A stretch of 64,000 nucleotides of DNA from a virus: positions 1 to 64,000 of IMG/VR virus record IMGVR_UViG_3300028536_000015; one strand, 5' to 3'. Below the pieces are notes generated by a model, which did no database searches, had not been told where the DNA came from, and was given only the letters and a program-made list of their open reading frames with translations. Position 1 is the first letter of the stretch. Every line of letters starts with the position of its first letter. The position numbers were made by a program, and so were the translations under genes. This document shows positions 1 to 64,000 of the stretch, piece by piece.

Positions 1-217
1 CCTGCAACAGAGGCAGCGCCTGAAGATCAACGGTCCATAGATTAGGCTGCTGATCAGACATGCGTGCCAGAAGAAGGTTGGCCTCCATCCTGGCGTCCAT
101 CAGATGCGTCTGCTCGATCTCGGTGCGTCTCACGCCAATCCTGGCAAAGGCATTCAGAACAACCTCGCCGAGAGAGGGTGAAAAGAGGTACGACCCTGAG
201 GTCACCTGTGGGCTCAT
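1..217 (-). CDS. Head-tail adaptor-like protein, N-terminal part
   Basis: This gene runs off the left edge; only about 72 N-terminal residues are present. Its ATG (215-217) overlaps the TGA of the gene before it as ATGA, which indicates translational coupling. The pattern of Ser-Leu-Gly-Glu-Val-Val, an Ile-Gly-Val turn, a helix rich in Glu/Met/Leu and then Asn-Leu-Trp-Thr-Val-Asp-Leu is typical of P22 gp4-like adaptor or tail accessory proteins of podovirus-type virions. The family call rests on remembered resemblance, and the C-terminus is not visible. Confidence 0.55.
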   Translation of the reverse strand, partial: MSPQVTSGSYLFSPSLGEVVLNAFARIGVRRTEIEQTHLMDARMEANLLLARMSDQQPNLWTVDLQALPLLQ

Positions 218-495
218 GGAGTGATAATCCTTAAATCGCCGTTAGCTGCTGCTGAGGTGGTTCCAATTGACGTGATGGCCCAGGTGGCAGTCCCAAGATC
301 AGAAACGCTCGATAGCCATGTCGCCGTGAAGAAAGAGTTCTGCTGGGTCATCGTGATGGCTGTCGAGACGCTGGTAAGCCCTACAGGATAGACGATCGTG
401 AGAGTTCCGCTGGCGGGAACCGTTATGTTGCCATTGGCATCAAGGAATTCAGCTACAAACTGTGCTGTGTTGCCTGATTTGACGTTGGTGGTCAT
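214..495 (-). CDS. Small Ser/Thr-rich virion-associated protein
   Basis: This 93-residue protein has no signal peptide or cysteines and consists mostly of alternating hydrophobic and Ser/Thr residues, as expected for a small beta-sandwich. A 'DANGN' turn near residue 19 resembles bacterial Ig-like modules. It overlaps both neighbours by one to four bases in the structural operon, so a tail or decoration role is inferred. No specific family is recognised. Confidence 0.6.
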   Translation of the reverse strand: MTTNVKSGNTAQFVAEFLDANGNITVPASGTLTIVYPVGLTSVSTAITMTQQNSFFTATWLSSVSDLGTATWAITSIGTTSAAANGDLRIITP

Positions 496-1223
496 TATGA
501 TCCCTGGACTATGATGGCAACTCTTGCTCCAGCGACAGACACGGGCGTCCCCGTCGCTGGGATAGCCTGCGGTTCGTTGATCGAGACTATAGCAGCCCTG
601 GCCATATTCTCAACAATGCCAACGTTACCCAGATGCCGGGGGTCATTCTCGATAATATCGACATAAGCGCTGACGGGAATGTTGAACTGATACAGAACCC
701 CCAGGAAGAAGTCCCTCCGCTCCGTGGCCCGCAACTGGGCTGAATAATTAATCGGAACAAACTCAGCTCGCGCCAGGATCGATTGGAGTTCCTTTTTTAA
801 GCCGCGCTTGAGCCTGATAGGCTCAGAAAGCCATGCAAACCAGTCAATAATAGTTGGGATTAGTGTGTTAACAAGGAACTGCTGGCGCGCCTCTAGAAGG
901 CGAGGCTTAAATCTCTTGGGTTCAGATAACGCGACAAACCAGTCGATCAGAATGGTCGGGAATAGCGTATCGACCAGGAACTGCTGACGCCCTTCAATCA
1001 GTCTAGGCTTAAACCGTTTTGGCTCCGATAGGCCTTCCATCCAGCTAAAAGAAACAAAGGGATGCTGGAAAGCCATGGTTTGCTGGTTACCAGTACGCAG
1101 ACCTGCCCGAAATCGCTTTGGCTCAGATAACGATACGAACCATTTATCAGCCGAGATGATCTCGGAGGTTTGGGTAACAACTTGCCCGATCGTAAACTGG
1201 CCGATGGTGCCAAGACCGAGCAT
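495..1223 (-). CDS. Four-fold LSEPxRxK repeat virion protein
   Basis: This 242-residue protein has an N-terminal half built from four tandem units of about 33 residues. Each contains Trp-(Phe/Met)-x-x-Leu-Ser-Glu-Pro followed by a basic (K/R)RF or RLK stretch and, in the first three, Gln-Gln about 10 residues later. Units begin near residues 28, 61, 95 and 128. The C-terminal part looks like a separate beta-rich domain with an RATERRDFFLG stretch. Similar LSEP repeats occur in phage structural proteins of unknown role. Its position implies a virion component, possibly one that sets length or valency through repeat number. Confidence 0.65.
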   Translation of the reverse strand: MLGLGTIGQFTIGQVVTQTSEIISADKWFVSLSEPKRFRAGLRTGNQQTMAFQHPFVSFSWMEGLSEPKRFKPRLIEGRQQFLVDTLFPTILIDWFVALSEPKRFKPRLLEARQQFLVNTLIPTIIDWFAWLSEPIRLKRGLKKELQSILARAEFVPINYSAQLRATERRDFFLGVLYQFNIPVSAYVDIIENDPRHLGNVGIVENMARAAIVSINEPQAIPATGTPVSVAGARVAIIVQGS

Positions 1224-1233
1224 GGATCATCCT

Positions 1234-1917
1234 TCAAACAGTATAATGCTCTTCGATCCAGATGCCGCCGGAACCGCCAAGGCCGCCAGCAAATCCGCCC
1301 GTTCCAGCGCCACCCGCCGTGCCGGCTGCGCCGATCGAGTAGGCATAGGATGTGGCGAGCGGCGCATTAATGATGGCATCCACAAATCCGCCAGCGCCAC
1401 CTCCTCCACCACTATTATCCGATGCTGTCGCAGCGGTTCCTGCACCACCGCCACCGCCACCACTATTCGCGATACCAGCGCCACCGACAGCATTAGCCGG
1501 GCCATTGTAACCAGCGCCGCCCAACGCAGAAGAACCTCCTGGAGCACCGATCGAAAATACCGCCCCCGATGTTACGCTGTTGCCGCCGCCTGATGCTCCG
1601 GTCAGCGTCAGTCCAATGGCTGGAGAAGCAATGGACCCCAAACCACCATCGATGCCCGGCGAACCGCCAATGACGGGACCACCCCCGCCGCCCTTGGCCA
1701 AAATAAGCGAAGTACCAAAAGTGGTATCACCGCCAGCACCACCAACAGTGCTTCCGGTCGTACCAGAACCACCGCCGCCCCCACCAGCTCCGACCGCGCG
1801 AACCCTGATCCATAGGCATCCAGGAGGAGGGAAATAGTTGCCGCTACCAGAAAGCCGCGAGGTAAACGTGATCTTGTGGCCCCTCTTGACGGCCCGCGAT
1901 CCTGGCATCCGAAACAT
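1234..1917 (-). CDS. Glycine-rich tail or adhesin protein
   Basis: This 227-residue protein begins with about 35 ordinary residues and then becomes strongly Gly/Ala/Ser-rich, with many GGGG runs interrupted by short hydrophobic beta strands. It ends in GGIWIEEHYTV. The layout resembles phage receptor-binding adhesins and glycine-rich tail tip proteins that fold into polyglycine type II sandwiches. The start ATG overlaps the preceding stop by one base. Function as an adhesin is an inference from composition and neighbourhood. Confidence 0.65.
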   Translation of the reverse strand: MFRMPGSRAVKRGHKITFTSRLSGSGNYFPPPGCLWIRVRAVGAGGGGGGSGTTGSTVGGAGGDTTFGTSLILAKGGGGGPVIGGSPGIDGGLGSIASPAIGLTLTGASGGGNSVTSGAVFSIGAPGGSSALGGAGYNGPANAVGGAGIANSGGGGGGAGTAATASDNSGGGGGAGGFVDAIINAPLATSYAYSIGAAGTAGGAGTGGFAGGLGGSGGIWIEEHYTV

Positions 1918-2333
1918 TAGAAGTCCGCCGCTGTTACGGTTACTGCCACAAAACCTCCAGTGGTTGGGATGCTGCTCGTAATGGTCACAGTGAGTGTCTG
2001 GGCGCTGGAGGCCAGAAACAAATATGGATTGCCATCACCATCAATAGCCTGAAATGAACCCATCAGGCTCCCTGGCGATGTCGTACCGTTGATGCCGGCG
2101 TTGGAGACAAGAGAAACCGCATTAAAGACAAAGTTGGTCGCCGCTGAGTTAATCGCACCCAAGAGGTTGATCGTCGAGGTCGAACTATTAACCGCCGAAA
2201 TCGCTGTAATCTTGGAACCGTTGGCGCCCCCGGTATAAGCAGTAACGAAGGTATTCGCCGCCGCTGTCGTCGTTAACTGTGTTACACCCACATTGGGTGT
2301 CTGAGGCAGTACCGGCGCGCTTTGAACGGCCAT
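1917..2333 (-). CDS. Ser/Thr-rich decoration or tail protein
   Basis: This 138-residue protein is very rich in Thr, Ser, Ala and Asn, with no cysteine and no transmembrane stretch. The repeating hydrophobic/Thr strands suggest a beta-sandwich. It overlaps its neighbours by one base, in line with co-translation in the virion operon. No named family is recognised. It is one of several Ser/Thr-rich products here that would make plausible O-glycan acceptors. Confidence 0.6.
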   Translation of the reverse strand: MAVQSAPVLPQTPNVGVTQLTTTAAANTFVTAYTGGANGSKITAISAVNSSTSTINLLGAINSAATNFVFNAVSLVSNAGINGTTSPGSLMGSFQAIDGDGNPYLFLASSAQTLTVTITSSIPTTGGFVAVTVTAADF

Positions 2334-2683
2334 TAGATGCCTCCATACATCGCGTGCTGATTAGTGTCGATCGCCCAGAGGTTCTGCGCAGATGGATCGC
2401 AGAAGACATTGCAGGATGATGAAAGCCCGGAAAGCACGATCGCCGCCCCTCCGTTCGTAGATGAGTATATTTTCTGTCTCGATAAAGTGGGTCCGGCAGA
2501 GTTGTATATTCCGGAACCCTTCTCACTGGCTGATCCATCGTTGATCGAATACTCGATACGATCGCCGTTGCTGGCTCCAGCCAGTGCAAAAGTCAGAAAT
2601 CCAGAAACCGCGCCGCCAAGCGTAGCTGTCCCAGTCCCAGCAGTTGTGCTGCCAACACGCACAAGATTGTAGACCTTGGACAT
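2333..2683 (-). CDS. Conserved phage structural protein
   Basis: This 116-residue protein contains a characteristic order: a strand with DRIEYSINDG, then Glu-x-Gly-x-Gly-Ile-Tyr, then TLSRQKIYSSTNGG and a hydrophobic Leu-Ser-Gly-Leu. That order recurs in small structural proteins of many tailed phages, usually annotated as hypothetical virion proteins. It sits in the same overlapping operon. Confidence 0.65.
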   Translation of the reverse strand: MSKVYNLVRVGSTTAGTGTATLGGAVSGFLTFALAGASNGDRIEYSINDGSASEKGSGIYNSAGPTLSRQKIYSSTNGGAAIVLSGLSSSCNVFCDPSAQNLWAIDTNQHAMYGGI

Positions 2684-2686
2684 TAA

Positions 2687-2947
2687 TTACTCTCCGTAAG
2701 ATCGTCTGGCTTCATAGGAAGCTTCTTGGCGTATGAGTTTTTTCTCGAAGGGATCGCAGAACCCTAAATCTACACATTTGGGACATACCATCTTTCTGCA
2801 AAGATTACACATGCCACCGAGGTCATAAGGATCGCACATGGGCTTGATGATAACGATTTTATTACAATGAAAACAGGTGATGGTATCCGTCTCTTGACGG
2901 AGACCATCTACGTCAAACGAGAATAAATACCCTCCAGGATTTCTCAT
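2687..2947 (-). CDS. Zinc-finger phage protein
   Basis: This 86-residue protein starts at the ATG at 2945-2947; a longer reading to 3004 would overlap the upstream gene, so the internal MRNPGG start is preferred. It carries three close CxxC-type pairs: Cys-Phe-His-Cys, Cys-Asn-Leu-Cys and Cys-Pro-Lys-Cys, followed by one more Cys, which probably bind one or two zinc ions. The MRNPGG start and ending with FEKKLIRQE are features of a small family found in structural operons of alphaproteobacterial and related phages. Its role is unknown. Confidence 0.75.
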   Translation of the reverse strand: MRNPGGYLFSFDVDGLRQETDTITCFHCNKIVIIKPMCDPYDLGGMCNLCRKMVCPKCVDLGFCDPFEKKLIRQEASYEARRSYGE

Positions 2948-2954
2948 TGTTAGG

Positions 2955-3437
2955 TCATTGCTCTTCGTAGTGGATCGTTCCAGTTGCCGTGCCCGTATAA
3001 CCACCCGACCGCGTGCGAAGTTGGAACCCAGCCGAAGAGGTTGCGGGAGATACCAATTCGCCTCCAGGAGCAGCCACCCAACGATAAGAAGCGCGTTGGT
3101 TGACGCCGATATAGAAGACGTTCGAGTTCGCCGTGATGGTGCCGAACTGAGAACTGTTGACCGTCGTGGTCGTCAGCGACGCGGCGTCGGCTTGATCCAG
3201 CGGCTGGGGTGTCGCCGTGGTCGATGTCGAGGCCGTGGTAACCCGGCTGATGTCCCACTCGATAAAGTTATCCGCCGGGGTTCCATTCGTGCCAATCAGG
3301 ACATCATAGACCTTGATACGGCGCGCTGTTGCGCCGGTACCCGTAAGACCAAGCAGAGCGCCAACATAAGTGGTCGTCATGTTTTGCTGAGTACCAGCGC
3401 CGCTGGTGCTGCCGTTCGTTATGCTATAACGCGCCAT
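2955..3437 (-). CDS. Thr/Ser-rich head or tail decoration protein
   Basis: This 160-residue protein has roughly a third Ser plus Thr, and segments such as 'FYIGVNQRASYRWVAAPGGELVSPA', here given only by position (about residues 106-130), that recall small decoration proteins. The start ATG overlaps the stop of the upstream glycosyltransferase-like gene. It is inferred to be a virion surface component. Confidence 0.6.
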   Translation of the reverse strand: MARYSITNGSTSGAGTQQNMTTTYVGALLGLTGTGATARRIKVYDVLIGTNGTPADNFIEWDISRVTTASTSTTATPQPLDQADAASLTTTTVNSSQFGTITANSNVFYIGVNQRASYRWVAAPGGELVSPATSSAGFQLRTRSGGYTGTATGTIHYEEQ

Positions 3438-4306
3438 TATGTTTGCACTCCTGACCAGATTGCCTTGGTATAATCGAGGTCCTCGACCGCCCCCTCAAGA
3501 AAAGTAATACCATGGATGAGTTTGTCGCGCTCAGCTTTCATCGCCTCAATCCTGGTCTTAAGCTCCTGTTCTCTCACATGGAGCTTGCGACCAAATGGCG
3601 TCGAGTCTGAGTACCCGTAAAGGGGCGGCGGTTGCGCAAGATCGCTCTCAAAGGGAATGCTGACCTTGATGCCGCGCCGGGCAGCCTCTTGGATGAAAAA
3701 ATAACCCCCTGCCCGTTGCATAATATACTCGCCCTTCGATGCCATATCGATGCCGAACAGGGCGATCTCAGCCGCGCCATACTTGATCGCCATGGCAATC
3801 ATGTAGGCAAAACTGGACGTGAAGAAATACTTTCCGTGCTCGTTAACAAGATCGGCAATCGGAATGGTGATCGCATTCGGAACCAAAGACTGGTCCTGCA
3901 TATAGATCGGGAATTTCTGCTGCTTGAGCCATTCAATATAGGGCTTGCCATAAGAGATACATTCCGGCCAGAGAAGGTTGCTATGGACTTCAAACCAAGC
4001 GTCCACACGAGGAAGGGTGCCGTGAGCATTGCCAGGAGAGCAGGACCAGATCGTCCAAGTCGGATCATTAAACGGGGCTAGATCGCGGGAAGAAGGCGCC
4101 GTGCCGATCATGGCTACCTTAAGCGGGGGTTTGGGAGCTTCAGCCGGCGAAACTGGAACTTCAGGAAGTGGCGCTGGATTGGGCTTTCCTTGAATAGTCG
4201 TCTTTCTCAACAAAGCTTCAGAACCGTTCATTTTGACGGCTCCATGACTTCTTTTGCTCTTGAGCAAATCAGTGTTTCTGGGAGTTAGTTTTGTGTGGGT
4301 ATCCAA
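3437..4306 (-). CDS. Rossmann-like protein resembling DUF115/Maf glycosyltransferases
   Basis: This 289-residue protein has a proline-rich N-terminus (1-60), then a nucleotide-binding-like strand-turn 'VAMIGTAPSS' (about 64-73) followed by an Asp-Ala-Trp-Phe-Glu-Val-His segment. A second core motif, 'GAAEIALFGIDMA' (about 185), and a C-terminal coiled coil follow. The order G-x-A/G-P-S-S near the start and Ala-rich helix plus Gly-Ala-x-x-I-x-L-x-G-x-D-(L/M)-A later is the pattern of the DUF115/MptE-like and Maf flagellin nonulosonate transferase group. Relatives are common in phage structural operons without assigned function. Glycosyltransferase activity is a hypothesis. Confidence 0.5.
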   Translation of the reverse strand: MDTHTKLTPRNTDLLKSKRSHGAVKMNGSEALLRKTTIQGKPNPAPLPEVPVSPAEAPKPPLKVAMIGTAPSSRDLAPFNDPTWTIWSCSPGNAHGTLPRVDAWFEVHSNLLWPECISYGKPYIEWLKQQKFPIYMQDQSLVPNAITIPIADLVNEHGKYFFTSSFAYMIAMAIKYGAAEIALFGIDMASKGEYIMQRAGGYFFIQEAARRGIKVSIPFESDLAQPPPLYGYSDSTPFGRKLHVREQELKTRIEAMKAERDKLIHGITFLEGAVEDLDYTKAIWSGVQT

Positions 4307-4309
4307 GTT

Positions 4310-4687
4310 CTAAACTCCGGTTATGGTGGCGAACGTAAGGGTTATGGCCTGTCCAGAGCTGACAAAAGGACTTGTCATGACGATATCAAAAGCTGTGGAC
4401 GGACCAACGGTTAGGCCAGACGCTACCACAAGACCCGTAGAATCCTCAATATCCGCTGTTACAATTTGTGTGCTTAAAAGGGTCAAAGGAGCAGCCAGCG
4501 GAAGCCCGGAAAATGTAAGAACCCCATTCGATACGGTGGCGCTGGGTTTCAATAATTTAATAACACCCACAGTTTGGATACCGATGCTTAGCAATCTCAT
4601 TTGGCCAAAGCTGGATCCAGCATCGATGTTGGAGATAACGACGTTCAGGCGTCCATTAATCGTTGTTGTATTATATGAGATGGACAC
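4310..4687 (-). CDS. Small virion beta-protein with GTG start
   Basis: The 125-residue reading starts at GTG (4685-4687), two bases after the preceding stop and with GGGGAAA just upstream. The longer ATG reading to 4786 would overlap the upstream gene by about 100 bases and is less likely. The product is a run of hydrophobic beta strands with Thr/Ser turns, without cysteine. No family is recognised; a virion role is inferred from the operon. Confidence 0.55.
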   Translation of the reverse strand: MSISYNTTTINGRLNVVISNIDAGSSFGQMRLLSIGIQTVGVIKLLKPSATVSNGVLTFSGLPLAAPLTLLSTQIVTADIEDSTGLVVASGLTVGPSTAFDIVMTSPFVSSGQAITLTFATITGV

Positions 4688-4688
4688 A

Positions 4689-5048
4689 TTATTTCCCCAA
4701 CGGTCTTGGGTACCCTGACCCGTGCGGTACCGGCGAGAAATTGAGACTGGTCCGATTGCCGCCAGTAAGGACGGCCGCGAGCACAAAAGCCCCGTTCACG
4801 CGCCCAAGATCACGGTCCAGCTTCATCACGCAGAGGGCGTCGAGTGCTGCGTTTGCAATCGGCAATGAAATGATGATCCAAAACCCGGTCAATGAGCTGA
4901 TGCCGTTCACAAGAGCCTGCGGAGTCGAGACGCTGATACCGGGGAAGACTTGGCTGGTGTCCCATGTAGCACCGTTCCAAAACGTGCCTACCGTCGAATC
5001 TGCTTGCGCGGCTGCAGCGTTCGCGAAGATGCAGAAATAATCGATCAC
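4689..5048 (-). CDS. Small virion-associated protein
   Basis: This 119-residue protein has a Trp-rich segment (FWNGATW near residue 23), a hydrophobic stretch around residues 55-70 and a basic C-terminus. It overlaps the lectin-like gene by four bases. It is not recognised, and a tail or decoration role is inferred only from the operon. Confidence 0.5.
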   Translation of the reverse strand: MIDYFCIFANAAAAQADSTVGTFWNGATWDTSQVFPGISVSTPQALVNGISSLTGFWIIISLPIANAALDALCVMKLDRDLGRVNGAFVLAAVLTGGNRTSLNFSPVPHGSGYPRPLGK

Positions 5049-6043
5049 GCCGTGTTGGCCTTTAATGTCGCATCAGGAAGGCGGGTGTTCCATGCGGTAA
5101 GCCTACTTATTACTCCATCGAGAGGAAAAGAACCGGCACTTCCGCCGATTCCCGCAGGAATGGTTCCTGTGGATGCTGTCGCATCCGATACGAGCGTACC
5201 ATTGTTGAACACGAGACTGCGTCCAGATGCGTTCCACGAAAAACCGCATTTATTCAAATTTGCCAGAGTAACTGTACCGACTGCGGTAAGAGACGGGGTG
5301 AAAGACGTAACTTGATTTCCATTATAAAAGAGGCCGACTGAGCCGACGCTTGCGTACATGGCGCGAACGCCCCCAAACGATGTGACGCCACTCGTCTGAG
5401 CAATAATTGATCCAGAAGTTGTTAGGACAAACGCGCCGGATGTCGTGACGCTATCCGCCGCCCGTGTCGCCGTCGCACCAGCCGTCACGATGAATGACGT
5501 TCCGAATGCACCCGATTCAAGCTGGAACGCATTCAGCAAACCGGTGACCGTGGCCGTGACCGTTCCGGCGACCGTGACCGTGAATGTGTTGGGAGAACCG
5601 TTGGTCGCGGGTGCAGCGCCCGTGATCGTTGCGGTGCCGCCGGATGCCAGCACCGATCCCGAACCGTTGCACCACAACGTGTAGGTGCCGGTGCCGAGCG
5701 ATGCCGTGGTCTGCGTGGCCGGCGCGTTGCTGTTGAGCAGCAAATTCGTCCGCGCTTCGAAGATCAGCAGTCCGAACGTCGGTGAAATCGCGAGGATGTT
5801 GCTTGAAAAGGTATTGTAGGCGTAGCCCGAGGCCGACGATGGCAGTAGATCGGTCGCGTTCGAAGCGCGGGTGATTGAAAGCAGGCTCGTCAGCGTGCCG
5901 CCGAAATAGCGGCCGTTGGCGAAATCCAGATCGACGGTAGCTCCTGGTAAAACCCAACCAGGGACTGAACTCCCTGTTCCAGTCAAATACTCACTGATAC
6001 TGTCATCCAGGTTACTGGCGATATAATTAGGTAAAGTTGGCAT
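5045..6043 (-). CDS. Lectin-like (LamG-type) tail protein
   Basis: This 332-residue protein matches a layout common in phage tail proteins: an initial 'DLDFANGRYFGG' strand, 'ITRASNAT', then 'FEARTNLLLNSN', a carbohydrate-binding-like beta sheet, and near residue 175 'AFQLESGAFGTSFI' followed by TRAAD. A LamG-like C-terminal half closes with a WNTRLPD stretch. These modules usually bind carbohydrate, so receptor binding is likely. The central bases (about 5400-5950) are clearly more GC-rich than the flanks, suggesting module exchange. Confidence 0.7.
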   Translation of the reverse strand: MPTLPNYIASNLDDSISEYLTGTGSSVPGWVLPGATVDLDFANGRYFGGTLTSLLSITRASNATDLLPSSASGYAYNTFSSNILAISPTFGLLIFEARTNLLLNSNAPATQTTASLGTGTYTLWCNGSGSVLASGGTATITGAAPATNGSPNTFTVTVAGTVTATVTGLLNAFQLESGAFGTSFIVTAGATATRAADSVTTSGAFVLTTSGSIIAQTSGVTSFGGVRAMYASVGSVGLFYNGNQVTSFTPSLTAVGTVTLANLNKCGFSWNASGRSLVFNNGTLVSDATASTGTIPAGIGGSAGSFPLDGVISRLTAWNTRLPDATLKANTA

Positions 6044-6044
6044 A

Positions 6045-6389
6045 TCACCAGCCTTCTCCCTGAATGACCTTGAAAGTCAGGGTTCCGGCAGTGAAGGTCG
6101 TGCTTGATATTCTTAATGCCGCCAGAGGGTATACAGACCCAATAGAAACCCCAGCATCAAAATTAGCACTGGAATAGTGCGTCGCAGATGAACCCGCGCT
6201 AGACCCAAATGATAGCCATGTCGGAGAAGTAGATAGCTGCACATCATCTAGCGTGTATTGAACCGTAAAGTCAGCCGCTACCGCCGTGCTGACAATCACC
6301 GTAGCCGTAATAGGCTTCCCGCCTCTCCAGTTCAGGTTAACAATCGGAGAAGTTCCAGCAGAAGACAGCGTTACGGTGGTATACGGCAT
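6045..6389 (-). CDS. Small beta-rich virion protein, paralogue of 6863-7207
   Basis: This 114-residue protein shares its layout with the product at 6863-7207: a YTLDD/FTLDD strand in the middle, then Trp, a Ser-Ser cluster, an aligned Tyr-x-Leu-x-x-Leu-Arg-x-Ser, and a final Gly-Thr-Leu/Ile-Thr-x-Lys-x-x-Gln. The two are probably an old duplication giving related decoration proteins. The start ATG overlaps the stop of the preceding gene by one base. Confidence 0.6.
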   Translation of the reverse strand: MPYTTVTLSSAGTSPIVNLNWRGGKPITATVIVSTAVAADFTVQYTLDDVQLSTSPTWLSFGSSAGSSATHYSSANFDAGVSIGSVYPLAALRISSTTFTAGTLTFKVIQGEGW

Positions 6390-6637
6390 TAATGATGGAA
6401 CCCCTTAAGCGTGTGCGCCAATCCCGCCATCTTGCGAACCCTGGCGCTGCCGGAATGCGACGCCTGAGACATCTTCTTTGCCGGTATCTTCTCTCCCTCA
6501 GGGACATGCAACGCTCTGTGCAAGGCGCCTGGGTGCTTAATCGCTCCGGCAATCCAATGCGTGCCGCCCCCGGAGGCCTTCTCTACGCGTCCCCGTTCGT
6601 GCTCACGTGGCTCGGCGCGAAAGGGGATTTGGTGCAA
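6389..6637 (-). CDS. Conserved phage protein with WIAGAIKxPGALHRAL motif
   Basis: This 82-residue protein contains from residue 27 the conserved core Trp-Ile-Ala-Gly-Ala-Ile-Lys-x-Pro-Gly-Ala-Leu-His-Arg-Ala-Leu, then Gly-Glu-Lys-Ile-Pro-Ala-Lys-Lys and a basic helix ending LAHTLKG. This is a small family in structural regions of alphaproteobacterial phages. No start codon lies between the upstream stop at 6583 and the core, so the gene must start at 6637 inside the previous gene (55-base overlap) or arise by a frameshift from it. Confidence 0.65.
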   Translation of the reverse strand: MHQIPFRAEPREHERGRVEKASGGGTHWIAGAIKHPGALHRALHVPEGEKIPAKKMSQASHSGSARVRKMAGLAHTLKGFHH

Positions 6638-6849
6638 TCGGCACCACCGCCTCCTGCCTTGCCAATCCGACCGCCACGGGCGCGCTTATCAAGGCGACCA
6701 TGGCCCTTCTTGCCATGAACCTTGCCGCCGTCCTTCTTTTCTTCAGCTTCCGATACGATCTTGTTCGGGCCGTCACCAGAGTAGTTCTTGCCACCCTTGA
6801 TGCCGCCGCTGACCTTGCCGCCGCCGGCTTTCTTATGACGATTAGCCAT
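6583..6849 (-). CDS. Lys/Gly-rich basic phage protein
   Basis: This 88-residue protein is very basic and glycine-rich: an N-terminal HKKAGGGKV stretch, 'GPNKIVSEAEEKKDGGKV' in the middle and 'RLDKRARGGRIGKAGGGGA' towards the end. Such basic, repetitive proteins accompany the WIAGAIK protein in related phage operons. A nucleic-acid or virion interior role is possible but not shown. It overlaps the downstream gene by 55 bases. Confidence 0.6.
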   Translation of the reverse strand: MANRHKKAGGGKVSGGIKGGKNYSGDGPNKIVSEAEEKKDGGKVHGKKGHGRLDKRARGGRIGKAGGGGADCTKSPFAPSHVSTNGDA

Positions 6850-6862
6850 GGTCTATATCTCC

Positions 6863-7207
6863 TTAAGCAGTAACCGACTGAAGGGCTTTGAGAGTGATCG
6901 TGCCAGATACTGCCACAGTCGATCCGGCAAGAGATAGGCGCAGTCCACCGAGAGGAGAAAGTACGGTGTAGATAACGCCACCGCCCGTGTCCATGGTAGT
7001 CGAATTAAGAGCCGAACTCAGGTTCGCCCAAGATACTGTCGGAGACGGAGTAACCGTTGGGTCATCCAAGGTAAATTGCACGAACCCCTGCGATCCAACT
7101 GCGCCAGAACTTGCCGTGACCTGGATCGTGGTAGTCTTGAATACCGGGTTAAGGATGATCGCCCCAGAAAAACTGGAAGTGGCGAGAGTAGTTACTTGTG
7201 CGCCCAT
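6863..7207 (-). CDS. Small beta-rich virion protein, paralogue of 6045-6389
   Basis: This 114-residue protein is equal in length and motif order to the product at 6045-6389: FTLDD near residue 46, Trp-Ala-Asn-Leu-Ser-Ser, PLGGLRLS and a closing GTITLKALQ. It is likely a decoration or tail protein that arose by duplication. It is preceded by GGAAAAC as a weak ribosome site. Confidence 0.6.
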   Translation of the reverse strand: MGAQVTTLATSSFSGAIILNPVFKTTTIQVTASSGAVGSQGFVQFTLDDPTVTPSPTVSWANLSSALNSTTMDTGGGVIYTVLSPLGGLRLSLAGSTVAVSGTITLKALQSVTA

Positions 7208-7218
7208 GATGTTTTCCT

Positions 7219-7356
7219 TTAACCGCCGGTCTCGATTTGCCAGTAGGTCTCGTTGGTATTCTCAATAGCAGCCGTAGACCCACGCTGCGTCATGGGATTT
7301 ATGGTTCCAGCGAAAGCACCCAGGGTAATCTGACCACTATTGAATACGCTGATCAT
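7219..7356 (-). CDS. 45-residue virion-operon protein
   Basis: This short gene was read directly from the sequence. Its ATG (7354-7356) overlaps the TGA of the HNH gene as ATGA, and its TAA ends 12 bases before the next ATG. The product begins MISVFNSGQITLGAF and ends in TYWQIETGG. The tight packing argues that it is real. Before the HNH gene arrived it would have followed the capsid gene closely. Function unknown. Confidence 0.6.
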   Translation of the reverse strand: MISVFNSGQITLGAFAGTINPMTQRGSTAAIENTNETYWQIETGG

Positions 7357-8159
7357 TGGATGTCATCCCTAGTTCTAATGCCATATTTTTCAATGGCAGT
7401 TTTTCTAGCTTCTATCGCGTCTTCCAAGGCGGCGAAACAGCCAAGGTCTATAGACTTACCCTCTATCTCAAGACGGGCACGGTATTTGTTACCATGCTTA
7501 CAGATACCGGAATAGCCAGTTTTGTTGCGAGGATTTAACCCCTTATTGTGGTTGTTCTCGCTCTTGGTAGCAACAATCAGATTTTCCCATCGGTTATCAT
7601 TGCGGATACCATTCTTATGGTCAATATCGTTTTCAGGCCACTGATCCGTCATGTAGAGAGATGCAAGTGTGTGCTCTAGATACTTCTTATAGTCGATGCC
7701 GATCGATCGATATCCGCCACCATGAGCACCACCAGCCCGTTCTCCAGGTTTGGCAACTGAATTGTGGACCCTCCAGGTGAAGTGGCCTGTCAGCGGCTCG
7801 TAATGGAGCAATGCTCGTAGGCGCTCTGCTGTCATCTCCTGAGACTTGATCTCATCCTGAGACTTGTCATGAACCCGGATATTGCTAATCCGATTATTGA
7901 GCTTATCCCCATCGATGTACTTGATGCGAGCGCACGGCCAATCACCATGGATGTAAGCCCATGCCACCTGCCCTGCGATATAGTTCACTCCATCAATCAT
8001 CAGCAGCACATATCCTAACTCGCTTATACGGCCAGCCCCTTGCCGACCATATTTACCATCTCGCCTACCACCACGACTGAGCCGTCTCGTAAAAATCCCG
8101 GTCTCGGGATCGTAGTGGAATAGCTCCTTAATCCGGTCTTGTGTTGGTCTTTCCTTCAT
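7353..8159 (-). CDS. HNH homing endonuclease with duplicated HNH/AP2 unit
   Basis: This 268-residue protein starts at the ATG at 8157-8159, preceded by GGAGAGGGAA; a GTG four codons upstream is less likely. It holds two successive HNH-type halves. The first (about 10-105) keeps the fold but has 'KYIDGDKLNNRISNI' in place of a proper HNH core. The second (about 115-268) has intact 'IDHKNGIRNDNRWENL' followed by Asn-His-Asn and an AP2-like DNA-binding region. Such free-standing enzymes cut phage DNA lacking the insertion and spread by repair. It lies directly after the capsid gene, a favoured insertion site. Confidence 0.85.
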   Translation of the reverse strand: MKERPTQDRIKELFHYDPETGIFTRRLSRGGRRDGKYGRQGAGRISELGYVLLMIDGVNYIAGQVAWAYIHGDWPCARIKYIDGDKLNNRISNIRVHDKSQDEIKSQEMTAERLRALLHYEPLTGHFTWRVHNSVAKPGERAGGAHGGGYRSIGIDYKKYLEHTLASLYMTDQWPENDIDHKNGIRNDNRWENLIVATKSENNHNKGLNPRNKTGYSGICKHGNKYRARLEIEGKSIDLGCFAALEDAIEARKTAIEKYGIRTRDDIQ

Positions 8160-8188
8160 TTCCCTCTCCACAGATTATCTATGAAGAG

Positions 8189-8217
8189 GTATTTAACTCC
8201 TAATGCATATATGTCAA
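8189..8217 (-). promoter_or_regulatory. Possible promoter of the HNH gene
   Basis: On the minus strand a perfect -35 hexamer TTGACA (8212-8217) is followed after 17 bases by AAATAC, about 30 bases before the HNH start. It lies between the capsid stop and the HNH gene. The -10 match is poor, so this is tentative. Confidence 0.35.
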
Positions 8218-8224
8218 GTACACA

Positions 8225-9139
8225 TCATGAAGTCGGGAAGGAGCCCCAAATGCTTCTCCAGTCGAAAAAGCCAAATGAGTAGCGCTGGTAACCCTTGACA
8301 AGGAGGTTATCTGTTGTAAATTCGACACTCATATCCATCTCATAAGGCTTGCGGTTCATGAAGATCAAGCCGTCGATGTTCGTAGTAATGAACCATGCGA
8401 ACGAGCTGGTCAGGTAGTCATTGACGATGAACCCTTCCTTGAAGGAGTCGTTCATGTCCTTGATAGCATTGATATCGTTCGTGGCAGTGCCGGGACGTAG
8501 CTCGCTGCGATAAAGACGGAGCGCAACGGGTTCCAATGCTACCGGGATGATGGTCTTCTTGGCGCGGGCGTAAATCTTCAGAGCCGCGTTGTCTCTCCAG
8601 GTAGACCTGATCTGAATACCCGCGTTCAGAAGTGAAGTCTCATTAAGATCGACCGCAACGCTCGGAGTGTTCGCAATCGTGGTTCCGTCGATCGGATGGT
8701 TTGGATCGAATAGGGCCTTGCCGTCGCCACCGACCGAAGGATTGTAAGTGGTGCCGCTATTCAGAACGTTCGCGGCGTAGATTTCTTCGGTCTGCGCAAA
8801 GGAGAACATCAGACCATCATTCGACGGTCCAAACTCTGACTTGTACAGATTGTCATCAATGGCCTTGCGTGTGATCGCGTAGCCAAGCCCGATCTCGTTG
8901 TGCTCTTGGTTGTAGACGAAGCGCTCACCAGCCGCATTGTCGAAGGAGGTCGGGCCGCCCTCCTGCTTCAACTGGGCAAGACCCAGATAACGCATAGAAG
9001 CGCGACGTTCGACCGCGTATTGCGAATTCGTCTGCTTGAAAATCTGAGGCCACTGACGCGGGATTTGATCGTATTTACCCGATATACCCCATAATCCTGG
9101 CAAAAGGAGGTCGCGGATTTGACTGAGTGCTACGGGCAT
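8225..9139 (-). CDS. Major capsid protein
   Basis: This 304-residue protein has the features of a capsid family related to the Mu gpT / HK97-fold group. An N-terminal arm is followed by 'YAVERRASMRYLGLA' and 'FDNAAGERFVYNQEH', then 'EIGLGYAITRKAIDDNLYK', 'FAQTEEIYAANVLN' and a 'GKALFDPNHP' loop, with the last 100 residues forming the A-domain-like region ending RSIWGSF. Length and place just after scaffold and decoration genes fit. It assembles into the icosahedral shell. Confidence 0.88.
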   Translation of the reverse strand: MPVALSQIRDLLLPGLWGISGKYDQIPRQWPQIFKQTNSQYAVERRASMRYLGLAQLKQEGGPTSFDNAAGERFVYNQEHNEIGLGYAITRKAIDDNLYKSEFGPSNDGLMFSFAQTEEIYAANVLNSGTTYNPSVGGDGKALFDPNHPIDGTTIANTPSVAVDLNETSLLNAGIQIRSTWRDNAALKIYARAKKTIIPVALEPVALRLYRSELRPGTATNDINAIKDMNDSFKEGFIVNDYLTSSFAWFITTNIDGLIFMNRKPYEMDMSVEFTTDNLLVKGYQRYSFGFFDWRSIWGSFPTS

Positions 9140-9152
9140 AGAGACCTACTCC

Positions 9153-9776
9153 TTAGATGCCGGTCAGGTTAGATCGGTCGAAGTTATTCGGAGCGACCAC
9201 AAGGATATTGCCGGCACTGGTGTTATCAGTGCCGTTAACGCCCGGAGGTGCGTAGTTCGAATAAAAATCGTAGATACGGAAGGGAAGAGAAGAGCCGGTA
9301 ACCACCACACCAGAGGAGGGGTTCAGAGATACGTTGGATACTCCGCTCAAAGTGTTCCCTAGCGAGGAAACAGCAGCAGTAAATCCAATGTTCAAACCAA
9401 TCTGGCTGGCCGAAAGAGTGGCGACCGTCGAGCACTGCGCAATGTAGAGCATCTCTGTATCAGTGCAGCACCAGCCCTTTACGTCGTTGGTGCCCGACGT
9501 GGTCGCGACCGATCCTGGGAAATATGGCGAGAACACAATGCGGTTCACAGACGCGTTGTAATATTCGCAGCCCATGAAGATGCCGCGAATTTGCTGAGTA
9601 CCGGAAGCCGGTAGGGTTACATAAGGACCGGTGGTCGAAGTCGCGATCGGATCACCAGTGAAGTACAAATTGGGATCGGACGACGCGATGACTACGGTCT
9701 CAAAGCCCGCAGTCGGGGCGCCACCGTCAAGGCGGCGAAGCTGACGAAAACCAAAGGGCGCTGGGGTATTTGCCAT
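9153..9776 (-). CDS. Head decoration or stabilisation protein
   Basis: This 207-residue protein begins MANTPAPFGF, the hallmark start of a group of phage head proteins encoded next to the major capsid gene. It continues with a 'YFTGDPI' strand, a central 'IRGIFMGCEYYN' segment and Ser/Thr-rich beta strands. Its place one step before the capsid gene suggests that it binds the outside of the shell or stabilises it. The exact role is inferred. Confidence 0.7.
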   Translation of the reverse strand: MANTPAPFGFRQLRRLDGGAPTAGFETVVIASSDPNLYFTGDPIATSTTGPYVTLPASGTQQIRGIFMGCEYYNASVNRIVFSPYFPGSVATTSGTNDVKGWCCTDTEMLYIAQCSTVATLSASQIGLNIGFTAAVSSLGNTLSGVSNVSLNPSSGVVVTGSSLPFRIYDFYSNYAPPGVNGTDNTSAGNILVVAPNNFDRSNLTGI

Positions 9777-9951
9777 TTTGCGATAGCTCCTTTTGCGTAT
9801 CCAGGACCATCCTGGTTACGTCAAACGTCAGAAAGCGATCAACGCTTTTCCGACAGAGCCATCACGGCGCGTGATGGTGGTGGTTTTGGCAGCGCGCCAA
9901 GCCCGATATCGAGCTGTAATTCGTCACACTTACGACAGAATTATATTACCG
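9777..9951 (-). promoter_or_regulatory. Hairpin-rich leader before the capsid genes
   Basis: This 175-base gap lies upstream of the decoration and capsid genes and contains four consecutive perfect inverted repeats: CCAGG/CCTGG (9801-9815), AAAGCG/CGCTTT (9834-9850), CCATCAC/GTGATGG (9860-9878) and TTGGC/GCCAA (9886-9900). It is by far the longest gap in the left structural operon. It may contain a promoter, a partial terminator or mRNA-stabilising hairpins that raise capsid expression. Confidence 0.55.
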
Positions 9952-10116
9952 TCAAGCCTTGTTGCGTTTAAATAGCTCGCACCAATAGCTTTTTTCGATC
10001 TCTCCAATAACTAACGTACACTTCCCTCCAGGGATATAATGAGCGCAGATACCGCAATGCGCCTTCCTCATTCCCTGGGAGTAATCAACATCATCCTTAT
10101 GATGGGTCGGCTTCAT
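9952..10116 (-). CDS. 54-residue four-cysteine phage protein
   Basis: This gene was read directly: ATG at 10114-10116, two bases after the preceding stop, and TGA at 9952-9954. The product has a 'HCGICAHYIPGGKCTLV' centre and a 'YWCELF' end, giving Cys spacing C-x2-C-x8-C-x12-C. The same spacing is seen in a small conserved phage family that resembles high-potential iron-sulfur or zinc-binding miniproteins. Metal binding is likely; the role is unknown. Confidence 0.7.
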   Translation of the reverse strand: MKPTHHKDDVDYSQGMRKAHCGICAHYIPGGKCTLVIGEIEKSYWCELFKRNKA

Positions 10117-10118
10117 TA

Positions 10119-10649
10119 TTATTCTTCAGGAACCCTCAAAAGAGGCTCATAGCTCTTGTTGATCTTATTGGAGTTGAGCGCAGTGCGATGCTGGCCATCT
10201 AGTGTTACGTTAACATCACCGCCACGAAGCTGCTGTTCCTTGATCCAGACCTGTTCGCGGGCCTTCTTCTTGTCGTGCGCCAGCGCCATTTTGGTATATT
10301 CAGCAGGTCGCTCCATCAGAACAAGACCCTCGACATTGATCTCGCCCTCATAGCCCTTGGGCATCCAAACGCCATCGTGGCGCCTGGATGGAACCGGCAT
10401 CCAGCCCTTGCGCTCGAACCGAGCCCGGCGCTGAGGTTGGTGCTGGCCGAAGATACTATCCGTGACCCACTGGTAGGTCATGCCGTCCGGGATCATCTCA
10501 GGACCAACCTTGAGCCGATCTTCATCTTCATCAACCACGTAAACGAAGTCATCCGGAAGACGAGAAGTGGCCTTCGGGCGAAGGTCGATCTTCTCCTTGT
10601 TCTTGGCTCCAGGAGGCCGACCGCGACGCTTGGGTTCTTCAGTTGTCAT
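10119..10649 (-). CDS. Conserved phage head-region protein
   Basis: This 176-residue protein opens with an AT-hook-like RRGRPPGAKNKEK and continues with 'YQWVTDSIFG', 'FERKGWMPVPSRRHDGVWMPKGYEG' (about residues 78-102) and 'GLVLMERPAEYTKMA'. This order (a Trp-Val helix, GW.PVP..RH.G, then L.ERP) recurs in proteins encoded between scaffold and capsid genes of related phages. It is probably a virion assembly factor. The gene overlaps the scaffold gene by 11 bases. Confidence 0.65.
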   Translation of the reverse strand: MTTEEPKRRGRPPGAKNKEKIDLRPKATSRLPDDFVYVVDEDEDRLKVGPEMIPDGMTYQWVTDSIFGQHQPQRRARFERKGWMPVPSRRHDGVWMPKGYEGEINVEGLVLMERPAEYTKMALAHDKKKAREQVWIKEQQLRGGDVNVTLDGQHRTALNSNKINKSYEPLLRVPEE

Positions 10650-11715
10650 AGTAGCCTTCTTCCTTCATCTCATTAAGGCGCATCAGGTTCCGGGCGTACT
10701 CTTGTGGAGAGATGCCTGAAATCGCCGCTGCTTCCTGCTGCTTGATGCTCAGCTTGATCTTCGAGGAACTGGGCTTGCCGCTATTGGTCGGAGCATCCCT
10801 GGATACTGGTGCTGACACTAGCGTTCTCCTTGCGGTCTGACGGCGGGAGACGGGCTCGCTCTCCTCCTCGTCATCTTCATCGATCTCTTCCTCAGTCTCT
10901 GAGTAGCCAAGGCGATCTTCCAAGTACTGAAAATACTTCTTCGACCCAGGAGTAAATCCCTTATCTTCCGCTTCCACATGGGCACCTTGAAGCCTCATAT
11001 TTTTGCGTTGATCGGTCCAGGCGTCTGGATGAGTTTTCAGCCATTCCTTCTGGCTTGGCAGCAAGGCTGAATTAGCGTCAATCTGTTGTTCCACGCTAAG
11101 ACGCTGCGCAGGAGGAGGATTGCGCTTTAGTTCCTCAGCCTTGGCGACAGCATTGGCTTTTCGTTGCTCAAGGATATTCTTGCCATCCTCAAGCTGGATG
11201 ATCTTGGCCTCAGCCCTGGCAATACGCTTCTGGGCATCCGTGGCGGCCCTATGATCACCATTTGTGAGGGCGCCCTCAAGATCGCGCTGTGCCCCTTCGG
11301 ACTCGCTCTCAGCCGCGCCCATGGCGGTCAGGACTGATTGATACTCCGCTTCTTCGGCGCGCGTGAGATAACCACTCGACTCGCGCTGGGCTTCCTGGAG
11401 ACGGGTCTGGGCTTCGGCCTGCTGCCTCTGGGTCTCGATCTGAACCTTGCGGCCTTCTTCGATCGCAGCCCGCATATCCTCAAGTTGCTTCTTGAGATCG
11501 CTGGTTTCGGCGACACGAGCTTCCTCTTCCGCCTTCTTATGACGGCGATACTCGCGAGCGGCTTCTTTCTTGGACTCTTTTTGAGCGTCCGTATCCGTAG
11601 CAAGTTCCGCAAAAGAGTCCGCAGGATTACTCTCTTCGGTAACTACGGGATCATAGTCGATCTCCACCTCAACATCCTGAGGCTCTTTGTCTCTCGGAGG
11701 CTTAATGCGGGGCAT
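10639..11715 (-). CDS. Capsid scaffolding-like coiled-coil protein
   Basis: This 358-residue protein is highly charged, with an acidic N-terminus, a long heptad-rich Glu/Ala/Gln/Arg coiled coil (about 55-210) and an acidic linker EEEIDEDDEEE. Its basic C-terminal helix, KQQEAAAISGISPQEYARN, is followed by LNEMKEEGYYDN. This design, with a coiled-coil body and a conserved C-terminal helix that could dock on the shell, is what internal scaffolds have. It lies between portal and capsid genes, the usual place for a scaffold. Confidence 0.7.
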   Translation of the reverse strand: MPRIKPPRDKEPQDVEVEIDYDPVVTEESNPADSFAELATDTDAQKESKKEAAREYRRHKKAEEEARVAETSDLKKQLEDMRAAIEEGRKVQIETQRQQAEAQTRLQEAQRESSGYLTRAEEAEYQSVLTAMGAAESESEGAQRDLEGALTNGDHRAATDAQKRIARAEAKIIQLEDGKNILEQRKANAVAKAEELKRNPPPAQRLSVEQQIDANSALLPSQKEWLKTHPDAWTDQRKNMRLQGAHVEAEDKGFTPGSKKYFQYLEDRLGYSETEEEIDEDDEEESEPVSRRQTARRTLVSAPVSRDAPTNSGKPSSSKIKLSIKQQEAAAISGISPQEYARNLMRLNEMKEEGYYDN

Positions 11716-12134
11716 TAGTAAACCATCTCCGGTCTGGGAATGATCAGTTTGACGCTGGTATCGACCAGCATTCTACAGGGGCGCTCACCGACTTTAAGCT
11801 GCCATCCATCCCCTGGACGGAAGACAACCCAATCGCCAATCTGGGCGCGCTGCTCGCCGAACTCCATGTCAGCGGTACTCACAAAAGCAGCGGGACCGCA
11901 TTTCAGGACCAATCCAACCTTGCCCTGATAGTCATCTTCCTTGCGGGTATTGTCCGTCAGAATGATGCCGCCCTTGGTCTTTTCGGGACGCTTCCAGATA
12001 CCTACGAGTATCTGATTATACATCACGTCAACTTCAGAGATGTCACCGACTTCATTGAATATCTGAAATTTATCTTCCTCATCGGGGTGATAAGGAGGAG
12101 GAGCGGCGGCGACCCAAGCTCTAACTTTCCCCAT
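11715..12134 (-). CDS. GroES-like (Cpn10) co-chaperonin
   Basis: This 139-residue protein carries the Cpn10 beta-barrel signature: 'RPEKTKGGIILTDNTRKEDDYQG' (about 49-71), a mobile-loop-like segment, then 'KVGLVLKCGP', 'IGDWVVFRPGDGW' and a closing 'CRMLVDTSVKLII'. Phage GroES homologues such as T4 gp31 cap host GroEL to fold the capsid protein. Placement between portal and scaffold genes supports such a role. The 30-residue N-terminal extension is not typical of host GroES. Confidence 0.75.
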   Translation of the reverse strand: MGKVRAWVAAAPPPYHPDEEDKFQIFNEVGDISEVDVMYNQILVGIWKRPEKTKGGIILTDNTRKEDDYQGKVGLVLKCGPAAFVSTADMEFGEQRAQIGDWVVFRPGDGWQLKVGERPCRMLVDTSVKLIIPRPEMVY

Positions 12135-12143
12135 TTTGTACCT

Positions 12144-12326
12144 TTACGTCCTCATGATCTCATCATCGATCTGTTCGCAGATAGCGATAACATCTCGGAT
12201 GCACTGAAAGTATCCCATCTGTCTCATATAATCATCTTGTGTCAAGACAGTCTGGGTAATAACTTCCGTTCTAGTTCTCTTTAACTCATCTAAACGTTTG
12301 AATAGCTCATTCTCAAAGTTGTTCAC
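12144..12326 (-). CDS. Small helical phage protein
   Basis: This 60-residue, probably all-helical protein has an initial 'NELFKRLDELKRTRTEV' helix and a C-terminal 'GYFQCIRDVIAICEQIDDEI' helix. Similar helical miniproteins accompany portal genes in related phages. Its start overlaps the preceding stop by four bases. Function unknown. Confidence 0.6.
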   Translation of the reverse strand: MNNFENELFKRLDELKRTRTEVITQTVLTQDDYMRQMGYFQCIRDVIAICEQIDDEIMRT

Positions 12327-12784
12327 TTTGACTTCTTCCCAGCCTGTTGAAGACGGGCAACTCCTGTTGCTTGACCAGCATCAGGAATGCGACCGCCAGA
12401 GGCACGCTTAATACCTCCTCCACGCTTCTGCATGGGCATCCCAGGCATGCCTCCTCCAGGAGGAGGAGCGCCCAGGGGAGATGCCGGGGCTGGCGAGGGG
12501 GAGGGCATACCAGCCCCGGCTTGCATCGCGGCCATATCGTCCGGAGAGGGAGTCGCCGGGGGAAGACCGCGAGCAATCGATGATTTATGCTTTCCACTAT
12601 GATGCTTGGCACGACCACCACGCGCCAAGGCATGAGGATGATCCTTGATCTCCATCACGTCGGAATGAGAACTGTCTACGTGACCGTATCCCTTCGTATC
12701 AAGATTCTTGACGGAGCCACCCTTATGGATGGAGCCCATCTTGCTCTTGCCAGATTTATGCGCTTGGTGCTTGAAGGGATGCAT
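12323..12784 (-). CDS. His/Lys/Pro-rich virion-region protein
   Basis: This 153-residue protein has a basic N-terminus rich in His, Lys and Ser (1-75), then a Pro/Met/Gly-rich linker (about 80-125) and a basic GGG tail ending QQAGKKSK. It looks largely disordered. Such low-complexity proteins lie near portals in this phage group. No enzymatic motif is seen. Confidence 0.55.
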   Translation of the reverse strand: MHPFKHQAHKSGKSKMGSIHKGGSVKNLDTKGYGHVDSSHSDVMEIKDHPHALARGGRAKHHSGKHKSSIARGLPPATPSPDDMAAMQAGAGMPSPSPAPASPLGAPPPGGGMPGMPMQKRGGGIKRASGGRIPDAGQATGVARLQQAGKKSK

Positions 12785-13001
12785 GTTTCATAACCTCTTT
12801 AACAGCGTTAATGGGTTGGCTATCGCCGTGCAGTTGATCCCCAACAAACCATTTCAGGTGAACTTCTTGTTGGTCGCAGCCTACAACCGTCATGTCAGGG
12901 CTGCCGCTTTTCAATTGGACTATATCACCAGCTTTATACCTTGGGGCGAATTTTGTAAAAACCAGAAGGTTAGTTCCCAGCACTTCTTTAACTTCGGCCA
13001 T
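12756..13001 (-). CDS. DUF2158-like small protein
   Basis: This 81-residue protein contains 'YKAGDIVQLKSGSPDMTVVGCD' (about 22-43) and then 'VHLKWFVGDQL', which follow the YodC/DUF2158 pattern (GD-x-V-x-LKSG-x-P-x-MTV, then WF). The family forms a small beta-barrel of unknown function. The 3' end overlaps the downstream gene by 29 bases. Confidence 0.7.
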   Translation of the reverse strand: MAEVKEVLGTNLLVFTKFAPRYKAGDIVQLKSGSPDMTVVGCDQQEVHLKWFVGDQLHGDSQPINAVKEVMKHASLQAPSA

Positions 13002-13003
13002 AA

Positions 13004-15631
13004 TCAGTCTCCCTTTGATGCAGGCTTAGGCTTGGCTTTAATTGCTTCTATCTTAGCGTCATTGTTCATGCCCGCAATGTGCGCTTTGTTGGCCTCTTGA
13101 AGCGTGGCCATATGCGCCTCATGGGCATGATCGCGCGCCTGCTGAATATGATCAGATTGAATGGATTGCAGATGTTGGTTCTGATCCGATTGTAATTCCT
13201 GCTGATGCTGATGATGTTGCATCAAGAGTTGGACCGCATTCTGCATGGTCTCCTGGCCACCGCTGTCATCCTGACTATGGATAAGGCGCTCTTCCAGAAG
13301 CTTAAGACGCTCCAGAACGATCTTCATCTGCTCTACACGCTCGCGTGAGGCACGATCAGCCGCCTTGTCCTGAGAGGACATCTTCTGGATTTCCATCTTG
13401 AGCTGCATCTGCATAATATTGGATTGCTGAGCTTGCTGATTGGCCTGCTGTTTGGCCTGCGCGGCAACCATGCCTGGATCAGGCGGGGCAGGTGCAGGCG
13501 TGGCGCGGAACAGTCCCTGTGGGTCTATGCCAGCAATCCGCATGGTGCGGACATCAACTGCAATCGGGTCATAAAGAGCTGGCTTGGCAGCAGAAAGAGT
13601 CTGGATGACCGCAGCCTTCGCGATCCTGTGCATGCTGGTTGGATTGTTCGGATCGGCTACGGGAACAAGATTAGCGTCATTGAGCGCTTTGAGGAATTGC
13701 TGCTTCTTCCACGGCATCGCCGGGTGGTTATTGAAACGCCAAAAGGCTTCCGGGTCTTCCTTAAAACGCTCCTTAAGAAGCTTGAACTCGCGCAATTGGG
13801 CGTCGTGTAACCTTTTGTGAACCGCATCCATTACTTTCGTTGCCTGCTCGATCAGAGCCAAGGTGGTTCCAACCGGAGCGTCTTGCTTGCCCTCACCGAT
13901 ATTCACATCAGCAGCGCCACCTGCCCGCTGTCCGACTTCTTCCACATGCTGAATGAACTGAACAAAGGCAGCACCGACATCCTTGTACGGCATCGGCATC
14001 ACGGCCTGACCGATCGGCATGCCGCCGGTATCCAAACCAATTCCAGTACCCGGAGCCACGCGGAATTGGTTGGTTAGCTGCCGTCCGAATTGCTTCTGAT
14101 AGACGAACCCAGGGAAGTTCGCGAACATGCCCGCATCGAGGATTTCTCGCCATGCTGCCGTCAAAGCCGCCGTGGTGTTACCCAGGATGTTGATAAGACC
14201 GATGCCATAGAAGCCCATGGCGTTTACGAAGGGGAAACTTACGAAGTACTCTTTCGCGATAGCGAGCTTGTCTTTTTCTTCCCAATTGCGCCGTACCTGA
14301 AGGACCTTGCGGCTTTCTTTGTGGATCGTGACCACATAGGGAACGTGTAGACCGGTCACCTTGCCTTTATTTTTGTGCTCGAAACCATCGATATCAAGCT
14401 CGCAATAGCACTCGTAAATCTCATGCTCGGCATCCTGGGGGCGCTGGGCCAGAGGCACGACACCCGTTATTTCGTTCTTGATCTGATCGACAGGAGAGGG
14501 CTGAAGATAAGAGGGAGCGGGCATGATATCCGTATCACGATAAGCTCCGACAATCTGCATCAGCTTAAGCGTTCTGGGACGCATCTTGATGATGTGCGTA
14601 ATGCGACCGCAGTTATCCAAATCAGTCGCTGAATTGTTAACGACAAGGTCTTCAGCATTAACACTTTCCGATACGGGTCTACGTCTCAAAGGACAGTTAT
14701 AGACCTTCTTAAATCCCTGGCCGCCAGCGCCAACCCAAAACAGCATGCGATCCGTATCGGGCACGTATTCAGTCGCGACCGCTGTCAGATAGTGATTGAA
14801 GTCTGTTTCGAGCGCCATGGCCAGTTCGTCCGCTGGGTCATTTTGACCATCGGGAATAGCCGGTGACGGGGGCTGCATCATGCCAGTCGGCGCCGCAGAC
14901 GGTGGGGACGGCGGCGCCGATCCTTCAGGGGCGGGCATGCTCGGTGGAGGTGCCGGGGGTCCCGGAGGTGCAGGAGGAGGGGGAGTCCCAGGCGCTGGCG
15001 GCCCTTGCACTGGCTGGCCTTGCAAGGGATTTCCCATCGGTGGACCGCCATTATGTCCCATTTGAGGCGGGGGAGCTGGTGGAGGCGTCGGAGGAGCTTG
15101 CGGCACTGCCTGCTTCGGTCCGAGCGTATTATCGTTCCGAACCTTAACAGGGCCGCCAGCAGGAAGCAGTTCGCCACGGGCATTTGCCTGAAATCTCAAT
15201 ACCGTATCGGCGAGAAGAGGATGCCTGACCTTGGAAATGCCGCCATCGGTACTCACCTCACCGGTCGGGATTTCGAGCTTAAACCCAAGCAGTTCGATCC
15301 CACGCGCGCGCGTTTCTAGCCAGTCCTTGCGTGATTGGATGTCGATTTCGACACCTTCAAGTATCTCGGTAGCGATGCGCTGAAGCTCGCCTTCATCGAT
15401 ATCATCTGCAAGGTTTCTATAAAAATCGTTCTTATCGTCCTCATTTTCGACAGATTTCGGTGCAAAATCGAAGGTAATGGAACCGTCTGAGTTCTTGGTT
15501 TGCTGAACGCCATTCGTAGGTTTCGACTGATCATCCTGGTTGAAATGACTCAAATCCAAAGTAATCGGAGAGGCAAAGGGATTGCCTCCAGGAGGTTGGG
15601 TAACATTTAGCGGGTCTAAGTGATTTGCCAT
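13004..15631 (-). CDS. Portal protein with proline-rich insertion
   Basis: This 875-residue protein has an acidic N-terminal helix, 'RKDWLETRARGIELLG' (about 101-116) and 'HPLLADTVLRFQANARGELLPAGG'. A 90-residue Pro/Gly/Met linker follows (about 172-262), then the clip/wing core with 'DFNHYLTAVATEYVPDTDRML' and 'GGQGFKKVYNCPLRRRPVSES'. The C-terminal third is a long coiled coil rich in Gln/His (about 750-850). It has the size and order of P22-like portals, whose dodecamer forms the DNA channel. The polyproline insertion is unusual. It lies ten bases from the terminase gene. Confidence 0.82.
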   Translation of the reverse strand: MANHLDPLNVTQPPGGNPFASPITLDLSHFNQDDQSKPTNGVQQTKNSDGSITFDFAPKSVENEDDKNDFYRNLADDIDEGELQRIATEILEGVEIDIQSRKDWLETRARGIELLGFKLEIPTGEVSTDGGISKVRHPLLADTVLRFQANARGELLPAGGPVKVRNDNTLGPKQAVPQAPPTPPPAPPPQMGHNGGPPMGNPLQGQPVQGPPAPGTPPPPAPPGPPAPPPSMPAPEGSAPPSPPSAAPTGMMQPPSPAIPDGQNDPADELAMALETDFNHYLTAVATEYVPDTDRMLFWVGAGGQGFKKVYNCPLRRRPVSESVNAEDLVVNNSATDLDNCGRITHIIKMRPRTLKLMQIVGAYRDTDIMPAPSYLQPSPVDQIKNEITGVVPLAQRPQDAEHEIYECYCELDIDGFEHKNKGKVTGLHVPYVVTIHKESRKVLQVRRNWEEKDKLAIAKEYFVSFPFVNAMGFYGIGLINILGNTTAALTAAWREILDAGMFANFPGFVYQKQFGRQLTNQFRVAPGTGIGLDTGGMPIGQAVMPMPYKDVGAAFVQFIQHVEEVGQRAGGAADVNIGEGKQDAPVGTTLALIEQATKVMDAVHKRLHDAQLREFKLLKERFKEDPEAFWRFNNHPAMPWKKQQFLKALNDANLVPVADPNNPTSMHRIAKAAVIQTLSAAKPALYDPIAVDVRTMRIAGIDPQGLFRATPAPAPPDPGMVAAQAKQQANQQAQQSNIMQMQLKMEIQKMSSQDKAADRASRERVEQMKIVLERLKLLEERLIHSQDDSGGQETMQNAVQLLMQHHQHQQELQSDQNQHLQSIQSDHIQQARDHAHEAHMATLQEANKAHIAGMNNDAKIEAIKAKPKPASKGD

Positions 15632-15640
15632 TAAATAGCC

Positions 15641-17245
15641 TTAGCAAGGATATAAAACTGGTAGTCTTCTTCGGTATTTTAGCAATTCTTCCTCTTCGTA
15701 CTCCGTCTCCTCCTTACGGAGCACAAATCCCATGTCGCGTAAATACCTTAGCGCCTGGGTAGTTGAATCAACCAAGTCATCGTGAGGTGCCTTTGGAAAC
15801 GTAGCACACTGATCGATTACTTTGGTGGCCCAGTCCACATCTGGCGCATAGACCATTCCTTCCGAGAAGATGTGCACAATACTATGGGCGCGAGCGACTT
15901 TATCTCCCTTGCGGGTGGGATTGATTAGCTCGACACCGAAGTTCCCAGAGAAGCCCACGATCTTTCTGATTTCCTGTGCTACCGAAATACCGCTGGCTTT
16001 GGCCTCGATGAGTAGCTTATCGACCGGATATCTTGGTTCGCCAAGGTCTATCTTCCGACTATCCCTAGTGCAGCAGTCTATAACACGTTGAACCAGTTCA
16101 GGAAACCCAAGGCGCTCTTCCCAGGCATAAAGCAGGATGACTCTGGGATTTCCGTACTGATCGCGGAAAACGCCCCAAATCGTCAGGGCTGAAGGATCGT
16201 TCTCTTCTTTTTCGGTATAGGCGCTGTCCAACGAGGCAATAATGAACTCGCAACGAGGGTATTCACCGCTTTCCCAGACTTTCCACCAATCCTGCTTGAT
16301 GATGGCGCCGCCGCGCGGTGTCGGGATTTGCTGGTACTGACCGGCCCACGCATAGGGTCCTTTTGCGTGCTCTAGAGCATCAACGCTCTCTTTAGAGAAC
16401 CTCTCTGGCCACGCCAACTCGCCGTCTTGAGTTCTGGGGTCTTCCCAGATGATCTCCTCGCCTTCGTGATTTGTACCAAGAACGGTAACACAGTGTCTGG
16501 TCTCATCATACCGCATAGGTATCATAAGATGGGTATAACCTAGCTCCCTTGAGATCGCGACACCAGACACATCTTCCGCATGAAGTCTCTGTTGAATAAC
16601 AACAATCGCGCTTTCCTGGGGATTATTCAGGCGGTCCGGGACGACTTCCGTGAACCACATATTGGTTGTGGCGCGAACGGCCTCCGACTCCATCAGCATG
16701 GTATTATTGGCATCATCGATGATGAACCTGTCACCACGCTCACCGACGCCGATACCACCGACCGACGTAGCCAACTTCCATCCGGTTTTATCGTTGGCGA
16801 ATTTTACTTTCGTAAATTGGTCGTTGGAGATGCCAAATCGAGACCCCCATAGGCGCTGGTATCGATCGCTCATGACAATATTTCTGCATCGCATATTGTC
16901 TCGTTCTGTCAAGTGGTTAGAATAAGATGCGCAGACGTATCGATACCATGGTTTATTCTGCGGTCCCCACTCATAGGCGGGCCACATGACATCCGTTAAC
17001 AGGGATTTTGTGAACCCAGGCGAGACGTTTATCAGGAGCCGCTTTATATCTCCACGCGTAACCGCTTCCAAATGCTCAGCAATTGCCGAAATAGCCCAGC
17101 CTTTTACGAAGGGGATCGCAGGTTCGACCACAGGCCAAACATACTCCACGAATGAAATGAGGCTTTTTTCGTATACCTCTGCCTCAAGTTTTTCACGAAG
17201 CTTAGCGGTGGCCTTTGCGATGTTGGCAATTCTTGATTGGTCCAT
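15641..17245 (-). CDS. terL: Terminase large subunit
   Basis: This 534-residue DNA-packaging motor has an N-terminal ATPase with a non-classical phosphate loop 'INVSPGFTKSLLTDV' (about 73-87), and Walker B 'DRFIIDDANN' (about 172). The C-terminal RNase H-like nuclease shows acidic residues in 'IIASLDSAYTEKEENDPSAL', 'DKLLIEAKASG' and 'PHDDLVDSTTQAL'. Gly-x-x-(T/S)-K-S in place of GxxGxGKS is typical of this branch of phage terminases. It is the first gene of the leftward structural operon, while its small partner lies 27 kb away. Confidence 0.9.
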   Translation of the reverse strand: MDQSRIANIAKATAKLREKLEAEVYEKSLISFVEYVWPVVEPAIPFVKGWAISAIAEHLEAVTRGDIKRLLINVSPGFTKSLLTDVMWPAYEWGPQNKPWYRYVCASYSNHLTERDNMRCRNIVMSDRYQRLWGSRFGISNDQFTKVKFANDKTGWKLATSVGGIGVGERGDRFIIDDANNTMLMESEAVRATTNMWFTEVVPDRLNNPQESAIVVIQQRLHAEDVSGVAISRELGYTHLMIPMRYDETRHCVTVLGTNHEGEEIIWEDPRTQDGELAWPERFSKESVDALEHAKGPYAWAGQYQQIPTPRGGAIIKQDWWKVWESGEYPRCEFIIASLDSAYTEKEENDPSALTIWGVFRDQYGNPRVILLYAWEERLGFPELVQRVIDCCTRDSRKIDLGEPRYPVDKLLIEAKASGISVAQEIRKIVGFSGNFGVELINPTRKGDKVARAHSIVHIFSEGMVYAPDVDWATKVIDQCATFPKAPHDDLVDSTTQALRYLRDMGFVLRKEETEYEEEELLKYRRRLPVLYPC

Positions 17246-17309
17246 AAGGGCTTAGCTCCTAAATGGCTAATATCATATTTGCGCCTTAATGTAATGAGAC
17301 AATTTGGGT

Positions 17310-17693
17310 ATGAGAAAGAACGCGCTTTGGCCCATGGGCATCGTTGGTCTCGGAATACTTGCGCTTGGGTTACTTGGGGCAGCGGGCTTCTTTCATGCGC
17401 CTAAATCATTCCTTCAAGCACCTGCGCTCTGGTCTGATGTCTGTGTCAAGACGGATGCCTGTAAGCCTTTGCAATCCCCCAAGATGGTGAGCCATGAAAA
17501 AACAGGAACTAGAAGCGCTGTACGAGCAGATCGAAGTGCTGGAGCGAGTACGAAAGGCACAGGGGGAATTCGACGCAAACTCAAAAACCATCCTCATGCT
17601 GTTATCGACGGTACGCGAACTTGTAATCCATGCCATCGAGGAACAAAGCCGGGTGTCAAAACTCATCCGGTCCAAACCCAAAGGCTAGAATAA
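17310..17693 (+). CDS. Possible small membrane protein
   Basis: The reading from ATG 17310 begins MRKNALWPMG and has one strong transmembrane stretch (about residues 9-28). It is followed by a short Cys-containing segment. From about residue 62 the frame overlaps the next gene entirely and looks like a shadow. A genuine N-terminal membrane part is plausible as the first gene of the rightward cassette, but the C-terminus may be artefactual. Confidence 0.35.
   Translation: MRKNALWPMGIVGLGILALGLLGAAGFFHAPKSFLQAPALWSDVCVKTDACKPLQSPKMVSHEKTGTRSAVRADRSAGASTKGTGGIRRKLKNHPHAVIDGTRTCNPCHRGTKPGVKTHPVQTQRLE
17494..17688 (+). CDS. Small coiled-coil protein
   Basis: This 64-residue helical protein has a heptad-like 'LEALYEQIEVLERVRKAQGEF' start (residues 5-25) and a basic end SKLIRSKPKG. 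It precedes the acetyltransferase by 18 bases. It is unrecognised and may be a small partner of the sugar cassette. Confidence 0.55.
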   Translation: MKKQELEALYEQIEVLERVRKAQGEFDANSKTILMLLSTVRELVIHAIEEQSRVSKLIRSKPKG

Positions 17694-17706
17694 CGAGAGG
17701 GAAACC

Positions 17707-18258
17707 ATGACGCCGATTGATGAATACGATCAGCCCGTTCTCGCAAAGAGAGCAAATTTTCTACAAACCAAGGGACTATCTCTGGTTCCGATCAATGAGA
17801 ATATTCGGGATTATTCCAGATGGCTCAATGATCCTGAGGTCGTTAAGTTCTCAGAACTTCGCCATCGTTCGCATACCCCTGAAAGCTGCATAGAGTACAT
17901 CAAGGGCTTTGATCAGATCGATAACTGCATGTGGGCGATCTATGCCATCGGTCCTGACATGCATATCGGGAATATCACCATCCACATCGATCCCAACAAC
18001 AACGTCGCTCAGATGGGCATGCTGATCGGTGAAAAGTGGGCATGGGGACGCAAATATGGCCGGGAAGCATGGGGGGCCGTAATGACCTGGGCGAAGACTC
18101 AGAAAATCCGCCAAGTCGAGGCTGGTTGTATGCTCAATAACGTTGGCATGCGCCGCATCATGATACTTTGCGAAATGTTGCATTGCGCAACCGTTGAAGG
18201 TCATTTCTTGCTTGATGGAGCCATTATCTCCAAAGCCATCCACCGGAAGATATTCTGA
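17707..18258 (+). CDS. GNAT N-acetyltransferase, possible PseH role
   Basis: This 183-residue GNAT enzyme has an N-terminal 'SLVPINENIRDYSRWLNDPEVV' (about 25-46), the usual strand-turn of the RimJ/PseH branch. A central 'MHIGNITIHIDPNNNVAQMGMLIGEK' follows, with the acetyl-CoA site around 'KYGREAWGAVMTWA'. In pseudaminic acid synthesis PseH acetylates the 4-amino group of the UDP-sugar made by PseB and PseC, both of which are present downstream. The assignment to that step is contextual. It overlaps the next gene by one base (TGATG). Confidence 0.75.
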   Translation: MTPIDEYDQPVLAKRANFLQTKGLSLVPINENIRDYSRWLNDPEVVKFSELRHRSHTPESCIEYIKGFDQIDNCMWAIYAIGPDMHIGNITIHIDPNNNVAQMGMLIGEKWAWGRKYGREAWGAVMTWAKTQKIRQVEAGCMLNNVGMRRIMILCEMLHCATVEGHFLLDGAIISKAIHRKIF

Positions 18259-19070
18259 TGCATAAAACGAAAGAGTTTTGGGACCAACAGGCTGAGAAGC
18301 ATGGCGCTGATCAAGCCGCGACAGCGCCAGACCATTTCTACCGCGATAACATCGAGATCAAGCGCATCGTTGAAGTCATGACGATCATGGAGCCGGAAGC
18401 TATCTTGGATATAGGCTGCGGTAATGGCTATTCCACGATCGAAATCGCCAAGAAGTTTCCGACATCGATGGTGATCGGGGTCGATACTAGCGAAAAGATG
18501 CTCGAAGAGGCCCGAGAGGCCGCCAAGGGCATCAATAACATCACCTTTTTCCAGGGTGATGTCCTTACTCTATCCTGGCATCCGAAATTGCAGCATCAAA
18601 AGTTCGATGTGGTGCTCAGTGTGCGCTGTTTGATCAATCTGGACAACTGGGAAGAGCAAAAACTCGCCATTTTGCAGATGCGAAAGCTTCTGACGCCGGA
18701 CGGTTCTCTGATTTTAGTCGAAAACACCAAAGAGGGACTGGATAAGCTCAATTTGCTCCGTCAGATCGTGGATTTGCCCCCGATCGAACAGCGATGGCAC
18801 AATAATTACATCCCGGAAGACAAATTGAAGCAGTTTGTCGCTGAAAACAACCGAAAACTGTTCCAACTCATGGCAATGGAGAACATCGGGAACCTCTACT
18901 ACATCATTTCGAGGGTGGTTTATGCCAAACTTGCGCAAATGGAGGGCAAAGAGCCATCCTATGATCACCCACTCAATGAAATAGCATCTCAACTGCCTAG
19001 CCTGGGCGATCATTACTCATGTTCACCGAACTATATGATGATCTTAGAGAACATCCCGGACGAAAGTTAA
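18258..19070 (+). CDS. SAM-dependent methyltransferase (class I)
   Basis: This 270-residue methyltransferase has motif I 'ILDIGCGNGYSTI' (about 50-62), an acidic 'GVDTSEKMLEEA' motif II and 'FDVVLSVRCLINLDNW' (motif IV region). It resembles small-molecule and sugar methyltransferases and not DNA enzymes. In this cassette it could methylate a nucleotide sugar or the finished glycan. The substrate cannot be read from the sequence. Confidence 0.8.
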   Translation: MHKTKEFWDQQAEKHGADQAATAPDHFYRDNIEIKRIVEVMTIMEPEAILDIGCGNGYSTIEIAKKFPTSMVIGVDTSEKMLEEAREAAKGINNITFFQGDVLTLSWHPKLQHQKFDVVLSVRCLINLDNWEEQKLAILQMRKLLTPDGSLILVENTKEGLDKLNLLRQIVDLPPIEQRWHNNYIPEDKLKQFVAENNRKLFQLMAMENIGNLYYIISRVVYAKLAQMEGKEPSYDHPLNEIASQLPSLGDHYSCSPNYMMILENIPDES

Positions 19071-19091
19071 TCAGCAACAAAGGAAAGAGAC

Positions 19092-19367
19092 ATGACACAG
19101 AAATTGGACGCGAAATTCTCTGGCGTAATTTTTAAGATCAAGGATGGATCGATTGTCAGCGACGACGAGTATGTGGTATTCTTGGCAAAGGATACCGCAT
19201 TCTATGAGACACTTCCGACCTATCGCCGTAAGTGCATTGAGCTTGGTGCCGATCAAGAACAGATCGCGGCAGTCGATCGCATGATCGCAAGAGCGACTGA
19301 TTGGCGGCATGCTAATCCCGATCGCTGCAAAGTTCCTGATGCTAAGGGTGAAAAGCTGGTTGGTTAA
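19092..19367 (+). CDS. Hypothetical cassette protein
   Basis: This 91-residue soluble protein begins MTQKLDAKFSGVIFKIKDGS and contains 'EYVVFLAKDTAFYETLPTYRR'. The order, a short beta hairpin followed by 'Lys-Asp' and two helices, recurs in uncharacterised small phage proteins. It is preceded by GGAAAGAG as a ribosome site and lies between the two methyltransferase genes. Confidence 0.6.
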   Translation: MTQKLDAKFSGVIFKIKDGSIVSDDEYVVFLAKDTAFYETLPTYRRKCIELGADQEQIAAVDRMIARATDWRHANPDRCKVPDAKGEKLVG

Positions 19368-19392
19368 TTAATCCCGCATCAAGAAGAAAGTA

Positions 19393-20037
19393 ATGGGCAA
19401 GCAGGAAGATATCTTTCTGGAGAGCGAGGGGGACGCGTGGTTTGAGCGAAATATATACAAAGTTCGTGAGGATGTCCACGCAGACCCCGTTATCCAGCTC
19501 GTTCTCAGGCATTTTAATACCGGCGAGCCATTGGGGGTCCTAGAGATAGGATGCTCCAATGGCTGGCGCTTGAGCGAACTCCATAAAATCTACCATTGGT
19601 TCTGTTACGGCATCGATCCTTCAGCCGAGGCCATCAAAAACGGCCTGATGAGGTTCGGCAACCTGGAGAAACTGAACCTTACCCGAGGTTCAGCGACGGC
19701 TCATCCTTATCATTCCGCAACCATGGATATGATCATCTATGGTTTTTGCCTCTATGTGTGCGATCCCGAAGAGCTGTTCGAGATCGTTACGCAGGCCGAC
19801 AATGCTCTAAAAGACGGCGGCTCAATCATCATCCATGATTTTGACGCAGAGTATCCTCATTCTGTCCCCAATCATCATGTAGAAGGATTGATATCTTACA
19901 AGATGGATTGGAGCAAGCTTTGGCTATGTCATCCGGCATATAGATTGGTCGAGAAGGTATCATTTGCAGACGGAACCGCTGTCTGGCTTCTTAGGAAATC
20001 TCAGGGAGATGCGTTTCCGTGCTCATCGGCATCTTAG
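19393..20037 (+). CDS. Second SAM-dependent methyltransferase
   Basis: This 214-residue protein has motif I 'GVLEIGCSNGWRLSEL' (about 51-66), 'CYGIDPSAEAIKNG' and a long 'HSATMDMIIYGFCLYVCDPEEL' segment. This is the architecture of class I methyltransferases found in flagellin and polysaccharide modification loci. It overlaps the start of the oxidoreductase by 19 bases, indicating coupling. The sugar or glycan acceptor is unknown. Confidence 0.78.
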   Translation: MGKQEDIFLESEGDAWFERNIYKVREDVHADPVIQLVLRHFNTGEPLGVLEIGCSNGWRLSELHKIYHWFCYGIDPSAEAIKNGLMRFGNLEKLNLTRGSATAHPYHSATMDMIIYGFCLYVCDPEELFEIVTQADNALKDGGSIIIHDFDAEYPHSVPNHHVEGLISYKMDWSKLWLCHPAYRLVEKVSFADGTAVWLLRKSQGDAFPCSSAS

Positions 20038-20888
20038 GGTTTGGTTCGATTGGAATGCGTCATGGGCGCAATCTCATGGATATCGGGCATCAGGTTGTTT
20101 TCCATGATCCTGGCGTTCTCGGCAGCATAGATCGTGATGTTCTAATCCGAGAGGCGGATGCGGTCATTATCTGCACGCCAACGATACGGCATGCTCTTGA
20201 TCTCTGCGATGTCTTGCAGGCAAGGAAGCATGTCCTGGTTGAGAAACCCATTGGTTATGACTGTCCTCCATATATCTCGGGCCTCATCATGGGCGCGCGG
20301 TCAGCAGCGAGAGATTTGGTAGTCGCTACTGGGTTCATGTGTCGGTTTCATCCTGAAGTTCAGAGAGCAAGGAGCATGATAGATTATGGCTACTTCAACA
20401 AAATCATCGATGTGCAATTCGATGTTTTACAAAAAAATAGCAAACCTGAATACTTGCGTGATGGTGTTATCCGAAATTGGGCTTCGCACGAACTCGACTT
20501 GGCTAGATATCTCTTGGGAAATCTCTGTCTAGAAAAAGCTGATGTTGGCGTTTCTCTCGATCACCAAGACATTTCTATGGTAGCTGATCTCTATAGCATA
20601 GAGCATGACTGTCCTGTGATTATACGAGCCGATTACATTACCAGTCCAGAGTTTAGAAGATTTTCTATTCAAGGCAATAAAGCTGTAGCCGTCGCGTTTA
20701 ATCTAGTGCGAGGAGAGGCCGTCTGGGACCAAACCTACGTGGATGAACTCAAGGCATTCATCAATGCGATCGATGGTAAGGACCCTGGACCGCTGGCAGA
20801 TGGTGCAGATGGTGTCGCGGCTCTTCAACTCGTCATGGACATAAGAGAGAAGGTTGGATTGGAAGATGAGCAAAAGAAGAACATTTAG
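20019..20888 (+). CDS. Gfo/Idh/MocA-family oxidoreductase
   Basis: This 289-residue NAD(P)-dependent sugar dehydrogenase starts at GTG, inside the previous gene. The N-terminal Rossmann fold shows 'IGILGFGSIGMRHGRNL' (GxGxxG), and 'VLVEKPIGYD' near residue 75 is the conserved EKP motif whose Lys takes part in hydride transfer. The C-terminal half is a short alpha/beta domain with 'WASHELDLARYLLG'. Enzymes of this family oxidise or reduce nucleotide-linked sugars, including steps in nonulosonic acid pathways. Confidence 0.85.
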   Translation: MLIGILGFGSIGMRHGRNLMDIGHQVVFHDPGVLGSIDRDVLIREADAVIICTPTIRHALDLCDVLQARKHVLVEKPIGYDCPPYISGLIMGARSAARDLVVATGFMCRFHPEVQRARSMIDYGYFNKIIDVQFDVLQKNSKPEYLRDGVIRNWASHELDLARYLLGNLCLEKADVGVSLDHQDISMVADLYSIEHDCPVIIRADYITSPEFRRFSIQGNKAVAVAFNLVRGEAVWDQTYVDELKAFINAIDGKDPGPLADGADGVAALQLVMDIREKVGLEDEQKKNI

Positions 20889-21072
20889 ATGCGAGTTATG
20901 TGAAATGAATTATCCGGTAGAACCGGGATGGACTGACGACATGGCAAAGGAGGAGTTTCGTCGTCTTTATCCAGGGCAGCCATTCAAGAATGTCGCCAAA
21001 ATCTGTGATGACTGCCATAAAATGGTCGAGATATGGCGCCAGGAGAATGAGGGAAAGAGGACGCTTCAATGA
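20866..21072 (+). CDS. Small zinc-ribbon protein
   Basis: This 68-residue protein starts at ATG 20866 inside the end of the oxidoreductase gene. It has two CxxC knuckles, 'FRCELCEMNYP' and 'KICDDCHKM', about 40 residues apart, as in zinc ribbons. Such proteins are frequent in phage accessory regions. Role unknown. Confidence 0.6.
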   Translation: MSKRRTFRCELCEMNYPVEPGWTDDMAKEEFRRLYPGQPFKNVAKICDDCHKMVEIWRQENEGKRTLQ

Positions 21073-21081
21073 GACTTCCTC

Positions 21082-21591
21082 ATGAAGCCAAAACACAAGA
21101 TATCTCAGACTACGCTCAAGCATCATCTAAAATATGATCCTGAAAGTGGAATATTCTACTGGAGACATTCCACCTATCGAACTGACCTAATTGGCAATCA
21201 AGCTGGGTACATTGATCGACGTGGGTATATCCGCATTAAGATTGGATCGATTACATATCTAGCTCATAGACTAGCCTACATCTACATGACCGGAACTAAT
21301 CCTCCAGAGCTTATCGACCATAAGGATAACAACCGACAGAATAATCGATGGATAAACATCCGTTCAGCTACACATGGGCAAAATGTCTCAAACTCCTCAG
21401 GATGGAAAAAGAGAAAAATAAAACTACCCAAAGGAGTGTACAAACATTCCATGTCAGCAGGATATTTTGCCATGATCGTAGTAGACAGAAAACGTCACTA
21501 TCTTGGCTCCTTCAAAACAATAGAAGAAGCGAAAGCTACCTACATTTCCGCCGCCATAAAATTCAAAGGCGAATTCGCGAGGGCTTCATGA
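21082..21591 (+). CDS. HNH homing endonuclease with AP2-like domain
   Basis: This 169-residue enzyme has an N-terminal helix-strand 'LKHHLKYDPESGIFYW', the HNH core 'PELIDHKDNNRQNNRWINIR' (about 73-92) with following 'GQNVSNSSG', and an AP2-like C-terminus 'YFAMIVVDRKRHYLGSF'. It is clearly related to the second half of the endonuclease at 7353-8159. The TGA overlaps the ATG of the cytidylyltransferase fusion, so it slipped into the sugar operon without breaking the downstream frame. Confidence 0.85.
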   Translation: MKPKHKISQTTLKHHLKYDPESGIFYWRHSTYRTDLIGNQAGYIDRRGYIRIKIGSITYLAHRLAYIYMTGTNPPELIDHKDNNRQNNRWINIRSATHGQNVSNSSGWKKRKIKLPKGVYKHSMSAGYFAMIVVDRKRHYLGSFKTIEEAKATYISAAIKFKGEFARAS

Positions 21592-23576
21592 CTAAAACCG
21601 TTGCCATATGCCAAGCTAGGATGTCCAGTACCCGCTTACCGGGAAAGGTTATGAAAGACCTTGCGGGAAGACCTGTAATAGATTGGGTGGTAGAGGCCGC
21701 CAAACACGCTCCCGGCGTTGACGAGGTCATAGTTGCCACCTCCATAGAACCTGCGGATGACGTGATTGCGGAGTGGGCTACACATAAGGGAGTAGCATTA
21801 TACCGAGGATCGTTAACTGATGTCATGAGCCGATTTGTAGGAGCGGCCAATCAAACCAACGCCGATATTATCGTTCGCTTGACCTGTGACTGTCCTCTGC
21901 TTGACCCGAATGTAATTGGAGAAGTGATCCAACTCAGGAAAATAAAAAATGCAGACTACGCCTCATGTACTGATCCTCCCTCGTATAGTGACGGTCTCGA
22001 TGTCGAGGTATTCACGCGGGGAACTCTGGAAAGCGCCAATCGGGAAGCAACGCGAGGAACTGACCGAGATACTGTTACTCGCTTTATGGTTCGCAATCGT
22101 CATAGGTTTCATGCTGTTAATTTGGTCTGCTCGCTTCCTAATCTCGCTCGTGAACGGTGGGTCCTCGATAGTCCAGAGGATTATGAATTCATCCTGGAGA
22201 TCGCAAAGAGGCTTGGCGGCGGCAGAAATCCACCGTCATACCTTCAGATTTTGTCGATCCTTGATAAGGAGCCATCACTCCGGGCGATAAACAACATGCA
22301 CTCTCGCAACGAGCGCTTCTATGAGGCGCTTGCTGCGGAAGGCTCTAGCAAACGATCATATCATAATTCCAAGATGATGCTAGCTAAGGCTGAGGCTTTG
22401 ATCCCCTTGGGAACGCAGACCTTCAGCAAGAGCAAGCTGATGTTCCCGGAAGGAGCAGCGCCACTGTTCGTAACCCATGGAGATGGGGCCTATGTCTTTG
22501 ACGTGGATGGCAATGATTATGTTGATTGCGTCGGAGGGCTTCTGCCTAATATCCTTGGCTACAGAGACCCCGATGTGGATAGCGCTATCCGCGATCAGCT
22601 ATCTAGCGGGATTAGCTTTAGCCTTGCGACCCCTTTAGAAGAGAAACTAGCGGCGCTGCTCCATAAGCATATTCCATCCGCTGAGATGGTGAAATTCGGC
22701 AAGAACGGCAGCGATGTCACGACTGCCGCTGTCCGTCTTGCGCGCCATGTCACCGGACGAGATATGGTCATGGTAGGTGGCTATCACGGCTGGCACGACT
22801 GGAGTATGGCGGTTAGTGAGCGCCATAATGGCATCCCCTGGGATGTCCAAAAGCTTTCCGATAGTCTGCACGCTGATAAAGAGCGGTTTAGCTCATACGC
22901 CGCCATGATCATTGAGCCTGAGTTCTATTCCAAGGAAGAGCTACAAGGCATCCAAAAACTATCCCTTGAATATGGGTTCCTCTTGATCTTTGACGAGATC
23001 ATCACTGGGTTCCGTTGCGGGTTGGGGGGTTTGCAGAAAGTCCATGGGGTGGCGCCTGATTTGTCTTGTTTTGGCAAATCCATGGCCAACGGCATGCCGA
23101 TATCTGCCTTGGTCGGACTTGAGAAATACATGAAACACATGCCTGAGATTGCTTATTCAGGCACGTTCTTTGGCGAAACACTATCGATCGCAGCGGCGAT
23201 TGCGACCATCGAAAAGTTGGAACGCGAGAGGGTCCCGGTTTGGTTACTGTCCCTTGGTATCTCTGTCTATGCCAATGTTACAACCCTGATCCAGAAGGCC
23301 AGATTGACTGAGTATATCTCATTGTATGGCCCTATGGAGCTAAATCGCATCAAGTTCAAGAACAATGGCGTCCAGAGCCTGTTCATTCAGGAGATGGCCA
23401 AGAACGGCGTGCTCATCATCGGTAGCCACAACCTCAGCTTTGCTCATGGTAAAACCGAGCTGGATATCATCACCAGAGCCTGGGAAAAGACACTGGACAA
23501 GCTTGCTGAAGCGGCGAGTTCCAATATCCTGGATCATCTCGATGGCGGTCTCGTCATGGCGAAAGGCGTCAGATGA
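21588..23576 (+). CDS. SpsF-like cytidylyltransferase fused to class III aminotransferase
   Basis: This 662-residue fusion starts at ATG 21588; longer readings overlap the HNH gene in another frame. Residues 1-240 form an SpsF/PseF-type nucleotidyltransferase: 'AICQARMSSTRLPGKVMKDLAGRP' (6-29) with the CTP-binding Arg/Lys, and later the 'RLTCDCPLLDP' metal-binding Asp. Residues 260-662 are a glutamate-1-semialdehyde aminotransferase-like, fold type I PLP enzyme. It shows 'LIFDEIITGFRCGLGGLQ' and the Schiff-base lysine in 'LSCFGKSMANGMP'. Fusing CMP-sugar activation with an amino-transfer step points to one sugar product handled in series. Confidence 0.85.
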   Translation: MTKTVAICQARMSSTRLPGKVMKDLAGRPVIDWVVEAAKHAPGVDEVIVATSIEPADDVIAEWATHKGVALYRGSLTDVMSRFVGAANQTNADIIVRLTCDCPLLDPNVIGEVIQLRKIKNADYASCTDPPSYSDGLDVEVFTRGTLESANREATRGTDRDTVTRFMVRNRHRFHAVNLVCSLPNLARERWVLDSPEDYEFILEIAKRLGGGRNPPSYLQILSILDKEPSLRAINNMHSRNERFYEALAAEGSSKRSYHNSKMMLAKAEALIPLGTQTFSKSKLMFPEGAAPLFVTHGDGAYVFDVDGNDYVDCVGGLLPNILGYRDPDVDSAIRDQLSSGISFSLATPLEEKLAALLHKHIPSAEMVKFGKNGSDVTTAAVRLARHVTGRDMVMVGGYHGWHDWSMAVSERHNGIPWDVQKLSDSLHADKERFSSYAAMIIEPEFYSKEELQGIQKLSLEYGFLLIFDEIITGFRCGLGGLQKVHGVAPDLSCFGKSMANGMPISALVGLEKYMKHMPEIAYSGTFFGETLSIAAAIATIEKLERERVPVWLLSLGISVYANVTTLIQKARLTEYISLYGPMELNRIKFKNNGVQSLFIQEMAKNGVLIIGSHNLSFAHGKTELDIITRAWEKTLDKLAEAASSNILDHLDGGLVMAKGVR

Positions 23577-23779
23577 GCACTGTTATCATGAAATTAACGG
23601 TGCCTTCTGATTGGGATGGCCAACAGTTGAAGCCAGCCGGCACTATTGGTTTAAGACAAATCTGTCTAAACCGAACTAACTGGATGGCCCATGATCAGCT
23701 AAGTTCGATCATCATACCTGATGGTGGCCAAATTATCATCAGACGCGATGGTCATACGATCTATATTGAGCGACCATGA
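23573..23779 (+). CDS. Hypothetical small cassette protein
   Basis: This 68-residue, probably beta-rich protein begins MSTVIMKLTVPSDWDG and ends 'IIIRRDGHTIYIERP'. It overlaps the fusion gene and pseB-like gene by four bases each (ATGA junctions), so it belongs to the operon. No family is recognised. Confidence 0.6.
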   Translation: MSTVIMKLTVPSDWDGQQLKPAGTIGLRQICLNRTNWMAHDQLSSIIIPDGGQIIIRRDGHTIYIERP

Positions 23780-24696
23780 AAGTCCTTATCACCGGAGGCT
23801 CAGGTAGCTGGGCGCAGGCTTGTGTTAAACGCCTCCTAGATGACAAGTTGGCTGACCGCATCGTTATATATTCTCGTGGTGAGCACCTTCAAGAGGAGAT
23901 GGCGCGACGCTTTAATCATGATGATCGCCTCAGGTTCGTCATAGGGGATGTTCGTGACCGTGATCGACTTGAGATGGCGATGTATGGGATTGACACAGTT
24001 CTCCATGCTGCGGCCCTTAAGATCGTTCCCACGGCTGAGTATAATCCTTACGAATGCGTGCAGACCAACATCGGAGGAGCTGAAAATGTTGCTAGAGCTA
24101 GTCTTGCTGCTGGCGTACAGCGCGTTATCGCTCTTTCTACTGATAAATCAGTCTCTCCTCTTAACCTCTATGGTGCGACAAAGCTTGCTGCTGAGAAGAT
24201 TTTCGTGGCAGCAAATAATATGTCTGCTGGTCGATGTAGCTATTCTGTCTGCCGCTATGGGAATGTCGTTAATAGTCGCGGGTCTGTGGTTCCGCTATTT
24301 AAACGACTTGCCAATGCTGGAGAACGTCTACCCATCACTGATCCACAGATGACCCGGTTCTGGATGACGCTGGATCAAGCTGTTGATCTCGTGCTGTCGT
24401 CTCTAGAGATGATGAAGGGTCGGGAAATCTTCATTCCAAAGATACCATCTGTGCGAATTGTTGATCTTGCCGCCGCTATTTCGCCAGAGTGTGGGACTAA
24501 GATTACCGGCATCAGACCGGGGGAGAAACTCCACGAAGTCTTGATGACACAAGAGGAAGCCAGAGGTGCTCTGGAGGCCTGGGATCGCTTTATCGTAAAT
24601 TCTGACGGCGTATCCAACATCAAAGAACCAAGGACCTATTCTAGTGATAGTAATGGCGATTATCTTAGTTTGGAAGAAATTAAGAGATATCTATAA
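23776..24696 (+). CDS. pseB: UDP-GlcNAc 4,6-dehydratase, PseB-like
   Basis: This 306-residue short-chain dehydrogenase begins 'KVLITGGSGSWAQACVKRLL', a nucleotide-binding motif with Ala in place of the last Gly. The decisive segment is 'IALSTDKSVSPLNLYGATKLAAEKIF' (about 118-143), which holds Thr-Asp-Lys and Tyr-x3-Lys as in PseB. It is followed by 'YGNVVNSRGSVVPLF' and a C-terminal 'GIRPGEKLHEVL'. PseB removes water from UDP-GlcNAc and inverts C5, the committed step to pseudaminic acid. PseC- and PseI-like genes follow. Confidence 0.88.
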   Translation: MKVLITGGSGSWAQACVKRLLDDKLADRIVIYSRGEHLQEEMARRFNHDDRLRFVIGDVRDRDRLEMAMYGIDTVLHAAALKIVPTAEYNPYECVQTNIGGAENVARASLAAGVQRVIALSTDKSVSPLNLYGATKLAAEKIFVAANNMSAGRCSYSVCRYGNVVNSRGSVVPLFKRLANAGERLPITDPQMTRFWMTLDQAVDLVLSSLEMMKGREIFIPKIPSVRIVDLAAAISPECGTKITGIRPGEKLHEVLMTQEEARGALEAWDRFIVNSDGVSNIKEPRTYSSDSNGDYLSLEEIKRYL

Positions 24697-24702
24697 GAGG
24701 GG

Positions 24703-25791
24703 ATGATGGTGAAACTATTCACGACCATAGGAAACGATGAAGAAGAAGCTGTCCTGAGGGTTCTACGCAGAAAGCAGCTCTCTGGATATATAGCCGGGAA
24801 GGATACCTCTGGTGTAGAAGTCAATCGACTAGAGACTAACTGGGCTGAGTTCTTCGGCGTCAATTACGCGATTGCGTGCAATTCAGCCACGTCTGGGTTG
24901 CTCGCGGCCTGCATGGCAATCGGCGTGGGTCCTGGCGATGAAGTTATCGTTCCCTTTTTGACCATGTCTGCCACAGCCTGCGCTCCGAATGTTCTTGGGG
25001 CGCAGATCGTGCTTGCGGACGTTGATGAGAACCTATGTATCGATGTCAACCATGTCGGTAAGCTCATCAATGAGAACACCAAGGCTGTCATCGCGACCAA
25101 CCTATTCGGCCATCCAGCGAAACTAGCACAGTTGCGCGGCATGTGCGACAGCGTCAACGTCTTCCTGATTGAAGACAATGCGCAGGCCATAGGCGCGAAA
25201 GAAGGAACCCGCTACACCGGGACCATAGGTCATATCGGCGTGTTCTCGCTGAACTACCATAAGCAAATCCAGGCTGGTGAAGGTGGCGTGTGCGTCACAG
25301 ATAATTATCTTTTGAACATGAAGCTGCGTGGCGCCATAAATCATGGCGAGCACATGAAGCTCGATTTCCCAGGGCTGAACCTGCGCATGACCGAGATCAC
25401 AGCCGCTATCGCCATAGAGCAACTTAAGAAATTACCAGATATTCTGGAAGCTAAAGAAGAAGTGGCACGCGCCATCATTGGTCATATGAAACGATGTAGT
25501 TACATCAATCCACCTCCGACCCGCGATAATTGCACGAACGTATATTACGCCCTGCCGTTTCAGGTTATTGAGGGCTTCAGCCTCATAAGCGTTATTGCTC
25601 ATTTTCAAAGTAAATCAGGTCTTAATCTCTCGCTGGGTTATAGCAATCTCATGAAACTTAGGATCGGTGATAAATGGGTAAAGGACAAATGCCATAAATA
25701 CCGAGATGTAAGTAGGTTAGTCCTTCTGGAGATGTACAGCGATGACATCACGATGGATAGCCTGAAGCATATGGAGAAGGTATTCACATGA
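24703..25791 (+). CDS. pseC: DegT/DnrJ/EryC1 aminotransferase, PseC-like
   Basis: This 362-residue PLP-dependent sugar aminotransferase has 'YAIACNSATSGLLAACMA' (about 52-69) and 'VIVPFLTMSATA' as the start of the cofactor site, then 'FLIEDNAQAIGA' with the ring-binding Asp. The Schiff-base lysine region is 'VFSLNYHKQIQAGEGG'. In PseC the enzyme adds an amino group to C4 of the PseB product, and its place directly after the PseB-like gene fits. A second ATG one codon downstream is an alternative start. Confidence 0.87.
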   Translation: MMVKLFTTIGNDEEEAVLRVLRRKQLSGYIAGKDTSGVEVNRLETNWAEFFGVNYAIACNSATSGLLAACMAIGVGPGDEVIVPFLTMSATACAPNVLGAQIVLADVDENLCIDVNHVGKLINENTKAVIATNLFGHPAKLAQLRGMCDSVNVFLIEDNAQAIGAKEGTRYTGTIGHIGVFSLNYHKQIQAGEGGVCVTDNYLLNMKLRGAINHGEHMKLDFPGLNLRMTEITAAIAIEQLKKLPDILEAKEEVARAIIGHMKRCSYINPPPTRDNCTNVYYALPFQVIEGFSLISVIAHFQSKSGLNLSLGYSNLMKLRIGDKWVKDKCHKYRDVSRLVLLEMYSDDITMDSLKHMEKVFT

Positions 25792-26003
25792 CCGACGAGG
25801 AACTGTTAGATCAGATCACCAGAGTTCGCGCGCAGAATAACGTCAATTGGGTGGAACTCTTAAGGATCGCATTACGCGCTGATCCCAAGGCCACCAAGGA
25901 GGTTCTTGGCAAGGTTCTTATCATGGACCTCCAAGTGAGTAGGCTCACCAGAGCCCTGTCCGCGACAGACTGGAAGCCCAGGGACCTGGAGGACAAGAAA
26001 TGA
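25788..26003 (+). CDS. Small helical cassette protein
   Basis: This 71-residue protein is likely all-helical: 'NNVNWVELLRIALRADPKATKEVLGKVLIMD' spans about residues 17-47 and is followed by a basic end. It overlaps both neighbours by four bases, so it is translationally coupled between the PseC- and PseI-like enzymes. Similar small helical proteins occur near NeuB-family genes. Role unknown. Confidence 0.6.
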   Translation: MTDEELLDQITRVRAQNNVNWVELLRIALRADPKATKEVLGKVLIMDLQVSRLTRALSATDWKPRDLEDKK

Positions 26004-27043
26004 AAATAGGCTCACGGGAGATCGGACCGGATCATCCTCCTTATATCGTGGCCGAATTATCTGCTTCGCATCTAGGAGACATCAATAACGTATTCAGGCT
26101 GATCGATGAGGCGAGACATGCTGGCGCTGATGCCGTCAAGCTACAGGCCTACACACCAGATACGATTACGATGGATAGCAAGAATGCTGACTTTCTCATC
26201 AAGGAAGGTCCCTGGAAAGGACGATATCTCTTTGACCTTTACGCAGAAGCTCACGTGCCTTTTTCGTGGATGGAACGTATATTTGATTATGCTCGCAACG
26301 TTCGTTGCATCGAGATATTTGCATCTGTTTTCGACGAGAGCGCGGTTGGTCTCATGGAAGAACTTTATGCCCGTGCTTACAAGATTGCGAGCTTCGAGTT
26401 ATCTCATCTCCCTCTCATCAGGAACGTAGCGGAGACCAATAAGCCGATTATCTTGTCTACTGGGATGGGTTCCACCAAGGAAATCCTGGACGCCATGAAC
26501 GTCATCAACAAGTTCTCTCTCAAGCCTGATATCGCCCTGCTTCATTGTGTCAGCGCCTATCCGACACCTGCCAGTCAGGCCAACTTGCCGGCGCTAGGGC
26601 CTTTGAGCGAACTCCTGGGAGGGAAACATGTGGTTGGTCTGTCTGACCATACTCTTGGTATTGCTGTGGCTGTATCTGCTGTTTGCTACGGTGCGACCAT
26701 CATTGAAAAGCATCTATGTCTTAGTAGGAGCGCAGGTGGCCCTGACGCTGATTTTAGTCTGGAACCTGATGAGTTCACAGCCCTGGTAAAATCATGCCGC
26801 GAGGCATGGGAGGCTACTCGGCCGTCGAAGTCTCCGGATCAGAAGGCAAATCTTCAATGGCGTCGGTCGATTTATGTAACGAATCCAATTTCCGAAGGCG
26901 AGCCTCTGTCCAAGGAGAATATCCGAGTGATACGGCCAGCGAACGGGCTTTTGCCGTCATTTTACCCGTCCGTTTTGGGGCGAAAGGCAAAGGTGGCCCT
27001 GCAACCTGGGACTCCATTATCTCTCGATCACTTACTCTCATAA
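26000..27043 (+). CDS. pseI: Pseudaminic acid synthase, PseI/NeuB family
   Basis: This 347-residue enzyme condenses phosphoenolpyruvate with a 6-carbon amino sugar to give a 9-carbon nonulosonic acid. The TIM barrel shows 'YIVAELSASHLGDINN' (about 14-29), 'GADAVKLQAYTPDTITMDS', 'FLIKEGPWKGRYLFDLYAEA' and 'AYKIASFELSHLPLI', the last two matching PseI better than sialic acid synthases. The C-terminal SAF antifreeze-like domain begins 'RRSIYVTNPISEGEPLS' and ends 'GTPLSLDHLLS'. The last 230 bases are overlapped on the other strand by an HTH gene. Confidence 0.9.
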   Translation: MKIGSREIGPDHPPYIVAELSASHLGDINNVFRLIDEARHAGADAVKLQAYTPDTITMDSKNADFLIKEGPWKGRYLFDLYAEAHVPFSWMERIFDYARNVRCIEIFASVFDESAVGLMEELYARAYKIASFELSHLPLIRNVAETNKPIILSTGMGSTKEILDAMNVINKFSLKPDIALLHCVSAYPTPASQANLPALGPLSELLGGKHVVGLSDHTLGIAVAVSAVCYGATIIEKHLCLSRSAGGPDADFSLEPDEFTALVKSCREAWEATRPSKSPDQKANLQWRRSIYVTNPISEGEPLSKENIRVIRPANGLLPSFYPSVLGRKAKVALQPGTPLSLDHLLS

Positions 27044-27281
27044 TCTTTACAGAAACCGTGCAACCTAGCGCGGCAGCTAGTTTCTTGATGGTCATGGTAC
27101 TCATGTGGACGATCTTGCCGGTTTCATAGGCGGCAATAAACGATTGGGATATCCCAGACGCATGAGCTAGCTGTTCCTGGGTCATATAGGGCGTCTGGGT
27201 CTGTCGAAGCCAGCGGAGGCGCTGGTGGAGCACTTGATGCTCGTTCGAAACCATGGCCCCCTTAGGGCGTCCGCGCGGCAT
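26814..27281 (-). CDS. HTH (XRE) regulator running antisense into pseI
   Basis: From its likely start at 27281 (MPRGRPKGAMV, an AT-hook-like arm) the protein carries a Cro/C1-type helix-turn-helix: 'LHQRLRWLRQTQTPYMTQEQLAHASGISQSFIAAYETGK'-like residues about 18-56, given here by position. The recognisable domain ends at base 27044, exactly where the pseI-like gene stops. The remaining 75 codons are pure antisense of pseI. This suggests that the native 3' end was lost when the sugar cassette was joined here. It may autoregulate the leftward operon. Confidence 0.65.
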   Translation of the reverse strand: MPRGRPKGAMVSNEHQVLHQRLRWLRQTQTPYMTQEQLAHASGISQSFIAAYETGKIVHMSTMTIKKLAAALGCTVSVKIMRVSDREIMESQVAGPPLPFAPKRTGKMTAKARSLAVSLGYSPWTEARLRKLDSLHKSTDAIEDLPSDPETSTAE

Positions 27282-27654
27282 CGCATTCTTCCATGATCTG
27301 TTCAGCCCGCATGATCTCCTCTTCGGAGAACTCAACCCTGGTATCGATGATTACGTAAGGCACATATGGGTCCAATGGCTGCGCTACGCCTCCTGAAGTA
27401 TACCCCCCTGATCCCGTTTGAATTAATACACCACCATATGGGTATGGAGTGAGAGTTCCGGTTCCGGCGCCGCCCATGACTGAGTGTGGGTATGATGTTA
27501 GTGTACCCGTTACCACATTAGAGCCAACATTAGAGTTCTGGGGGGAAATCACCCATCCTGGGTTTTGGTTATATTGGGCGCTATAGGCTTGGTTTGAGAC
27601 CGCGATCTGATCTGTGGCTACACTGTAGCCTGGGTGGGTGGTTTTACTTGCCAT
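27262..27654 (-). CDS. Gly/Tyr/Pro-rich protein with shared C-terminal motif
   Basis: The 130-residue reading starts at 27654 (MASKTTHPGYS); a longer frame upstream would cover the next gene. The body is low-complexity with repeated 'GTLTSYPHS' and 'GTLTPYPYGG' units near residues 49 and 64. It ends in 'EEEIMRAEQIMEECD', the motif found at the end of four other proteins in this operon. It overlaps the HTH gene by 20 bases. Function unknown. Confidence 0.6.
   Translation of the reverse strand: MASKTTHPGYSVATDQIAVSNQAYSAQYNQNPGWVISPQNSNVGSNVVTGTLTSYPHSVMGGAGTGTLTPYPYGGVLIQTGSGGYTSGGVAQPLDPYVPYVIIDTRVEFSEEEIMRAEQIMEECDAARTP
27280..27321 (-). repeat. C-terminal motif copy 1
   Basis: This 42-base unit encodes EEIMRAEQIMEECD at the end of the protein at 27262-27654. 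It resembles the four other copies at both base and residue level, including the bases for Met-Arg-Ala and Ile-Met-Glu-Glu. Confidence 0.55.
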
Positions 27655-27823
27655 AGGCCTGCTCCTCTTCGGTTTCCCTGAAGTTCGCCATGAAGCCGAT
27701 CGCGTTGGCTTCCTCCCGGCGCCTGAGGCGAGGGTTGATATAGCCATCCTCTTGCATTCTGGGAACGGTGTAGCGCTTGATCTCTCGATGCCGGATAGGC
27801 TTTCCAGAGGAATGAGGTCTCAT
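27644..27823 (-). CDS. 59-residue basic protein
   Basis: This gene was read directly: ATG 27821-27823 overlaps the upstream TGA as ATGA, and TAA lies at 27644-27646 inside the next gene. The product starts MRPHSSGKPIRHREIKRY and contains 'NPRLRRREEANAIGFMANF'. Tight overlaps on both sides support it. It is Arg/Glu-rich and probably helical. Role unknown. Confidence 0.6.
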   Translation of the reverse strand: MRPHSSGKPIRHREIKRYTVPRMQEDGYINPRLRRREEANAIGFMANFRETEEEQAYGK

Positions 27824-28206
27824 AGCTGCTTGCCTGTTTTTACGTCGAATAGAGGGTGCGCGGAAGTAATGGAGAGCTTAGGAGGCGATGCATCCGACGC
27901 GCTAGACGGAAACGTATTTTCCAGCGCCGGGCCTCCATTCCCGATCTGATCCATCTGCGCCATGAGCTTGTCGTACTCTTCGATCTTGCTCATGTTCTCG
28001 TGGTTCAGGGCGAGGCGCTGCTCAAATTTATCCATGATCGCCGAGTGCTTGCCAGCGTCCCTCGCCGCCCGGTCCGTAATGCCCTGGGCGCGCTTCATGT
28101 TCTCTACTAGCTTCTGAAGGTCAGAAAGCGCCATCCTGCCAATGCTCTCTATGTCTGCCACGTACAGTAAAAGCATAACGCATAGGAATAGGAAAATCCA
28201 GTCCAT
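27820..28206 (-). CDS. Membrane-anchored coiled-coil protein
   Basis: This 128-residue protein has an N-terminal transmembrane helix 'WIFLFLCVMLLLYVADI' (about 3-19) and a long charged coiled coil (about 25-90). A Ser/Pro-rich tail ends in FDVKTGKQL. Together with the next two genes it makes a trio of single-pass coiled-coil proteins. They may form a membrane complex, but no family is recognised. Confidence 0.6.
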   Translation of the reverse strand: MDWIFLFLCVMLLLYVADIESIGRMALSDLQKLVENMKRAQGITDRAARDAGKHSAIMDKFEQRLALNHENMSKIEEYDKLMAQMDQIGNGGPALENTFPSSASDASPPKLSITSAHPLFDVKTGKQL

Positions 28207-28458
28207 TCATCTTTTCGTCAGATTAGTAATCGGCAGGGACGTTGGCTTCTTCTGCTTGTTTTGATGCGTAATTAGCTTATCCAGCTTGGAGTTAGCTGAT
28301 TTGTACGAAGATTGGATGTCCTTGAGCATATTCGCCATAATCGAGTTATCAATTTTTAATTGATCCATACCTATCCTGAGTTCCATAACAGCGCTGTTCA
28401 GGCGCCAGATCATGAAACCCAGGACAAGGAGCGCAACGGCAAGCAGGGCTTCTTTCAC
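28207..28458 (-). CDS. Small membrane-anchored coiled-coil protein
   Basis: This 83-residue protein has a transmembrane helix at residues 4-18 (ALLAVALLVLGFMIW), an amphipathic coiled coil to residue 65 and a basic tail. It is directly adjacent to a similar gene and overlaps the upstream gene by four bases. Unknown function; a Bdr- or spanin-like shape is possible. Confidence 0.6.
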   Translation of the reverse strand: MKEALLAVALLVLGFMIWRLNSAVMELRIGMDQLKIDNSIMANMLKDIQSSYKSANSKLDKLITHQNKQKKPTSLPITNLTKR

Positions 28459-28973
28459 ATCCGGCCCGCCGCCTTGAGCATCCTGACCACCAGCTCGTCA
28501 GGGGACATTCCGGCGATGCGCATTTGATCGACGCTCTTCCTGGAGAAGATGAACTTGTCTACCTTCTGAAGACCCTCTTCCTGCTTGGTCGAGAGACTGG
28601 ATAGGAGCTGAGAAAAGGTTCCGGCATCACCAGACTTGAGCATCTGCTCAAACTCGCTCCGGGTTCCAGGGATGATCGTGTCCAGACTGGGATCGATGAT
28701 GATCTTGACCTCGTGCATTTCGCCTTCATGACGCCACTGAAACGTATGAACCTCGGGAGCGCGTGGAGCCATCTTCTCGACAACAGTCTCCTTGATGAGC
28801 TTGTTACCCTCTTCCGTGAGCTTGCTGATATAGTCTGAGAAGTTGGTTGCTTCTTCCTTCTTGGGTTCTTTGCGTTTCTTGAGTTGCTTCCTGAACTCCA
28901 TCACAATAGCGACGATTACCACCGCCCAGTAGAAGCAGGCGGTGACGTTAAGAAAGATTTCATTGCCGGTCAT
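28455..28973 (-). CDS. Single-pass membrane protein
   Basis: This 172-residue protein has a transmembrane helix near residues 9-26 (NVTACFYWAVVIVAIVMEF) followed by a Lys-rich stop-transfer segment. A soluble domain has 'HTFQWRHEGEMHEVKIIIDPS' (about 96-116) and a helical C-terminus with 'RIAGMSPDELVVRML'. It is unrecognised and belongs to the membrane trio of this operon. Confidence 0.6.
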   Translation of the reverse strand: MTGNEIFLNVTACFYWAVVIVAIVMEFRKQLKKRKEPKKEEATNFSDYISKLTEEGNKLIKETVVEKMAPRAPEVHTFQWRHEGEMHEVKIIIDPSLDTIIPGTRSEFEQMLKSGDAGTFSQLLSSLSTKQEEGLQKVDKFIFSRKSVDQMRIAGMSPDELVVRMLKAAGRM

Positions 28974-28977
28974 TTAG

Positions 28978-29361
28978 TTACCCTCCTTCTTTTTCAGATA
29001 TTTCCTTGAGTTCGTTGCCGCCACTCTTGCGGGCGATCATGGATATCTCCTCTCCGTCCTGTCTTTGCTCGTCCATCAGAGCCACGGTGCACGGGAGACA
29101 TACCAGGGTCAGGTTCTTCGGCATATTGTCGCGGAAGAAAATCTTACGATCGCAGAAGCTGCACTTATCGTACTTGATCTGATCAGCCCAGATATCCGGG
29201 ATGTTTCGGATGTTTTCCTCAGTCGCAGGAAGACAGGAGCCGAAGTCAGCGCTACTGATATGAGCATCCATCTCCGTGTCGTCTACTTCCTTCAGAGAGC
29301 CCTCGGCGACCATCTCGTCCAGAATTTCCAAGCTCTTCTTTAGTTTCTTAATATCCATCAT
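28978..29361 (-). CDS. Zinc-ribbon accessory protein
   Basis: This 127-residue protein has two CxxC knuckles, 'YDKCSFCDRKIFFR' and 'LVCLPCTVALMDEQ', about 27 residues apart, as in a zinc ribbon. The N-terminal 60 residues are acidic and helical. It overlaps the upstream gene by four bases; either of two adjacent ATGs could start it. Role unknown. Confidence 0.65.
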   Translation of the reverse strand: MMDIKKLKKSLEILDEMVAEGSLKEVDDTEMDAHISSADFGSCLPATEENIRNIPDIWADQIKYDKCSFCDRKIFFRDNMPKNLTLVCLPCTVALMDEQRQDGEEISMIARKSGGNELKEISEKEGG

Positions 29362-29621
29362 TGTCTTCCCTCCAGTTCATCCATGATTTGCATGGCGCGG
29401 AATGTCTCTTCGTATTCCTTGCAGAGACCTTCTACCCTATCCCGACTTACCTTTTGTTCCCGGTCCCGGTATAGTATTTCTTCCCTCATAGCTTCGAATT
29501 CTACGTAGTTATGTCTCGCTATGTTTTCTTTCTTCATACGCCATGCACTGAACATCATAATCAAACCAACCGACATCATAAAGATGAACACGGTACAAAA
29601 GAGCACAATCAAAACGCTCAT
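29358..29621 (-). CDS. Small membrane protein with shared C-terminal motif
   Basis: This 87-residue protein has a transmembrane helix at residues 2-24 (IVLFCTVFIFMMSVGLIMMF) and a charged helix. It ends with YEETFRAMQIMDELEGRQ, the motif shared by five proteins in this block. The final codons also supply the GGAGGGAAG ribosome site of the downstream gene. Confidence 0.65.
   Translation of the reverse strand: MSVLIVLFCTVFIFMMSVGLIMMFSAWRMKKENIARHNYVEFEAMREEILYRDREQKVSRDRVEGLCKEYEETFRAMQIMDELEGRQ
29373..29414 (-). repeat. C-terminal motif copy 2
   Basis: This 42-base unit encodes YEETFRAMQIMDEL at the end of the protein at 29358-29621. On the plus strand it reads close to copy 4 (TTCxTCCATGATTT, then AT-G-CGCG). 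Confidence 0.65.
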
Positions 29622-30055
29622 AGCAGGTTCAAGCTCCTCTTGATCGCCATGATATCAGCGCCGAGCTTGCCTTTCGCCAGCTCTTTCACGCGCTCGATAG
29701 AACTGACGATCGTTGAACGGTCACGGCCTCCTAAGCGGGAAGCAATCTGAGGTATCGACAGGCTGGTATGCTGACTGGCAATGTAGGCAATAACATGACG
29801 GGCGCAGACGATCTTCACACCACGACGCGCTGAGATAATATCCAGCATGGACACTTTATAATATTTGCACACTTTCCGAAAGATGTCCTTGAACGTGATG
29901 GACTTCGGATCGATCAGGAAATCATAGTCGTCTTCTTCGATCTGGATCGGTGGGGGCGCAGGCTCTTCCTGAGGGACCAGCTTGGCTGCATCGGCAATCC
30001 TCCCGCGCCGCTCCTTGTGTTCTCTCTGAAGCTTTTGCAGGTACGTCTCGGTCAT
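29618..30055 (-). CDS. DnaA domain IV-like DNA-binding protein
   Basis: The C-terminal half of this 145-residue protein matches DnaA domain IV: 'ITFKDIFRKVCKYYKVSMLDIISARRG' (about 53-79), 'VCARHVIAYIASQHTSLSIPQIASRLGGRDRSTIVSSIERV' by position (about 82-122), including the GGRDRST signature that contacts DnaA boxes. There is no AAA+ ATPase domain. It could bind host oriC-like boxes to redirect or block host initiation, or recognise phage boxes. Confidence 0.8.
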   Translation of the reverse strand: MTETYLQKLQREHKERRGRIADAAKLVPQEEPAPPPIQIEEDDYDFLIDPKSITFKDIFRKVCKYYKVSMLDIISARRGVKIVCARHVIAYIASQHTSLSIPQIASRLGGRDRSTIVSSIERVKELAKGKLGADIMAIKRSLNLL

Positions 30056-30339
30056 TGGATAAACTGCTGTTCGCCCCCTTCGAAGGCCGGCTTGTCGAAG
30101 TTAATCAGCTTGGTGACAACCTCCGTCATCTCCTGAAGGGCTCCGCGTTTATCATCGTTGCAGTCGATGATATAAGCCGCAAGAAATGACAGAGCGCACA
30201 TCACATCTCTTGCGCTCATCCCCTCTACCATCTCGATAAGATTAGCCGTGATCTCTCCGACTTTTTGATCGTCGTCGTGGAACATCTTGCTGACCGACTT
30301 GATGAACTCTGCCCTGTTATTGAAATCGAACTTAGCCAT
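30052..30339 (-). CDS. Helical protein, paralogue of 30809-31132
   Basis: The 95-residue reading starts at 30339 (MAKFDFNNRAEF); upstream codons belong to another gene in a different frame. 'MSARDVMCALSFLAAYIIDC' (about 44-63) aligns with 'TPADVALALSLGLAYVLYC' of the gene at 30809-31132, followed by similar helices. The two are diverged copies. The hydrophobic core helix looks buried and does not look like a membrane segment. Function unknown. Confidence 0.62.
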   Translation of the reverse strand: MAKFDFNNRAEFIKSVSKMFHDDDQKVGEITANLIEMVEGMSARDVMCALSFLAAYIIDCNDDKRGALQEMTEVVTKLINFDKPAFEGGEQQFIQ

Positions 30340-30460
30340 TGAGTTTCTCCAGACTTCCCACAAAGGTTCCACCGATTTCCGCACCTTTGGTATCAAGTTC
30401 GTTGAACGGCGATAGAAAAACTTCACCACCCTCAGGTCGATTGATGACATACTGGCCCAT
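30332..30460 (-). CDS. 42-residue hypothetical protein
   Basis: The likely start is ATG 30460 with GGTGACAAGCGT before it. The product begins MGQYVINRPEGGEVFLSPF and ends GSLEKLNG. Longer upstream reading is an off-frame shadow of the next gene. It overlaps the downstream gene by eight bases. Unknown. Confidence 0.5.
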   Translation of the reverse strand: MGQYVINRPEGGEVFLSPFNELDTKGAEIGGTFVGSLEKLNG

Positions 30461-30482
30461 ACGCTTGTCACCCTTGCGGTCT

Positions 30483-30812
30483 TCAGCAGTAATCTGGGAT
30501 GACTTCGATGCGGTCGGGACATTCGCTAGGCATGACGCCTGACAAGTAATCGTCGCGCCCACGCGTGACACCCCAGGCTTCAGCCATGAAGCCGACGACA
30601 TGAGCATCGACTTCCTTGGCCTTCGCCTGGATGAACTTGAAGAGTTCCTGCTTCTCACCGGGAGTACCCGAAAACTGGGTGATAACGGGAATGATCTCCT
30701 TGTCGCTGACGATGATCCACATCGGCATGACTTCACCATTTTTATCGAAGCAGTCCTTGGAGAATTCAGCCAGATGCTTCAGCATCTCCTCTGCGTTCTT
30801 GATGTCGCTCAT
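30483..30812 (-). CDS. Conserved hypothetical phage protein
   Basis: This 109-residue alpha/beta protein has a hydrophobic strand 'MPMWIIVSDKEIIPVIT' (about 29-45) and, towards the end, 'VVGFMAEAWGV' followed by 'PSECPDRIEVI'. The pairing of a (S/A)EAW strand and a PS-x-x-PDR loop appears in several uncharacterised phage proteins. It overlaps the upstream gene by four bases. Confidence 0.62.
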   Translation of the reverse strand: MSDIKNAEEMLKHLAEFSKDCFDKNGEVMPMWIIVSDKEIIPVITQFSGTPGEKQELFKFIQAKAKEVDAHVVGFMAEAWGVTRGRDDYLSGVMPSECPDRIEVIPDYC

Positions 30813-31132
30813 TTCAGGTTCTCCTTCATCTTCTCAAAAAAGACCGCACCGGCACCCTTCTGCAAATCTCCGGTGTCCCTTTCGGATACCTTCTCGGAAA
30901 TCTTGGTCGCGGCGGCTAGCATGATCGCAAGCGTCTTCTCGGGATTACTGGAGCAATAGAGCACGTAGGCAAGTCCCAAGGACAGCGCCAAGGCGACATC
31001 GGCTGGCGTCGTGCTGGTCGTGATCATGCTGGACATCTGATCGAGCGCAGTCCTGGCGGATTGCGGGAACTTGCCCATGTATTCCGGATCAAGCGCATCA
31101 TGCATGACCTTCTTCATTTCATCTGATTTCAT
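30809..31132 (-). CDS. Helical protein, paralogue of 30052-30339
   Basis: This 107-residue protein shares 'ADVALALSLGLAYVLYC' and the following helix with the product at 30052-30339. It is likely a soluble helical bundle. It is coupled to both neighbours by four-base overlaps. Unknown. Confidence 0.62.
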   Translation of the reverse strand: MKSDEMKKVMHDALDPEYMGKFPQSARTALDQMSSMITTSTTPADVALALSLGLAYVLYCSSNPEKTLAIMLAAATKISEKVSERDTGDLQKGAGAVFFEKMKENLK

Positions 31133-31443
31133 TTTCCTTTTCCCTCTTGTACAAGATTTTCATAAAGTTCGATAGATTGCATCGTGTCTTCGTATTCGAA
31201 GGCGGCTCTGTCCATATTGGAATTGGACTTGCCGATCATGCCTTTTTCAAGCGCGAGTATCTCACTGATGATTGCTGCTTGTTGCCCTGGGGTTGGCATA
31301 TTATACAGGTCATTCATCTTCTGATGATACGTATCTTTGCCCCATTCAGTATGAAACAGACTTGAAATAGGTGCAACCGATGAGGAGCCTTTGGCGCCCA
31401 CGTTAATTGAGCCTCTCGTCCTTGGTCGAGCTTGCTTCATCAA
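31129..31443 (-). CDS. Hypothetical protein with shared C-terminal motif
   Basis: This 104-residue protein has a basic N-terminal tail, a helical middle 'MPTPGQQAAIISEILALEKGM' by position (49-69), and an ending with YEDTMQSIELYENL followed by VQEGKGK. The end codons supply the GAGGGAAAAGG ribosome site of the next gene. It overlaps the upstream gene by 41 bases, so the exact start is uncertain. Confidence 0.55.
   Translation of the reverse strand: MMKQARPRTRGSINVGAKGSSSVAPISSLFHTEWGKDTYHQKMNDLYNMPTPGQQAAIISEILALEKGMIGKSNSNMDRAAFEYEDTMQSIELYENLVQEGKGK
31153..31194 (-). repeat. C-terminal motif copy 3
   Basis: This 42-base unit encodes YEDTMQSIELYENL at the end of the protein at 31129-31443. 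It is the most diverged copy, but keeps Tyr, Glu/Asp, Thr, hydrophobic and Leu positions. Confidence 0.55.
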
Positions 31444-31681
31444 GGAAGTCCACGTCCTCAGCGCCGGCTTCGATGATCTGTTCGTAGATGTATTCGGCGA
31501 TCGCCCTGGAGGCGTTGAACAAGCCCTCCTGGCTTTCCTCCTTCATGTCTTCGAGGCACTCGCGAGGAGATTTACCCTTTGGGCGCGCGGTTCCTGTGAG
31601 ACCCTCGACGATCCGGATCGCCATCTCGGCTTGATCCAGCTTGATCGCGATGATCTTCTTCTCTTTGGTTTCCTTGGTCAT
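31403..31681 (-). CDS. Conserved hypothetical phage protein
   Basis: This 92-residue protein begins with a Lys-rich end and 'KIIAIKLDQAEMAIRIVEGLTG' (about 8-29), then a Gly-Pro-Lys linker and an acidic helix with 'RAIAEYIYEQIIEA'. It is probably a regulator of small size. It is not recognised further. Confidence 0.6.
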   Translation of the reverse strand: MTKETKEKKIIAIKLDQAEMAIRIVEGLTGTARPKGKSPRECLEDMKEESQEGLFNASRAIAEYIYEQIIEAGAEDVDFLDEASSTKDERLN

Positions 31682-31741
31682 TAGCTTTTCCCTCTGAGAC
31701 TAGACGTGGATACTAGACACAGAATGTGGTTATTTAAGGAT

Positions 31742-32071
31742 TTAATATCCCAGTTCTTCTGCAAGATTTGCATATATATCATACTCGGCGTCGTCGGCCG
31801 CGAACTTCTTGCTGAGCTTCTTCAGGCGAAGGGCATGCTTACGACCGGCGGCAAAGCCACTATTCCAAGATGCATGGCGTCCATTTTTCCGGCACGCTTT
31901 CTGAAATTCATCCGAAGTGTAGTAATCGTAACGTGCGATGATATCACCCATGCTGGGCCTATCCAGCATCTTATAGGGATTTTCTTTTGGCATCTTACAG
32001 GGATTGGTCCCGGAGTTATATCCGCGCTGCCAAGCCTTTGATCTAGGAATAGGTTTTCTTGCGGACTTCAT
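31742..32071 (-). CDS. Conserved phage protein with AWxxGY and NPY motifs
   Basis: This protein has about 109 residues; two starts (32077 and 32071) are possible. The pattern 'SKAWQRGYNSGTNPCKMPKENPYKM' (about 11-35) and later 'ASWNSGFAAGRKHAL' recurs in small phage proteins of unknown function. It is basic and may bind nucleic acid. It overlaps the upstream gene by about 30 bases. Confidence 0.6.
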   Translation of the reverse strand: MKSARKPIPRSKAWQRGYNSGTNPCKMPKENPYKMLDRPSMGDIIARYDYYTSDEFQKACRKNGRHASWNSGFAAGRKHALRLKKLSKKFAADDAEYDIYANLAEELGY

Positions 32072-32324
32072 CGACAACCCACTGACGGTTCTTTTGCGCG
32101 GCGAGCACTCTTTCGTCGCCAGCTATTTCATGCATCTCACTCGATGTCAGATGACGTAGACCATAGTCTTCGAACGCAGCGATATTGCCGCAATAGACAC
32201 AGACCGAGATATCTCCAGGGACAGGCATGGCATGTTCGGCCGTGGTGCTGGTTGCCATGTCCAAGTCTTTGCCGCAATCAAGGCACTTGATCTCAGTTAT
32301 CTTTGTAGTGTTCCCGACTTTCAT
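32043..32324 (-). CDS. Zinc-finger phage protein
   Basis: This 93-residue protein starts at 32324 (MKVGNTTKITEIK). It has two knuckles, 'IKCLDCGKDLDMAT' and 'VCVYCGNIAAFED', separated by about 28 residues with 'PVPGDISV' between them. It ends in a helical 'LTSSEMHEI' region. The layout matches a small zinc-ribbon family frequent in phage accessory operons. Function unknown. Confidence 0.7.
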   Translation of the reverse strand: MKVGNTTKITEIKCLDCGKDLDMATSTTAEHAMPVPGDISVCVYCGNIAAFEDYGLRHLTSSEMHEIAGDERVLAAQKNRQWVVDEVRKKTYS

Positions 32325-32487
32325 ATGCCCTCCTATCTTGCTCCAATTCATTGGTCTCTACCAGCCGGCTCTTGATATCTCGTCTTACGGCCTGTCTCTC
32401 GCCTTTCCAGAAAGGTCGTTTGACCCACTTAAGATGCTTCCACCATTCCGGCGATGAGGTCAGAATTCCCTTCTTCTTGGTTGCCAT
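32293..32487 (-). CDS. Small basic phage protein (KRPFWKxER motif)
   Basis: This 64-residue very basic protein contains 'SSPEWWKHLKWVKRPFWKGERQA' by position (11-33), a motif typical of a small phage family with T-S-x-E-W-W-K-H-L-R and R-F-W-K-x-x-R. It overlaps both neighbours by 30-60 bases. Role unknown; nucleic acid binding is plausible. Confidence 0.65.
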   Translation of the reverse strand: MATKKKGILTSSPEWWKHLKWVKRPFWKGERQAVRRDIKSRLVETNELEQDRRAYESREHYKDN

Positions 32488-32737
32488 TTAGTTCCTCCAT
32501 GATTTCGATAGCGCGCATGGTTTCATCATATCCAGAGCTATCCATAACGAGAGGATAGCAGATATGACCTTCAGCGATATCAAGAGCTTTATTGAGAAAC
32601 ATCGCATCCTCATCGCCTTGTTCAAGGCAGCCGTGTTCTTTAGCTTGGTTCCAAAACTCCAGGTAAATCTTTTGGGCTTGACGCTGTTCTGGTGAGCGAC
32701 GCCAACGAGCAAGGGCATCATCATATAACTTACCCAT
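32429..32737 (-). CDS. Hypothetical protein with internal copy of the shared motif
   Basis: This 102-residue protein begins with a basic helix 'YDDALARWRRSPEQRQAQKI' and carries YDETMRAIEIMEELNG followed by an extra 15-residue acidic tail. The Met-Glu-Glu-Leu codons contain the GGAGGAAC ribosome site of the gene at 32293. It overlaps that gene by 59 bases. Confidence 0.6.
   Translation of the reverse strand: MGKLYDDALARWRRSPEQRQAQKIYLEFWNQAKEHGCLEQGDEDAMFLNKALDIAEGHICYPLVMDSSGYDETMRAIEIMEELNGNQEEGNSDLIAGMVEAS
32489..32530 (-). repeat. C-terminal motif copy 4
   Basis: This 42-base unit encodes YDETMRAIEIMEEL. Base-level agreement with copies 2 and 5 is high around the Met-Arg-Ala and Glu-Glu-Leu codons. 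Confidence 0.65.
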
Positions 32738-32951
32738 TGGATATCTCCTCGATCAGTTGATTGATCATGTCTTGCTCTTGATCCCATTCGGTCATGCCGC
32801 GAATTTGGGTATCGGCGCATTCCCAACCATGATCCCAACGGCGCCATTTGTGTATAGACCTTGTGCGGCGTGGATTAGCATCACGCGGCTTGCCGTTGTG
32901 GCGAGCGCGGTAGCCATCGTACCACCATCGATTATGTCCCTCGGTCGGCAT
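32730..32951 (-). CDS. Trp/Arg-rich small protein
   Basis: This 73-residue basic protein has 'GHNRWWYDGYRARHNGKPRDANP' by position (5-27), then 'IHKWRRWDHGWECAD' and an acidic C-terminal helix. It resembles the AWxxGY-type protein at 31742 in composition. It overlaps the next gene by eight bases. Unknown. Confidence 0.6.
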   Translation of the reverse strand: MPTEGHNRWWYDGYRARHNGKPRDANPRRTRSIHKWRRWDHGWECADTQIRGMTEWDQEQDMINQLIEEISNG

Positions 32952-32955
32952 GGTC

Positions 32956-33165
32956 TCATCTCAAGAAGTCGTCTATGGCTGCGATCAGGTCCTCGACGTA
33001 GGAGCTGCCCCAGTCTTTCGCGATGGTTCTGGACTTCAGCAGCACGAGGAACTCAGAAAGCATCGCGCGGCTTTTGGCAGTAGGCGAAGTTACCAGCGCA
33101 TGGAAATTAGCCTCGTTGCCTCCAGCGGCGACGTGAGGCATTTGCTGTTTGGCGGGAGTTACCAT
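32956..33165 (-). CDS. Small helical protein
   Basis: This 69-residue protein has a low-complexity start and a C-terminal 'LSEFLVLLKSRTIAKDW' helix ending VEDLIAAIDDFLR. It overlaps the phosphoesterase gene by seven bases. Unknown. Confidence 0.55.
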   Translation of the reverse strand: MVTPAKQQMPHVAAGGNEANFHALVTSPTAKSRAMLSEFLVLLKSRTIAKDWGSSYVEDLIAAIDDFLR

Positions 33166-33773
33166 TGCAGGTCCTTCATTTCGAGTTCAGCTAGACACAC
33201 AAATCTTGTTCCTTCGATGACCGCATCAAAAGACTTATGGTGGTGACCGTAGACCCAGAGTTTTGGTTTATGGACTTCCCAGAGTTTCTGTAAAGAAATT
33301 TGCGTGATGGATTTATCGTCCCAATGGTGCGAGTGCATCATGGGGATAATGCTCAAGGGGCAGTCGTGGGTGACCATGACGGTTGGCTTATAAGAGTTAT
33401 ATCTCGCCATGAGAGTTTCGAACTGCTCGGAAGACAACTCTTCGTTTTTCCACCAGGAGAAGTCTTCGACGCGGTACATATGGTCGATTGAGAACGCGCC
33501 GCCGATAAGCATAACTCCGTCGTCGTAAGTTCCGTCAGGTATCCACTGGGTGTGACGTGCGCAGACATCGGGGTTATCGTGGTTGCCTCGGATAAATCTT
33601 GCGTTGGTTTCGACCATGAGGTCATAAGGCGGGTTTGTTTGGAACTCGCCATGGGGCCAGCGCCGGAACCCGATGCCCATGTCACCGACCTGAATGGTGC
33701 TCGGGGAAGACCTTATGAGTTTCTTATACTGTTGGTACTTTCCATGGACATCGCCGATGAAGGTGGCTTGCAT
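33159..33773 (-). CDS. Calcineurin-type metallophosphoesterase
   Basis: This 204-residue phosphoesterase has all core metal-binding motifs in order: 'FIGDVHGKY' (5-13), 'QVGDMGIGF' (28-36), 'FIRGNHDNPD' (59-68), 'VMVTHDCP' (about 132) and 'WVYGHHHKSF' (about 174). It belongs to the bacterial/phage protein phosphatase and nucleotidase group (lambda PP type). Substrate could be a phosphoprotein or a small nucleotide. The genes around it suggest an early host-takeover role. Confidence 0.88.
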   Translation of the reverse strand: MQATFIGDVHGKYQQYKKLIRSSPSTIQVGDMGIGFRRWPHGEFQTNPPYDLMVETNARFIRGNHDNPDVCARHTQWIPDGTYDDGVMLIGGAFSIDHMYRVEDFSWWKNEELSSEQFETLMARYNSYKPTVMVTHDCPLSIIPMMHSHHWDDKSITQISLQKLWEVHKPKLWVYGHHHKSFDAVIEGTRFVCLAELEMKDLQW

Positions 33774-33781
33774 GGTAGTCC

Positions 33782-34636
33782 CTAGAGGATGGGGCGTTGG
33801 AAGAGATAAGGTTCTTTGGGGATGACGAGGTTGGCGCGTTGGGTCAGGGGCTTGGCGAGGATTTCCATGGGAAGTAGTTTTTCTTGGGAGACCAAGAAAC
33901 TCTCACCCAAGAGTTTGCGCAGCTTGGTGGGGTCGCTGGTGCCGTGGGTCTGGATCAGATGGCGCATGGTGAGATATCGGCTGTTGAAGTACATGTAGTG
34001 GGTTCCTTCTTCGAGCGCGAAGGGTTTGAAACCAGCACCAATGAAGGAGCCTCCGCTGAAACCCAGGTTGGGGTTGATGAACGTGAATAGGATTTTTGTA
34101 GAAAAGTTTTTTATGAGATGACTTGAAAGGCGTTTGGTAAAGTGACTGAAGGTATTTGCGGGAGCCCATCGGAACGCAAAGAAGCGCGTGTAGGTGAAGG
34201 CTTCTGCTGGAACTATTTTATCTTTGATCTTGTCTATGACGTGAGCGAGATCACACAGAGCTACACTACCGATGCAGACGATCTTGCCGCTGGTTTTATC
34301 GAGGTAGCCAAAATGGAACCCGGGTCGATAGGACCCAATATAGTGGAAGTTTTCGTGGAGTTTTTTTGCTATGGTTTCATCTAACTTAATGAACTCCAGA
34401 TGGTCGAGGGTCAGTTCAGTTCGCGGGGGTGCTAGGTGATGCGCATAGTTCTTGGTTCGTGCTTGCAGCAAAGCCGCTAGGCGGAACATCTCGTCTCTGA
34501 AATCGCCTGGGCCGGGGACCCCGCCATCGGCAGAAAGACGGGGGATGTGGAGTAAGGTTTGGGAACGCAGCGCAAGAGGATCGATATTGTGCATTGCGGC
34601 ACATTCGTCTACCTCGTGCTGATCTAAGACAGTCAT
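33782..34636 (-). CDS. GNAT/Mom-like acyltransferase
   Basis: This 284-residue protein starts at 34636, where ATG overlaps the previous TGA. The core from about residue 105 reads 'FHYIGSYRPGFHFGYLD' (by position), then 'TRFFAFRWAPANTFSHFTKRL' and 'FINPNLGFSGGSFIGAGFKPF'. This order (an HYxGS strand, an R-(F/V)-x-F-x-x-x-P-x-N-x-x-S segment and a NPN-x-GF-x-G-x-S-(F/Y) segment) is seen in GNAT-fold proteins related to the Mu Mom DNA-modifying enzyme. Adenine modification is possible but unproven. Confidence 0.55.
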   Translation of the reverse strand: MTVLDQHEVDECAAMHNIDPLALRSQTLLHIPRLSADGGVPGPGDFRDEMFRLAALLQARTKNYAHHLAPPRTELTLDHLEFIKLDETIAKKLHENFHYIGSYRPGFHFGYLDKTSGKIVCIGSVALCDLAHVIDKIKDKIVPAEAFTYTRFFAFRWAPANTFSHFTKRLSSHLIKNFSTKILFTFINPNLGFSGGSFIGAGFKPFALEEGTHYMYFNSRYLTMRHLIQTHGTSDPTKLRKLLGESFLVSQEKLLPMEILAKPLTQRANLVIPKEPYLFQRPIL

Positions 34637-34893
34637 AACAGTTCCTCCCACAGTTCCATGGCGCGCAATGTCTCCTGATACTCATCTGCTGCCTCCCTGA
34701 ATACGTCCTTCCCCACTCCTAGATGCTCGTTATAACAGTGCCAGAGCAGCTCGTGGTTGAGCCTGTCATACCATTCAGTCGTGTCCTTAAGCTCTTGGAA
34801 CCTCTGAAAAATAGCGGTGTGATCCAGAAGCGGCAGCGCCAGGATCAAGTTGTAAATCTCTTCAAACGCCGCGCTCTCAGATGTTCGTGACAT
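34633..34893 (-). CDS. Hypothetical protein ending in the shared motif
   Basis: This 86-residue helical protein has a Glu/Leu-rich first half, 'LNHELLWHCYNEHLGVGK' in the middle and a final YQETLRAMELWEELL. The last codons give the GGGAGGAAC ribosome site of the Mom-like gene, and the stop overlaps its ATG. Confidence 0.62.
   Translation of the reverse strand: MSRTSESAAFEEIYNLILALPLLDHTAIFQRFQELKDTTEWYDRLNHELLWHCYNEHLGVGKDVFREAADEYQETLRAMELWEELL
34639..34680 (-). repeat. C-terminal motif copy 5
   Basis: This 42-base unit encodes YQETLRAMELWEEL, ending one codon before the stop of the host gene. Confidence 0.65.
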
Positions 34894-34937
34894 CAGGGTT
34901 CCCTCTCATAGGATTGTGGCACAATAAGGGTGAGTGG

Positions 34938-35183
34938 TCATTCATCCAAAAATCTGATACTCTCATCGTCAATCACAACCGGACACACTGCGGGTTTCAA
35001 TCGGGTTTTCTTCCGCAATCGATACGCCTTCATGTAAGCCGCCCTTGCCCGCTTCCGCGATGGCTTCGGGAAACTCCCGTCCGCAAGCCGGTCCAGGAAC
35101 TCCTGGCATAGCCGCTTGATCCTGGGGACTAAGCTAGTATCCCTGAAGAACTCAGCCTCTCTCCTAATCTCTTCATTCGTCAT
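34938..35183 (-). CDS. First gene of the leftward accessory block; basic helical protein
   Basis: The 81-residue reading starts at 35183 (MTNEEIRREAEFF). A charged helix is followed by a strongly basic 'KPSRKRARAAYMKAYRLRKKTRLK' segment by position (about 45-68) and a hydrophobic end. A small DNA-binding protein is plausible. As the first gene next to the non-coding region it is probably transcribed early. Confidence 0.6.
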   Translation of the reverse strand: MTNEEIRREAEFFRDTSLVPRIKRLCQEFLDRLADGSFPKPSRKRARAAYMKAYRLRKKTRLKPAVCPVVIDDESIRFLDE

Positions 35184-35198
35184 TCTGTAACCCATCAC

Positions 35199-35779
35199 TC
35201 ATGTTGCTGTAGCCAGTTACATATCGTCTGGCGCAGGTACAACAAGGGTTCAATAGAATTTTTTATAAAGAGTCGGGAGACCAAAGAAGTCTCAGACCCC
35301 GCCGGCCCTTTCCCTAGCGGCCCTGCCCCCGGCCTGGGTCCCTTTCCCATATCATACTACCTCACCCTATAGCCCTAGGGGCGCCCCAGTGCATAGGCAC
35401 ATCACACATGCAAGCCATTGATATCATTGATGTATCGCAACGTAGTTCCATAATAGATGTTATGCGAACTGTGATGTGGACACGTGTGGGTGCGTGGAGA
35501 TGGGGAAGAGCGCGGACAGACTACGTATTGCCCTATCTTCCTGCTCGATAGTCTTGGATATCTTATCTGTGCCTAGGGAGGCACGAGAGAGCGGGACAAC
35601 AGGTCTTATGCATCTATTGTGCATCTCTAGCACACCCTCTGTAGGGGCTTTGCAGGGGTAGGTGTGCGGGGAAAATGTTGCGCTGGGGTCTAAGCTCGGG
35701 AGAGCGTTGCGCGCCCTGGTGCGCCTGGAGACATGCACAAATGCATTGCTGCTATGCGTCAGGCAATTATACCCGGATA
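35199..35779. other. Non-coding stretch between divergent blocks, left part
   Basis: No convincing gene is present. Several short perfect hairpins occur (GTGCCT/AGGCAC at 35569-35584; TGTGC/GCACA at 35619-35635), together with many 'ATGCAT/CTATGC' words. On the minus strand TTGTTG (35240-35245) and TATGTA (35218-35223), 16 bases apart, could be a promoter for the leftward operon. The stretch at 35281-35340 is C-rich. Confidence 0.45.
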
Positions 35780-36440
35780 GCTTAGCAGCTCTGGTGACTG
35801 TGAACATTGTTCACTCATAGCTCCTATGCAATTATGCATGGATTGCTTGCACTTAGCAAGAGCTATGTTTGTTTGCATACCTGCTATGCGTTTGCCCCAC
35901 TAACCCAATTTGTACAAAGGCGTATGTACATCGGGTGAGGCGAGGGCTTGGTGCTCTCGCGGAGATACCCGATACCCTTGGATTGAGCCTCCCGCCTGAT
36001 TGGCGCGGGACACCAGCGAGGTGCAGCTAGCACCATATCGCGGCCAAGTGGCGAACTATAAGCCACAGCGCTCCAGCCCTTACGGTTTCGCACTTGCGAT
36101 AACCCTGGCGACACTAGCGACCAACAGTCCGTTAGTGACTGTGTTAGAGTAGGGGCATGTTCTACATGCTGGCGAGGGCTTTCGAGCTAGTAGCCAACCG
36201 AGGGTAGCACGGCGGGACCGAAAATCGGGTAGCACTCCATTGCGAGTGTGTGGCGCGGCCACAATACCTAAAAGTCCTCTCAAGGCAGCGCCTCTCGACC
36301 GTGGCCTATTCCTTGAGATGATACCAAGTTTTGCATTGCACTTAACATGGTCACAATGAGCTTGGAACGCAGGCTAGCGCTTGCGAAAGGTAAACAGCCG
36401 CTTCTCACGAGCCTGACGCTTTCGCCGCACTGCTGGCGCT
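35780..36440 (+). ncRNA. Candidate large structured non-coding RNA
   Basis: About 660 bases hold at least eleven perfect helices in tandem and nested order. Examples are CATAGCT/AGCTATG (35816-35822 with 35861-35867) enclosing two stem-loops, and ATCGGGT/ACCCGAT (35930-35973) enclosing GCGAGGGC/GCTCTCGC. Others are TCCCGC/GCGGGA (35990-36010), GCGA-GGTGC/GCACC-TCGC (36016-36041), CCAG-GGTT-CGC/GCG-AACC-CTGG (36073-36108) and TCTCAAGG/CCTTGAGA (36278-36318). A G:U pair in the second favours the plus strand. No open frame with sensible composition covers it. It may be an ornate RNA of the GOLLD/ROOL kind or an operon leader. Confidence 0.55.
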
Positions 36441-36473
36441 TACAAGCTCTTCCCTTTTCCTCTTAGACTACCG

Positions 36474-36600
36474 CTAATGTTACCTAGTGGGGCTAGCTCG
36501 GAACTACATTCCAGGCTGGCCTTACTGCGAAGCATTACGCTTCAGACATGAGAAAGCAAGAAAATGCATTCTCATGCTTTTTCTTGAGAGGGAAAACTAT
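36474..36600 (+). promoter_or_regulatory. Tripartite hairpin element 1, with extra hairpin
   Basis: First copy of the recurring element. AATGT pairs loosely across a GCTAGC-GGAA/TTCC-GGCTGGC stem with GCGAAGCATT, and the same GAAGC can instead pair with GCTTC (36531-36543). A second structure, CATGAGAA/TTCTCATG, with alternative AGAAAGCA/TGCTTTTTCT pairing, precedes the GAGAGGGAAA ribosome site. Confidence 0.6.
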
Positions 36601-36603
36601 ACC

Positions 36604-36783
36604 ATGGTCGCAGATCAACGCAAAGGTGCGCGTGCTCGTGCTCGGAACCGTATCAACACCATGTTGGACAATATGGTTGCCGCCAGCGAAACACCGCAAA
36701 CCGCCACGTTCTCTAACGCCGCATGTTCCTCCGATATGGAGCATATGCGTTGGGCCGATGATGGCGGGCGACATCACGACTAA
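36604..36783 (+). CDS. 59-residue basic protein
   Basis: This gene starts at ATG 36604 after GAGAGGGAAAACTATACC and ends at the TAA that begins the next hairpin element. The product begins MVADQRKGARARARNRINT, a basic helix, and ends DMEHMRWADDGGRHHD. Unknown function; the basic arm suggests nucleic acid binding. Confidence 0.6.
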   Translation: MVADQRKGARARARNRINTMLDNMVAASETPQTATFSNAACSSDMEHMRWADDGGRHHD

Positions 36784-36838
36784 TGTTTCGGCATGGGCAG
36801 GGAATTATACCTGCCCATTGCGAAGCATTATCGCTTCA
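36781..36838 (+). promoter_or_regulatory. Tripartite hairpin element 2
   Basis: AATGTTTCG (arm A) can pair over nine positions with CGAAGCATT (arm B), enclosing a perfect ATGGGCAGG/CCTGCCCAT stem. Arm B can instead pair its GAAGC with GCTTC (arm C) next to the AGAGGGAAA ribosome site. The element begins at the stop codon of the previous gene. Confidence 0.7.
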
Positions 36839-36854
36839 CAAGAGGGAAATTACC

Positions 36855-37043
36855 ATGACTGACAAAGGGATGCACACCGCAAGCGCCGGACATGGCCAGG
36901 ATTGGGGGATTGATAATCTCTCAACTGCCCATGATCACGGGCGCGTTGTTCCGCCCATCGCCTATCAGACGCCGGATGTGACTGTCTATGATATCGGTCA
37001 CGAAAACGACGACCTGATCACGTCAGGTGATACCAATGTCTGA
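36855..37043 (+). CDS. 62-residue hypothetical protein
   Basis: This gene starts at ATG 36855 after AGAGGGAAATTACC. The product has 'GMHTASAGHGQDWGIDNLST' (residues 5-24) and an acidic Asp-rich end. It is probably small and soluble. Its stop lies inside the next mini-gene. Unknown. Confidence 0.55.
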   Translation: MTDKGMHTASAGHGQDWGIDNLSTAHDHGRVVPPIAYQTPDVTVYDIGHENDDLITSGDTNV

Positions 37044-37107
37044 TGAAGGTACTGCGCTTCTGGCGCTGATGATCCTCATCGCCTTTACATTCGTTGTCTT
37101 GCTCTAA
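37036..37107 (+). CDS. 23-residue membrane mini-protein
   Basis: The reading from ATG 37036 overlaps the previous TGA by eight bases and ends at the TAA that opens hairpin element 3. The product is MSDEGTALLALMILIAFTFV followed by VLL, a short polar start and one transmembrane helix. A ribosome site (AGGTGA) lies upstream. Position and composition support translation, but it needs experimental proof. Confidence 0.5.
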   Translation: MSDEGTALLALMILIAFTFVVLL

Positions 37108-37157
37108 TGTTTCGGCATGCAGCATTCGTGCTGCATAGCGAAGCATTACGCTTCAAG
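37105..37157 (+). promoter_or_regulatory. Tripartite hairpin element 3
   Basis: Same layout as element 2: AATGTTTCG, inner stem ATGCAGC/GCTGCAT, CGAAGCATT, then GCTTC and AAGAGGGAAA. The inner stem sequence differs from element 2 but stays perfectly paired. Confidence 0.7.
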
Positions 37158-37168
37158 AGGGAAAGACT

Positions 37169-37732
37169 ATGCCAACAATCGAGTTTAGCAATGCATTCGA
37201 CGCGACAAACAAGCGCGTTCTGTCCGAAGTGTTCGCTATCGTCATCAAGAAACTTGATCTCACTGAAGATTTCAAGGTCAAGGTCTCGATGGAGTTTATG
37301 GATAACAGAAGCCTTTATGCGCGGGTTGCGCGGGGAGGCGAAAAGCTGTTCCTGATGGAAATGAACAGCAACGGCTTCAACCTATTCGACGCAACTGCCG
37401 CGTTTGGACACGAGCTGATCCACGTGCAGCAGCACATCAAGGGTTGGTTGCGCGTCAAGAATACAGGCAAGGTTTGGTCCGATGGGCTCTATTGGAAGGG
37501 CGAATTCTATTCCGCTCTTCATCTGATGCTCAACGGCTCCAGCAACTGCGTTCCTTGGGAAATCGACGCTTGGAAACGCATGGGTGAGCTGCACAAATAC
37601 GTGGTCTCTCATTTGCCGCCGGCTGATGCCGCGCTGATCGATATCACCAAATCGACCGGCCTTAAAGATACTTGGAATGCAGACTATGCATCTTGGAAAG
37701 AGTGCGAAGAGATTTTTTCTCTTAAACACTAA
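37169..37732 (+). CDS. Zincin-like metallopeptidase
   Basis: This 187-residue protein has a HEXXH zinc-protease motif in 'FGHELIHVQQHIKGW' (about 81-95) flanked by an N-terminal alpha/beta part and a helical C-terminus. The 'GHELIHVQQ' form is close to SprT/DUF4157-like zincins. It might cleave a host or phage protein. The operon also encodes a MoxR-type ATPase and a second, degenerate zincin/VWA protein. Confidence 0.7.
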   Translation: MPTIEFSNAFDATNKRVLSEVFAIVIKKLDLTEDFKVKVSMEFMDNRSLYARVARGGEKLFLMEMNSNGFNLFDATAAFGHELIHVQQHIKGWLRVKNTGKVWSDGLYWKGEFYSALHLMLNGSSNCVPWEIDAWKRMGELHKYVVSHLPPADAALIDITKSTGLKDTWNADYASWKECEEIFSLKH

Positions 37733-37823
37733 ATCGCTTCTGTCCTGCCGCGTACCTAATAAGCCTTGAGGAAGGCTTCTCAGGCTTTCTCAAGTACGCG
37801 GCAGTGAGAAGCGATTAAGCTTC
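37732..37823 (+). promoter_or_regulatory. Tripartite hairpin element 4, longest copy
   Basis: Arm A AATCGCTTC (37732-37740) pairs perfectly with arm B GAAGCGATT (37808-37816). The inner stem CTGCCGCGTAC/GTACGCGGCAG (37745-37755 with 37794-37804) is perfect over 11 pairs and carries an apical GCCTTGAG/CTCAGGC hairpin. GAAGC of arm B can instead pair with GCTTC (37819-37823). The sequence of arms A and B differs from element 2 yet pairing is kept. Confidence 0.75.
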
Positions 37824-37842
37824 ATGAAGAGGGAAACTTCAA

Positions 37843-38064
37843 ATGACCAAAGCAACAAGCAAGTCTTGGGATGAGGTTCATGCCGAGCGCGTGGCCTATC
37901 GGCGCGCTCACAATAACCAGCCCAATGGCTACCGGCCTGTTACGGAAGCGGAATTGCAGACGCAACGGAAAGAACTGTTTAGCGAATTGGAACCGGATAT
38001 CAATCCGGAAACCAAAATCGTGAGCATTCTCGATCCGAATTTCGGCAAGGTCAAAGCGGCTTAG
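37843..38064 (+). CDS. 73-residue hypothetical protein
   Basis: This gene starts at ATG 37843 after GAGGGAAACTTCAA. It is a charged, likely helical protein with 'EVHAERVAYRRAHNNQPNGY' (residues 11-30) and an ending of LDPNFGKVKAA. Unknown. Confidence 0.6.
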   Translation: MTKATSKSWDEVHAERVAYRRAHNNQPNGYRPVTEAELQTQRKELFSELEPDINPETKIVSILDPNFGKVKAA

Positions 38065-38113
38065 CTTTTCGACACTGCGGAGTTTAATCTCCGCAGCACG
38101 AAGCGCTGATGCT
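38062..38113 (+). promoter_or_regulatory. Tripartite hairpin element 5
   Basis: AGCTTTTCG faces CGAAGCGCT (one mismatch, one G:U) around a perfect CTGCGGAG/CTCCGCAG stem; GAAGC can alternatively pair with GCTTC. AGAGGGAAAG follows. Confidence 0.65.
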
Positions 38114-38138
38114 TCAAAAGAGGGAAAGAAATTCTACC

Positions 38139-38294
38139 ATGCAAATCTTCAGTGACAGTGACGACTTGCCGATGAAGGCTGAAAAACGTGCCGAGACTTC
38201 ATTGCTCAAATCCTTGTTTTACGAGGATGTTGCAATGAGCGCCGGCTGGGTCTTCATCATCCTGTGCGTTCTCGTGATTGCGGAGTGGGGCTGA
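38139..38294 (+). CDS. 51-residue membrane protein
   Basis: This gene starts at ATG 38139. The product has a charged N-terminal half and one C-terminal transmembrane helix (AGWVFIILCVLVIAEWG), so it is likely tail-anchored. Its TGA overlaps the next ATG. Confidence 0.6.
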   Translation: MQIFSDSDDLPMKAEKRAETSLLKSLFYEDVAMSAGWVFIILCVLVIAEWG

Positions 38295-38488
38295 TGAAAA
38301 AGATCAAAATCCCTCACCCTGTGCTCCAATGCCCAAAGGTCAGGAAGCGCCGCGTAGAAGCGGGTATTCTGATCGTTGTGTGCGTGGCGCTGGGCGCGCA
38401 TTACATCATTCCGGACTACGAAGCTGTGATGAATTTCGCAGCCAGTTTTCTGTTCTGGCTTGAACCGAAAATTGCGGTTGAAGTCTAA
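38294..38488 (+). CDS. 64-residue membrane protein
   Basis: This gene starts at ATG 38294, overlapping the previous stop (TGATG). A basic N-terminus 'KIKIPHPVLQCPKVRKRRVEAG' by position (3-24) leads into a transmembrane helix 'ILIVVCVALGAHYII', and a second hydrophobic stretch ends the protein. It probably forms a pair with the preceding tail-anchored protein. Confidence 0.6.
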   Translation: MKKIKIPHPVLQCPKVRKRRVEAGILIVVCVALGAHYIIPDYEAVMNFAASFLFWLEPKIAVEV

Positions 38489-38590
38489 GCGTTTCGGCAT
38501 GGGCTGGTTTATCCAGCCCATAGCGAAGCTCTTGAAGCTTTACATGAAAATGGTTGAGAAACCATCCTCATGGTTTATCAATGGAGAGGG
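38486..38590 (+). promoter_or_regulatory. Tripartite hairpin element 6, with extra hairpin
   Basis: Perfect inner stem ATGGGCTGG/CCAGCCCAT, arms AAGCGTTTCG and CGAAGCTCTT (one mismatch) and a following AAGC/GCTT alternative. As in element 1, an added structure follows: ATGGTT, AACCAT, ATGGTT, in which the middle block can pair with either side. GGAGAGGGAAA comes next. Confidence 0.65.
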
Positions 38591-38598
38591 AAATACAA

Positions 38599-38754
38599 AT
38601 GGCTAAATGTGTTAAGAGCAAGCGTAACGGCAACATCATCAGGGTTTCTGATGAGGAAGCCGCGCGGCTTGTGAAAGAAAGCGATTTCGCATATGCGCCC
38701 AAGAGCGAGTATCGGGCATATATCGCCAAGACTGCCGAGGTGACCCATGCCTGA
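38599..38754 (+). CDS. 51-residue hypothetical protein
   Basis: This gene starts at ATG 38599. The product 'MAKCVKSKRNGNIIRVSDEE' (1-20) with 'AARLVKESDFAYAPKSEY' resembles small phage proteins in which a basic hairpin leads to a helix 'DEEAARLV'. It overlaps the next gene by eight bases. Confidence 0.6.
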   Translation: MAKCVKSKRNGNIIRVSDEEAARLVKESDFAYAPKSEYRAYIAKTAEVTHA

Positions 38755-38914
38755 TATCAATGATATGATGGCCTGGGAAAACGGCGAAATGAATGAAGAC
38801 CGCGAGGACAAGCTGTTCCAACAGCTTGTTGATAGCGGCTTGGCTTGGACGCTCCAGGGTATGTATGGGCGTCGGGCATCGCAGCTATTGAGAGAACGGA
38901 GAATTCACCGTTAA
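38747..38914 (+). CDS. 55-residue conserved phage protein
   Basis: This gene starts at ATG 38747 inside the previous gene. It carries 'DKLFQQLVDSGLAWTLQGMYGRRASQLL' by position (23-50), a motif seen in many small phage proteins (LFQ-x-L-(I/V)-D-(S/T)-G-x-AW-x-LQG-x-YGR-x-A). Function unknown, but the conservation makes the gene credible. Confidence 0.68.
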   Translation: MPDINDMMAWENGEMNEDREDKLFQQLVDSGLAWTLQGMYGRRASQLLRERRIHR

Positions 38915-38961
38915 TGTTCATGTCCTGCCGCGTAAGCGCGGTAGTGATGAGCATTTGCTCA
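38912..38961 (+). promoter_or_regulatory. Tripartite hairpin element 7, covarying
   Basis: Arms changed to AATGTTCAT and ATGAGCATT, still pairing over nine positions, and the alternative stem changed to TGAGC/GCTCA. The inner stem is CCGCG/CGCGG. These compensatory changes relative to elements 2-5 support both competing helices. Confidence 0.75.
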
Positions 38962-38976
38962 AAGAGGGAGAGACCT

Positions 38977-39390
38977 ATGTCTAAACACAATGTGAGAATG
39001 TTGAAAATGGATATCCATGAGACGCCCAAAGCGTTCAATATCAATGGTATCACATTTTCCAAAAAACGCCTTACTGAACTGTTCCCCGGCTGTGGATGCG
39101 ACATCAAGACGTTCTATCGGCTAATGATTATCATGCCGTTCTTTGCGTCTCAAAAGAGCGTGGAAGAAGCCCCAACGGTTACAGGCAAATACGCCATCGC
39201 CAAGGCCAAACGGATTTTCGAAAACATCGGCCTGGATGACGCGTCTATTCTGCCGTTCATGCAGATTGCGGCGCAACTCGGCGAGCTTCAAATCCCGGAA
39301 TGCCTGGATGATATCACAGAACAGTGCCACGATCAGATTTGCGGCTGTGGCGCGAAGGTTTCACCGGGTACCAAAAATACCCTTCATTAA
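38977..39390 (+). CDS. 137-residue hypothetical protein
   Basis: The start at 38977 (MSKHNVRMLKMDIHE) follows GAGGGAGAGACCT. The protein has a Cys-rich patch 'FPGCGCDIKTFYR', a helical centre 'AIAKAKRIFENIGLDDASILPF' by position and another Cys cluster 'CHDQICGCGAKV' near the end, possibly binding metal. It is directly followed by the DUF3150-like gene. Confidence 0.6.
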   Translation: MSKHNVRMLKMDIHETPKAFNINGITFSKKRLTELFPGCGCDIKTFYRLMIIMPFFASQKSVEEAPTVTGKYAIAKAKRIFENIGLDDASILPFMQIAAQLGELQIPECLDDITEQCHDQICGCGAKVSPGTKNTLH

Positions 39391-39401
39391 CGGAGGGTAT
39401 G

Positions 39402-40331
39402 ATGGACTTAGCTAAGAGCGCGATGCTAGTAAGCGTCAATATCGTGAATGGCGGATTGCTGGGAGAACGTAAAAACGCAAAAGCAACGGCCCTGATCCAC
39501 AAGACCTATTCTATTGCTGATAAGCGTGCCAAAGCCAGCACGTTCTTGATTGACCGTAAGCATCCTAAAGTCAAAGCGGTTGTCGCAGCCTCACAACGCG
39601 TGCGCGAAGTCCTATATAAGTATACGCTATCATGGGGCGACGACAAAACGAGGCTTCTTTCGATTTCCGTGCATGAGCTTTTCAGCAAGAAAATATCCGA
39701 AGCAGAGGCTGAATTGCGGGAGGCGTGGGATGAGTATCTCCATGTTTATCCGTCGTTGGTTGCCGATAGCGAGCGCAAGGAAAGCGGCTTAGGCGGCCTG
39801 TTTGATGCGTCTCAATATCCAAGCGTCAAGAAGGCCAGAGAGCTTTTTGCTTTTAAGCTCACCTATTGGCCGGTTCCTAGCTCGGGTAACTTTGTTGCGG
39901 ACATCGCCACGGAAGCAGCGGCAAAAGCCAAAGCTGATATGGCGCTGGAGATCGAGACCCGGCTCAAGACAAGCGCGCAAGAACTTGTCAATCGAGGGCG
40001 TGAAGCCGTTGCTACCTTGATGGAGCGGCTTCAGTCTTTCAATAAAAAGGCTGACGGCAAGATTATTAAGGATAGCTTGATCAAAAACCTGGAAGAGGTT
40101 GCCCATCTGATCGAAGACATGAATATCACGGGAAATTCTGAGATTTATACCATGGCTCATAGGATCAGGCGGCTTTCTAAGGTCAGCGCCGTAGGGTATC
40201 GAATGAGCCCTCAGTTTAGGGCTAATGGACTTTCTCTCGGGGAAGCCATCCTTAAAGAACAGATCGACTTGGATACGCTCGATTTGGAAGTATCTGAAAT
40301 GGTTGCAGAAGCAGGTGAATACGAGTTTTGA
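39402..40331 (+). CDS. DUF3150-like helical protein
   Basis: The start at 39402 has GGAGGG at the right distance; the adjacent ATG at 39399 is too close. This 309-residue protein is all-helical with 'DKRAKASTFLIDRKHPKVKAV' by position, 'WGDDKTRLLSISVHELFSKKI', a mid-region AFKLTYWPVPSSGNF and a long Ala/Lys/Glu helix. Proteins of this type (DUF3150) lie next to MoxR-ATPase and VWA genes in phages, as here, so it is probably the third part of that machine. Confidence 0.6.
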   Translation: MDLAKSAMLVSVNIVNGGLLGERKNAKATALIHKTYSIADKRAKASTFLIDRKHPKVKAVVAASQRVREVLYKYTLSWGDDKTRLLSISVHELFSKKISEAEAELREAWDEYLHVYPSLVADSERKESGLGGLFDASQYPSVKKARELFAFKLTYWPVPSSGNFVADIATEAAAKAKADMALEIETRLKTSAQELVNRGREAVATLMERLQSFNKKADGKIIKDSLIKNLEEVAHLIEDMNITGNSEIYTMAHRIRRLSKVSAVGYRMSPQFRANGLSLGEAILKEQIDLDTLDLEVSEMVAEAGEYEF

Positions 40332-40387
40332 GTGCCTTAAAACTACCACATTATTATGGTTTACAGAAAGCTTGAACGAGAGGGAAT

Positions 40388-40483
40388 ATGGAAATCTTCT
40401 TTATGCTCTACGCCTTAGGACAGGCGATGTTACTTGTTTTGTCCACAAGACGACTAGCGAAAAACCCCCATCAGAAGGAATAG
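40388..40483 (+). CDS. 31-residue membrane mini-protein
   Basis: The reading ATG 40388 to TAG 40483 is preceded by GAGAGGGAAT at ribosome-site distance. The product is MEIFFMLYALGQAMLLVLST followed by a basic tail RRLAKNPHQKE, i.e. one transmembrane helix with a positive C-terminus. It ends three bases before the next ATG. Confidence 0.5.
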   Translation: MEIFFMLYALGQAMLLVLSTRRLAKNPHQKE

Positions 40484-40485
40484 CA

Positions 40486-40665
40486 ATGCCAGCACCGTTA
40501 CCGGATGATATCACGATTGATATCAAACTTTCTGTAGCCCGCGTCGCATGTGAGTTAGCCAAAAACTATATCATAATGATGCAGGGTGATCCACGCGATA
40601 ATCCGCACGGCGATAAGGTTTTAGCGGCCGTTTTGGATCAATTGGACGAAGCGTTGAAAGAATAA
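40486..40665 (+). CDS. 59-residue hypothetical protein
   Basis: This gene starts at ATG 40486 with AAGGAA just upstream. The product 'MPAPLPDDITIDIKLSVARV' (1-20) continues with 'ACELAKNYIIMMQGD' and an acidic helix. It is probably a small alpha/beta protein. Unknown. Confidence 0.6.
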   Translation: MPAPLPDDITIDIKLSVARVACELAKNYIIMMQGDPRDNPHGDKVLAAVLDQLDEALKE

Positions 40666-40715
40666 GCTTTCATGTCCACTGGCTTACGAGCCAGTGAGAT
40701 GAGCGCTTATGCTCA
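40664..40715 (+). promoter_or_regulatory. Tripartite hairpin element 8
   Basis: AAGCTTTCAT faces ATGAGCGCTT (one mismatch, one G:U) around a perfect CACTGGCT/AGCCAGTG stem; TGAGC can pair with GCTCA. The inner loop CTtacgAG is shared with elements 9 and 10. AGAGGGAGA follows. Confidence 0.72.
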
Positions 40716-40731
40716 AAGAGGGAGACCTTAA

Positions 40732-41769
40732 ATGCTGAAATGCAAAATTACACAGCTTGCTGACGTTGTGTATCCTTTGATCCACGCGAATATTCCCGTG
40801 ATGATCAAAGGACCTACCGGGGTCGGCAAGTCTGCGGTGATCAATACGGAGATCATGTCCCGTATCCGCACGGATTTCGGACAGGCTTCGAGGCTGCATG
40901 ATATCAGGCTTTCCACAAAAGATATTGTGGATGGCACTGGCATGCCGCTGATCGATCGCGAGAAGATGGCCACCTATTGGACGCGGCCCGCGTTTGTTCC
41001 GGAAGATGACGGCGAAATGCATGTCATGTTCCTTGACGAGTTCGGCCATGCGAATGTTCAACTCCAGCAGATGTCTTATCAGTTGGTGTTGGATCGTTCG
41101 TGCGGCGGATATCCATTGCCCAAAAAGAACCGCATTATCCTTGGCTCGAACACCAGGGAAGACGGCGGCGGCGACAACAAGATGTTGAAGCCGCTGGAAA
41201 ATCGTATGGCACATATCCAGGTGGAAGTCGATGAGATGGGCTTCATTGAGTTGATCAAGAAGTGGGGATGGGACAAGCGTCTGATTGCTTTCCTCAACCT
41301 GCGCCCTGAGTTGATCCATAAGGTGGACCCGAACCATCCGTCCTTTCCGACGCCGCGCTCTCTTGAGAACTTCAACAAAGTCCTTCAGGACCCGGCGCTG
41401 GCTCATTTGGACCCCAAGCCGCTCAAGTCTGTCCTGGAAAGCGCCGCGAGGTCTATCTTGGGCGAGGGGTTTGCGCATCAGTTCAGCACGTTCCTGGATC
41501 GTATCACCGCTGGTCTGCCCAAGATCGCAGATATCCTGGCGGACCCGACCAAGGCCAAGATGCCCGCTGATGCCCATTTCCAGTGGCTGATTGCCGGCAC
41601 CATCTCGCGCAACATGAACGCCAAGAATGCCCCGGCGTTCGCCAAGTACTTGGCTCGCATGTCGCCTGACATTGCGTCCATGTGTGTTCATGATGCAATC
41701 TCGCGGGATCGTGCTTTGGGCGATGTTGTTTCGCTCAAGGCGCTGTTGTTGGAAGGATCGGGGAAGTAA
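40732..41769 (+). CDS. MoxR/CbbQ-type AAA+ ATPase
   Basis: This 345-residue AAA+ protein has Walker A 'VMIKGPTGVGKSAVI' (about 23-37), Walker B 'HVMFLDEFGHANVQ' (about 97-110), sensor-1 region 'NRIILGSNTRED' and 'KPLENRMAHI' with the arginine. This is the MoxR/dynein-like class that works with VWA proteins as a chaperone or remodelling machine. The partner VWA gene follows at 42115. In phages such pairs have no established role. Confidence 0.85.
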   Translation: MLKCKITQLADVVYPLIHANIPVMIKGPTGVGKSAVINTEIMSRIRTDFGQASRLHDIRLSTKDIVDGTGMPLIDREKMATYWTRPAFVPEDDGEMHVMFLDEFGHANVQLQQMSYQLVLDRSCGGYPLPKKNRIILGSNTREDGGGDNKMLKPLENRMAHIQVEVDEMGFIELIKKWGWDKRLIAFLNLRPELIHKVDPNHPSFPTPRSLENFNKVLQDPALAHLDPKPLKSVLESAARSILGEGFAHQFSTFLDRITAGLPKIADILADPTKAKMPADAHFQWLIAGTISRNMNAKNAPAFAKYLARMSPDIASMCVHDAISRDRALGDVVSLKALLLEGSGK

Positions 41770-41770
41770 G

Positions 41771-42007
41771 ATGCAGGATTTATTTTATCTTCTTGCATCG
41801 ATCTTTCTAATCTTGATGATGGCGTGGATGTTTAGCCGCTCAGGATTTGACGATAGCGACAAGAGCCGTAGCGAGCGTTCTGGTTTGATGATCTTCACGG
41901 ATCACAAGACTGGTTGCCAATACGTTGGAACTATCCTTGGAGGTATTACTCCGCGCCTTACCTCGCAAGGTACTATTCTCTGTGTTTCCGAAGAGAAAAA
42001 AGATTGA
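41771..42007 (+). CDS. Membrane-anchored DUF6440-like protein
   Basis: The 78-residue product starts at 41771 with one N-terminal transmembrane helix (FYLLASIFLILMMAWMF), followed by a Ser/Arg-rich linker and 'LMIFTDHKTGCQYVGTILGGITPRL' by position (40-64). The D-x-x-TG-x-x-Y-x ... GG-x-TP order resembles DUF6440 proteins. Function unknown. Confidence 0.6.
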   Translation: MQDLFYLLASIFLILMMAWMFSRSGFDDSDKSRSERSGLMIFTDHKTGCQYVGTILGGITPRLTSQGTILCVSEEKKD

Positions 42008-42090
42008 CGTTTCCACTCATGGGCTTACGAGCCCATGCAGGAAGCGCCTAATGCTTTACATAAGAAAGCTTGAGTAAGCATTCTTATGGT
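42006..42090 (+). promoter_or_regulatory. Tripartite hairpin element 9, with extra hairpin
   Basis: GTTTCC pairs with GGAAGC around a perfect CATGGGCT/AGCCCATG stem; AAGC can pair with GCTT. The arms covary again relative to TTTCG/CGAAG. A second hairpin CATAAGAA-GCTT/AAGC-TTCTTATG follows, then AGAGGGAGA. Confidence 0.7.
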
Positions 42091-42114
42091 TCATCAAGAA
42101 AGAGGGAGATATTA

Positions 42115-43344
42115 ATGTTTGGAATGAAACCGAATGCAATGCGGCGGATGCTTCTGGCGCGGGAGCGGATCGCGAGAAAGAACCCGTTCTTTGCATCCAT
42201 CTTGTTCGGCGCCAATATCATCGAGAGCAAAAAGCATCAGACGATTTGGAGCGATGGATTGAACATCCTTTTCAATAAAGACTATGTTGAAGAGGGGAAC
42301 AATGACAAATACATTGAGGGAGATGTCCTTCACTCCGTTCTACACTGTGCCTTGCTGCATCATCCTCGCAAGCGCTATCGCGATCCCAAGAGATGGAATG
42401 AAGCCTGCGACTATCCTGTCAACGCCGTGGTCAAGGACTACTTTCCTTTGTCCCCGGATGCCTTGACCAGCCAGAAGTATGGCGCCTTGGCACCGGAAGC
42501 TGTCTATGAACTGCTTCAGAGACAAGAAGAAAAGCAGCAAGGCAAAGGCAAGCCTCAGAAGTCCAAGGGTAAGCCTGAGAAGGGCGACAAAGGAGACGAC
42601 AGTGGGCAGGGCGAGAACGATGAGAATGATCAGGACGATGGTGAGGGGCAGGAAAAAGAACAGCCCGGCACCATGTTTGAGCCTGACCCTGAGGATCAGG
42701 AACAGGATAGCGAGGAAAACGAGCGTCAGTGGAAAAGAGTTCTCACCGGCGCGATCGAGAAATCGCCTCCTGGGACCATGCCGGGAAGTCTCCAGCGCCT
42801 GATCCTGGATATCTTTCCAAAAGACAAGATCGATTGGAAGGACCTGATCCGGGATATGTCACGGGATGCCAAATCGAAGGCTACCAGAACGTGGCATCGG
42901 CCTAATCGGCGCCGCCTTGGCAATGATGAGTATATGCCGGGCTATGGCAACGATAACGTCTACAAGCTTGTCATGTGCCTGGATGTCTCGGGTTCGGTCA
43001 GTCAGCAAATGATCCAGGAAATGTGCGATGAGGCCGCAAGCCTTCTCGATCAGGACCTGGTCACGAATGTTACGCTGATCTCCGTCGATACGCGCATTCA
43101 GAATGTCTTGGAGGCAACAACCGGCGAGGATATCAAGGGTTGGAACGCAGGGGGCGGGGGAGGAACAGACTTCCGCAGCGCCATGGATACTATCGGCAAG
43201 ATGGAGGATGTCATTGGCTGTATCTTTCTGACAGACATGGCCACGAGTTCCTTTGGTACCGAGCCCCCGTTTGGGGTAGTATGGGTCGATTGGAGCGGTG
43301 GTGGCAGCAAGGCGCCTTATGGGCGCACTGTTTCTTACCGCTGA
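42115..43344 (+). CDS. VWA protein with degenerate metallopeptidase domain
   Basis: This 409-residue protein starts at 42115 (MFGMKPNAMRR). Residues 1-140 form a DUF2201-type metallopeptidase-like domain, but the zinc motif reads His-Ser-Val-Leu-His, lacking the catalytic Glu of HExxH. A Lys/Glu/Gly-rich low-complexity linker (about 143-195) separates it from the VWA domain, with the MIDAS motif 'CLDVSGSVSQQ' (about 287) and 'GGGGGTDFRSAM'. It is the presumed partner of the MoxR ATPase at 40732. Confidence 0.82.
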   Translation: MFGMKPNAMRRMLLARERIARKNPFFASILFGANIIESKKHQTIWSDGLNILFNKDYVEEGNNDKYIEGDVLHSVLHCALLHHPRKRYRDPKRWNEACDYPVNAVVKDYFPLSPDALTSQKYGALAPEAVYELLQRQEEKQQGKGKPQKSKGKPEKGDKGDDSGQGENDENDQDDGEGQEKEQPGTMFEPDPEDQEQDSEENERQWKRVLTGAIEKSPPGTMPGSLQRLILDIFPKDKIDWKDLIRDMSRDAKSKATRTWHRPNRRRLGNDEYMPGYGNDNVYKLVMCLDVSGSVSQQMIQEMCDEAASLLDQDLVTNVTLISVDTRIQNVLEATTGEDIKGWNAGGGGGTDFRSAMDTIGKMEDVIGCIFLTDMATSSFGTEPPFGVVWVDWSGGGSKAPYGRTVSYR

Positions 43345-43386
43345 TGCTTAAACACAGAGGCTTACAAGCCTCTGCATTAAGCACCA
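43342..43386 (+). promoter_or_regulatory. Tripartite hairpin element 10, lacking the third arm
   Basis: TGCTTAA pairs with TTAAGCA around a perfect CAGAGGCT/AGCCTCTG stem with the shared CTtacaAG loop. No downstream GCTT is present, so only the enclosing helix can form. GGAGGGAAAC follows. Confidence 0.65.
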
Positions 43387-43399
43387 TTAGGAGGGAAAC

Positions 43400-43696
43400 A
43401 TGAGAGATTACGTAGAACGTTCCTTGCTGATCAAGGGCCCATGGAATTTAGACGGAACAGAAGATTTGAGTCATTGGGGTAATGCCACCTTCATAAGGCA
43501 TATTACACCAAAGGGACCTGTAATAGAAATGAACCAAGGGGACCAATGGCATACCAGCATTCATAAAGTTCCGGGGCTCAATATTCCATATTGGCTATCC
43601 GGAAGACTACCTGAGGAATATAAGCAGATAAGATATTTTCCAGACGCTGATCCGTTTGATGACGTGGTATGTCTGGAGGGAGGAAATGATGCGTGA
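43400..43696 (+). CDS. Hypothetical protein, tandem paralogue A
   Basis: This 98-residue protein begins MRDYVERSLLIKGPWNL and continues DGTEDLSHWGN, then beta strands and an acidic end. It shares MRD, WNL-x-G-x-EDL-x-x-W with the next gene, so the two are a tandem duplication. Function unknown; the fold looks like a small beta-barrel. Confidence 0.6.
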   Translation: MRDYVERSLLIKGPWNLDGTEDLSHWGNATFIRHITPKGPVIEMNQGDQWHTSIHKVPGLNIPYWLSGRLPEEYKQIRYFPDADPFDDVVCLEGGNDA

Positions 43697-43997
43697 TATA
43701 TTCGATGAGTATACCTGGAACCTGACAGGGCAAGAAGACCTGAACAGTTGGCGCCATCAAACTCAAAAATGGTACAAGACAAAAAGAGGGTGGTTTCTAA
43801 CCACTACGGAAGACTACGGTTCAGTAATTCAACATTGGTTCTCTACGAATTCTGATAGTGATCTTCTTCCTGTATGGAACTTATGGGATGGAGCGATACT
43901 GCCTTATGATATCCTCGATGCTGAAGCTAACTGGGATCATAGTTTCGATTTGATCGATATCGAGCTGGCTGAGATGATCATGAAGGGGGAGCTTTAG
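43689..43997 (+). CDS. Hypothetical protein, tandem paralogue B
   Basis: The 102-residue reading starts at 43689 (MRDIFDEYTWNLTGQEDLNSW), eight bases inside the previous gene and with GGAGGGAGGAA upstream. It is rich in Trp and acidic residues, with a C-terminal amphipathic helix. It shares its N-terminal pattern with the product at 43400. Confidence 0.6.
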   Translation: MRDIFDEYTWNLTGQEDLNSWRHQTQKWYKTKRGWFLTTTEDYGSVIQHWFSTNSDSDLLPVWNLWDGAILPYDILDAEANWDHSFDLIDIELAEMIMKGEL

Positions 43998-43999
43998 AG

Positions 44000-44407
44000 G
44001 GAGGCAAGAGCACGGCTTGGTTATCATCATCAATCTTTACACCAAGTTTCCATAGCCGCTCCCCGCTCTCTCCCGGCTAGGTAAAGCCAGAGCAGTGGGA
44101 GCCAGCTAGCGCGTATCCCTGAGGTACCCGATATCGGGGGGTCAGCCGCCCGGCCTGCATTTGAGTTGCAGAACTGCCGTACATGCCTCAGGTACAGGCA
44201 TAGCCTTGGCGGCATTTGCCTGGGTCGGGGTTTACCCCGCGCTTCGTCCTTGGAATTCCGCCAAGCCGCCTTAGGAGATGGGATTTCGACCTGCTCAGAC
44301 GGCTAAAAGCCGGGCTGTGGGACTTTTTCGGGTTGATTAACTGTTACACTATGACTATAAGAAGCCTGTGCACAATTTCTGGATCGTCCTCAAAGTCAAT
44401 CCAGCCC
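44000..44407 (+). ncRNA. Structured non-coding stretch after the plus-strand block
   Basis: There is no gene in these roughly 400 bases, but there are many perfect helices: CTTGGCGG/CCGCCAAG (44205-44265) enclosing CGGGG/CCCCG (44226-44239), ATGCCT/AGGCAT (44183-44201) and CTGCA/TGCAG (44155-44171). GGCT/AGCC (44075-44088) and CGGCT/AGCCG (44300-44312) are also present. A plus-strand terminator follows directly. It could be a structured 3' untranslated region or a separate small RNA. Confidence 0.5.
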
Positions 44408-44408
44408 G

Positions 44409-44440
44409 AAGCCGTCCTGCTCCTACAGGGCGGCTTTTGT
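44409..44440 (+). terminator. Rho-independent terminator of the plus-strand block
   Basis: AAGCCGTCCTG/CAGGGCGGCTT pairs over eleven positions with one U:G pair that is only valid on the plus strand, a CTCCTA loop and then TTTTGT. It sits 30 bases before the end of the opposing small-terminase gene. Confidence 0.8.
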
Positions 44441-44470
44441 GGTTCTGCACTAAGATGTTGCGTATGTCAA

Positions 44471-44977
44471 TTAGTTGCCAGATTTTTCATCAGTCGGTGG
44501 TATTAGAATATTCCCGTCCTCCAGCTTGACGCCCAACGTATTTTCTATCGTTTTAGCATCCATTCCCAGTTCCTTGAGTTCCCCTTTAATGTAGCTGAGC
44601 AGTTGTTCCGGCGATTGATTATCAAAATCCCCAGGACCGCCAACCTCTTTGCGATCCAAAAACATGCGGAACATCTCGCCGCCAAGAAGCTTCGCGTTAG
44701 TGGCAGCCGCCGCCATCTGGCCTAGCTTTCGGCTCAGTTCCCAATCATCGAAAACGCGCTGTAGGATTTGCGAGCGGGAGAGCTGAGCCCTCCTAGCGTT
44801 GACATCCATTAGCTCATTGACGCGCCTCCTAATGACCTTGCGGGCCATCCTGCGGGAGGCGGCCAGTGGCGGGTTACCAGAAGTTCCACCTGTCTCCAGG
44901 TAGGCATCAGCGGGTTCCTTGCCGGCGACCACCATCTGGCAGAACCGCTCGTCTTCTAGGTTTCTTAGAACTCCCAT
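44471..44977 (-). CDS. terS: Terminase small subunit
   Basis: This 168-residue protein follows the layout of phage small terminases. An N-terminal helix-turn-helix has 'LEDERFCQMVVAGKEPADAYLETGG' by position (7-31) and 'RKVIRRRVNELMD', followed by a helical oligomerisation core and a C-terminal 'GGEMFRMFLDRKEVGGPGDFDNQSPEQLLSYI' region. It recognises the packaging site and loads the large subunit. It stands alone 27 kb from terL. Confidence 0.8.
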   Translation of the reverse strand: MGVLRNLEDERFCQMVVAGKEPADAYLETGGTSGNPPLAASRRMARKVIRRRVNELMDVNARRAQLSRSQILQRVFDDWELSRKLGQMAAAATNAKLLGGEMFRMFLDRKEVGGPGDFDNQSPEQLLSYIKGELKELGMDAKTIENTLGVKLEDGNILIPPTDEKSGN

Positions 44978-45005
44978 GCAAATCCTCTTAATCCTCTTGA
45001 GAGAG

Positions 45006-45041
45006 TAAAAAAGACCCCCTGAGAGTTATCCCAGAGGGTCT
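45006..45041 (-). terminator. Rho-independent terminator of the ATPase-replication operon
   Basis: On the minus strand AGACCCTCT pairs with AGGGGGTCT (one G:U) and is followed by TTTTTT. It lies 32 bases after the stop of the AAA ATPase gene, and separates it from the terS gene. Confidence 0.85.
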
Positions 45042-45072
45042 AAGAAAAAGCAACATATCGGATGGGGGAGGA

Positions 45073-46896
45073 TTAGATGCTACTTCCTTCCGACCTTTCA
45101 CGGTCGAAAGCCGTCATAAGGCCAATAACCCTTCGTAAGACTGCGGTATCGACCTTCTTGTTTTCGGACTTTGCCAACGTCTGGCTCAGCCTGATGGCGT
45201 TCTTGATCTGGCGACCATTGATGTCGAGCGGGATAAGCTGGGCAACGTCGATGCCCGTGATGCCCGCGCTCTCCAACAGGTTATTCCAGATTTTCTCTCG
45301 CTTGTCATCCGCACCCTTCGTAAAGTGCAGCGCCACCGAAATACGCGAATAGAACGCAGTGTCGATGTTCTTGACGCGGTTGGTGGTCAGGAACAAAACA
45401 CCATGATGGTATTCGAGTAGTCTGAGGAACACACCGACCATGGCATTGCGCGTGATATCGTGCTCGTCCCTGGCCTCCAGGTAAATATCCGCCTCATCGA
45501 GGAGGATCACCGCGTTCCATACCGTAGCAACGTCTAGGATGACCCGTAGGCGCTCTTCGAGCTGGTCGGGCGTCACCCCTAGCTCTCCGACCGAAATCGC
45601 ATACAGGGGCCTCTTAAGCAGTTCTGCGATGGTCTCAGCCGTCAGGGTCTTGCCTTGGCCGGGCGGACCATGCAGCAGGAAGATGCAACCGCCGCCCTTG
45701 CCCTCGATCAGGTCCGAGAAGGAACCGTCGTTGTGTTCGACCAGCGCCCGCACCAGCTTCTTCTCGTCGTCGGCCAGCACCAGCTTATCAAAACTATCTG
45801 ACCGCCATGCGATTTCCGACAATCCCTTGATCGCCATCCGGCCCCAGCGCTTGGCTCTGAAACTAAAACCATAGACATAAGGGAAGGTTCTCCAGAGATC
45901 GTTTTCCGTGGGCGTATAGGCGACAACCTTGTGAACCGCGTTATCCCCGTCACGAACGCCAGCCAAATGGGTACTTCGCATTTCGCTGGTGAACTGATCG
46001 TTATCCACGCGCTTGAACGAATGAACGTCGATCATCACGCGGCCATCTGCGCGGAACGTCTCGTTGCTCCACCAGCTAGAACGCGTGAGCTGTCCAGTGT
46101 ACGAAAGATACGTCGCACCTTTCGCGCACTTGACGTAGAGCTTGCCGTATTCCGAAAGCTTTTTCTTCACTTCCGGCGTGACTGTCTTGATGTGAAGGTC
46201 CTCGATCTTTTTGAGACCTTCGTAGGAGCCCAGCGACGCAACATATTTTCCGGGAACCAAATCACCCTGCACCGCGTGGATGATATCCATGGTGACGGCC
46301 AGAAACTGACTGCCAAACCAAGTCGATTGGACGCCGGCATTTGAAACAACCCCGGCAATGGTGTTGCCGTCGTCGTCGCTGAAGTAGACTTCCTTGCCGG
46401 TCGAAAAGTAAAACGGCAGATCGTCAAAAGCAACGGCGCCTTGGAGAACCTGACGTGCGACCGCTTCTTCGATATCCTTGATCCTGGTTTCCAGGACTTT
46501 CAGGATCATCGCGATCTCTGCCGACTGGTTTTCGATGCCAATCGGATCACCCTCGTCATCCGTGGGCCCCCAGTGATAACCATATTGGGAAAGTCCGGGA
46601 ACCCACTTGTTCTTGGTCCGAGCCAATTCACCCAACGGAAACACGCTGTTCATGCGGCTCATGCGGGCATGACCGAAAACATCCTGAAGCTGGCGAGTAA
46701 ACGCTGCGTTGAAGTGCTTATTGGGAGAACGCGAGAAGTCCAGGAACTCCTCACCAAACTTATCTCGCTCGAAAGAGAAAAAATCGGCGAGGTTATTTTT
46801 CGCGAGCAGTTCCTTGACGCCCTTGGGGGTCAGAAGCTGGTCGGTCTTGACCGCCTCGCTGAGATAAGCGGCGGCGGTGGTTTCTTTTGGTGTCAT
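45073..46896 (-). CDS. DUF7025-like AAA+ ATPase (fungal-type architecture)
   Basis: This 607-residue protein has an N-terminal region of about 330 residues with 'GLKKIEDLHIKTVTPEVKKKL', 'TGQLTRSSWWSNE' and 'GRVMIDVHSFKR', which follows the DUF7025 pattern. The AAA domain shows Walker A 'FLLHGPPGQGKTLTAET' (about 414-430), Walker B 'AVILLDEADIYLEARDEH' and the second region 'LFLTTNRVKNIDTAFYSRISVAL'. This domain pair is best known from fungal proteins of unknown role. It is followed by a strong terminator. Confidence 0.75.
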   Translation of the reverse strand: MTPKETTAAAYLSEAVKTDQLLTPKGVKELLAKNNLADFFSFERDKFGEEFLDFSRSPNKHFNAAFTRQLQDVFGHARMSRMNSVFPLGELARTKNKWVPGLSQYGYHWGPTDDEGDPIGIENQSAEIAMILKVLETRIKDIEEAVARQVLQGAVAFDDLPFYFSTGKEVYFSDDDGNTIAGVVSNAGVQSTWFGSQFLAVTMDIIHAVQGDLVPGKYVASLGSYEGLKKIEDLHIKTVTPEVKKKLSEYGKLYVKCAKGATYLSYTGQLTRSSWWSNETFRADGRVMIDVHSFKRVDNDQFTSEMRSTHLAGVRDGDNAVHKVVAYTPTENDLWRTFPYVYGFSFRAKRWGRMAIKGLSEIAWRSDSFDKLVLADDEKKLVRALVEHNDGSFSDLIEGKGGGCIFLLHGPPGQGKTLTAETIAELLKRPLYAISVGELGVTPDQLEERLRVILDVATVWNAVILLDEADIYLEARDEHDITRNAMVGVFLRLLEYHHGVLFLTTNRVKNIDTAFYSRISVALHFTKGADDKREKIWNNLLESAGITGIDVAQLIPLDINGRQIKNAIRLSQTLAKSENKKVDTAVLRRVIGLMTAFDRERSEGSSI

Positions 46897-46950
46897 GTTG
46901 TTTCCCTCTGGTTACTCAAGAGTACCCAAGTTGGGTCAGGCTTTGCGGCT

Positions 46951-47139
46951 TTACAAGTCCTCGAATGGATTTTTTTCCAGCCTTTCCTCGATCCGCTTAA
47001 CGATATCTCCCAATTGCTGCCATTCCCATTCGTCGGCAATATCGATGCCGGTGGATTTTTTGAACGCGCGCTCATTGTCTACGATTTCGTCTAGCGTGGC
47101 TTTCGTAGAGCGCCGTATGAAATCTTTGTAGTCCGTCAT
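46951..47139 (-). CDS. 62-residue hypothetical protein
   Basis: This small, charged helical protein begins MTDYKDFIRRSTKATLDEIV and ends RLEKNPFEDL. It overlaps the helicase gene by four bases, suggesting coupling. It may be a helicase accessory. Unknown. Confidence 0.6.
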   Translation of the reverse strand: MTDYKDFIRRSTKATLDEIVDNERAFKKSTGIDIADEWEWQQLGDIVKRIEERLEKNPFEDL

Positions 47140-47981
47140 AGGATTTGGCCGCCTCCAACTTGTTCCCTGAAAACCCCAGTCTGCGGATCAACAAGAAAAA
47201 TGCAGTGACCGAGATGTCCTGCTTGAGGCTGTTGGCGCACCTTCGCGCTGAATACTATAGTATCTAGAGGATTGCGTTTAACGATAAGTCCATTATCGCA
47301 CTTATTGAACCAGTTCATAGAACCTTCGATATCCGCGAGTGTTACTTCGCGACCATTTGCGGCCTTTGTAGGGTGCGCAACCATAAACACCGTACATCCA
47401 GTAGTTTTAGCAAACATCTTCACGCGCATCAAGCAACGACCAATGTAATCCGTGAGAAGTTCGTCCTTTTGCTTTGCGCGTTCCAATTCATTCCAAGGAT
47501 CGATCATCACAAAATCTATTTTATCTTTCTGCCAAGATGTATAAGCCCTCTCTAAAATCCATTCGATATCACGAGGATCATCATTGTAATGTTCGTAGTT
47601 AGATGATTGCACAAAACACATCTGGCTTGCGAATTTGCTGAATTCATTTTTGCTCGCAAACAATCCTTCCATTTTTTCTACAATATTTATCTCATTCTCT
47701 GGAATATAAAGCCACGAACGTTTACCGCCATTCGCTGGATTAGTGCAGAGACGGATAAGCAGGTTATACAAGAACGTGCTCTTGCCGCTCCCGGCACTGC
47801 CAGTAACGACGACAAGTTGGGTTGGGTAGATTTTTAGAATTTTATCCATCTCATCCCAGCCTGTGGACATCGCATCCTTGAGGATGTTGGCTTGGTCAGG
47901 CAGATCGCTGAGCGCGTAATAGCCAGGGAGAGCATGGCGCGGAAACGGAACGGTAGTGCCAAACGGGATGGTCGTGTTCAT
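47136..47981 (-). CDS. DnaB/Twinkle-type replicative helicase domain
   Basis: This 281-residue RecA-fold helicase lacks a primase or DnaB N-terminal part. It has 'LVVVTGSAGSGKSTFLYNLL' (Walker A, about 56-75), 'DFVMIDPWNELE' (Walker B), 'TGCTVFMVAHPTKA' (motif 3) and 'EGSMNWFNKCDNGLIVKR' (motif 4). This matches the helicase part of DnaB and T7 gp4/Twinkle. It overlaps the initiator gene by four bases, as in many phage replication operons. Confidence 0.82.
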   Translation of the reverse strand: MNTTIPFGTTVPFPRHALPGYYALSDLPDQANILKDAMSTGWDEMDKILKIYPTQLVVVTGSAGSGKSTFLYNLLIRLCTNPANGGKRSWLYIPENEINIVEKMEGLFASKNEFSKFASQMCFVQSSNYEHYNDDPRDIEWILERAYTSWQKDKIDFVMIDPWNELERAKQKDELLTDYIGRCLMRVKMFAKTTGCTVFMVAHPTKAANGREVTLADIEGSMNWFNKCDNGLIVKRNPLDTIVFSAKVRQQPQAGHLGHCIFLVDPQTGVFREQVGGGQIL

Positions 47982-48598
47982 GCGAGATGTTTCCTGACGT
48001 CATAGGAGGGGGGGGCAGTAGGGAGGCGGTAATCGGATGAGGGCTGGTCTTCCCAGCGCCGCTTGTTCAGCCATGTGGCCGGCAGTGGCACGTACTGGAC
48101 CTCGTCGGAGAATGTGAATTTTTTAAGGCCGGTCACAATTGTTTCGAGCGGAACTTTTTCTTTCATCGCCCTCGAAAAAGCTTTGAACGCATCGGGCTTG
48201 GCGGCCTTCCTGGGATACAGGTTCCAGAACGTTTCAAAATCTGTGGTATAATCTTTCTTACTTTCTTTCTTTCTTCCTATTACTCTCTTACTATATATAT
48301 CCTCGTTTTTTGAGAACGTTACAGAAACGCCGTTTTCATGTGTTAAATCAACACTGTTCGTCAGAATGACGCTGTTTACGGATTTCGCGTTTTCATGTGT
48401 TAAATCAATGCCATTCGTCATTCTGACGTTTGAAGCGTCATTCTGACGTTTTACGCGGTGGTAACGGCGCTGTCTTTCGCAATGCAGCATGCGACTGCGT
48501 TCCTCTTTCGCTTGCTCCTCGGCAAGACGCAAAAGTTCCATTTTCATGTCGTCGGGGGACAGTTTGGCAATACGAAATAGTTTATCCGAAATGCCCAT
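47978..48598 (-). CDS. Replication initiator / helicase loader-like protein
   Basis: The protein has about 206 residues from ATG 48598; a GTG at 48625 is an alternative. The N-terminal half is a charged helix. The middle (about 60-105) comprises two copies of a 19-residue unit containing DLTHEN, encoded by tandem 57-base repeats. The C-terminal domain, 'FWNLYPRKAAKPDAFKAFSRAM', then 'VPLPATWLNKRRWED', is the conserved end of phage replisome proteins. Gene order loader-helicase mirrors lambda O-P. Confidence 0.75.
   Translation of the reverse strand: MGISDKLFRIAKLSPDDMKMELLRLAEEQAKEERSRMLHCERQRRYHRVKRQNDASNVRMTNGIDLTHENAKSVNSVILTNSVDLTHENGVSVTFSKNEDIYSKRVIGRKKESKKDYTTDFETFWNLYPRKAAKPDAFKAFSRAMKEKVPLETIVTGLKKFTFSDEVQYVPLPATWLNKRRWEDQPSSDYRLPTAPPSYDVRKHLA
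48236..48310. other. AT-rich candidate unwinding region
   Basis: This stretch inside the initiator gene is AT-rich with a long pyrimidine tract (CTTTCTTACTTTCTTTC) and TATATATA. It lies downstream, in gene direction, of the iteron-like repeats, as in the lambda origin. Confidence 0.5.
48331..48448. repeat. Tandem 57-base repeats with palindromic iterons (candidate origin)
   Basis: CGTTTTCATGTGTTAAATCAA occurs at 48331-48351 and 48388-48408. The palindrome CGTCA-NNN-TGACG occurs at 48359-48371, 48416-48428 and 48436-48448; the first two are 57 bases apart and the last two 20. All lie within the initiator gene. Confidence 0.65.
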
Positions 48599-48693
48599 GC
48601 GTTCAACGCATGCCTTGCGGAACACAAGCAGATGCTATATGTTGGGATTTGGTCATTGGCGCAGGTCCTCAGAAGTTGCGACTGTGGCTTTTA

Positions 48694-48727
48694 GGCCCCG
48701 GTGTGCGTTCCCTCTCGCACCGGGGCC
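48694..48727. other. Strong GC hairpin before the initiator gene
   Basis: GGCCCCGGTG-GCG/CGC-CACCGGGGCC forms a long stem in the gap between the methyltransferase and initiator genes. No T-run follows on the minus strand, so it is not a clear terminator. A smaller GCATAGC/GCTATGC hairpin lies at 48738-48752. Confidence 0.6.
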
Positions 48728-48765
48728 GTTCTATTCTGCATAGCTGCTATGCGCTGTCAATGCCA

Positions 48766-49329
48766 CTAGCACTGGTAGCTCGAACCAGACCACTGCATAG
48801 CCATAGCTTCGGCTATGCCTTGATACGTTCGCGATCTAAATCGCCATCGATCCGGACCAGGGCTGGCAAAATGAACCTTTGGTTCCCTGCCGTCCACGAT
48901 GTTCGTTGGAACTAAGTCGGGAAGATTTTTTAACCATAGGCAAGTAGCCTTGGTTTCTCCATGGCCATATTGCCAAGGTTGTATTATTTGATTCGGTTTC
49001 CTTATTCTCGAACTAATAATCGATATTGGATTTTCCAAGGCTATAAACTCGATTGGAGAGTCAAGCAGTTTTCTTACAAAATCAATGGCTTGATCTTGTT
49101 CGTCCCCTTTATTCTTGAACCAGCGCGCGCCTGATACGGCGAGATGTGTACAAGGAGGATGGGCAATCATCATATCCCATCCATGATTAAGATACTTAAG
49201 CACATCGTCTTGAATATGTGGTCCAACTCGCTCGCTTGGCAGTAGATCGCAGCTTACTGCTTCATGCCCTTGTTTTATGAAGGCATCCCGCACTATTCCG
49301 CTGAATTCACAAGCAATTAGAATTTTCAT
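48766..49329 (-). CDS. DNA cytosine methyltransferase-like protein
   Basis: This 187-residue Rossmann-fold protein begins 'MKILIACEFSGIVRDAFIKQG', given here by position (1-21). It shows the catalytic-type 'AHPPCTHLAVSGARWF' (about 56-71), 'IALENPISIISSRIRKP' and 'WRFRSRTYQGIAEAMA'. The PPCT and ENP motifs match C5-cytosine methyltransferases, and a short phage-specific subfamily has exactly this size. It may protect phage DNA or act on a modified base. It overlaps the RusA gene by 23 bases. Confidence 0.75.
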   Translation of the reverse strand: MKILIACEFSGIVRDAFIKQGHEAVSCDLLPSERVGPHIQDDVLKYLNHGWDMMIAHPPCTHLAVSGARWFKNKGDEQDQAIDFVRKLLDSPIEFIALENPISIISSRIRKPNQIIQPWQYGHGETKATCLWLKNLPDLVPTNIVDGREPKVHFASPGPDRWRFRSRTYQGIAEAMAMQWSGSSYQC

Positions 49330-49693
49330 TCTTAGCAGCAGCTCTGATGGTTACCCGACAATCCACATCTAGTTTTTCATCCCAGAGCATTAGAATCTTC
49401 CTGCAAAGCCGATCGTTCTCGATCAAGCCATGCGCCTGAAGAAGGTCTGGGATGGCTTTAAGGAAATTATCGAGATCGGCCGCTGGCTGGCGTGGCCTCA
49501 GCCTCACAATGAGGCTGTACGGGCCTGGGATGGCCCTCAGGAGGAGTTGCGGTCTCTGGCTGATGATGTGCAGGCCGGCTTGCTTAATCCATCCTAGGTA
49601 CACTGGAGAGCGATGGACGCGCCCCCAGTGAGATCGCCACATGCGGTTGACGCTTGGAGGTTGAGGCAGGGTCAGGGTGATGGAACTTTTCAT
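49307..49693 (-). CDS. RusA-like Holliday junction resolvase
   Basis: This 128-residue protein has 'ITLTLPQPPSVNRMWRSHWG' (5-24) and the catalytic 'RQPAADLDNFLKAIPDLLQAHG' with the acidic DLDN, then 'LIENDRLCRKILMLW', as in RusA. It cuts branched DNA during recombination or before packaging. The catalytic Asp residues are present. Confidence 0.85.
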   Translation of the reverse strand: MKSSITLTLPQPPSVNRMWRSHWGRVHRSPVYLGWIKQAGLHIISQRPQLLLRAIPGPYSLIVRLRPRQPAADLDNFLKAIPDLLQAHGLIENDRLCRKILMLWDEKLDVDCRVTIRAAAKNENSNCL

Positions 49694-49731
49694 GGGATTA
49701 ACGACTTGTAACCAAGCAAGGAGTGAACGCC

Positions 49732-49977
49732 ATGGGATGCTTCACGCTAAGTTGGCTGGAGGCCATGCTGATCTGGCTGATTATCGCCAGCGCCGTGGTT
49801 GCGATCCTCAGACTGCTCATTCCTTGGATCACCTCGATTACGTTTCCCATCGTAGGTCAGGTGCTGGAGATTATCCTCTGGGCTGTCCTGGCCATCATCG
49901 CGGTCTATATCATCTTTGCCCTCTTGAGCTGCCTGATCGGTATGGGAGGTGGCCTACACTTTCCCCCCATCCGATAG
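49732..49977 (+). CDS. Small three-helix membrane protein
   Basis: The 81-residue product starts at ATG 49732 with AGGAG upstream. It begins MGCFTLSWLEAMLIWLIIAS and is almost entirely hydrophobic, with about three transmembrane helices. Similar MGC-(F/L)-x-LSW proteins are common in phage genomes. It could be a holin-like or pore protein, but it lies far from the lysis genes. It diverges from rusA and converges on gcrA. Confidence 0.65.
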   Translation: MGCFTLSWLEAMLIWLIIASAVVAILRLLIPWITSITFPIVGQVLEIILWAVLAIIAVYIIFALLSCLIGMGGGLHFPPIR

Positions 49978-50043
49978 TCAGGTCGATCCTTTACCGCCGT
50001 ATCCTCCAGCGCCGCCAGATATTTGTAAATCGTGTTAAGCTTG

Positions 50044-50568
50044 TTAGCGCCTAACGCGATACTCCGCCGGGCGGTAATAGATTGCCGCATGCGCCGCACA
50101 AAAAGATTTATTAGGGCCTTCGACTGGGTTCCCGCAATATGTAGCAAGATTATAGCGGTTGCCGTCCTTAATAATCGCGTGGCACGTCTGGCTGGTCAGC
50201 TCGACAATCTGGATACCGGGATTGTCGGGATCAAGCATCCTGGTAGGGATATGCGTCGGAAGCTTGGTTTGACGCTGTTTACGCAAAACCAAGGGCGCAA
50301 GAGTGTGCGTGGCGGGAACAACAATCCGCTTGCGGGGCTGGCTCTGTCTTGCCTTTGGGGAATTACCCCGAGGCGGTTGTTTGATGTTCATTCGGAATGC
50401 CTTACCGATAACTGCGTTCCGGGTAATAGCGTACCCTTCACTTCTTAGTCTGCATGCGATCTCTGTTGAGGTCTTTCCGTTTTCCCACATGTCAGTAAGA
50501 GTTTTTACGTTTTCGTCGTTCCATGGAGTAGTCCCATAAAATCTACCGCAGCCCTTTTTTAGCGCCAT
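50044..50568 (-). CDS. gcrA: GcrA-family cell-cycle regulator homologue
   Basis: This 174-residue protein has the N-terminal GcrA helix-turn-helix 'TTPWNDENVKTLTDMWENGKTSTEIACRL' by position (13-41) followed by 'ITRNAVIGKAFRM', then a basic linker. A C-terminal zinc-like region has 'CHAIIKDGNRYNLATYCGNP' and 'FCAAHAAIYY'. GcrA binds sigma70 and methylated GANTC promoters in Alphaproteobacteria. A phage copy could rewire host cell-cycle transcription. Its presence is the best pointer to the host class. Confidence 0.85.
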   Translation of the reverse strand: MALKKGCGRFYGTTPWNDENVKTLTDMWENGKTSTEIACRLRSEGYAITRNAVIGKAFRMNIKQPPRGNSPKARQSQPRKRIVVPATHTLAPLVLRKQRQTKLPTHIPTRMLDPDNPGIQIVELTSQTCHAIIKDGNRYNLATYCGNPVEGPNKSFCAAHAAIYYRPAEYRVRR

Positions 50569-50766
50569 CTAACTTACCCAATCATTTGGTTGAACGGCGC
50601 CATCTGTGAACTCTCTGATCCTAGCTTGCATCGCCGGTCTCGGCGTTCTACCGTCTTTTTGGCCGCAGCGTAACCACTTCTTTACGGTGTGAGGAGAAAC
50701 CTCAAGTTTCTTTGCTATCGCGAGGATATCAAAGCTTTTTTGATGCATCCATTGTCTCAAAAGCAC
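50569..50766 (-). CDS. HTH repressor-like protein (YdaS/Cro type)
   Basis: This 65-residue protein has a GTG start preceded by GGAGA. It carries a helix-turn-helix 'SFDILAIAKKLEVSPHTVKKWLRCG' by position (11-35) and a C-terminal 'TPRPAMQARIREFTDG', the pattern of YdaS/Cro repressors. It diverges from the recombination operon and has palindromes in its upstream region, so it likely controls both directions. Confidence 0.72.
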   Translation of the reverse strand: MLLRQWMHQKSFDILAIAKKLEVSPHTVKKWLRCGQKDGRTPRPAMQARIREFTDGAVQPNDWVS

Positions 50767-50776
50767 TGATGTTCTC

Positions 50777-50791
50777 CAAGGTTAAACCTTG
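50777..50791. promoter_or_regulatory. Perfect 15-base palindrome, probable operator
   Basis: CAAGGTTAAACCTTG is fully palindromic around its centre and sits about ten bases upstream of the HTH gene start, overlapping its leader. It is likely an autoregulatory operator. Confidence 0.55.
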
Positions 50792-50822
50792 CCTTATTAG
50801 TTAACAAACAAAAATTTCCATG

Positions 50823-50876
50823 TCAACCCAAAATGTGCTTGACTGTGTAAAACACAAATAGTATCTTCTGGGTTGA
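50823..50876 (+). promoter_or_regulatory. Rightward promoter with inverted repeats
   Basis: TTGACT (50839-50844) and TATCTT (50862-50867), 17 bases apart, form a plausible promoter for the rightward operon. Between the hexamers lies GTGTAAAACAC (50845-50855), and the whole promoter is flanked by TCAACCCA (50823-50830) and its exact inverse TGGGTTGA (50869-50876). Confidence 0.6.
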
Positions 50877-50909
50877 TCGAGGTTCCTTAGCAAAAGGATG
50901 GAAATTGAA

Positions 50910-51359
50910 ATGATGAGAAGTGTTAGGAAGATCGAGGGCCTTCCGATTGCAGATGCATCCAATCGCATTGTGATCGAAATCAGCCGTCAAGATATCTCAT
51001 CTGGAATGAACAAAGACCCTTCGGCATGTGCCGCTGCTAAAGCCTGCTTACGGCAAATTCCCAAGTGTACTGCGGTCCGTGTTTATAAGAGCCGCACTTT
51101 CCTGAAGATGGGAAAAAGATGGCTGCGGTATCACACTCCACTTGGAATGCGGACCGAGATCGTTGCGTTTGATCGCGGTGCGAACTTTCTCCCAGGTGTT
51201 TATGTTTTGACGCCATTACAGCCATCGCATAAAGCGACGGGAAAGTCGCTTAGCAAAACTCCAGCACCACCCAAAAAGAAGAAACCTGACGGCGGCAAAG
51301 GCAAGAAACGCAGACCGTATCACGTCATCGAGGGCGTGAGGGAATTCAACAAAGGATAA
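50910..51359 (+). CDS. Conserved phage protein with basic tail
   Basis: The start is uncertain between 50898 and 50910; AAAGGA favours 50910. The first 80 residues show 'IVIEISRQDISSGMNKDPSACAAAKACLR' by position (about 20-48). This is the layout of a small phage family (V-x-x-x-DI-x-x-G-x-x-x-D-x-x-x-CP-x-A-x-A) with here Ala in place of the usual Pro after Cys. A Lys/Pro/Gly-rich tail follows. It is the first gene of the recombination operon. Confidence 0.65.
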   Translation: MMRSVRKIEGLPIADASNRIVIEISRQDISSGMNKDPSACAAAKACLRQIPKCTAVRVYKSRTFLKMGKRWLRYHTPLGMRTEIVAFDRGANFLPGVYVLTPLQPSHKATGKSLSKTPAPPKKKKPDGGKGKKRRPYHVIEGVREFNKG

Positions 51360-51390
51360 CTAATCTATCCTAAATACAGAGGGAAATCAC

Positions 51391-52548
51391 ATGGCAAAGA
51401 CAGAGCGAGAAATCATCGCTGTCCGTCTTCAGAATGCTGCGCTTGACGACAAAGACAAGGATACGATCGTCGCGCACGGCTGGCTTGATCTATCTGCCCT
51501 GCTTGAATTGAGGGTAGGAGACTATCAGCGAGAAGTCCTTGAGACCCACAAGTCCAAGAAGTCCAAACTATACACGGCGATCGAAAACGGCGAACGCATT
51601 CCCGATATCACATTGGGTATGCGCGGTCAGCGTTTTACAACGCGCGCCGGAACCTTCTATCTGGAGGATGATGTTTACATCATCGATGGCCTCCAGCGTG
51701 TCAGCAATCTTCGTAAGTTTGCCGTTCAGTATCCTGACCGGATAGATGAAATCAGGATCGGCGCGGAAGTGCGTTTTAATACCAATCGTGAAAGCGAAAA
51801 AGCGCTGTTCACGGCGATGAACCTGAACCGTACTGCCATGTCACCCAATGTGATCTTGCGCAATGCGCGCGAGGAGAGCAATGGGTTGCTGACGCTTTAC
51901 GGTCTCTCACATAACGATCCCAGCTTCGTGCTGTATAATCGTGTTTGCTGGAACCAAAAGATGAGCCGCAACGAACTATTGACGGCGCTGAATTACTGTA
52001 AGTCGGCCATCGCTCTACACCGCATCATGGTGTCGGGCCCGACCACTTCCGTCTCTCTTGTGCCTCCGCAGCTTCAGCGCTTGGGCGACGATCTGGGTAT
52101 TCAGGCCATGCGCGAAAACGTCTATCGCTTTTTCGAAGTGATCGATGAAATATGGGGCATCAAGGGCGTCAAATACGTGGACATCAACACCCATCTGCGA
52201 AGCAACTTCCTGAATATCTTGGCGCGGCTGTTTGCCTCACATGAGAATTTCTGGGATGATAAGAAATTGATCGTTGATGCGCGGTGTCGGCAGAAGCTGA
52301 AGTCGTTTCCGCTCGATGATCCGCAAGTCCAGAAGCTGTCTGGCGCCGGTAATGCGGCTTCTGATCTGCTCTATCGGTTGCTGCTGGATCACATGGATAA
52401 AGGCCAGAAAATCAATCGGCTTATCCCGCGCGAAATCCCTGATCTCCGTAGAGGACCTTATGCTAAAAAAGCTCAGGCCCGACGCCGGGAAACCATGCTG
52501 AAGCAAAAAGCAAAAGAGGTAGAGAATGCTTCGAGGAGGAAAAAGTGA
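51391..52548 (+). CDS. DGQHR-domain (DndB-like) protein
   Basis: The N-terminal half of this 385-residue protein carries 'VYIIDGLQRVSNLRKF' (about 91-106), a variant of the DGQHR motif that names a ParB/Srx-fold group including DndB, and 'EVRFNTNRESEKALFTAMNLNRTAMSP' by position. The C-terminal third is helical and basic. DndB regulates phosphorothioate DNA modification; phage members are uncharacterised. The end overlaps the next gene. Confidence 0.68.
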   Translation: MAKTEREIIAVRLQNAALDDKDKDTIVAHGWLDLSALLELRVGDYQREVLETHKSKKSKLYTAIENGERIPDITLGMRGQRFTTRAGTFYLEDDVYIIDGLQRVSNLRKFAVQYPDRIDEIRIGAEVRFNTNRESEKALFTAMNLNRTAMSPNVILRNAREESNGLLTLYGLSHNDPSFVLYNRVCWNQKMSRNELLTALNYCKSAIALHRIMVSGPTTSVSLVPPQLQRLGDDLGIQAMRENVYRFFEVIDEIWGIKGVKYVDINTHLRSNFLNILARLFASHENFWDDKKLIVDARCRQKLKSFPLDDPQVQKLSGAGNAASDLLYRLLLDHMDKGQKINRLIPREIPDLRRGPYAKKAQARRRETMLKQKAKEVENASRRKK

Positions 52549-53021
52549 AGAATATCTTCTCGAATCTTTACGCACTTGATGACAAGTGCGTAAAGATGGT
52601 GAATGACGCGTATCTATGGGCGCTAGATTGGACCGGTATCTATGTCGGGACGATCCTACTCATCAATTGCGCGCCGGGCTTTGCGTTCTTATGGTATAAG
52701 TTGCCGGCATGGATGAGCCTGTTCTTTCTTACCTGTGTATTGATCATGGCTTGCCAGATGTACTGGCTGCAAAATTCTGGTAATAAAATCCAGTTCAATG
52801 CTTATGCCGAGATGGTGAGGGGCGCCATGTATAGATGGTGCTTTCTTGGCCTTAATATCGGCTCATTGATGGCTGATATCTTTCTCAATCATCTAACGCT
52901 GTTGCAGGTGTTGGGGGATATTGATGCTATCTTGTTCTGGTACATCATCTGTATCAAGATCAGAGACCGCGAAAAGAAGAAGTTCCTCCTGCCAAAGATG
53001 GCCTATGGCATTAACACCTGA
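52545..53021 (+). CDS. Four-helix integral membrane protein
   Basis: The 158-residue product starts at GTG with GAGGAGGA upstream. Hydrophobic stretches near residues 28-50, 56-74, 95-112 and 120-138 predict four transmembrane helices. The C-terminus is basic (KIRDREKKKF). It is unusual inside a recombination operon; superinfection exclusion or membrane sensing is possible but unsupported. Confidence 0.62.
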   Translation: MKNIFSNLYALDDKCVKMVNDAYLWALDWTGIYVGTILLINCAPGFAFLWYKLPAWMSLFFLTCVLIMACQMYWLQNSGNKIQFNAYAEMVRGAMYRWCFLGLNIGSLMADIFLNHLTLLQVLGDIDAILFWYIICIKIRDREKKKFLLPKMAYGINT

Positions 53022-53808
53022 GCAAGTAAAAGCGAGAGCTGGGAAACTAACCGCGTCCCGCGTCGGAGCGCTAGTCAGTGGCGATAAAGAAAAGGTTCTT
53101 GATGTTTGGAAAGAGCTTGTTGGCGACCCTAGTTGGATAGAGCCTGATTTTTCGGATAATTGGCCAGTCCAACTCGGGGAGGCTACTGAAGCTCTCAATT
53201 TGAGATGGTACTCGAAGAGGACCGGCAACATCTTGACTAGACAAGGCGATGTCGTGATACACCCTGATTATGATTGGGCAGCGGCGACCTTGGACGGTTA
53301 TGATGCCGTTCTCGCGTGTCCCGTTGAAACCAAATGCGTTGGCGGGTGGGAAAAAACTGAGACGGTTATCCAGAGATATATGCCTCAGCTTCAATGGCAA
53401 TGTGAGGTGACTCAGTCGAAGAAGTGCGCGATCTCCATCATCGCGGGCTCTGCCGAGCCCTATATCGAGTACATCAAATACGACAAAGATTACGCCGACG
53501 AACTGATGGCGCGCGCGCACCGGTTCATGAATCATGTCTGGATGATGGCGCCGCCCGTTGTTATCGAGAAGGCTGTTCCTGTATATGTTGCGCACGATAA
53601 AATGCGGGAAATAAATGCCTATGGCAACAATACGTTTGCCGCAATGGCGTCACAATATATCGACAATAAGAAGAACGCAGCGGACTTCAAAGAAGCTGAG
53701 ACAAAACTAAAAGAACTGATGCCGCCAGATGCCAAGCGAATGTTTGGCTACTTTCTCCAATTGAAGCGAGCCAAAAATGGAACCATCCGTATTAGCGCCT
53801 TGGATTGA
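53005..53808 (+). CDS. YqaJ-type viral recombinase (exonuclease)
   Basis: The 267-residue product starts at ATG 53005, 17 bases inside the previous gene. It shows 'RAGKLTASRVGALVSGDKEKV' by position (10-30), a lambda-exonuclease-like core with 'LGEATEALNLRWYSKRTG', then 'DWAAATLDGYD' and 'ACPVETKCVGGWEK' containing the catalytic Asp, Glu and Lys. It resects double-strand ends for the annealing protein encoded next. Confidence 0.85.
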   Translation: MALTPEQVKARAGKLTASRVGALVSGDKEKVLDVWKELVGDPSWIEPDFSDNWPVQLGEATEALNLRWYSKRTGNILTRQGDVVIHPDYDWAAATLDGYDAVLACPVETKCVGGWEKTETVIQRYMPQLQWQCEVTQSKKCAISIIAGSAEPYIEYIKYDKDYADELMARAHRFMNHVWMMAPPVVIEKAVPVYVAHDKMREINAYGNNTFAAMASQYIDNKKNAADFKEAETKLKELMPPDAKRMFGYFLQLKRAKNGTIRISALD

Positions 53809-54523
53809 TACTACCCGTTCTGAAAACATTGATGCGTTGGTAGATGCGCTATCTAAGGCTCAAGCCAAGATCACCGCGCCAGATCGCAATCGCTCGGTTC
53901 ACGTAGATATGAAAGGTGGCGGGACTTACGATTTCTCGTATGCTACGCTTTCTCATATCATCGAAAAGATACGTGGTCCGCTGACCGAGAATGGTCTGTG
54001 GTTTACACAAATCATGAAAGAGGACCAGGGGACATACATCCTGGATACGCGCCTGATGCATTCAAGTGGCCAATGGATCGCTTGTCAGATGCCATTGATC
54101 TGGGATGGCATGGGCGGCAATCAGAAATTCGGTTCGGCGCTGACATTCATGCGGCGCTATGCCCTGACAAGCCTCTTGGGGATCGCAGCCGAAGAAGATG
54201 ACGACGCTAATGCGGCTGACGGCAACCAGATGACCGACCGTAAGCCGAACGCGCCTAAGCCTGATGTGATGAGCGACGCCGCTACCACCCAGCCGAAGAA
54301 ACTAACGGTGCCGGTCCCACTCCATCCCCTGTCGGGAGATTGGGCACTCTTTGGTCGCGCTCTTATTACCTACGTGAAGGATTCCAAAGACTATAAGGAG
54401 GCCGAACAGTGGATTTCTCATAATCAGGAAATCATGGATACCATGAAGACTGCGGCACCCAAGATGTGGACCAACCTGACTACCTCGCTGACCAAAGTCA
54501 TGGATGACAAAGGAGCGCAATAA
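53777..54523 (+). CDS. erf: ERF-family single-strand annealing protein
   Basis: This 248-residue protein has the ERF signature: an N-terminal helix 'IDALVDALSKAQAKITAPDRN', then 'GTYDFSYATLSHIIEKIRGPLTENGLWFTQ' by position (49-78), and 'GMGGNQKFGSALTFMRRYALTSLLGI' (about 110-135) before an acidic 'EEDDDAN'. ERF proteins anneal single strands in phage recombination. It overlaps the YqaJ gene by 32 bases. Confidence 0.88.
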   Translation: MEPSVLAPWIDTTRSENIDALVDALSKAQAKITAPDRNRSVHVDMKGGGTYDFSYATLSHIIEKIRGPLTENGLWFTQIMKEDQGTYILDTRLMHSSGQWIACQMPLIWDGMGGNQKFGSALTFMRRYALTSLLGIAAEEDDDANAADGNQMTDRKPNAPKPDVMSDAATTQPKKLTVPVPLHPLSGDWALFGRALITYVKDSKDYKEAEQWISHNQEIMDTMKTAAPKMWTNLTTSLTKVMDDKGAQ

Positions 54524-54828
54524 TGCCTGGGCCGTATCGAATTAGTGGCGCGATCTTTCCTAAAGAGATACCCAATGGTCCTGCGTTCGGTGGAACGATC
54601 GAGATCGAGGGCGTGAAATATAACATCTCACTCTGGGAGAAGACATCCAAAGCCGGTAACAGCTATCTACAAATATCGGAAGACAAACGAGCGGGTAATC
54701 TCCAAGGTAGCAGCGTCGGAACTAGTTCGGTGGCTAACAAGTTCAGGCGTCCTGCGGTAACGCCAGCACCAAGCCCCATAAACGACTTGGACGACGAAGA
54801 TATTCCGTTCGCCCCAGAGTTTAGATGA
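54523..54828 (+). CDS. SSB-like protein with acidic tail
   Basis: This 101-residue protein has a beta-rich core 'GGTIEIEGVKYNISLWEKTSKAGNSYLQISEDK' by position (22-55). Its ending includes 'NDLDDEDIPF', the acidic tip typical of single-strand-binding proteins and their phage analogues. Place next to ERF and YqaJ supports this. Sequence evidence for an OB fold is only suggestive. Confidence 0.6.
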   Translation: MPGPYRISGAIFPKEIPNGPAFGGTIEIEGVKYNISLWEKTSKAGNSYLQISEDKRAGNLQGSSVGTSSVANKFRRPAVTPAPSPINDLDDEDIPFAPEFR

Positions 54829-55154
54829 CCGACAACCGACCGACATCCGAGCGTTATCACGAAGCAGCCACAACATGGGTCGAGGCTGATGCTGCCGCGT
54901 CTCTTCTAGAGGAAACGCGGAGCGCGGTATTATCCGATATGGTCACGGAGATGCTATCCAAGAACATCAGTATGGCGGTTAACCGCGCTGAGGCCTTAGT
55001 TAAGTCATCTTCCAGGTGGAGAGCATTCGTCACCGAAATGGTCGAACTAAGACGCAAAGCCAATATGGCCAAGATTACCACGGAATATATTCGCATGCGG
55101 CATTCAGAAGAGATGTCGCAAGAAGCAACACATAGAGCGGCGAGCAGAATATGA
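54825..55154 (+). CDS. Helical recombination-operon protein
   Basis: This 109-residue all-helical protein has an Ala/Glu-rich body and 'YHEAATTWVEADAAASLLEETRSAVL' by position (11-36). Similar helical proteins follow ERF genes in related phages. It is coupled to both neighbours by four-base overlaps. Confidence 0.6.
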   Translation: MTDNRPTSERYHEAATTWVEADAAASLLEETRSAVLSDMVTEMLSKNISMAVNRAEALVKSSSRWRAFVTEMVELRRKANMAKITTEYIRMRHSEEMSQEATHRAASRI

Positions 55155-55462
55155 GTGATATCATGAAACTTCTAGATGAAATTAGCGACCGTGAGCGCGA
55201 GATCAATGATTATGCCAAAGAGCATCGCCTGAAAATCGTCTCCGATCTTATCCAGTACGCATGCGCGCCATATGGCGGAAGTGCTGAAGGGGGCCTTGAT
55301 ATTGACGGCCTGATTAAGGATGCCGTCAAGCTTTCTCGGTTCGTTGAGCGCGGAGAAGCCAAAACCACTCATGCGCCCGAGATCACGATGAGGCCTTCTG
55401 GTAAAAAGCCCAAAGCAAAGCGTCCCTATGTCAAGCGGAGCAAGTTTTGGAAGAAGAAGTAG
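55151..55462 (+). CDS. Hypothetical helical protein with basic tail
   Basis: This 103-residue protein has a helical charged N-terminus, 'YGGSAEGGLDIDGLIKDAVKLSRFV' by position (41-65) and a strongly basic Lys/Pro-rich tail. It overlaps the next gene by 16 bases. Unknown. Confidence 0.6.
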   Translation: MSDIMKLLDEISDREREINDYAKEHRLKIVSDLIQYACAPYGGSAEGGLDIDGLIKDAVKLSRFVERGEAKTTHAPEITMRPSGKKPKAKRPYVKRSKFWKKK

Positions 55463-55647
55463 ACTATCTCAAGATAAAACTAACGGAGACTCAAAAGAAG
55501 GTCCTCCTGGCTTTGTATGGAGACTCTGATCATCATCCATGTCTTAAGGTGTCAGAGATCGCGAAAAGAACCGATCTCTCGTTTGATGAAGTCCTCAAGG
55601 CTATTGGATTTCTGGAGCATGTTGGTTTTGCGGCTCAAAAAGATTGA
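55447..55647 (+). CDS. Winged-helix-like small protein
   Basis: The 66-residue product starts at TTG 55447. It has 'LTETQKKVLLALYGDSDHHPCLKVSEIAKRTDLSFDEVLKAIGFLEHVGF' by position (13-62), a typical MarR-like winged-helix layout. The small size suggests a transcription factor or antirepressor. It overlaps both neighbours. Confidence 0.55.
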   Translation: MEEEVDYLKIKLTETQKKVLLALYGDSDHHPCLKVSEIAKRTDLSFDEVLKAIGFLEHVGFAAQKD

Positions 55648-56009
55648 TGCGTAAGGAATTCTCACGTCGAGTAAAGTTCCAAGCGTTCAAGCGATGCTGC
55701 AATGACAAGGGCGTGCCATATTGCGAGATATGCGGCATTCCCTTGTCCGCAGGTAACCTGACTTACGATCATCGGGTACCTGACGGTCTTGGCGGCGACC
55801 CAACGTTAGAGAATTGCCAAGTAATCTGTATCAAGATTTGCCACAGAAAGAAAACCCACGAAGAAGATAACCTTGTCATGAAAAAAGCAGATAGGGTCCT
55901 AAAGAAGACGTTTGGTATCTCTACCCGTAAAGGGCGCCCCATTCCGGGCTCCAAGGCTAGCGGCTTCAAGAGGAAGTTCGACGGAACAGTCGTGAAGAGG
56001 GAAAGATGA
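55647..56009 (+). CDS. HNH endonuclease (small, phage type)
   Basis: This 120-residue protein has a zinc knuckle 'YCEICGIPLSAGNLTYDHRVPDGLGGDPTLENCQVICIKICH' by position (26-67). It contains the HNH core 'YDHRVPDGLGGDPTLEN' and the C-x2-C / C-x-x-x-C zinc ligands. Unlike the two homing enzymes it has no AP2 part and sits in the recombination operon, so a resolvase-like or packaging nuclease role is possible. Confidence 0.8.
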   Translation: MRKEFSRRVKFQAFKRCCNDKGVPYCEICGIPLSAGNLTYDHRVPDGLGGDPTLENCQVICIKICHRKKTHEEDNLVMKKADRVLKKTFGISTRKGRPIPGSKASGFKRKFDGTVVKRER

Positions 56010-56266
56010 CAGAGGAAGATATCAAGAAGTTTGTCGCGGAGCGCGATGAGGTGCTGCTCTCTGGCGATCTGGAGCGCGTTCTAGCTTTCCACAAGAAGCA
56101 TAACCCAAGCCTTATTGCGGTCGCTCAACCAGATAATATGGTCTTGGAGGCGTCCATGCATAAGGCTAGGACCGCAGCCAAGAGCTTGCCGATTGAGGCA
56201 CGCAAAGTATCCAAGGCGTGGCTTCTGGAGCATGGCTTCACGTCGCTGGATGATGGTGATCTATGA
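56006..56266 (+). CDS. Small helical conserved protein
   Basis: This 86-residue protein has a helical acidic start 'DIKKFVAERDEVLLSGDLER' (5-24), then 'FHKKHNP' and a helix 'MHKARTAAKSLP', followed by 'KAWLLEHGFTSLDDGDL'. A similar order is seen in small phage proteins downstream of HNH genes. Unknown. Confidence 0.6.
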   Translation: MTEEDIKKFVAERDEVLLSGDLERVLAFHKKHNPSLIAVAQPDNMVLEASMHKARTAAKSLPIEARKVSKAWLLEHGFTSLDDGDL

Positions 56267-56937
56267 GAAGTCTTGTTCCGGTAACCCCACGCGAGAGATG
56301 GGTTCATTACAGCAGCCGTCCTGATCAGATCGTGTTCTATGATACTGATTATTCGAAGGCCAAGGGTGAGCATGGGCATTTCAAACCTATTGGCCTATGG
56401 ATAACGCCTTATAGCCAAGAGGATAATTGGTTCGAATGGTCTATGGGGGAAGAGTTTCGGATCAGTGAGCTGAACTACGTTCATGACGTAGAGCTTGCCG
56501 CTTGTGCTAATATCCTAAGGATAGCTAGCGTAGAGGGCTTGGATGCGTTCTCTCAGGAGTATGCGATAGACCTGTTCTCTAATAATCAAAAAGCTATAAG
56601 CCCCACTACGGGCGAGCGGCTAGAGAGTTGGATGTACTGCGATTGGCCGCGTCTGGCCCAGAGTTACGATGGGATCATGATCAGTCCGTATCAGAAGTCT
56701 CGCAGGCTAATGACCCATAATGGGAGCAGGACGGATTGGTACTATTCGTGGGACTGTGCTTCCGGGTGCATATGGAACGCAAGGGCGATCGAGAGTATTA
56801 ATCTGCGCTCTACTGTCTCTGCGGGCTATGTTGAGAAACCAAGACGTAGTATAACGGAGATGATGAGTGAACTTAAATCTGCCGTGGATGAGATCGCTGA
56901 TGTCACCAATCCATCACAAGTACGTACAGCACCTTAG
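56263..56937 (+). CDS. Conserved phage protein of unknown function
   Basis: This 224-residue protein has a distinctive layout: 'VHYSSRPDQIVFYD' near the start, 'KPIGLWITPYSQEDNWFEW' (about 41-59), then a helical part. A C-terminal half has 'YDGIMISPYQKSRR', 'DWYYSWDCASGCIWN' and an acidic end. The KPxGLW and Y-DGI-x-x-x-PY ... W-D-x-x-SGCIW order recurs in phage proteins of unknown role. A distant ADP-ribosyltransferase-like fold was considered but is not supported. Confidence 0.6.
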   Translation: MRSLVPVTPRERWVHYSSRPDQIVFYDTDYSKAKGEHGHFKPIGLWITPYSQEDNWFEWSMGEEFRISELNYVHDVELAACANILRIASVEGLDAFSQEYAIDLFSNNQKAISPTTGERLESWMYCDWPRLAQSYDGIMISPYQKSRRLMTHNGSRTDWYYSWDCASGCIWNARAIESINLRSTVSAGYVEKPRRSITEMMSELKSAVDEIADVTNPSQVRTAP

Positions 56938-57034
56938 CTGTATTATGCTTGTCGTAGATGTGCGGTATGATCGCCACCATAGGCATCATGATCGACACTA
57001 CGAAATCTTTCTAACCCCAAACAGGAGAAGCAAA

Positions 57035-57352
57035 TTGGCAAATGTAACTGTAAGTGTAGGCCACACCGTTGACTTCGCTCTGGTGTTCCTTGACCAGAAC
57101 GGCAACCCGATGCTCGTAACCCCAACCCCGGACACCCCGCCGACCTGGACCGATACCACGCCTGCTACCGGCACTCTGACGCCGGCTGCGAGCGGCCTGA
57201 CTGCTCAGGAAAGCGCTCTTGCTGTGGGAACGGACACTGTAAGTGTCACGCTCACGGTGGGAGGCGTTTCGTTTTCCGCCTCGATCGACCTGACCGTACA
57301 GGCAGCGCCACAAGTGCTGACCAGTGTACAGATCACAGGTACCGCTAATTAA
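57035..57352 (+). CDS. Ig-like (BIG-type) domain protein
   Basis: The 105-residue product starts at TTG 57035 with AGGAGA eight bases upstream. It is Thr/Ser/Pro-rich with 'VGHTVDFALVFLDQNGNP' (8-25) and repeated beta strands ending 'VQITGTAN', matching bacterial Ig-like modules on phage surfaces. It lies alone on the plus strand between the recombination operon and the lysis genes, and is terminated at 57386. Confidence 0.65.
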   Translation: MANVTVSVGHTVDFALVFLDQNGNPMLVTPTPDTPPTWTDTTPATGTLTPAASGLTAQESALAVGTDTVSVTLTVGGVSFSASIDLTVQAAPQVLTSVQITGTAN

Positions 57353-57385
57353 TGGGAAGGTCGAGGGTCTAAACCTGAAGCGTCC

Positions 57386-57425
57386 AAATATGCAGGGAGC
57401 TTCAAAAACTTCCTGCATATTTTTT
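57386..57425. terminator. Bidirectional rho-independent terminator
   Basis: AAATATGCAGG/CCTGCATATTT stem with a GAG-CTTCAAAAA-CTT interior, followed by a T-run on the plus strand. The half-stem at 57412-57422 forms the last codons of the opposing gene, so it serves two convergent operons. Confidence 0.8.
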
Positions 57426-57911
57426 ATGATGATATGAGACAACTTGATTAGGGTTCACGATCACATAGCCAGAGATATGTCTTTCGTGCACCAGGGTTCT
57501 ATGCCCATAATTTGAGTCGTGGACCAGCCAGACATCCCCGCCCCGATGTTCCATCAGCACCATCACATGATGCCTCCTGGCTGCGGCCATGCCCGGTGAG
57601 GCTATGGCCCTGGGGAACCTGTCGATCCACTCAGCAGCGCGGTTCAGGGGCTCTATGATACGCCCAAACAGATACAGAGAGGCTCCGCAGCCACAGAACG
57701 CATGGGGGCATCCCTCTGGGCGTCCACCGATGACCGTTCCAGCGTCGTAGCTGGCAGTAGCATAGTGTCTATGATGCCGGGAATGGTGGTGAGCATGATG
57801 AACGCCATGGCGAGCGCCATGGTGGCGCTGATGATGATGCCTAGCCTCTGCGGGAGAGATAGAGAGAGTAAAAGCGATGATCGAGAGTAGGATACATACT
57901 GTTCTAGCCAC
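57402..57911 (-). CDS. Secreted His-rich protein, possible cell-wall enzyme
   Basis: The 169-residue product starts at GTG with a clear signal peptide (about 1-23, 'ILLSIIAFTLSISPAEA'). It is followed by a His/Arg-rich linker of 25 residues. The rest, 'GGRPEGCPHAFCGCGASLYLFG' by position (62-83), 'FPRAIASPGMAAARRHHVMVLMEHRGGDVWLVHDSN' (about 98-133) and 'SGYVIVNP', matches a family common in Alphaproteobacteria and their phages. Cys plus His placement resembles NlpC/P60-type peptidases, suggesting wall cleavage, but activity is not established. Confidence 0.6.
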   Translation of the reverse strand: MARTVCILLSIIAFTLSISPAEARHHHQRHHGARHGVHHAHHHSRHHRHYATASYDAGTVIGGRPEGCPHAFCGCGASLYLFGRIIEPLNRAAEWIDRFPRAIASPGMAAARRHHVMVLMEHRGGDVWLVHDSNYGHRTLVHERHISGYVIVNPNQVVSYHHKKYAGSF

Positions 57912-58252
57912 TACGGATATTCCCCATCTATTCCCGGTTTTCTCTCCCCCGGCCTTTTGGTAATCCAGCCGTTTCCCCTGCGCAAATCCTCTACTATTCG
58001 ATGTAGAAGGATATAATTATCGCTTAGCGAGTCTAGTTTAGTGGTCTGGATCGCTTGCAGGACGATGATCTCGGATAGCTTTTTGATCTCTGCCTGCATG
58101 CCAGCAATGTCCTTGGCTTGGTTCAAAAGAGATAGCTCGACCCGCGAGGTTGATCGGCCTACCGTAAACAAACCTATGCCGACGCTACCAACAATAGCGA
58201 TGATCTCGCCAACCTTTAGTGCAACATCCAACGTACTGGCGCTGGCGTCCAT
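57911..58252 (-). CDS. Membrane-anchored coiled-coil lysis-region protein
   Basis: This 113-residue protein has a transmembrane helix near residues 16-33 (IIAIVGSVGIGLFTVG) and a coiled coil from 38 to 75, followed by a basic Gly/Pro end. Such proteins (Mu gp25-like or phage DUF2730-like) accompany lysis genes. Unknown role. Confidence 0.6.
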   Translation of the reverse strand: MDASASTLDVALKVGEIIAIVGSVGIGLFTVGRSTSRVELSLLNQAKDIAGMQAEIKKLSEIIVLQAIQTTKLDSLSDNYILLHRIVEDLRRGNGWITKRPGERKPGIDGEYP

Positions 58253-58262
58253 CGCTTACCTC

Positions 58263-58469
58263 TTAAGTCTTAGGGCAGTTGTCTACATAGAACTGTTCGT
58301 TCTCAAGCAGGCGTCTTTTTACGCCAATAGGGGCAATGATCTTTGAGTCCCCTTTTTCAACGATTACCTTGTTGTAAATCAGACAGAAGGAATCGATCTC
58401 ATCCTGAGTGCAGCTACTTTGGCTCAAGGCCAGTAAGCTGAGCATCAACAGCATCAGAAGTGAGCGCAT
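58263..58469 (-). CDS. Possible outer-membrane spanin (lipoprotein-like)
   Basis: This 68-residue protein begins with an N-terminal hydrophobic helix 'RSLLMLLMLSLLALSQSSC', in which the Cys could be a lipobox, though Gln at -3 is atypical. A short periplasmic part with Cys pairs 'FCLIYNK' and 'VDNCPKT' follows. Its start lies inside the upstream gene, the nested layout of Rz/Rz1 pairs. Confidence 0.5.
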   Translation of the reverse strand: MRSLLMLLMLSLLALSQSSCTQDEIDSFCLIYNKVIVEKGDSKIIAPIGVKRRLLENEQFYVDNCPKT

Positions 58470-58641
58470 TGATTTGGTCCTTCAGGGTCTTCATCGTGGC
58501 GGTCTTTGTTAGAATAGATGCGGAGACCTTGGCGATCTCCGCATCCGTCCCAGCCTGGAATGATTTTGCATCATGAGCTTCACTCATGAGATTATTCACG
58601 AGCTTCAGAACCAACAAAATAATCTCAGGCCAAGTAAACAA
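58414..58641 (-). CDS. Possible inner-membrane spanin or holin partner
   Basis: The 75-residue product starts at TTG 58641 with AAGGA upstream. The longer ATG frame overlaps the holin gene and is less likely. A hydrophobic amphipathic N-terminus 'FTWPEIILLVLKLVNNLM' is followed by a charged helical coiled coil. With the nested lipoprotein-like gene it forms a candidate two-component spanin. Confidence 0.5.
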   Translation of the reverse strand: MFTWPEIILLVLKLVNNLMSEAHDAKSFQAGTDAEIAKVSASILTKTATMKTLKDQINALTSDAVDAQLTGLEPK

Positions 58642-58642
58642 A

Positions 58643-58813
58643 TCACGAGTCCTTCGGGAGGTTAGGAACCAAGAAAACAAGGATAGGCGTAAGAACACCA
58701 ACGATGCCATTGACCATGGACTCTGAGAGACCGAAGTGAAGGCCAAACAAGTTGGCAAGCGTTACCCCGCCCATGATGACACCGACGATGGCTTTGTCGA
58801 ACGTCGTATACAT
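58643..58813 (-). CDS. Holin-like membrane protein
   Basis: The 56-residue reading starts at 58813 (MYTTFDKAIVGVIMGGV), two bases before the end of the endolysin gene. It has two hydrophobic stretches, 'AIVGVIMGGVTLANLFG' and 'VNGIVGVLTPILVFLVP', the size and shape of small holins. Confidence 0.7.
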   Translation of the reverse strand: MYTTFDKAIVGVIMGGVTLANLFGLHFGLSESMVNGIVGVLTPILVFLVPNLPKDS

Positions 58814-58814
58814 T

Positions 58815-59486
58815 TTATGTTCTCCTGAAGATTGACGATAGAGAAGACATGATACTTGCGAATAACGAAGGGGGAGGCTGTACTTTTTGTACGAGAGGCG
58901 ATGCGGGAGGTTTTGCCCCATTAGACAAGACTGAAGGGTCGATCGACTTCATGGCCAACAGTAACCCGGCGCACCCCAATTGTCTATCGACAACATCGGG
59001 GTCGAATACCCCATCCCTGATATATTTGCCGCTGGTATATTGGTTGGTGCCAGACCAGACGTAAGGAGAAGCGATTCCTCTGTTCGCGTAACCGAGCCCA
59101 TTGTACTCTTCCAGCATTGTTAGAGTGCCGCCAATGCTCCAATCCTTGTTTCTGGCAGCAAATGGAGCGCAATTGACCAAGGCATCTACGGCGGCTTCTT
59201 CCCATGAGCTAAATGGCCCGCGACCGGCAGGAACATGAACCGATACTTCATTCCAGGGATCGCCTTGAGCAAGAGAGCTATGCCAGTTCTGACTGGCCTC
59301 TCGTTCGTGCACCACAGCGATAAACCACCAGGGGACGCCAGTCTGGACAGATACTTGCTGGTAACTAGCTTTGGCGCTGATTAGGCGACGCGCGACATCA
59401 AGAAACTGCGTGCCGTGATCGGGGTTGATCCTGGCTTTCAGCCATCTTGCCGTATTGAGGCTTTTGAGCTTACTGAGATCAGCCAT
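58815..59486 (-). CDS. Endolysin (lysozyme-like)
   Basis: This 223-residue lysin has 'VPWWFIAVVHEREASQNWHSSLAQGDPW' by position (51-78), with a catalytic-type His-Glu-Arg-Glu, then 'TLTMLEEYNGLGYANRGIASPYVWSGTNQYTSGKYI' (about 122-157), 'DPDVVDRQLGCAG' and a Pro-rich end. This is a widespread phage lysozyme-family protein of Gram-negative phages; the Glu in 'HEREAS' is likely catalytic. It overlaps or abuts the holin gene. Confidence 0.82.
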   Translation of the reverse strand: MADLSKLKSLNTARWLKARINPDHGTQFLDVARRLISAKASYQQVSVQTGVPWWFIAVVHEREASQNWHSSLAQGDPWNEVSVHVPAGRGPFSSWEEAAVDALVNCAPFAARNKDWSIGGTLTMLEEYNGLGYANRGIASPYVWSGTNQYTSGKYIRDGVFDPDVVDRQLGCAGLLLAMKSIDPSVLSNGAKPPASPLVQKVQPPPSLFASIMSSLSSIFRRT

Positions 59487-59487
59487 G

Positions 59488-60453
59488 TCAAGCGGCGCGA
59501 ATCATGGTTATTCCCCCTGCATATCCTGGTATCGGACTAGCAACAATGGCCTGAGAACCATTTGTATACGTGAGTGAATTAACCCCAGAAGCAAAGAATG
59601 ATTGACCCCATACGTTATTAATGGCGGCAAGAATATTGCCGCTACCACCAGGATTGCCGATGTTAAAGTTTGAGTTAAATGTATTGCCGGAATTACTAAC
59701 AGGAGCAAAAATAGAACTGCTCCCATTAGGAAAAACCGTAACAGTCCCGGTCGCGGTAAGAGAGGGTATCTGGCTTGATCCAAGATTAATACCGTTACTA
59801 CCGCCTGAAGCAAACAACGTATTTCCGTCAATGCCAGCGCCAGCAGTTGTAAGATTGCTGGTTCCCTGATTTAGGGCAAATCTGGATTTTCCCCGAGTAT
59901 CAGGAAGGGTATTGCCTCCAAGCAAATTAGCAAGAATCGGATATGTCGCAGAACTAAAGGTGGCTCCAGTACAATTGAGATATGGGGCTTTAGTACATGC
60001 ACCGATCCATGAAGGAACTTGAGTTCCAGCATAGTCCCAATACTGACCTATGTTGCCCAGATTACGGAAGTTTACGGTGGTTCCATCATAGAAAACATCT
60101 TGTGTTCCTGGAGGAAGTCCAATGCCTTGGCCGGATGCGCCGGTAGAAATAAGAACGGCACAAAAGCTTGAAGGAGAATTGAGTAACTGATTGTCCACCG
60201 TCCAGAATTTATAGATACTAGGGAGAAATATCTGAACAATTCCAAGAAGCGTACCCGTCAATCGAATGACGGAGTTTTGTGCTTGTGATGCAGTTAGAGT
60301 AACTGGGGTGCTGCTCAGCGCCAAGGTTGTTACGCTGCCAAAGGCCTGATCGATAATCCCCGTATTTCCATTGACGGGGATGTCCCATACGCCCGTATCA
60401 GTACCTCTGATAGGCTGAGCAAGGACTAGGTTTGGGGTCGTCGGATCGGGCAT
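59488..60453 (-). CDS. Tail fibre protein with collar domain
   Basis: This 321-residue protein has an N-terminal virion-binding beta region. The centre holds a phage tail-collar module: 'ATYPILANLLGG' (about 168), then 'TLPDTRGKSRFAL'. The C-terminal part is Gly/Asn/Ser-rich. Collar domains occur near the distal tips of tail fibres, so receptor contact is likely. It ends two bases before the endolysin gene. Confidence 0.78.
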   Translation of the reverse strand: MPDPTTPNLVLAQPIRGTDTGVWDIPVNGNTGIIDQAFGSVTTLALSSTPVTLTASQAQNSVIRLTGTLLGIVQIFLPSIYKFWTVDNQLLNSPSSFCAVLISTGASGQGIGLPPGTQDVFYDGTTVNFRNLGNIGQYWDYAGTQVPSWIGACTKAPYLNCTGATFSSATYPILANLLGGNTLPDTRGKSRFALNQGTSNLTTAGAGIDGNTLFASGGSNGINLGSSQIPSLTATGTVTVFPNGSSSIFAPVSNSGNTFNSNFNIGNPGGSGNILAAINNVWGQSFFASGVNSLTYTNGSQAIVASPIPGYAGGITMIRAA

Positions 60454-62508
60454 CTATTTACTCCACAGCGGAGTGGCGGAAGTGAACGCGCTCACCATCT
60501 TGTCTTTATCAAGTCCTGTGGAATTTGAAAGAGAGATGGCGAAGTTACGGGCTGCCGTCTCGACGGCCCTGGGGACCTTGCCGGCGGTCCAGAGCGCGGG
60601 GTTATGGATGTATCGCTCCATGGCACGCGAAAAGGCCGTTGCCGATCTGGCCGTTGCAGGACGCGCCAGAATAGAAGCCAATATGGCTCCCGTTCCAAGC
60701 TCCCCTGCCGTATTCAAGTAATTACCTTCTTTGTAATCATTATAGAGACCCAAAGCCGCGCCAGCCCCCATCAGATAGGGTCCTGTGCGGGAAGTGTTTC
60801 GGAACTGATTTACGTTAGTCACAGCTCTTCCCAGGTTCAGGATCGCATCATAGGCATCGCGTCTTGGATTGCCGGCTACGCCAAACATGGCATCGCGACC
60901 CGCATTGGACATCTTACCATCCGCCGAAAGAAGCCGCTGAATACTAAAGTCACCCGCATCATTGGCGCCCATGCGACCTAAAACAGACCCCTGAATTCTC
61001 TCCCAGTCGGCGGGACGCATGGTATTTCTCAGTGCCGCGATAGCACCCACGTTGGGTCTGGGAGAGTTGATATTTCTGAATATCGTATCTGCCGCAGAGG
61101 TATCGCCAGTACCCTTACCGATCGCCGTCGTGATCTGATCGGAGATGTCTTTCCCAATAGAATGCTGAGCATTAGCCCGCTGCCAGAGGCTCACAGCCCG
61201 CTGGCCGCCCTGAGCCCTGACGATGTCCTCCATGTCTTTGGTGATCGCAGAAATAGTCCCGACATAATCCGCGTATTGCGTGTCAGCTTTGCCCTGCATG
61301 CTTCTCCACTTTGTATAAAGATTGGTACGCAGGTCTTTGAGGGCTGGGTAACTTAGACCTCCGGCATGGTTAACCGCTTCCATGGCTTGTGTCAGGATAG
61401 GTCCTGGGTTCCCGCCATACTGACCTAGGCGGTTCATCTGATTGGCCGTTTCCTGCCATAGCGCCATAGGGATTTGCTGGGCATGCGGGTTCGGCAGCGC
61501 ATTGGTAACGGCATTATAGTTTTGCTCGGATATTCGCTTGCTAGCCGTCGTGAAGTCGTTCTTAGCTTGATTGGCGGCTTGCGAAGCCGAAGTCCTTAAT
61601 TCGGTAGGCGTTCCAGGACCTACAAATCGATCCCGGATACCCCTGATGCCTTCAATCGCGCGTTCGCCTGCCGCGTGAAGGCTGGTTCCTACTCCAGGAA
61701 GGTGGCTCAGGTTCTCGCCCGCTGCCTGCAAAATCGGACTATCGGTCACCATGTAATGCGGTAACTGGACTCCATAACGATTGGCGGCGTCAATAATAGC
61801 CTGTCTGGCAGCAGTAGCCACACGAGGGCCGAACGCAGCATTCGTGGGGGCACCCAGAGTAGCGCCAAAGGCAGCGCCTTCCCCTGCGCTCTTGGGAATA
61901 TCAGACGCCTCAGGAGCCTCGCCAGCGCCACGGAGAGCCCCTTGAAGTGCGCCCATGCCAGCGCCTCTTAACGCCCGCGCTCCCATCGTCGCGCCACGGA
62001 AAGCTGAACCTCCAGGTATCGCCATAGAACCCGCAATATCAGAGCCTGTAGCAATCGCAGGATGTTGGGCAGCGGACTCTTCCAGAGCTTTTCGGTGCTC
62101 ATCTCGCGCCTTTGTGTACGCTTCGGACGCGTCTTTATCTCCACTGATAAGCTTCTGGTAGCCCATTCGTGCCAAGCCACGAATGGCTTGCTCTGGCAAA
62201 ATGGGCATCCACTCCGGAGAACCTTCCGCTATGCCGGAAGCCGCCTTAAGACCTGCCATCTCATCGCTGAAGCCAGAAGTCAGCCCATGAACACCATGGA
62301 GCGCAGCGGACTCTAATGAGCCGTATTCTTTTGTGGGAGGCGTCTTATTAATGGGCTCATCCAGAGAACCAAAGAATGCTGCCGGACCAACCTTAGAGGG
62401 CGGCGGTTCACCCTGATAAACGTCAATGCGGCCACCTCCACTAGGAGGGGCAGGCGTCGCATCATTGCTATCTAGAGAGTTAAAGAAATCTCCGGGGCCA
62501 GCCATCAC
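60454..62508 (-). CDS. Internal virion (ejection) protein
   Basis: This 684-residue protein begins with a Pro/Gly-rich N-terminus and 'LHGVHGLTSGFSDEMAGLKAA' (about 69-89), a motif seen in phage internal proteins. An Ala/Gly-rich hydrophobic section with possible membrane-active helices (about 165-200) follows, then long helices with 'RDKFVGPGTP'-like linkers. Such proteins are ejected into the host envelope to help DNA pass. It overlaps the next gene by four bases. Confidence 0.68.
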   Translation of the reverse strand: MMAGPGDFFNSLDSNDATPAPPSGGGRIDVYQGEPPPSKVGPAAFFGSLDEPINKTPPTKEYGSLESAALHGVHGLTSGFSDEMAGLKAASGIAEGSPEWMPILPEQAIRGLARMGYQKLISGDKDASEAYTKARDEHRKALEESAAQHPAIATGSDIAGSMAIPGGSAFRGATMGARALRGAGMGALQGALRGAGEAPEASDIPKSAGEGAAFGATLGAPTNAAFGPRVATAARQAIIDAANRYGVQLPHYMVTDSPILQAAGENLSHLPGVGTSLHAAGERAIEGIRGIRDRFVGPGTPTELRTSASQAANQAKNDFTTASKRISEQNYNAVTNALPNPHAQQIPMALWQETANQMNRLGQYGGNPGPILTQAMEAVNHAGGLSYPALKDLRTNLYTKWRSMQGKADTQYADYVGTISAITKDMEDIVRAQGGQRAVSLWQRANAQHSIGKDISDQITTAIGKGTGDTSAADTIFRNINSPRPNVGAIAALRNTMRPADWERIQGSVLGRMGANDAGDFSIQRLLSADGKMSNAGRDAMFGVAGNPRRDAYDAILNLGRAVTNVNQFRNTSRTGPYLMGAGAALGLYNDYKEGNYLNTAGELGTGAILASILARPATARSATAFSRAMERYIHNPALWTAGKVPRAVETAARNFAISLSNSTGLDKDKMVSAFTSATPLWSK

Positions 62509-64000
62509 TGCGCACCCAGCATATCAAGATGCCCAGTAAGCCAATAGCTAGCAGTGTTTCCGTAATGTTTATTAAATCCAGCAACAACCGCAGGATCATG
62601 AGGATGCTCTTTCAGGATTTTAACGGCTTCAGGTAGCTGCTCGGAAGCTTTCCTGTTCGGCAGGTTCTCCATCATGGAGCGCACAATATAACGATCGACA
62701 GGATTTTGTTTCTGGAATGCTTGTTCCCATCCAGTCGGAATGCCTTTGTTCTCTTTGATGTAATTTTCATAAAAAGCATGCTTGTCGCGGGTGTACTGTA
62801 ACTGAGAGTCATAACCAGCCAGAAGTCTCAGCATGCCAAGTGGGCTTTGCGTCAAGCCAGGAGTGGACTCGATGCCGACTTGCTGACCCGCAAAAGCCTC
62901 GCGAGAACTCAGGTTAGACGCAAACAGCATACCAAGGGTGCGCTGATCCTTTGAGATCACTTCCATGGCTGCAAGTTTCTCAGGATCGATCGCAGGAGGC
63001 TTTCCAGCAGCGCGAGCCGCTTCGTTGAGCGATCGCGCATAACGAATACGCTCATCGACGTTATTGCCGCGCATGGTAGCTATCTTGGTCAAGAACCCAT
63101 CAGAGTCCGCGTCCTTCATAAGTTTGCCGAACTGCTGTTTGCTCTGCTGAACAAGAATATCTTCGTTGCCCATGTTGTTGGCTTCTTTGGTATGAAGCGT
63201 TGTTACATGGTTATTCTCAGCGTTAGCTTGCGTAAGCGCGGGAGAGCCTTTGCGATAGTTCGAAGTGTCTACTTTAGGCGGAACAAGATTGCTGGCCAGT
63301 TGAGGTTCTCTCATCGGAGAGACTTCGGCAGGTGTAGATATCCCACTTGGTGTATTGTCTGGAGATATCTTGCTGGTACTGTCAGAAGGCTTTCCAGGAT
63401 CAGTAAGAGAGCCGTTTGCAACGGTACCGTCAGGATTGACAACCTTTGTTTCACCAGTGGTCTTATTGTAGAGCGTCTTGCTGCCATCCACGGGATTCTC
63501 ATTGATGGTCATCCATCCGCGTAGACCCAAAAGCTGGGCCTGCATCTGAATTTGTTGTTTGCGGACATCGATTTCTTGTTTCTGGTATGGCGTCATCCTT
63601 TCGTATTGATCGCGATGGAACTGGGCCTGCTGAGCAAGCTGCTTGGCTTTCTGATTAACGCCTTCTTCGGTCGCAAGGTCCTTGCGCTGTTGTTCAAGTG
63701 TCTGCACGCCAGCCTGTAGACCCTTGCCGATATTCACGCCAGCAAACGGAGACGTGCCGGCCATCATCGCAAAGCCCGCATTCATCAGCGCCGTCCAAGG
63801 ACTTTTTGCAAAGTTCCTAGATGTATCGTGAACCTGATCCAGATCAGGGTAAGGTAACTTTTGATCGAGGCTTGTGGTGGTATCTTGAGGAGGAGGCGGC
63901 GGTGGTGGGGCTCTCATAGGTCCGCCAGCGCCAGGAGCGCCCATTCCCGGTCCACCAGCGACTTCCTGCGGAGGAGGCAACGGTGGCGCTTGCTGAGGCG
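62505..64000 (-). CDS. Large virion protein, N-terminus off the right edge
   Basis: This frame is open to the edge and a Gln/Pro-rich stretch continues beyond it, so the true start is not in the window. The visible 498 residues have a Pro/Gly N-terminus, a helical 'NFAKSPWTALMNAGFAMMAGTSPFAG' by position, a long Gln-rich coiled coil and a helical C-terminal half. This design resembles other ejection or tail-tip proteins; its function is inferred. Confidence 0.6.
   Translation of the reverse strand, partial: PQQAPPLPPPQEVAGGPGMGAPGAGGPMRAPPPPPPPQDTTTSLDQKLPYPDLDQVHDTSRNFAKSPWTALMNAGFAMMAGTSPFAGVNIGKGLQAGVQTLEQQRKDLATEEGVNQKAKQLAQQAQFHRDQYERMTPYQKQEIDVRKQQIQMQAQLLGLRGWMTINENPVDGSKTLYNKTTGETKVVNPDGTVANGSLTDPGKPSDSTSKISPDNTPSGISTPAEVSPMREPQLASNLVPPKVDTSNYRKGSPALTQANAENNHVTTLHTKEANNMGNEDILVQQSKQQFGKLMKDADSDGFLTKIATMRGNNVDERIRYARSLNEAARAAGKPPAIDPEKLAAMEVISKDQRTLGMLFASNLSSREAFAGQQVGIESTPGLTQSPLGMLRLLAGYDSQLQYTRDKHAFYENYIKENKGIPTGWEQAFQKQNPVDRYIVRSMMENLPNRKASEQLPEAVKILKEHPHDPAVVAGFNKHYGNTASYWLTGHLDMLGAQ

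Follow-up and report, generated by a model that had tools for sequence, protein, structure and literature searches.

A three-arm RNA element with alternative pairings, repeated between the genes of phage operons

An RNA element in which a common middle strand, B, pairs either with an upstream arm, A, or with a downstream arm, C, is supported by sequence evidence in a viral operon, and recurs across soil-bacterial phages with little else in common. The A:B state is a long hairpin in which a 3x2 internal loop separates the outer helix from a variable inner one, while the B:C state is a small hairpin immediately upstream of the ribosome site. The element is described here from a 64-kb stretch of DNA (hereafter the window), which represents most of a 73,364-base IMG/VR virus contig, and specifically from a + strand operon at 36.6–44.0 kb that encodes small unknown proteins, an AAA ATPase and a DUF2201/VWA protein. 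It is rated as a new RNA family, the parts of which work like known kinds. The reading we tentatively prefer is that of an intercistronic processing element, which would be cut and then refold.

Architecture and the ten window copies

The typical element opens at the upstream gene's stop codon, followed by A, a 3-nt loop strand, the inner stem, an apical loop, the returning inner stem, a 2-nt loop strand and B, after which there are usually 3–6 nt, C, an AGAGGGA-type ribosome site and an ATG. The A:B helix begins at the stop codon itself, the letters of which usually lie within the helix (TAATGTTTCG/CGAAGCATTA; TGACGTTTCG/CGAAGCGCCA). An initial annotation, made from the sequence alone, had recognized ten copies, and all ten were found at the starts it gave. 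The A:B pairing it described also stands, with a length of 7–10 bp (e.g. TAATGTTTCG/CGAAGCATTA) rather than the 5 bp reported, and its perfectly paired inner stem holds at the base of the stem but not along the whole length in E1 and E4. Absent from that description was an internal loop that separates A:B from the inner stem and is conserved as 3x2, or sometimes 2x2. In a helix-loop-helix scan, 3x2 loops stand out with 133 matches vs 31–74 for most other sizes; the 132 counted for 4x3 loops mostly duplicate this set, shifted inward by one pair. Several loop types occur side by side in one phage. Between genes, the outer duplex measures 7–10 bp and the inner 7–12 bp, for a shortest total of ~15 bp. 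The proposal that U:G pairs point to the + strand was likewise borne out, as column 6/B5 is U.G in 89 of the 101 elements collected from all loci. A coding role for the NTG/ACG that follows the stop codon was set aside, since inner stems vary in length and no frame is kept.

All ten window copies, numbered E1 to E10, are on the + strand, and their folds have minimum free energy z-scores of −3.4 to −7.6 relative to mononucleotide shuffles. A covariance model, R1, was composed of 22 gapless copies, of which three (E7, E9 and E10) are from the window; its seeds were picked by pairing, and its own covariation is therefore inflated. The covariance-model search that had been proposed for these elements, run over 411 kb, recovered eight of the ten with R1 on the + strand at E ≤ 2.3e-4. 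E6 was detected weakly (E 0.44, filters off) and E1 was not found by R1.

The first element, E1 (36474–36603), lies in the operon leader and is supported by its fold, with a divergent A:B pair (TAATGTT/AAGCATTA) and a B:C pair of GAAGC/GCTTC. E2 (36781–36854; R1 E 1.7e-4, and fold) and E3 (37105–37168; E 2e-8) both have TAATGTTTCG as A, CGAAGCATTA as B and GCTTC as C, with loops GC/TG and GC/AG, respectively. The stop codon of E3 is supplied by a very short ORF directly upstream (37037–37109); by eye, this ORF has 23 codons, and one end is hydrophobic. E4 (37732–37842; E 4e-8) combines AATCGCTTCT, AGAAGCGATT and GCTTC with a GTC/TG loop and a long apical part, and E5 (38062–38138; E 2.3e-4) combines TTTTCG, CGAAGC and GCTTC with an ACA/CA loop. 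The arms of E6 (38486–38598; fold and the weak R1 match) are GTTTCG, CGAAGC and GCTTT around a GC/AG loop, and those of E7 (38912–38976; E 5e-13) are AATGTTCAT, ATGAGCATT and GCTCA around GTC/TG. E8 (40664–40731; E 3e-6) precedes the AAA ATPase gene (40732–41769, + strand, PHROG 1297) with arms TTCAT, ATGAGC and GCTCA and a GTC/AG loop, and E9 (42006–42114; E 5e-13) precedes the DUF2201 metallopeptidase-like/VWA gene (42115–43344, + strand, PHROG 1314) with arms CGTTTCC, GGAAGCG and TGCTTT and an ACT/CA loop; both are also supported by orthologous sites. The last element, E10 (43342–43399; E 4e-13), has TGCTTAA as A, TTAAGCA as B and an ACA/CA loop. It is the one copy without a C arm, and in the other nine the complement of B precedes the ribosome site, in agreement with the nine of ten first reported.

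Variations on this layout were observed. A third hairpin sits between C and the ribosome site in E1 (36549–36600), E6 (38545–38590) and E9 (42059–42100), with similar ends (CATGAGAA..TTCTCATG, CATGA..TCATG and CATAAGAA..TTCTTATG), and extra hairpins occupy the same place in other phages. The final element of the operon is without a convincing C in four phages, namely E10 of the window and those at 10817 of locus L002, 10947 of L004 and 4216 of L012. After the 309-aa gene of the window, the gap at 40332–40388 is without an element, whereas a full element follows the homologue of this gene in L004 (7432–7476), which suggests that single elements have been gained or lost.

Covariation, orthologous sites and distribution

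In place of R-scape, shuffle and column-slide controls were used, which take phylogeny into account only partly. In an alignment of 88 R1 matches, 83 of them distinct, pairing holds in 94.3% of cells vs 69.5% in shuffles, and the covariation score of these matches is 0.633 vs 0.194, a signal that is lost on sliding by one to three columns. Neither these counts nor those of the tests below are probabilities, because the shuffles preserve column make-up and not relatedness, and copies within one phage are probably kin. Covariation is seen in both A:B and the inner stem, the latter remaining helical while its sequence is free.

Three further tests addressed features unused in element selection. 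Column 2/B9, which lies beyond the modelled helix, is A-U in 51, G-C in 49 and A-C in one of the 101 elements. The outermost loop mismatch is A.A (54), G.G (32), C.A (11) or A.C (4), with no other type in 101 of 101, and carries 0.91 bits of mutual information vs 0.165 for the largest of 2000 shuffles. The C arm also follows B: elements with GAAGC contain their own complement in 73 of 76 cases and the complement of TGAGC in seven, of the 15 elements with TGAGC, 11 have their own complement and two the other's, and the three AGAGC elements all contain their own and never the other's. The AGC of B is itself nearly invariant. Absence of C was not associated with absence of the U.G wobble (Fisher p 0.19).

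That A, B and C change together was confirmed at orthologous genes. Sites upstream of the AAA gene were located by protein homology, independently of structure and down to 28–30% protein identity. The A/B/C triple TTCAT/ATGAGC/GCTCA of the window is replaced by TTCAC/GTGAGC/GCTCA in L012, by TTTCG/CGAAGC/GCTTC in L015, L018 and L017, and by TTTCG/CGAAAC/GTTTT in L005; a clear triple was not obtained by this approach before the AAA gene of L002 or L003. At the E5 site, L002 has TTTCC/GGAGC/GCTCC vs TTTTCG/CGAAGC/GCTTC in the window.

Related elements were reached through the AAA protein, which identified three related contigs at 62–81% identity. A 22-base pattern derived from the elements of these contigs matched 28 stretches of IMG/VR contigs, with ~0.2 chance matches expected in the viral collection by our estimate, as well as three Bradyrhizobium genome contigs. 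R1 matched all 26 viral records searched, most of which had first been found by the 22-base pattern, and in each the matches are confined to one region and one strand, besides weaker antisense matches on the same palindromic copies. With duplicates and antisense matches removed, 101 distinct elements remain, and each contig has them in a single operon and on a single strand. R1 was positive in five of 149 Bradyrhizobium genomes, including three of 7–10 Mb with one to three copies each clustered at one locus, and in one of 398 genomes of the order to which Bradyrhizobium belongs. From this clustering, and from one locus being itself an IMG/VR record, we infer that the Bradyrhizobium loci are prophages. 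None of the 15 cultured phage records searched with R1 in two rounds matched, with positive controls (two records) in the second round only. DNA of the 36.4–44.0 kb region had no match in the phage collection, and hence no close DNA relatives of the operon there. Among the parts of contigs compared, no gene family is common to all carriers and no trans-acting partner of phage origin emerges.

Alternative pairing and candidate mechanisms

In the intact RNA, the predicted median probability of A:B is 0.96 and that of B:C is 0.02; the predicted probability of B:C climbs to 0.96 when A is cut away at the 3′ loop or nucleotides 1–13 are masked. The mutually exclusive helices that the initial annotation had placed before successive genes are thus strongly supported by covariation, by the orthologous triples and by predicted pairing. 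B:C starts at B2 in 78 of 97 elements, which would leave approximately two unpaired bases following a cut in the loop. For 81 of 91 fragments that begin in the 3′ loop, the first helix starts no more than 3 nt from the 5′ end, vs 35% with shuffled downstream sequence, and such a 5′-terminal hairpin is predicted for nine of the ten window elements, with E10 as the exception.

In the cut-and-refold reading, the polycistronic message would fold as A:B and be cut once by an endonuclease, most simply the host RNase III, on the 3′ side of the internal loop in an irregular helix of ~15–20 bp. This would leave the upstream message with the inner hairpin at its end. In the downstream one, C would displace A from B to generate a 5′-terminal hairpin with about two unpaired bases, adjoining the ribosome site, and each gene or small gene group would yield a message protected at both ends. 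Cleavage, enzyme and RNA ends are all things we infer. Such a cut is favoured because the inner stem is perfect while free in sequence, the internal loop is preserved, a 5′-terminal hairpin is predicted and precedents exist in T7 R1.1 with alphaproteobacterial RNase III and in the processed cip-cel operon of a bacterium. In 76 of 93 elements, B5 faces U on the A side and C on the C-arm side, as expected if C must displace A. The 5′-terminal hairpin restates B:C, however, and would also fit a ribosome model, given the equal effect of masking nucleotides 1–13. The tight spacing to the stop codon is not a requirement of cut-and-refold and counts against it, and we know of no RNase III requirement that matches the loop mismatch rule (A.A, G.G, C.A, A.C). 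A further point against is that the RNase III of Sinorhizobium meliloti prefers longer duplexes (PMC6121014), some elements having only ~15 bp.

Cut-and-refold is preferred over its main rival, a ribosome-driven switch, which we regard as rather unlikely. Here, a terminating ribosome would cover A, free B for C and alter access to the downstream ribosome site, such that translation of one gene would license the next. Stop letters occupy element offsets 0 to −2 in 79 of 101 elements, 63 of 90 detected stops being at 0 or −1, and the inner stem begins ~13 nt past the first stop base, the distance at which the edge of a terminating ribosome is expected; the masking result described above corresponds to this arrangement. 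In 52% of elements, vs 23% of shuffled controls, the ribosome site also becomes more than twice as accessible once B:C forms. However, a clear off state was not seen: when B is left out, accessibility of the ribosome site does not fall below that of shuffled controls (median 0.033 vs 0.017), and masking of the site by C was rejected as a general off state. Furthermore, an upstream ribosome is not always available, since B:C is kept in 22 elements without a stop at that position, some distant from any stop, and in E1, which lies in the leader with no known upstream gene. Phage genome compaction could also account for the position of the stop, the letters of which belong to the helix as well. 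The 0/−1 peak fits coupling and compaction alike, and was discarded as a discriminator between models.

Less probable still is an RNA-binding protein, from host or phage, that would recognize the internal loop and regulate the translation or stability of each gene, with B:C as the unbound or released form. The loop is kept at 3x2 under a strict mismatch rule, variable in sequence but alike in shape, and the near-invariant AGC of B would suit such a protein; yet the carriers have no common gene family in the parts of contigs compared, several loop types coexist in one phage, and the slow change of B2–B6 may merely reflect its two pairing partners. Antitermination of the kind exerted by put, or another effect on RNA polymerase, had also been suggested and appears highly improbable. 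The put RNA of phage HK022 is a structured RNA of a phage operon that acts on RNA polymerase from leader positions, and the present element resembles it as structured RNA within a phage operon and in the leader position of E1. No positive evidence for this role emerged: instead of a single leader copy, there are up to ten serial copies per operon, placed ahead of almost all genes and individually equipped with a C arm and ribosome site, and no + strand terminator-like site (a GC-rich stem followed by a T run) coincides with any element. A promoter scan yielded 13 promoter-like sites against an expected 8.0, and these showed no relation to element positions. Finally, recently spread palindromic repeats or DNA sites without RNA function could explain the many near-identical outer arms and the presence of repeats in intergenic gaps. 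We give this reading almost no credence, as the elements have a single orientation at every locus, U.G pairs are biased to the sense strand, A, B and C covary, and whole Bradyrhizobium genomes contain one to three copies at one locus each.

Known systems and surrounding genes

The T7 genome contains several RNase III sites. Among these, R1.1 is an intergenic 60-nt RNA with an asymmetric 4/5 internal loop that is cut by RNase III, including that of the alphaproteobacterium S. meliloti (PMC6121014). Like R1.1, the present element is an irregular intergenic hairpin of phages whose internal loop is asymmetric; both recur along an operon, and the element is an irregular helix of ~20 bp (~15 bp in the shortest copies). 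They differ in that the T7 loop is 4/5, the description of R1.1 includes no third arm complementary to the 3′ strand, and cleavage of the element is presumed. R1 had no match in T7, in a round without a positive control.

Among named repeats of phages, the nearest are the SAS/ESAS of cluster K mycobacteriophages. Like similar motifs in cluster EF Microbacterium phages, they are intergenic, precede the start codons of many genes in one phage, and contain inverted repeats and part of a ribosome site. Hairpin formation is little supported for SAS/ESAS (PMC3203893), and ESAS contains SigA-like hexamers of putative promoters (PMC11373665). Unlike SAS/ESAS, the element conserves structure rather than sequence, and the 13-bp SAS consensus (GGGATAGGAGCCC) has no match in the window with up to two mismatches. 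Attenuators and other alternative-helix leaders share the use of one strand in two exclusive helices near a stop codon and ribosome site, an arrangement found here by covariation and predicted pairing. Such RNAs are usually present as one leader per operon, whereas the element is serial between genes, and neither of its states is a terminator or a clear mask of the ribosome site. In the bacterial cip-cel operon, intergenic stem-loops mark cuts and stabilize both new ends (PMC10311766); those structures are different, and the abstract of that study mentions no shared strand.

The view that no named element has this layout was upheld, in that no Rfam family matches the element itself. With Rfam release 15 at the gathering score, the window had no match, and 11 related loci had only tRNA and Atu_At1, the latter matching an RNA inside one element and not the element. 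The open-access literature searched contained no description of this layout. The Atu_At1 matches (RF02496, a Rhizobiales sRNA) come from two related phages, where the RNA is enclosed by the inner stem of an element, with A, B and C arms around it (L002 4648–4755, 83 bits; L004 ~3368–3478, 52 bits, below the cut-off). Because an Atu_At1-like RNA sits inside two elements, the stem may be able to carry structured RNA passengers. The element could be a widespread, undescribed phage RNA cassette that, by three-strand exchange from A:B to B:C, partitions an operon into separately capped messages or licenses these in turn. With up to ten copies per operon and matched triple changes, it offers a natural series for testing per-gene expression within one transcript and, if cut-and-refold is true, a compact natural part for obtaining protected single-gene messages from an operon.

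With respect to the surrounding genes, the AAA ATPase (gene region 40732–43344) has ~30% identity to proteins of Schitoviridae (N4-like) phages, and a metallopeptidase gene also comes after the AAA ATPase gene in Erwinia phage Pastis; a search of four Schitoviridae records did not recover the RNA element. Elsewhere in the window, a + strand sugar-biosynthesis cluster at 17707–27043 resembles a pseudaminic acid pathway carried by the phage, together with methyltransferases. It includes a PseI pseudaminic acid synthase above the NCBIfam cut-off (26000–27043), a PseB close below its cut-off (23776–24696) and a PseC-like aminotransferase (24703–25791).
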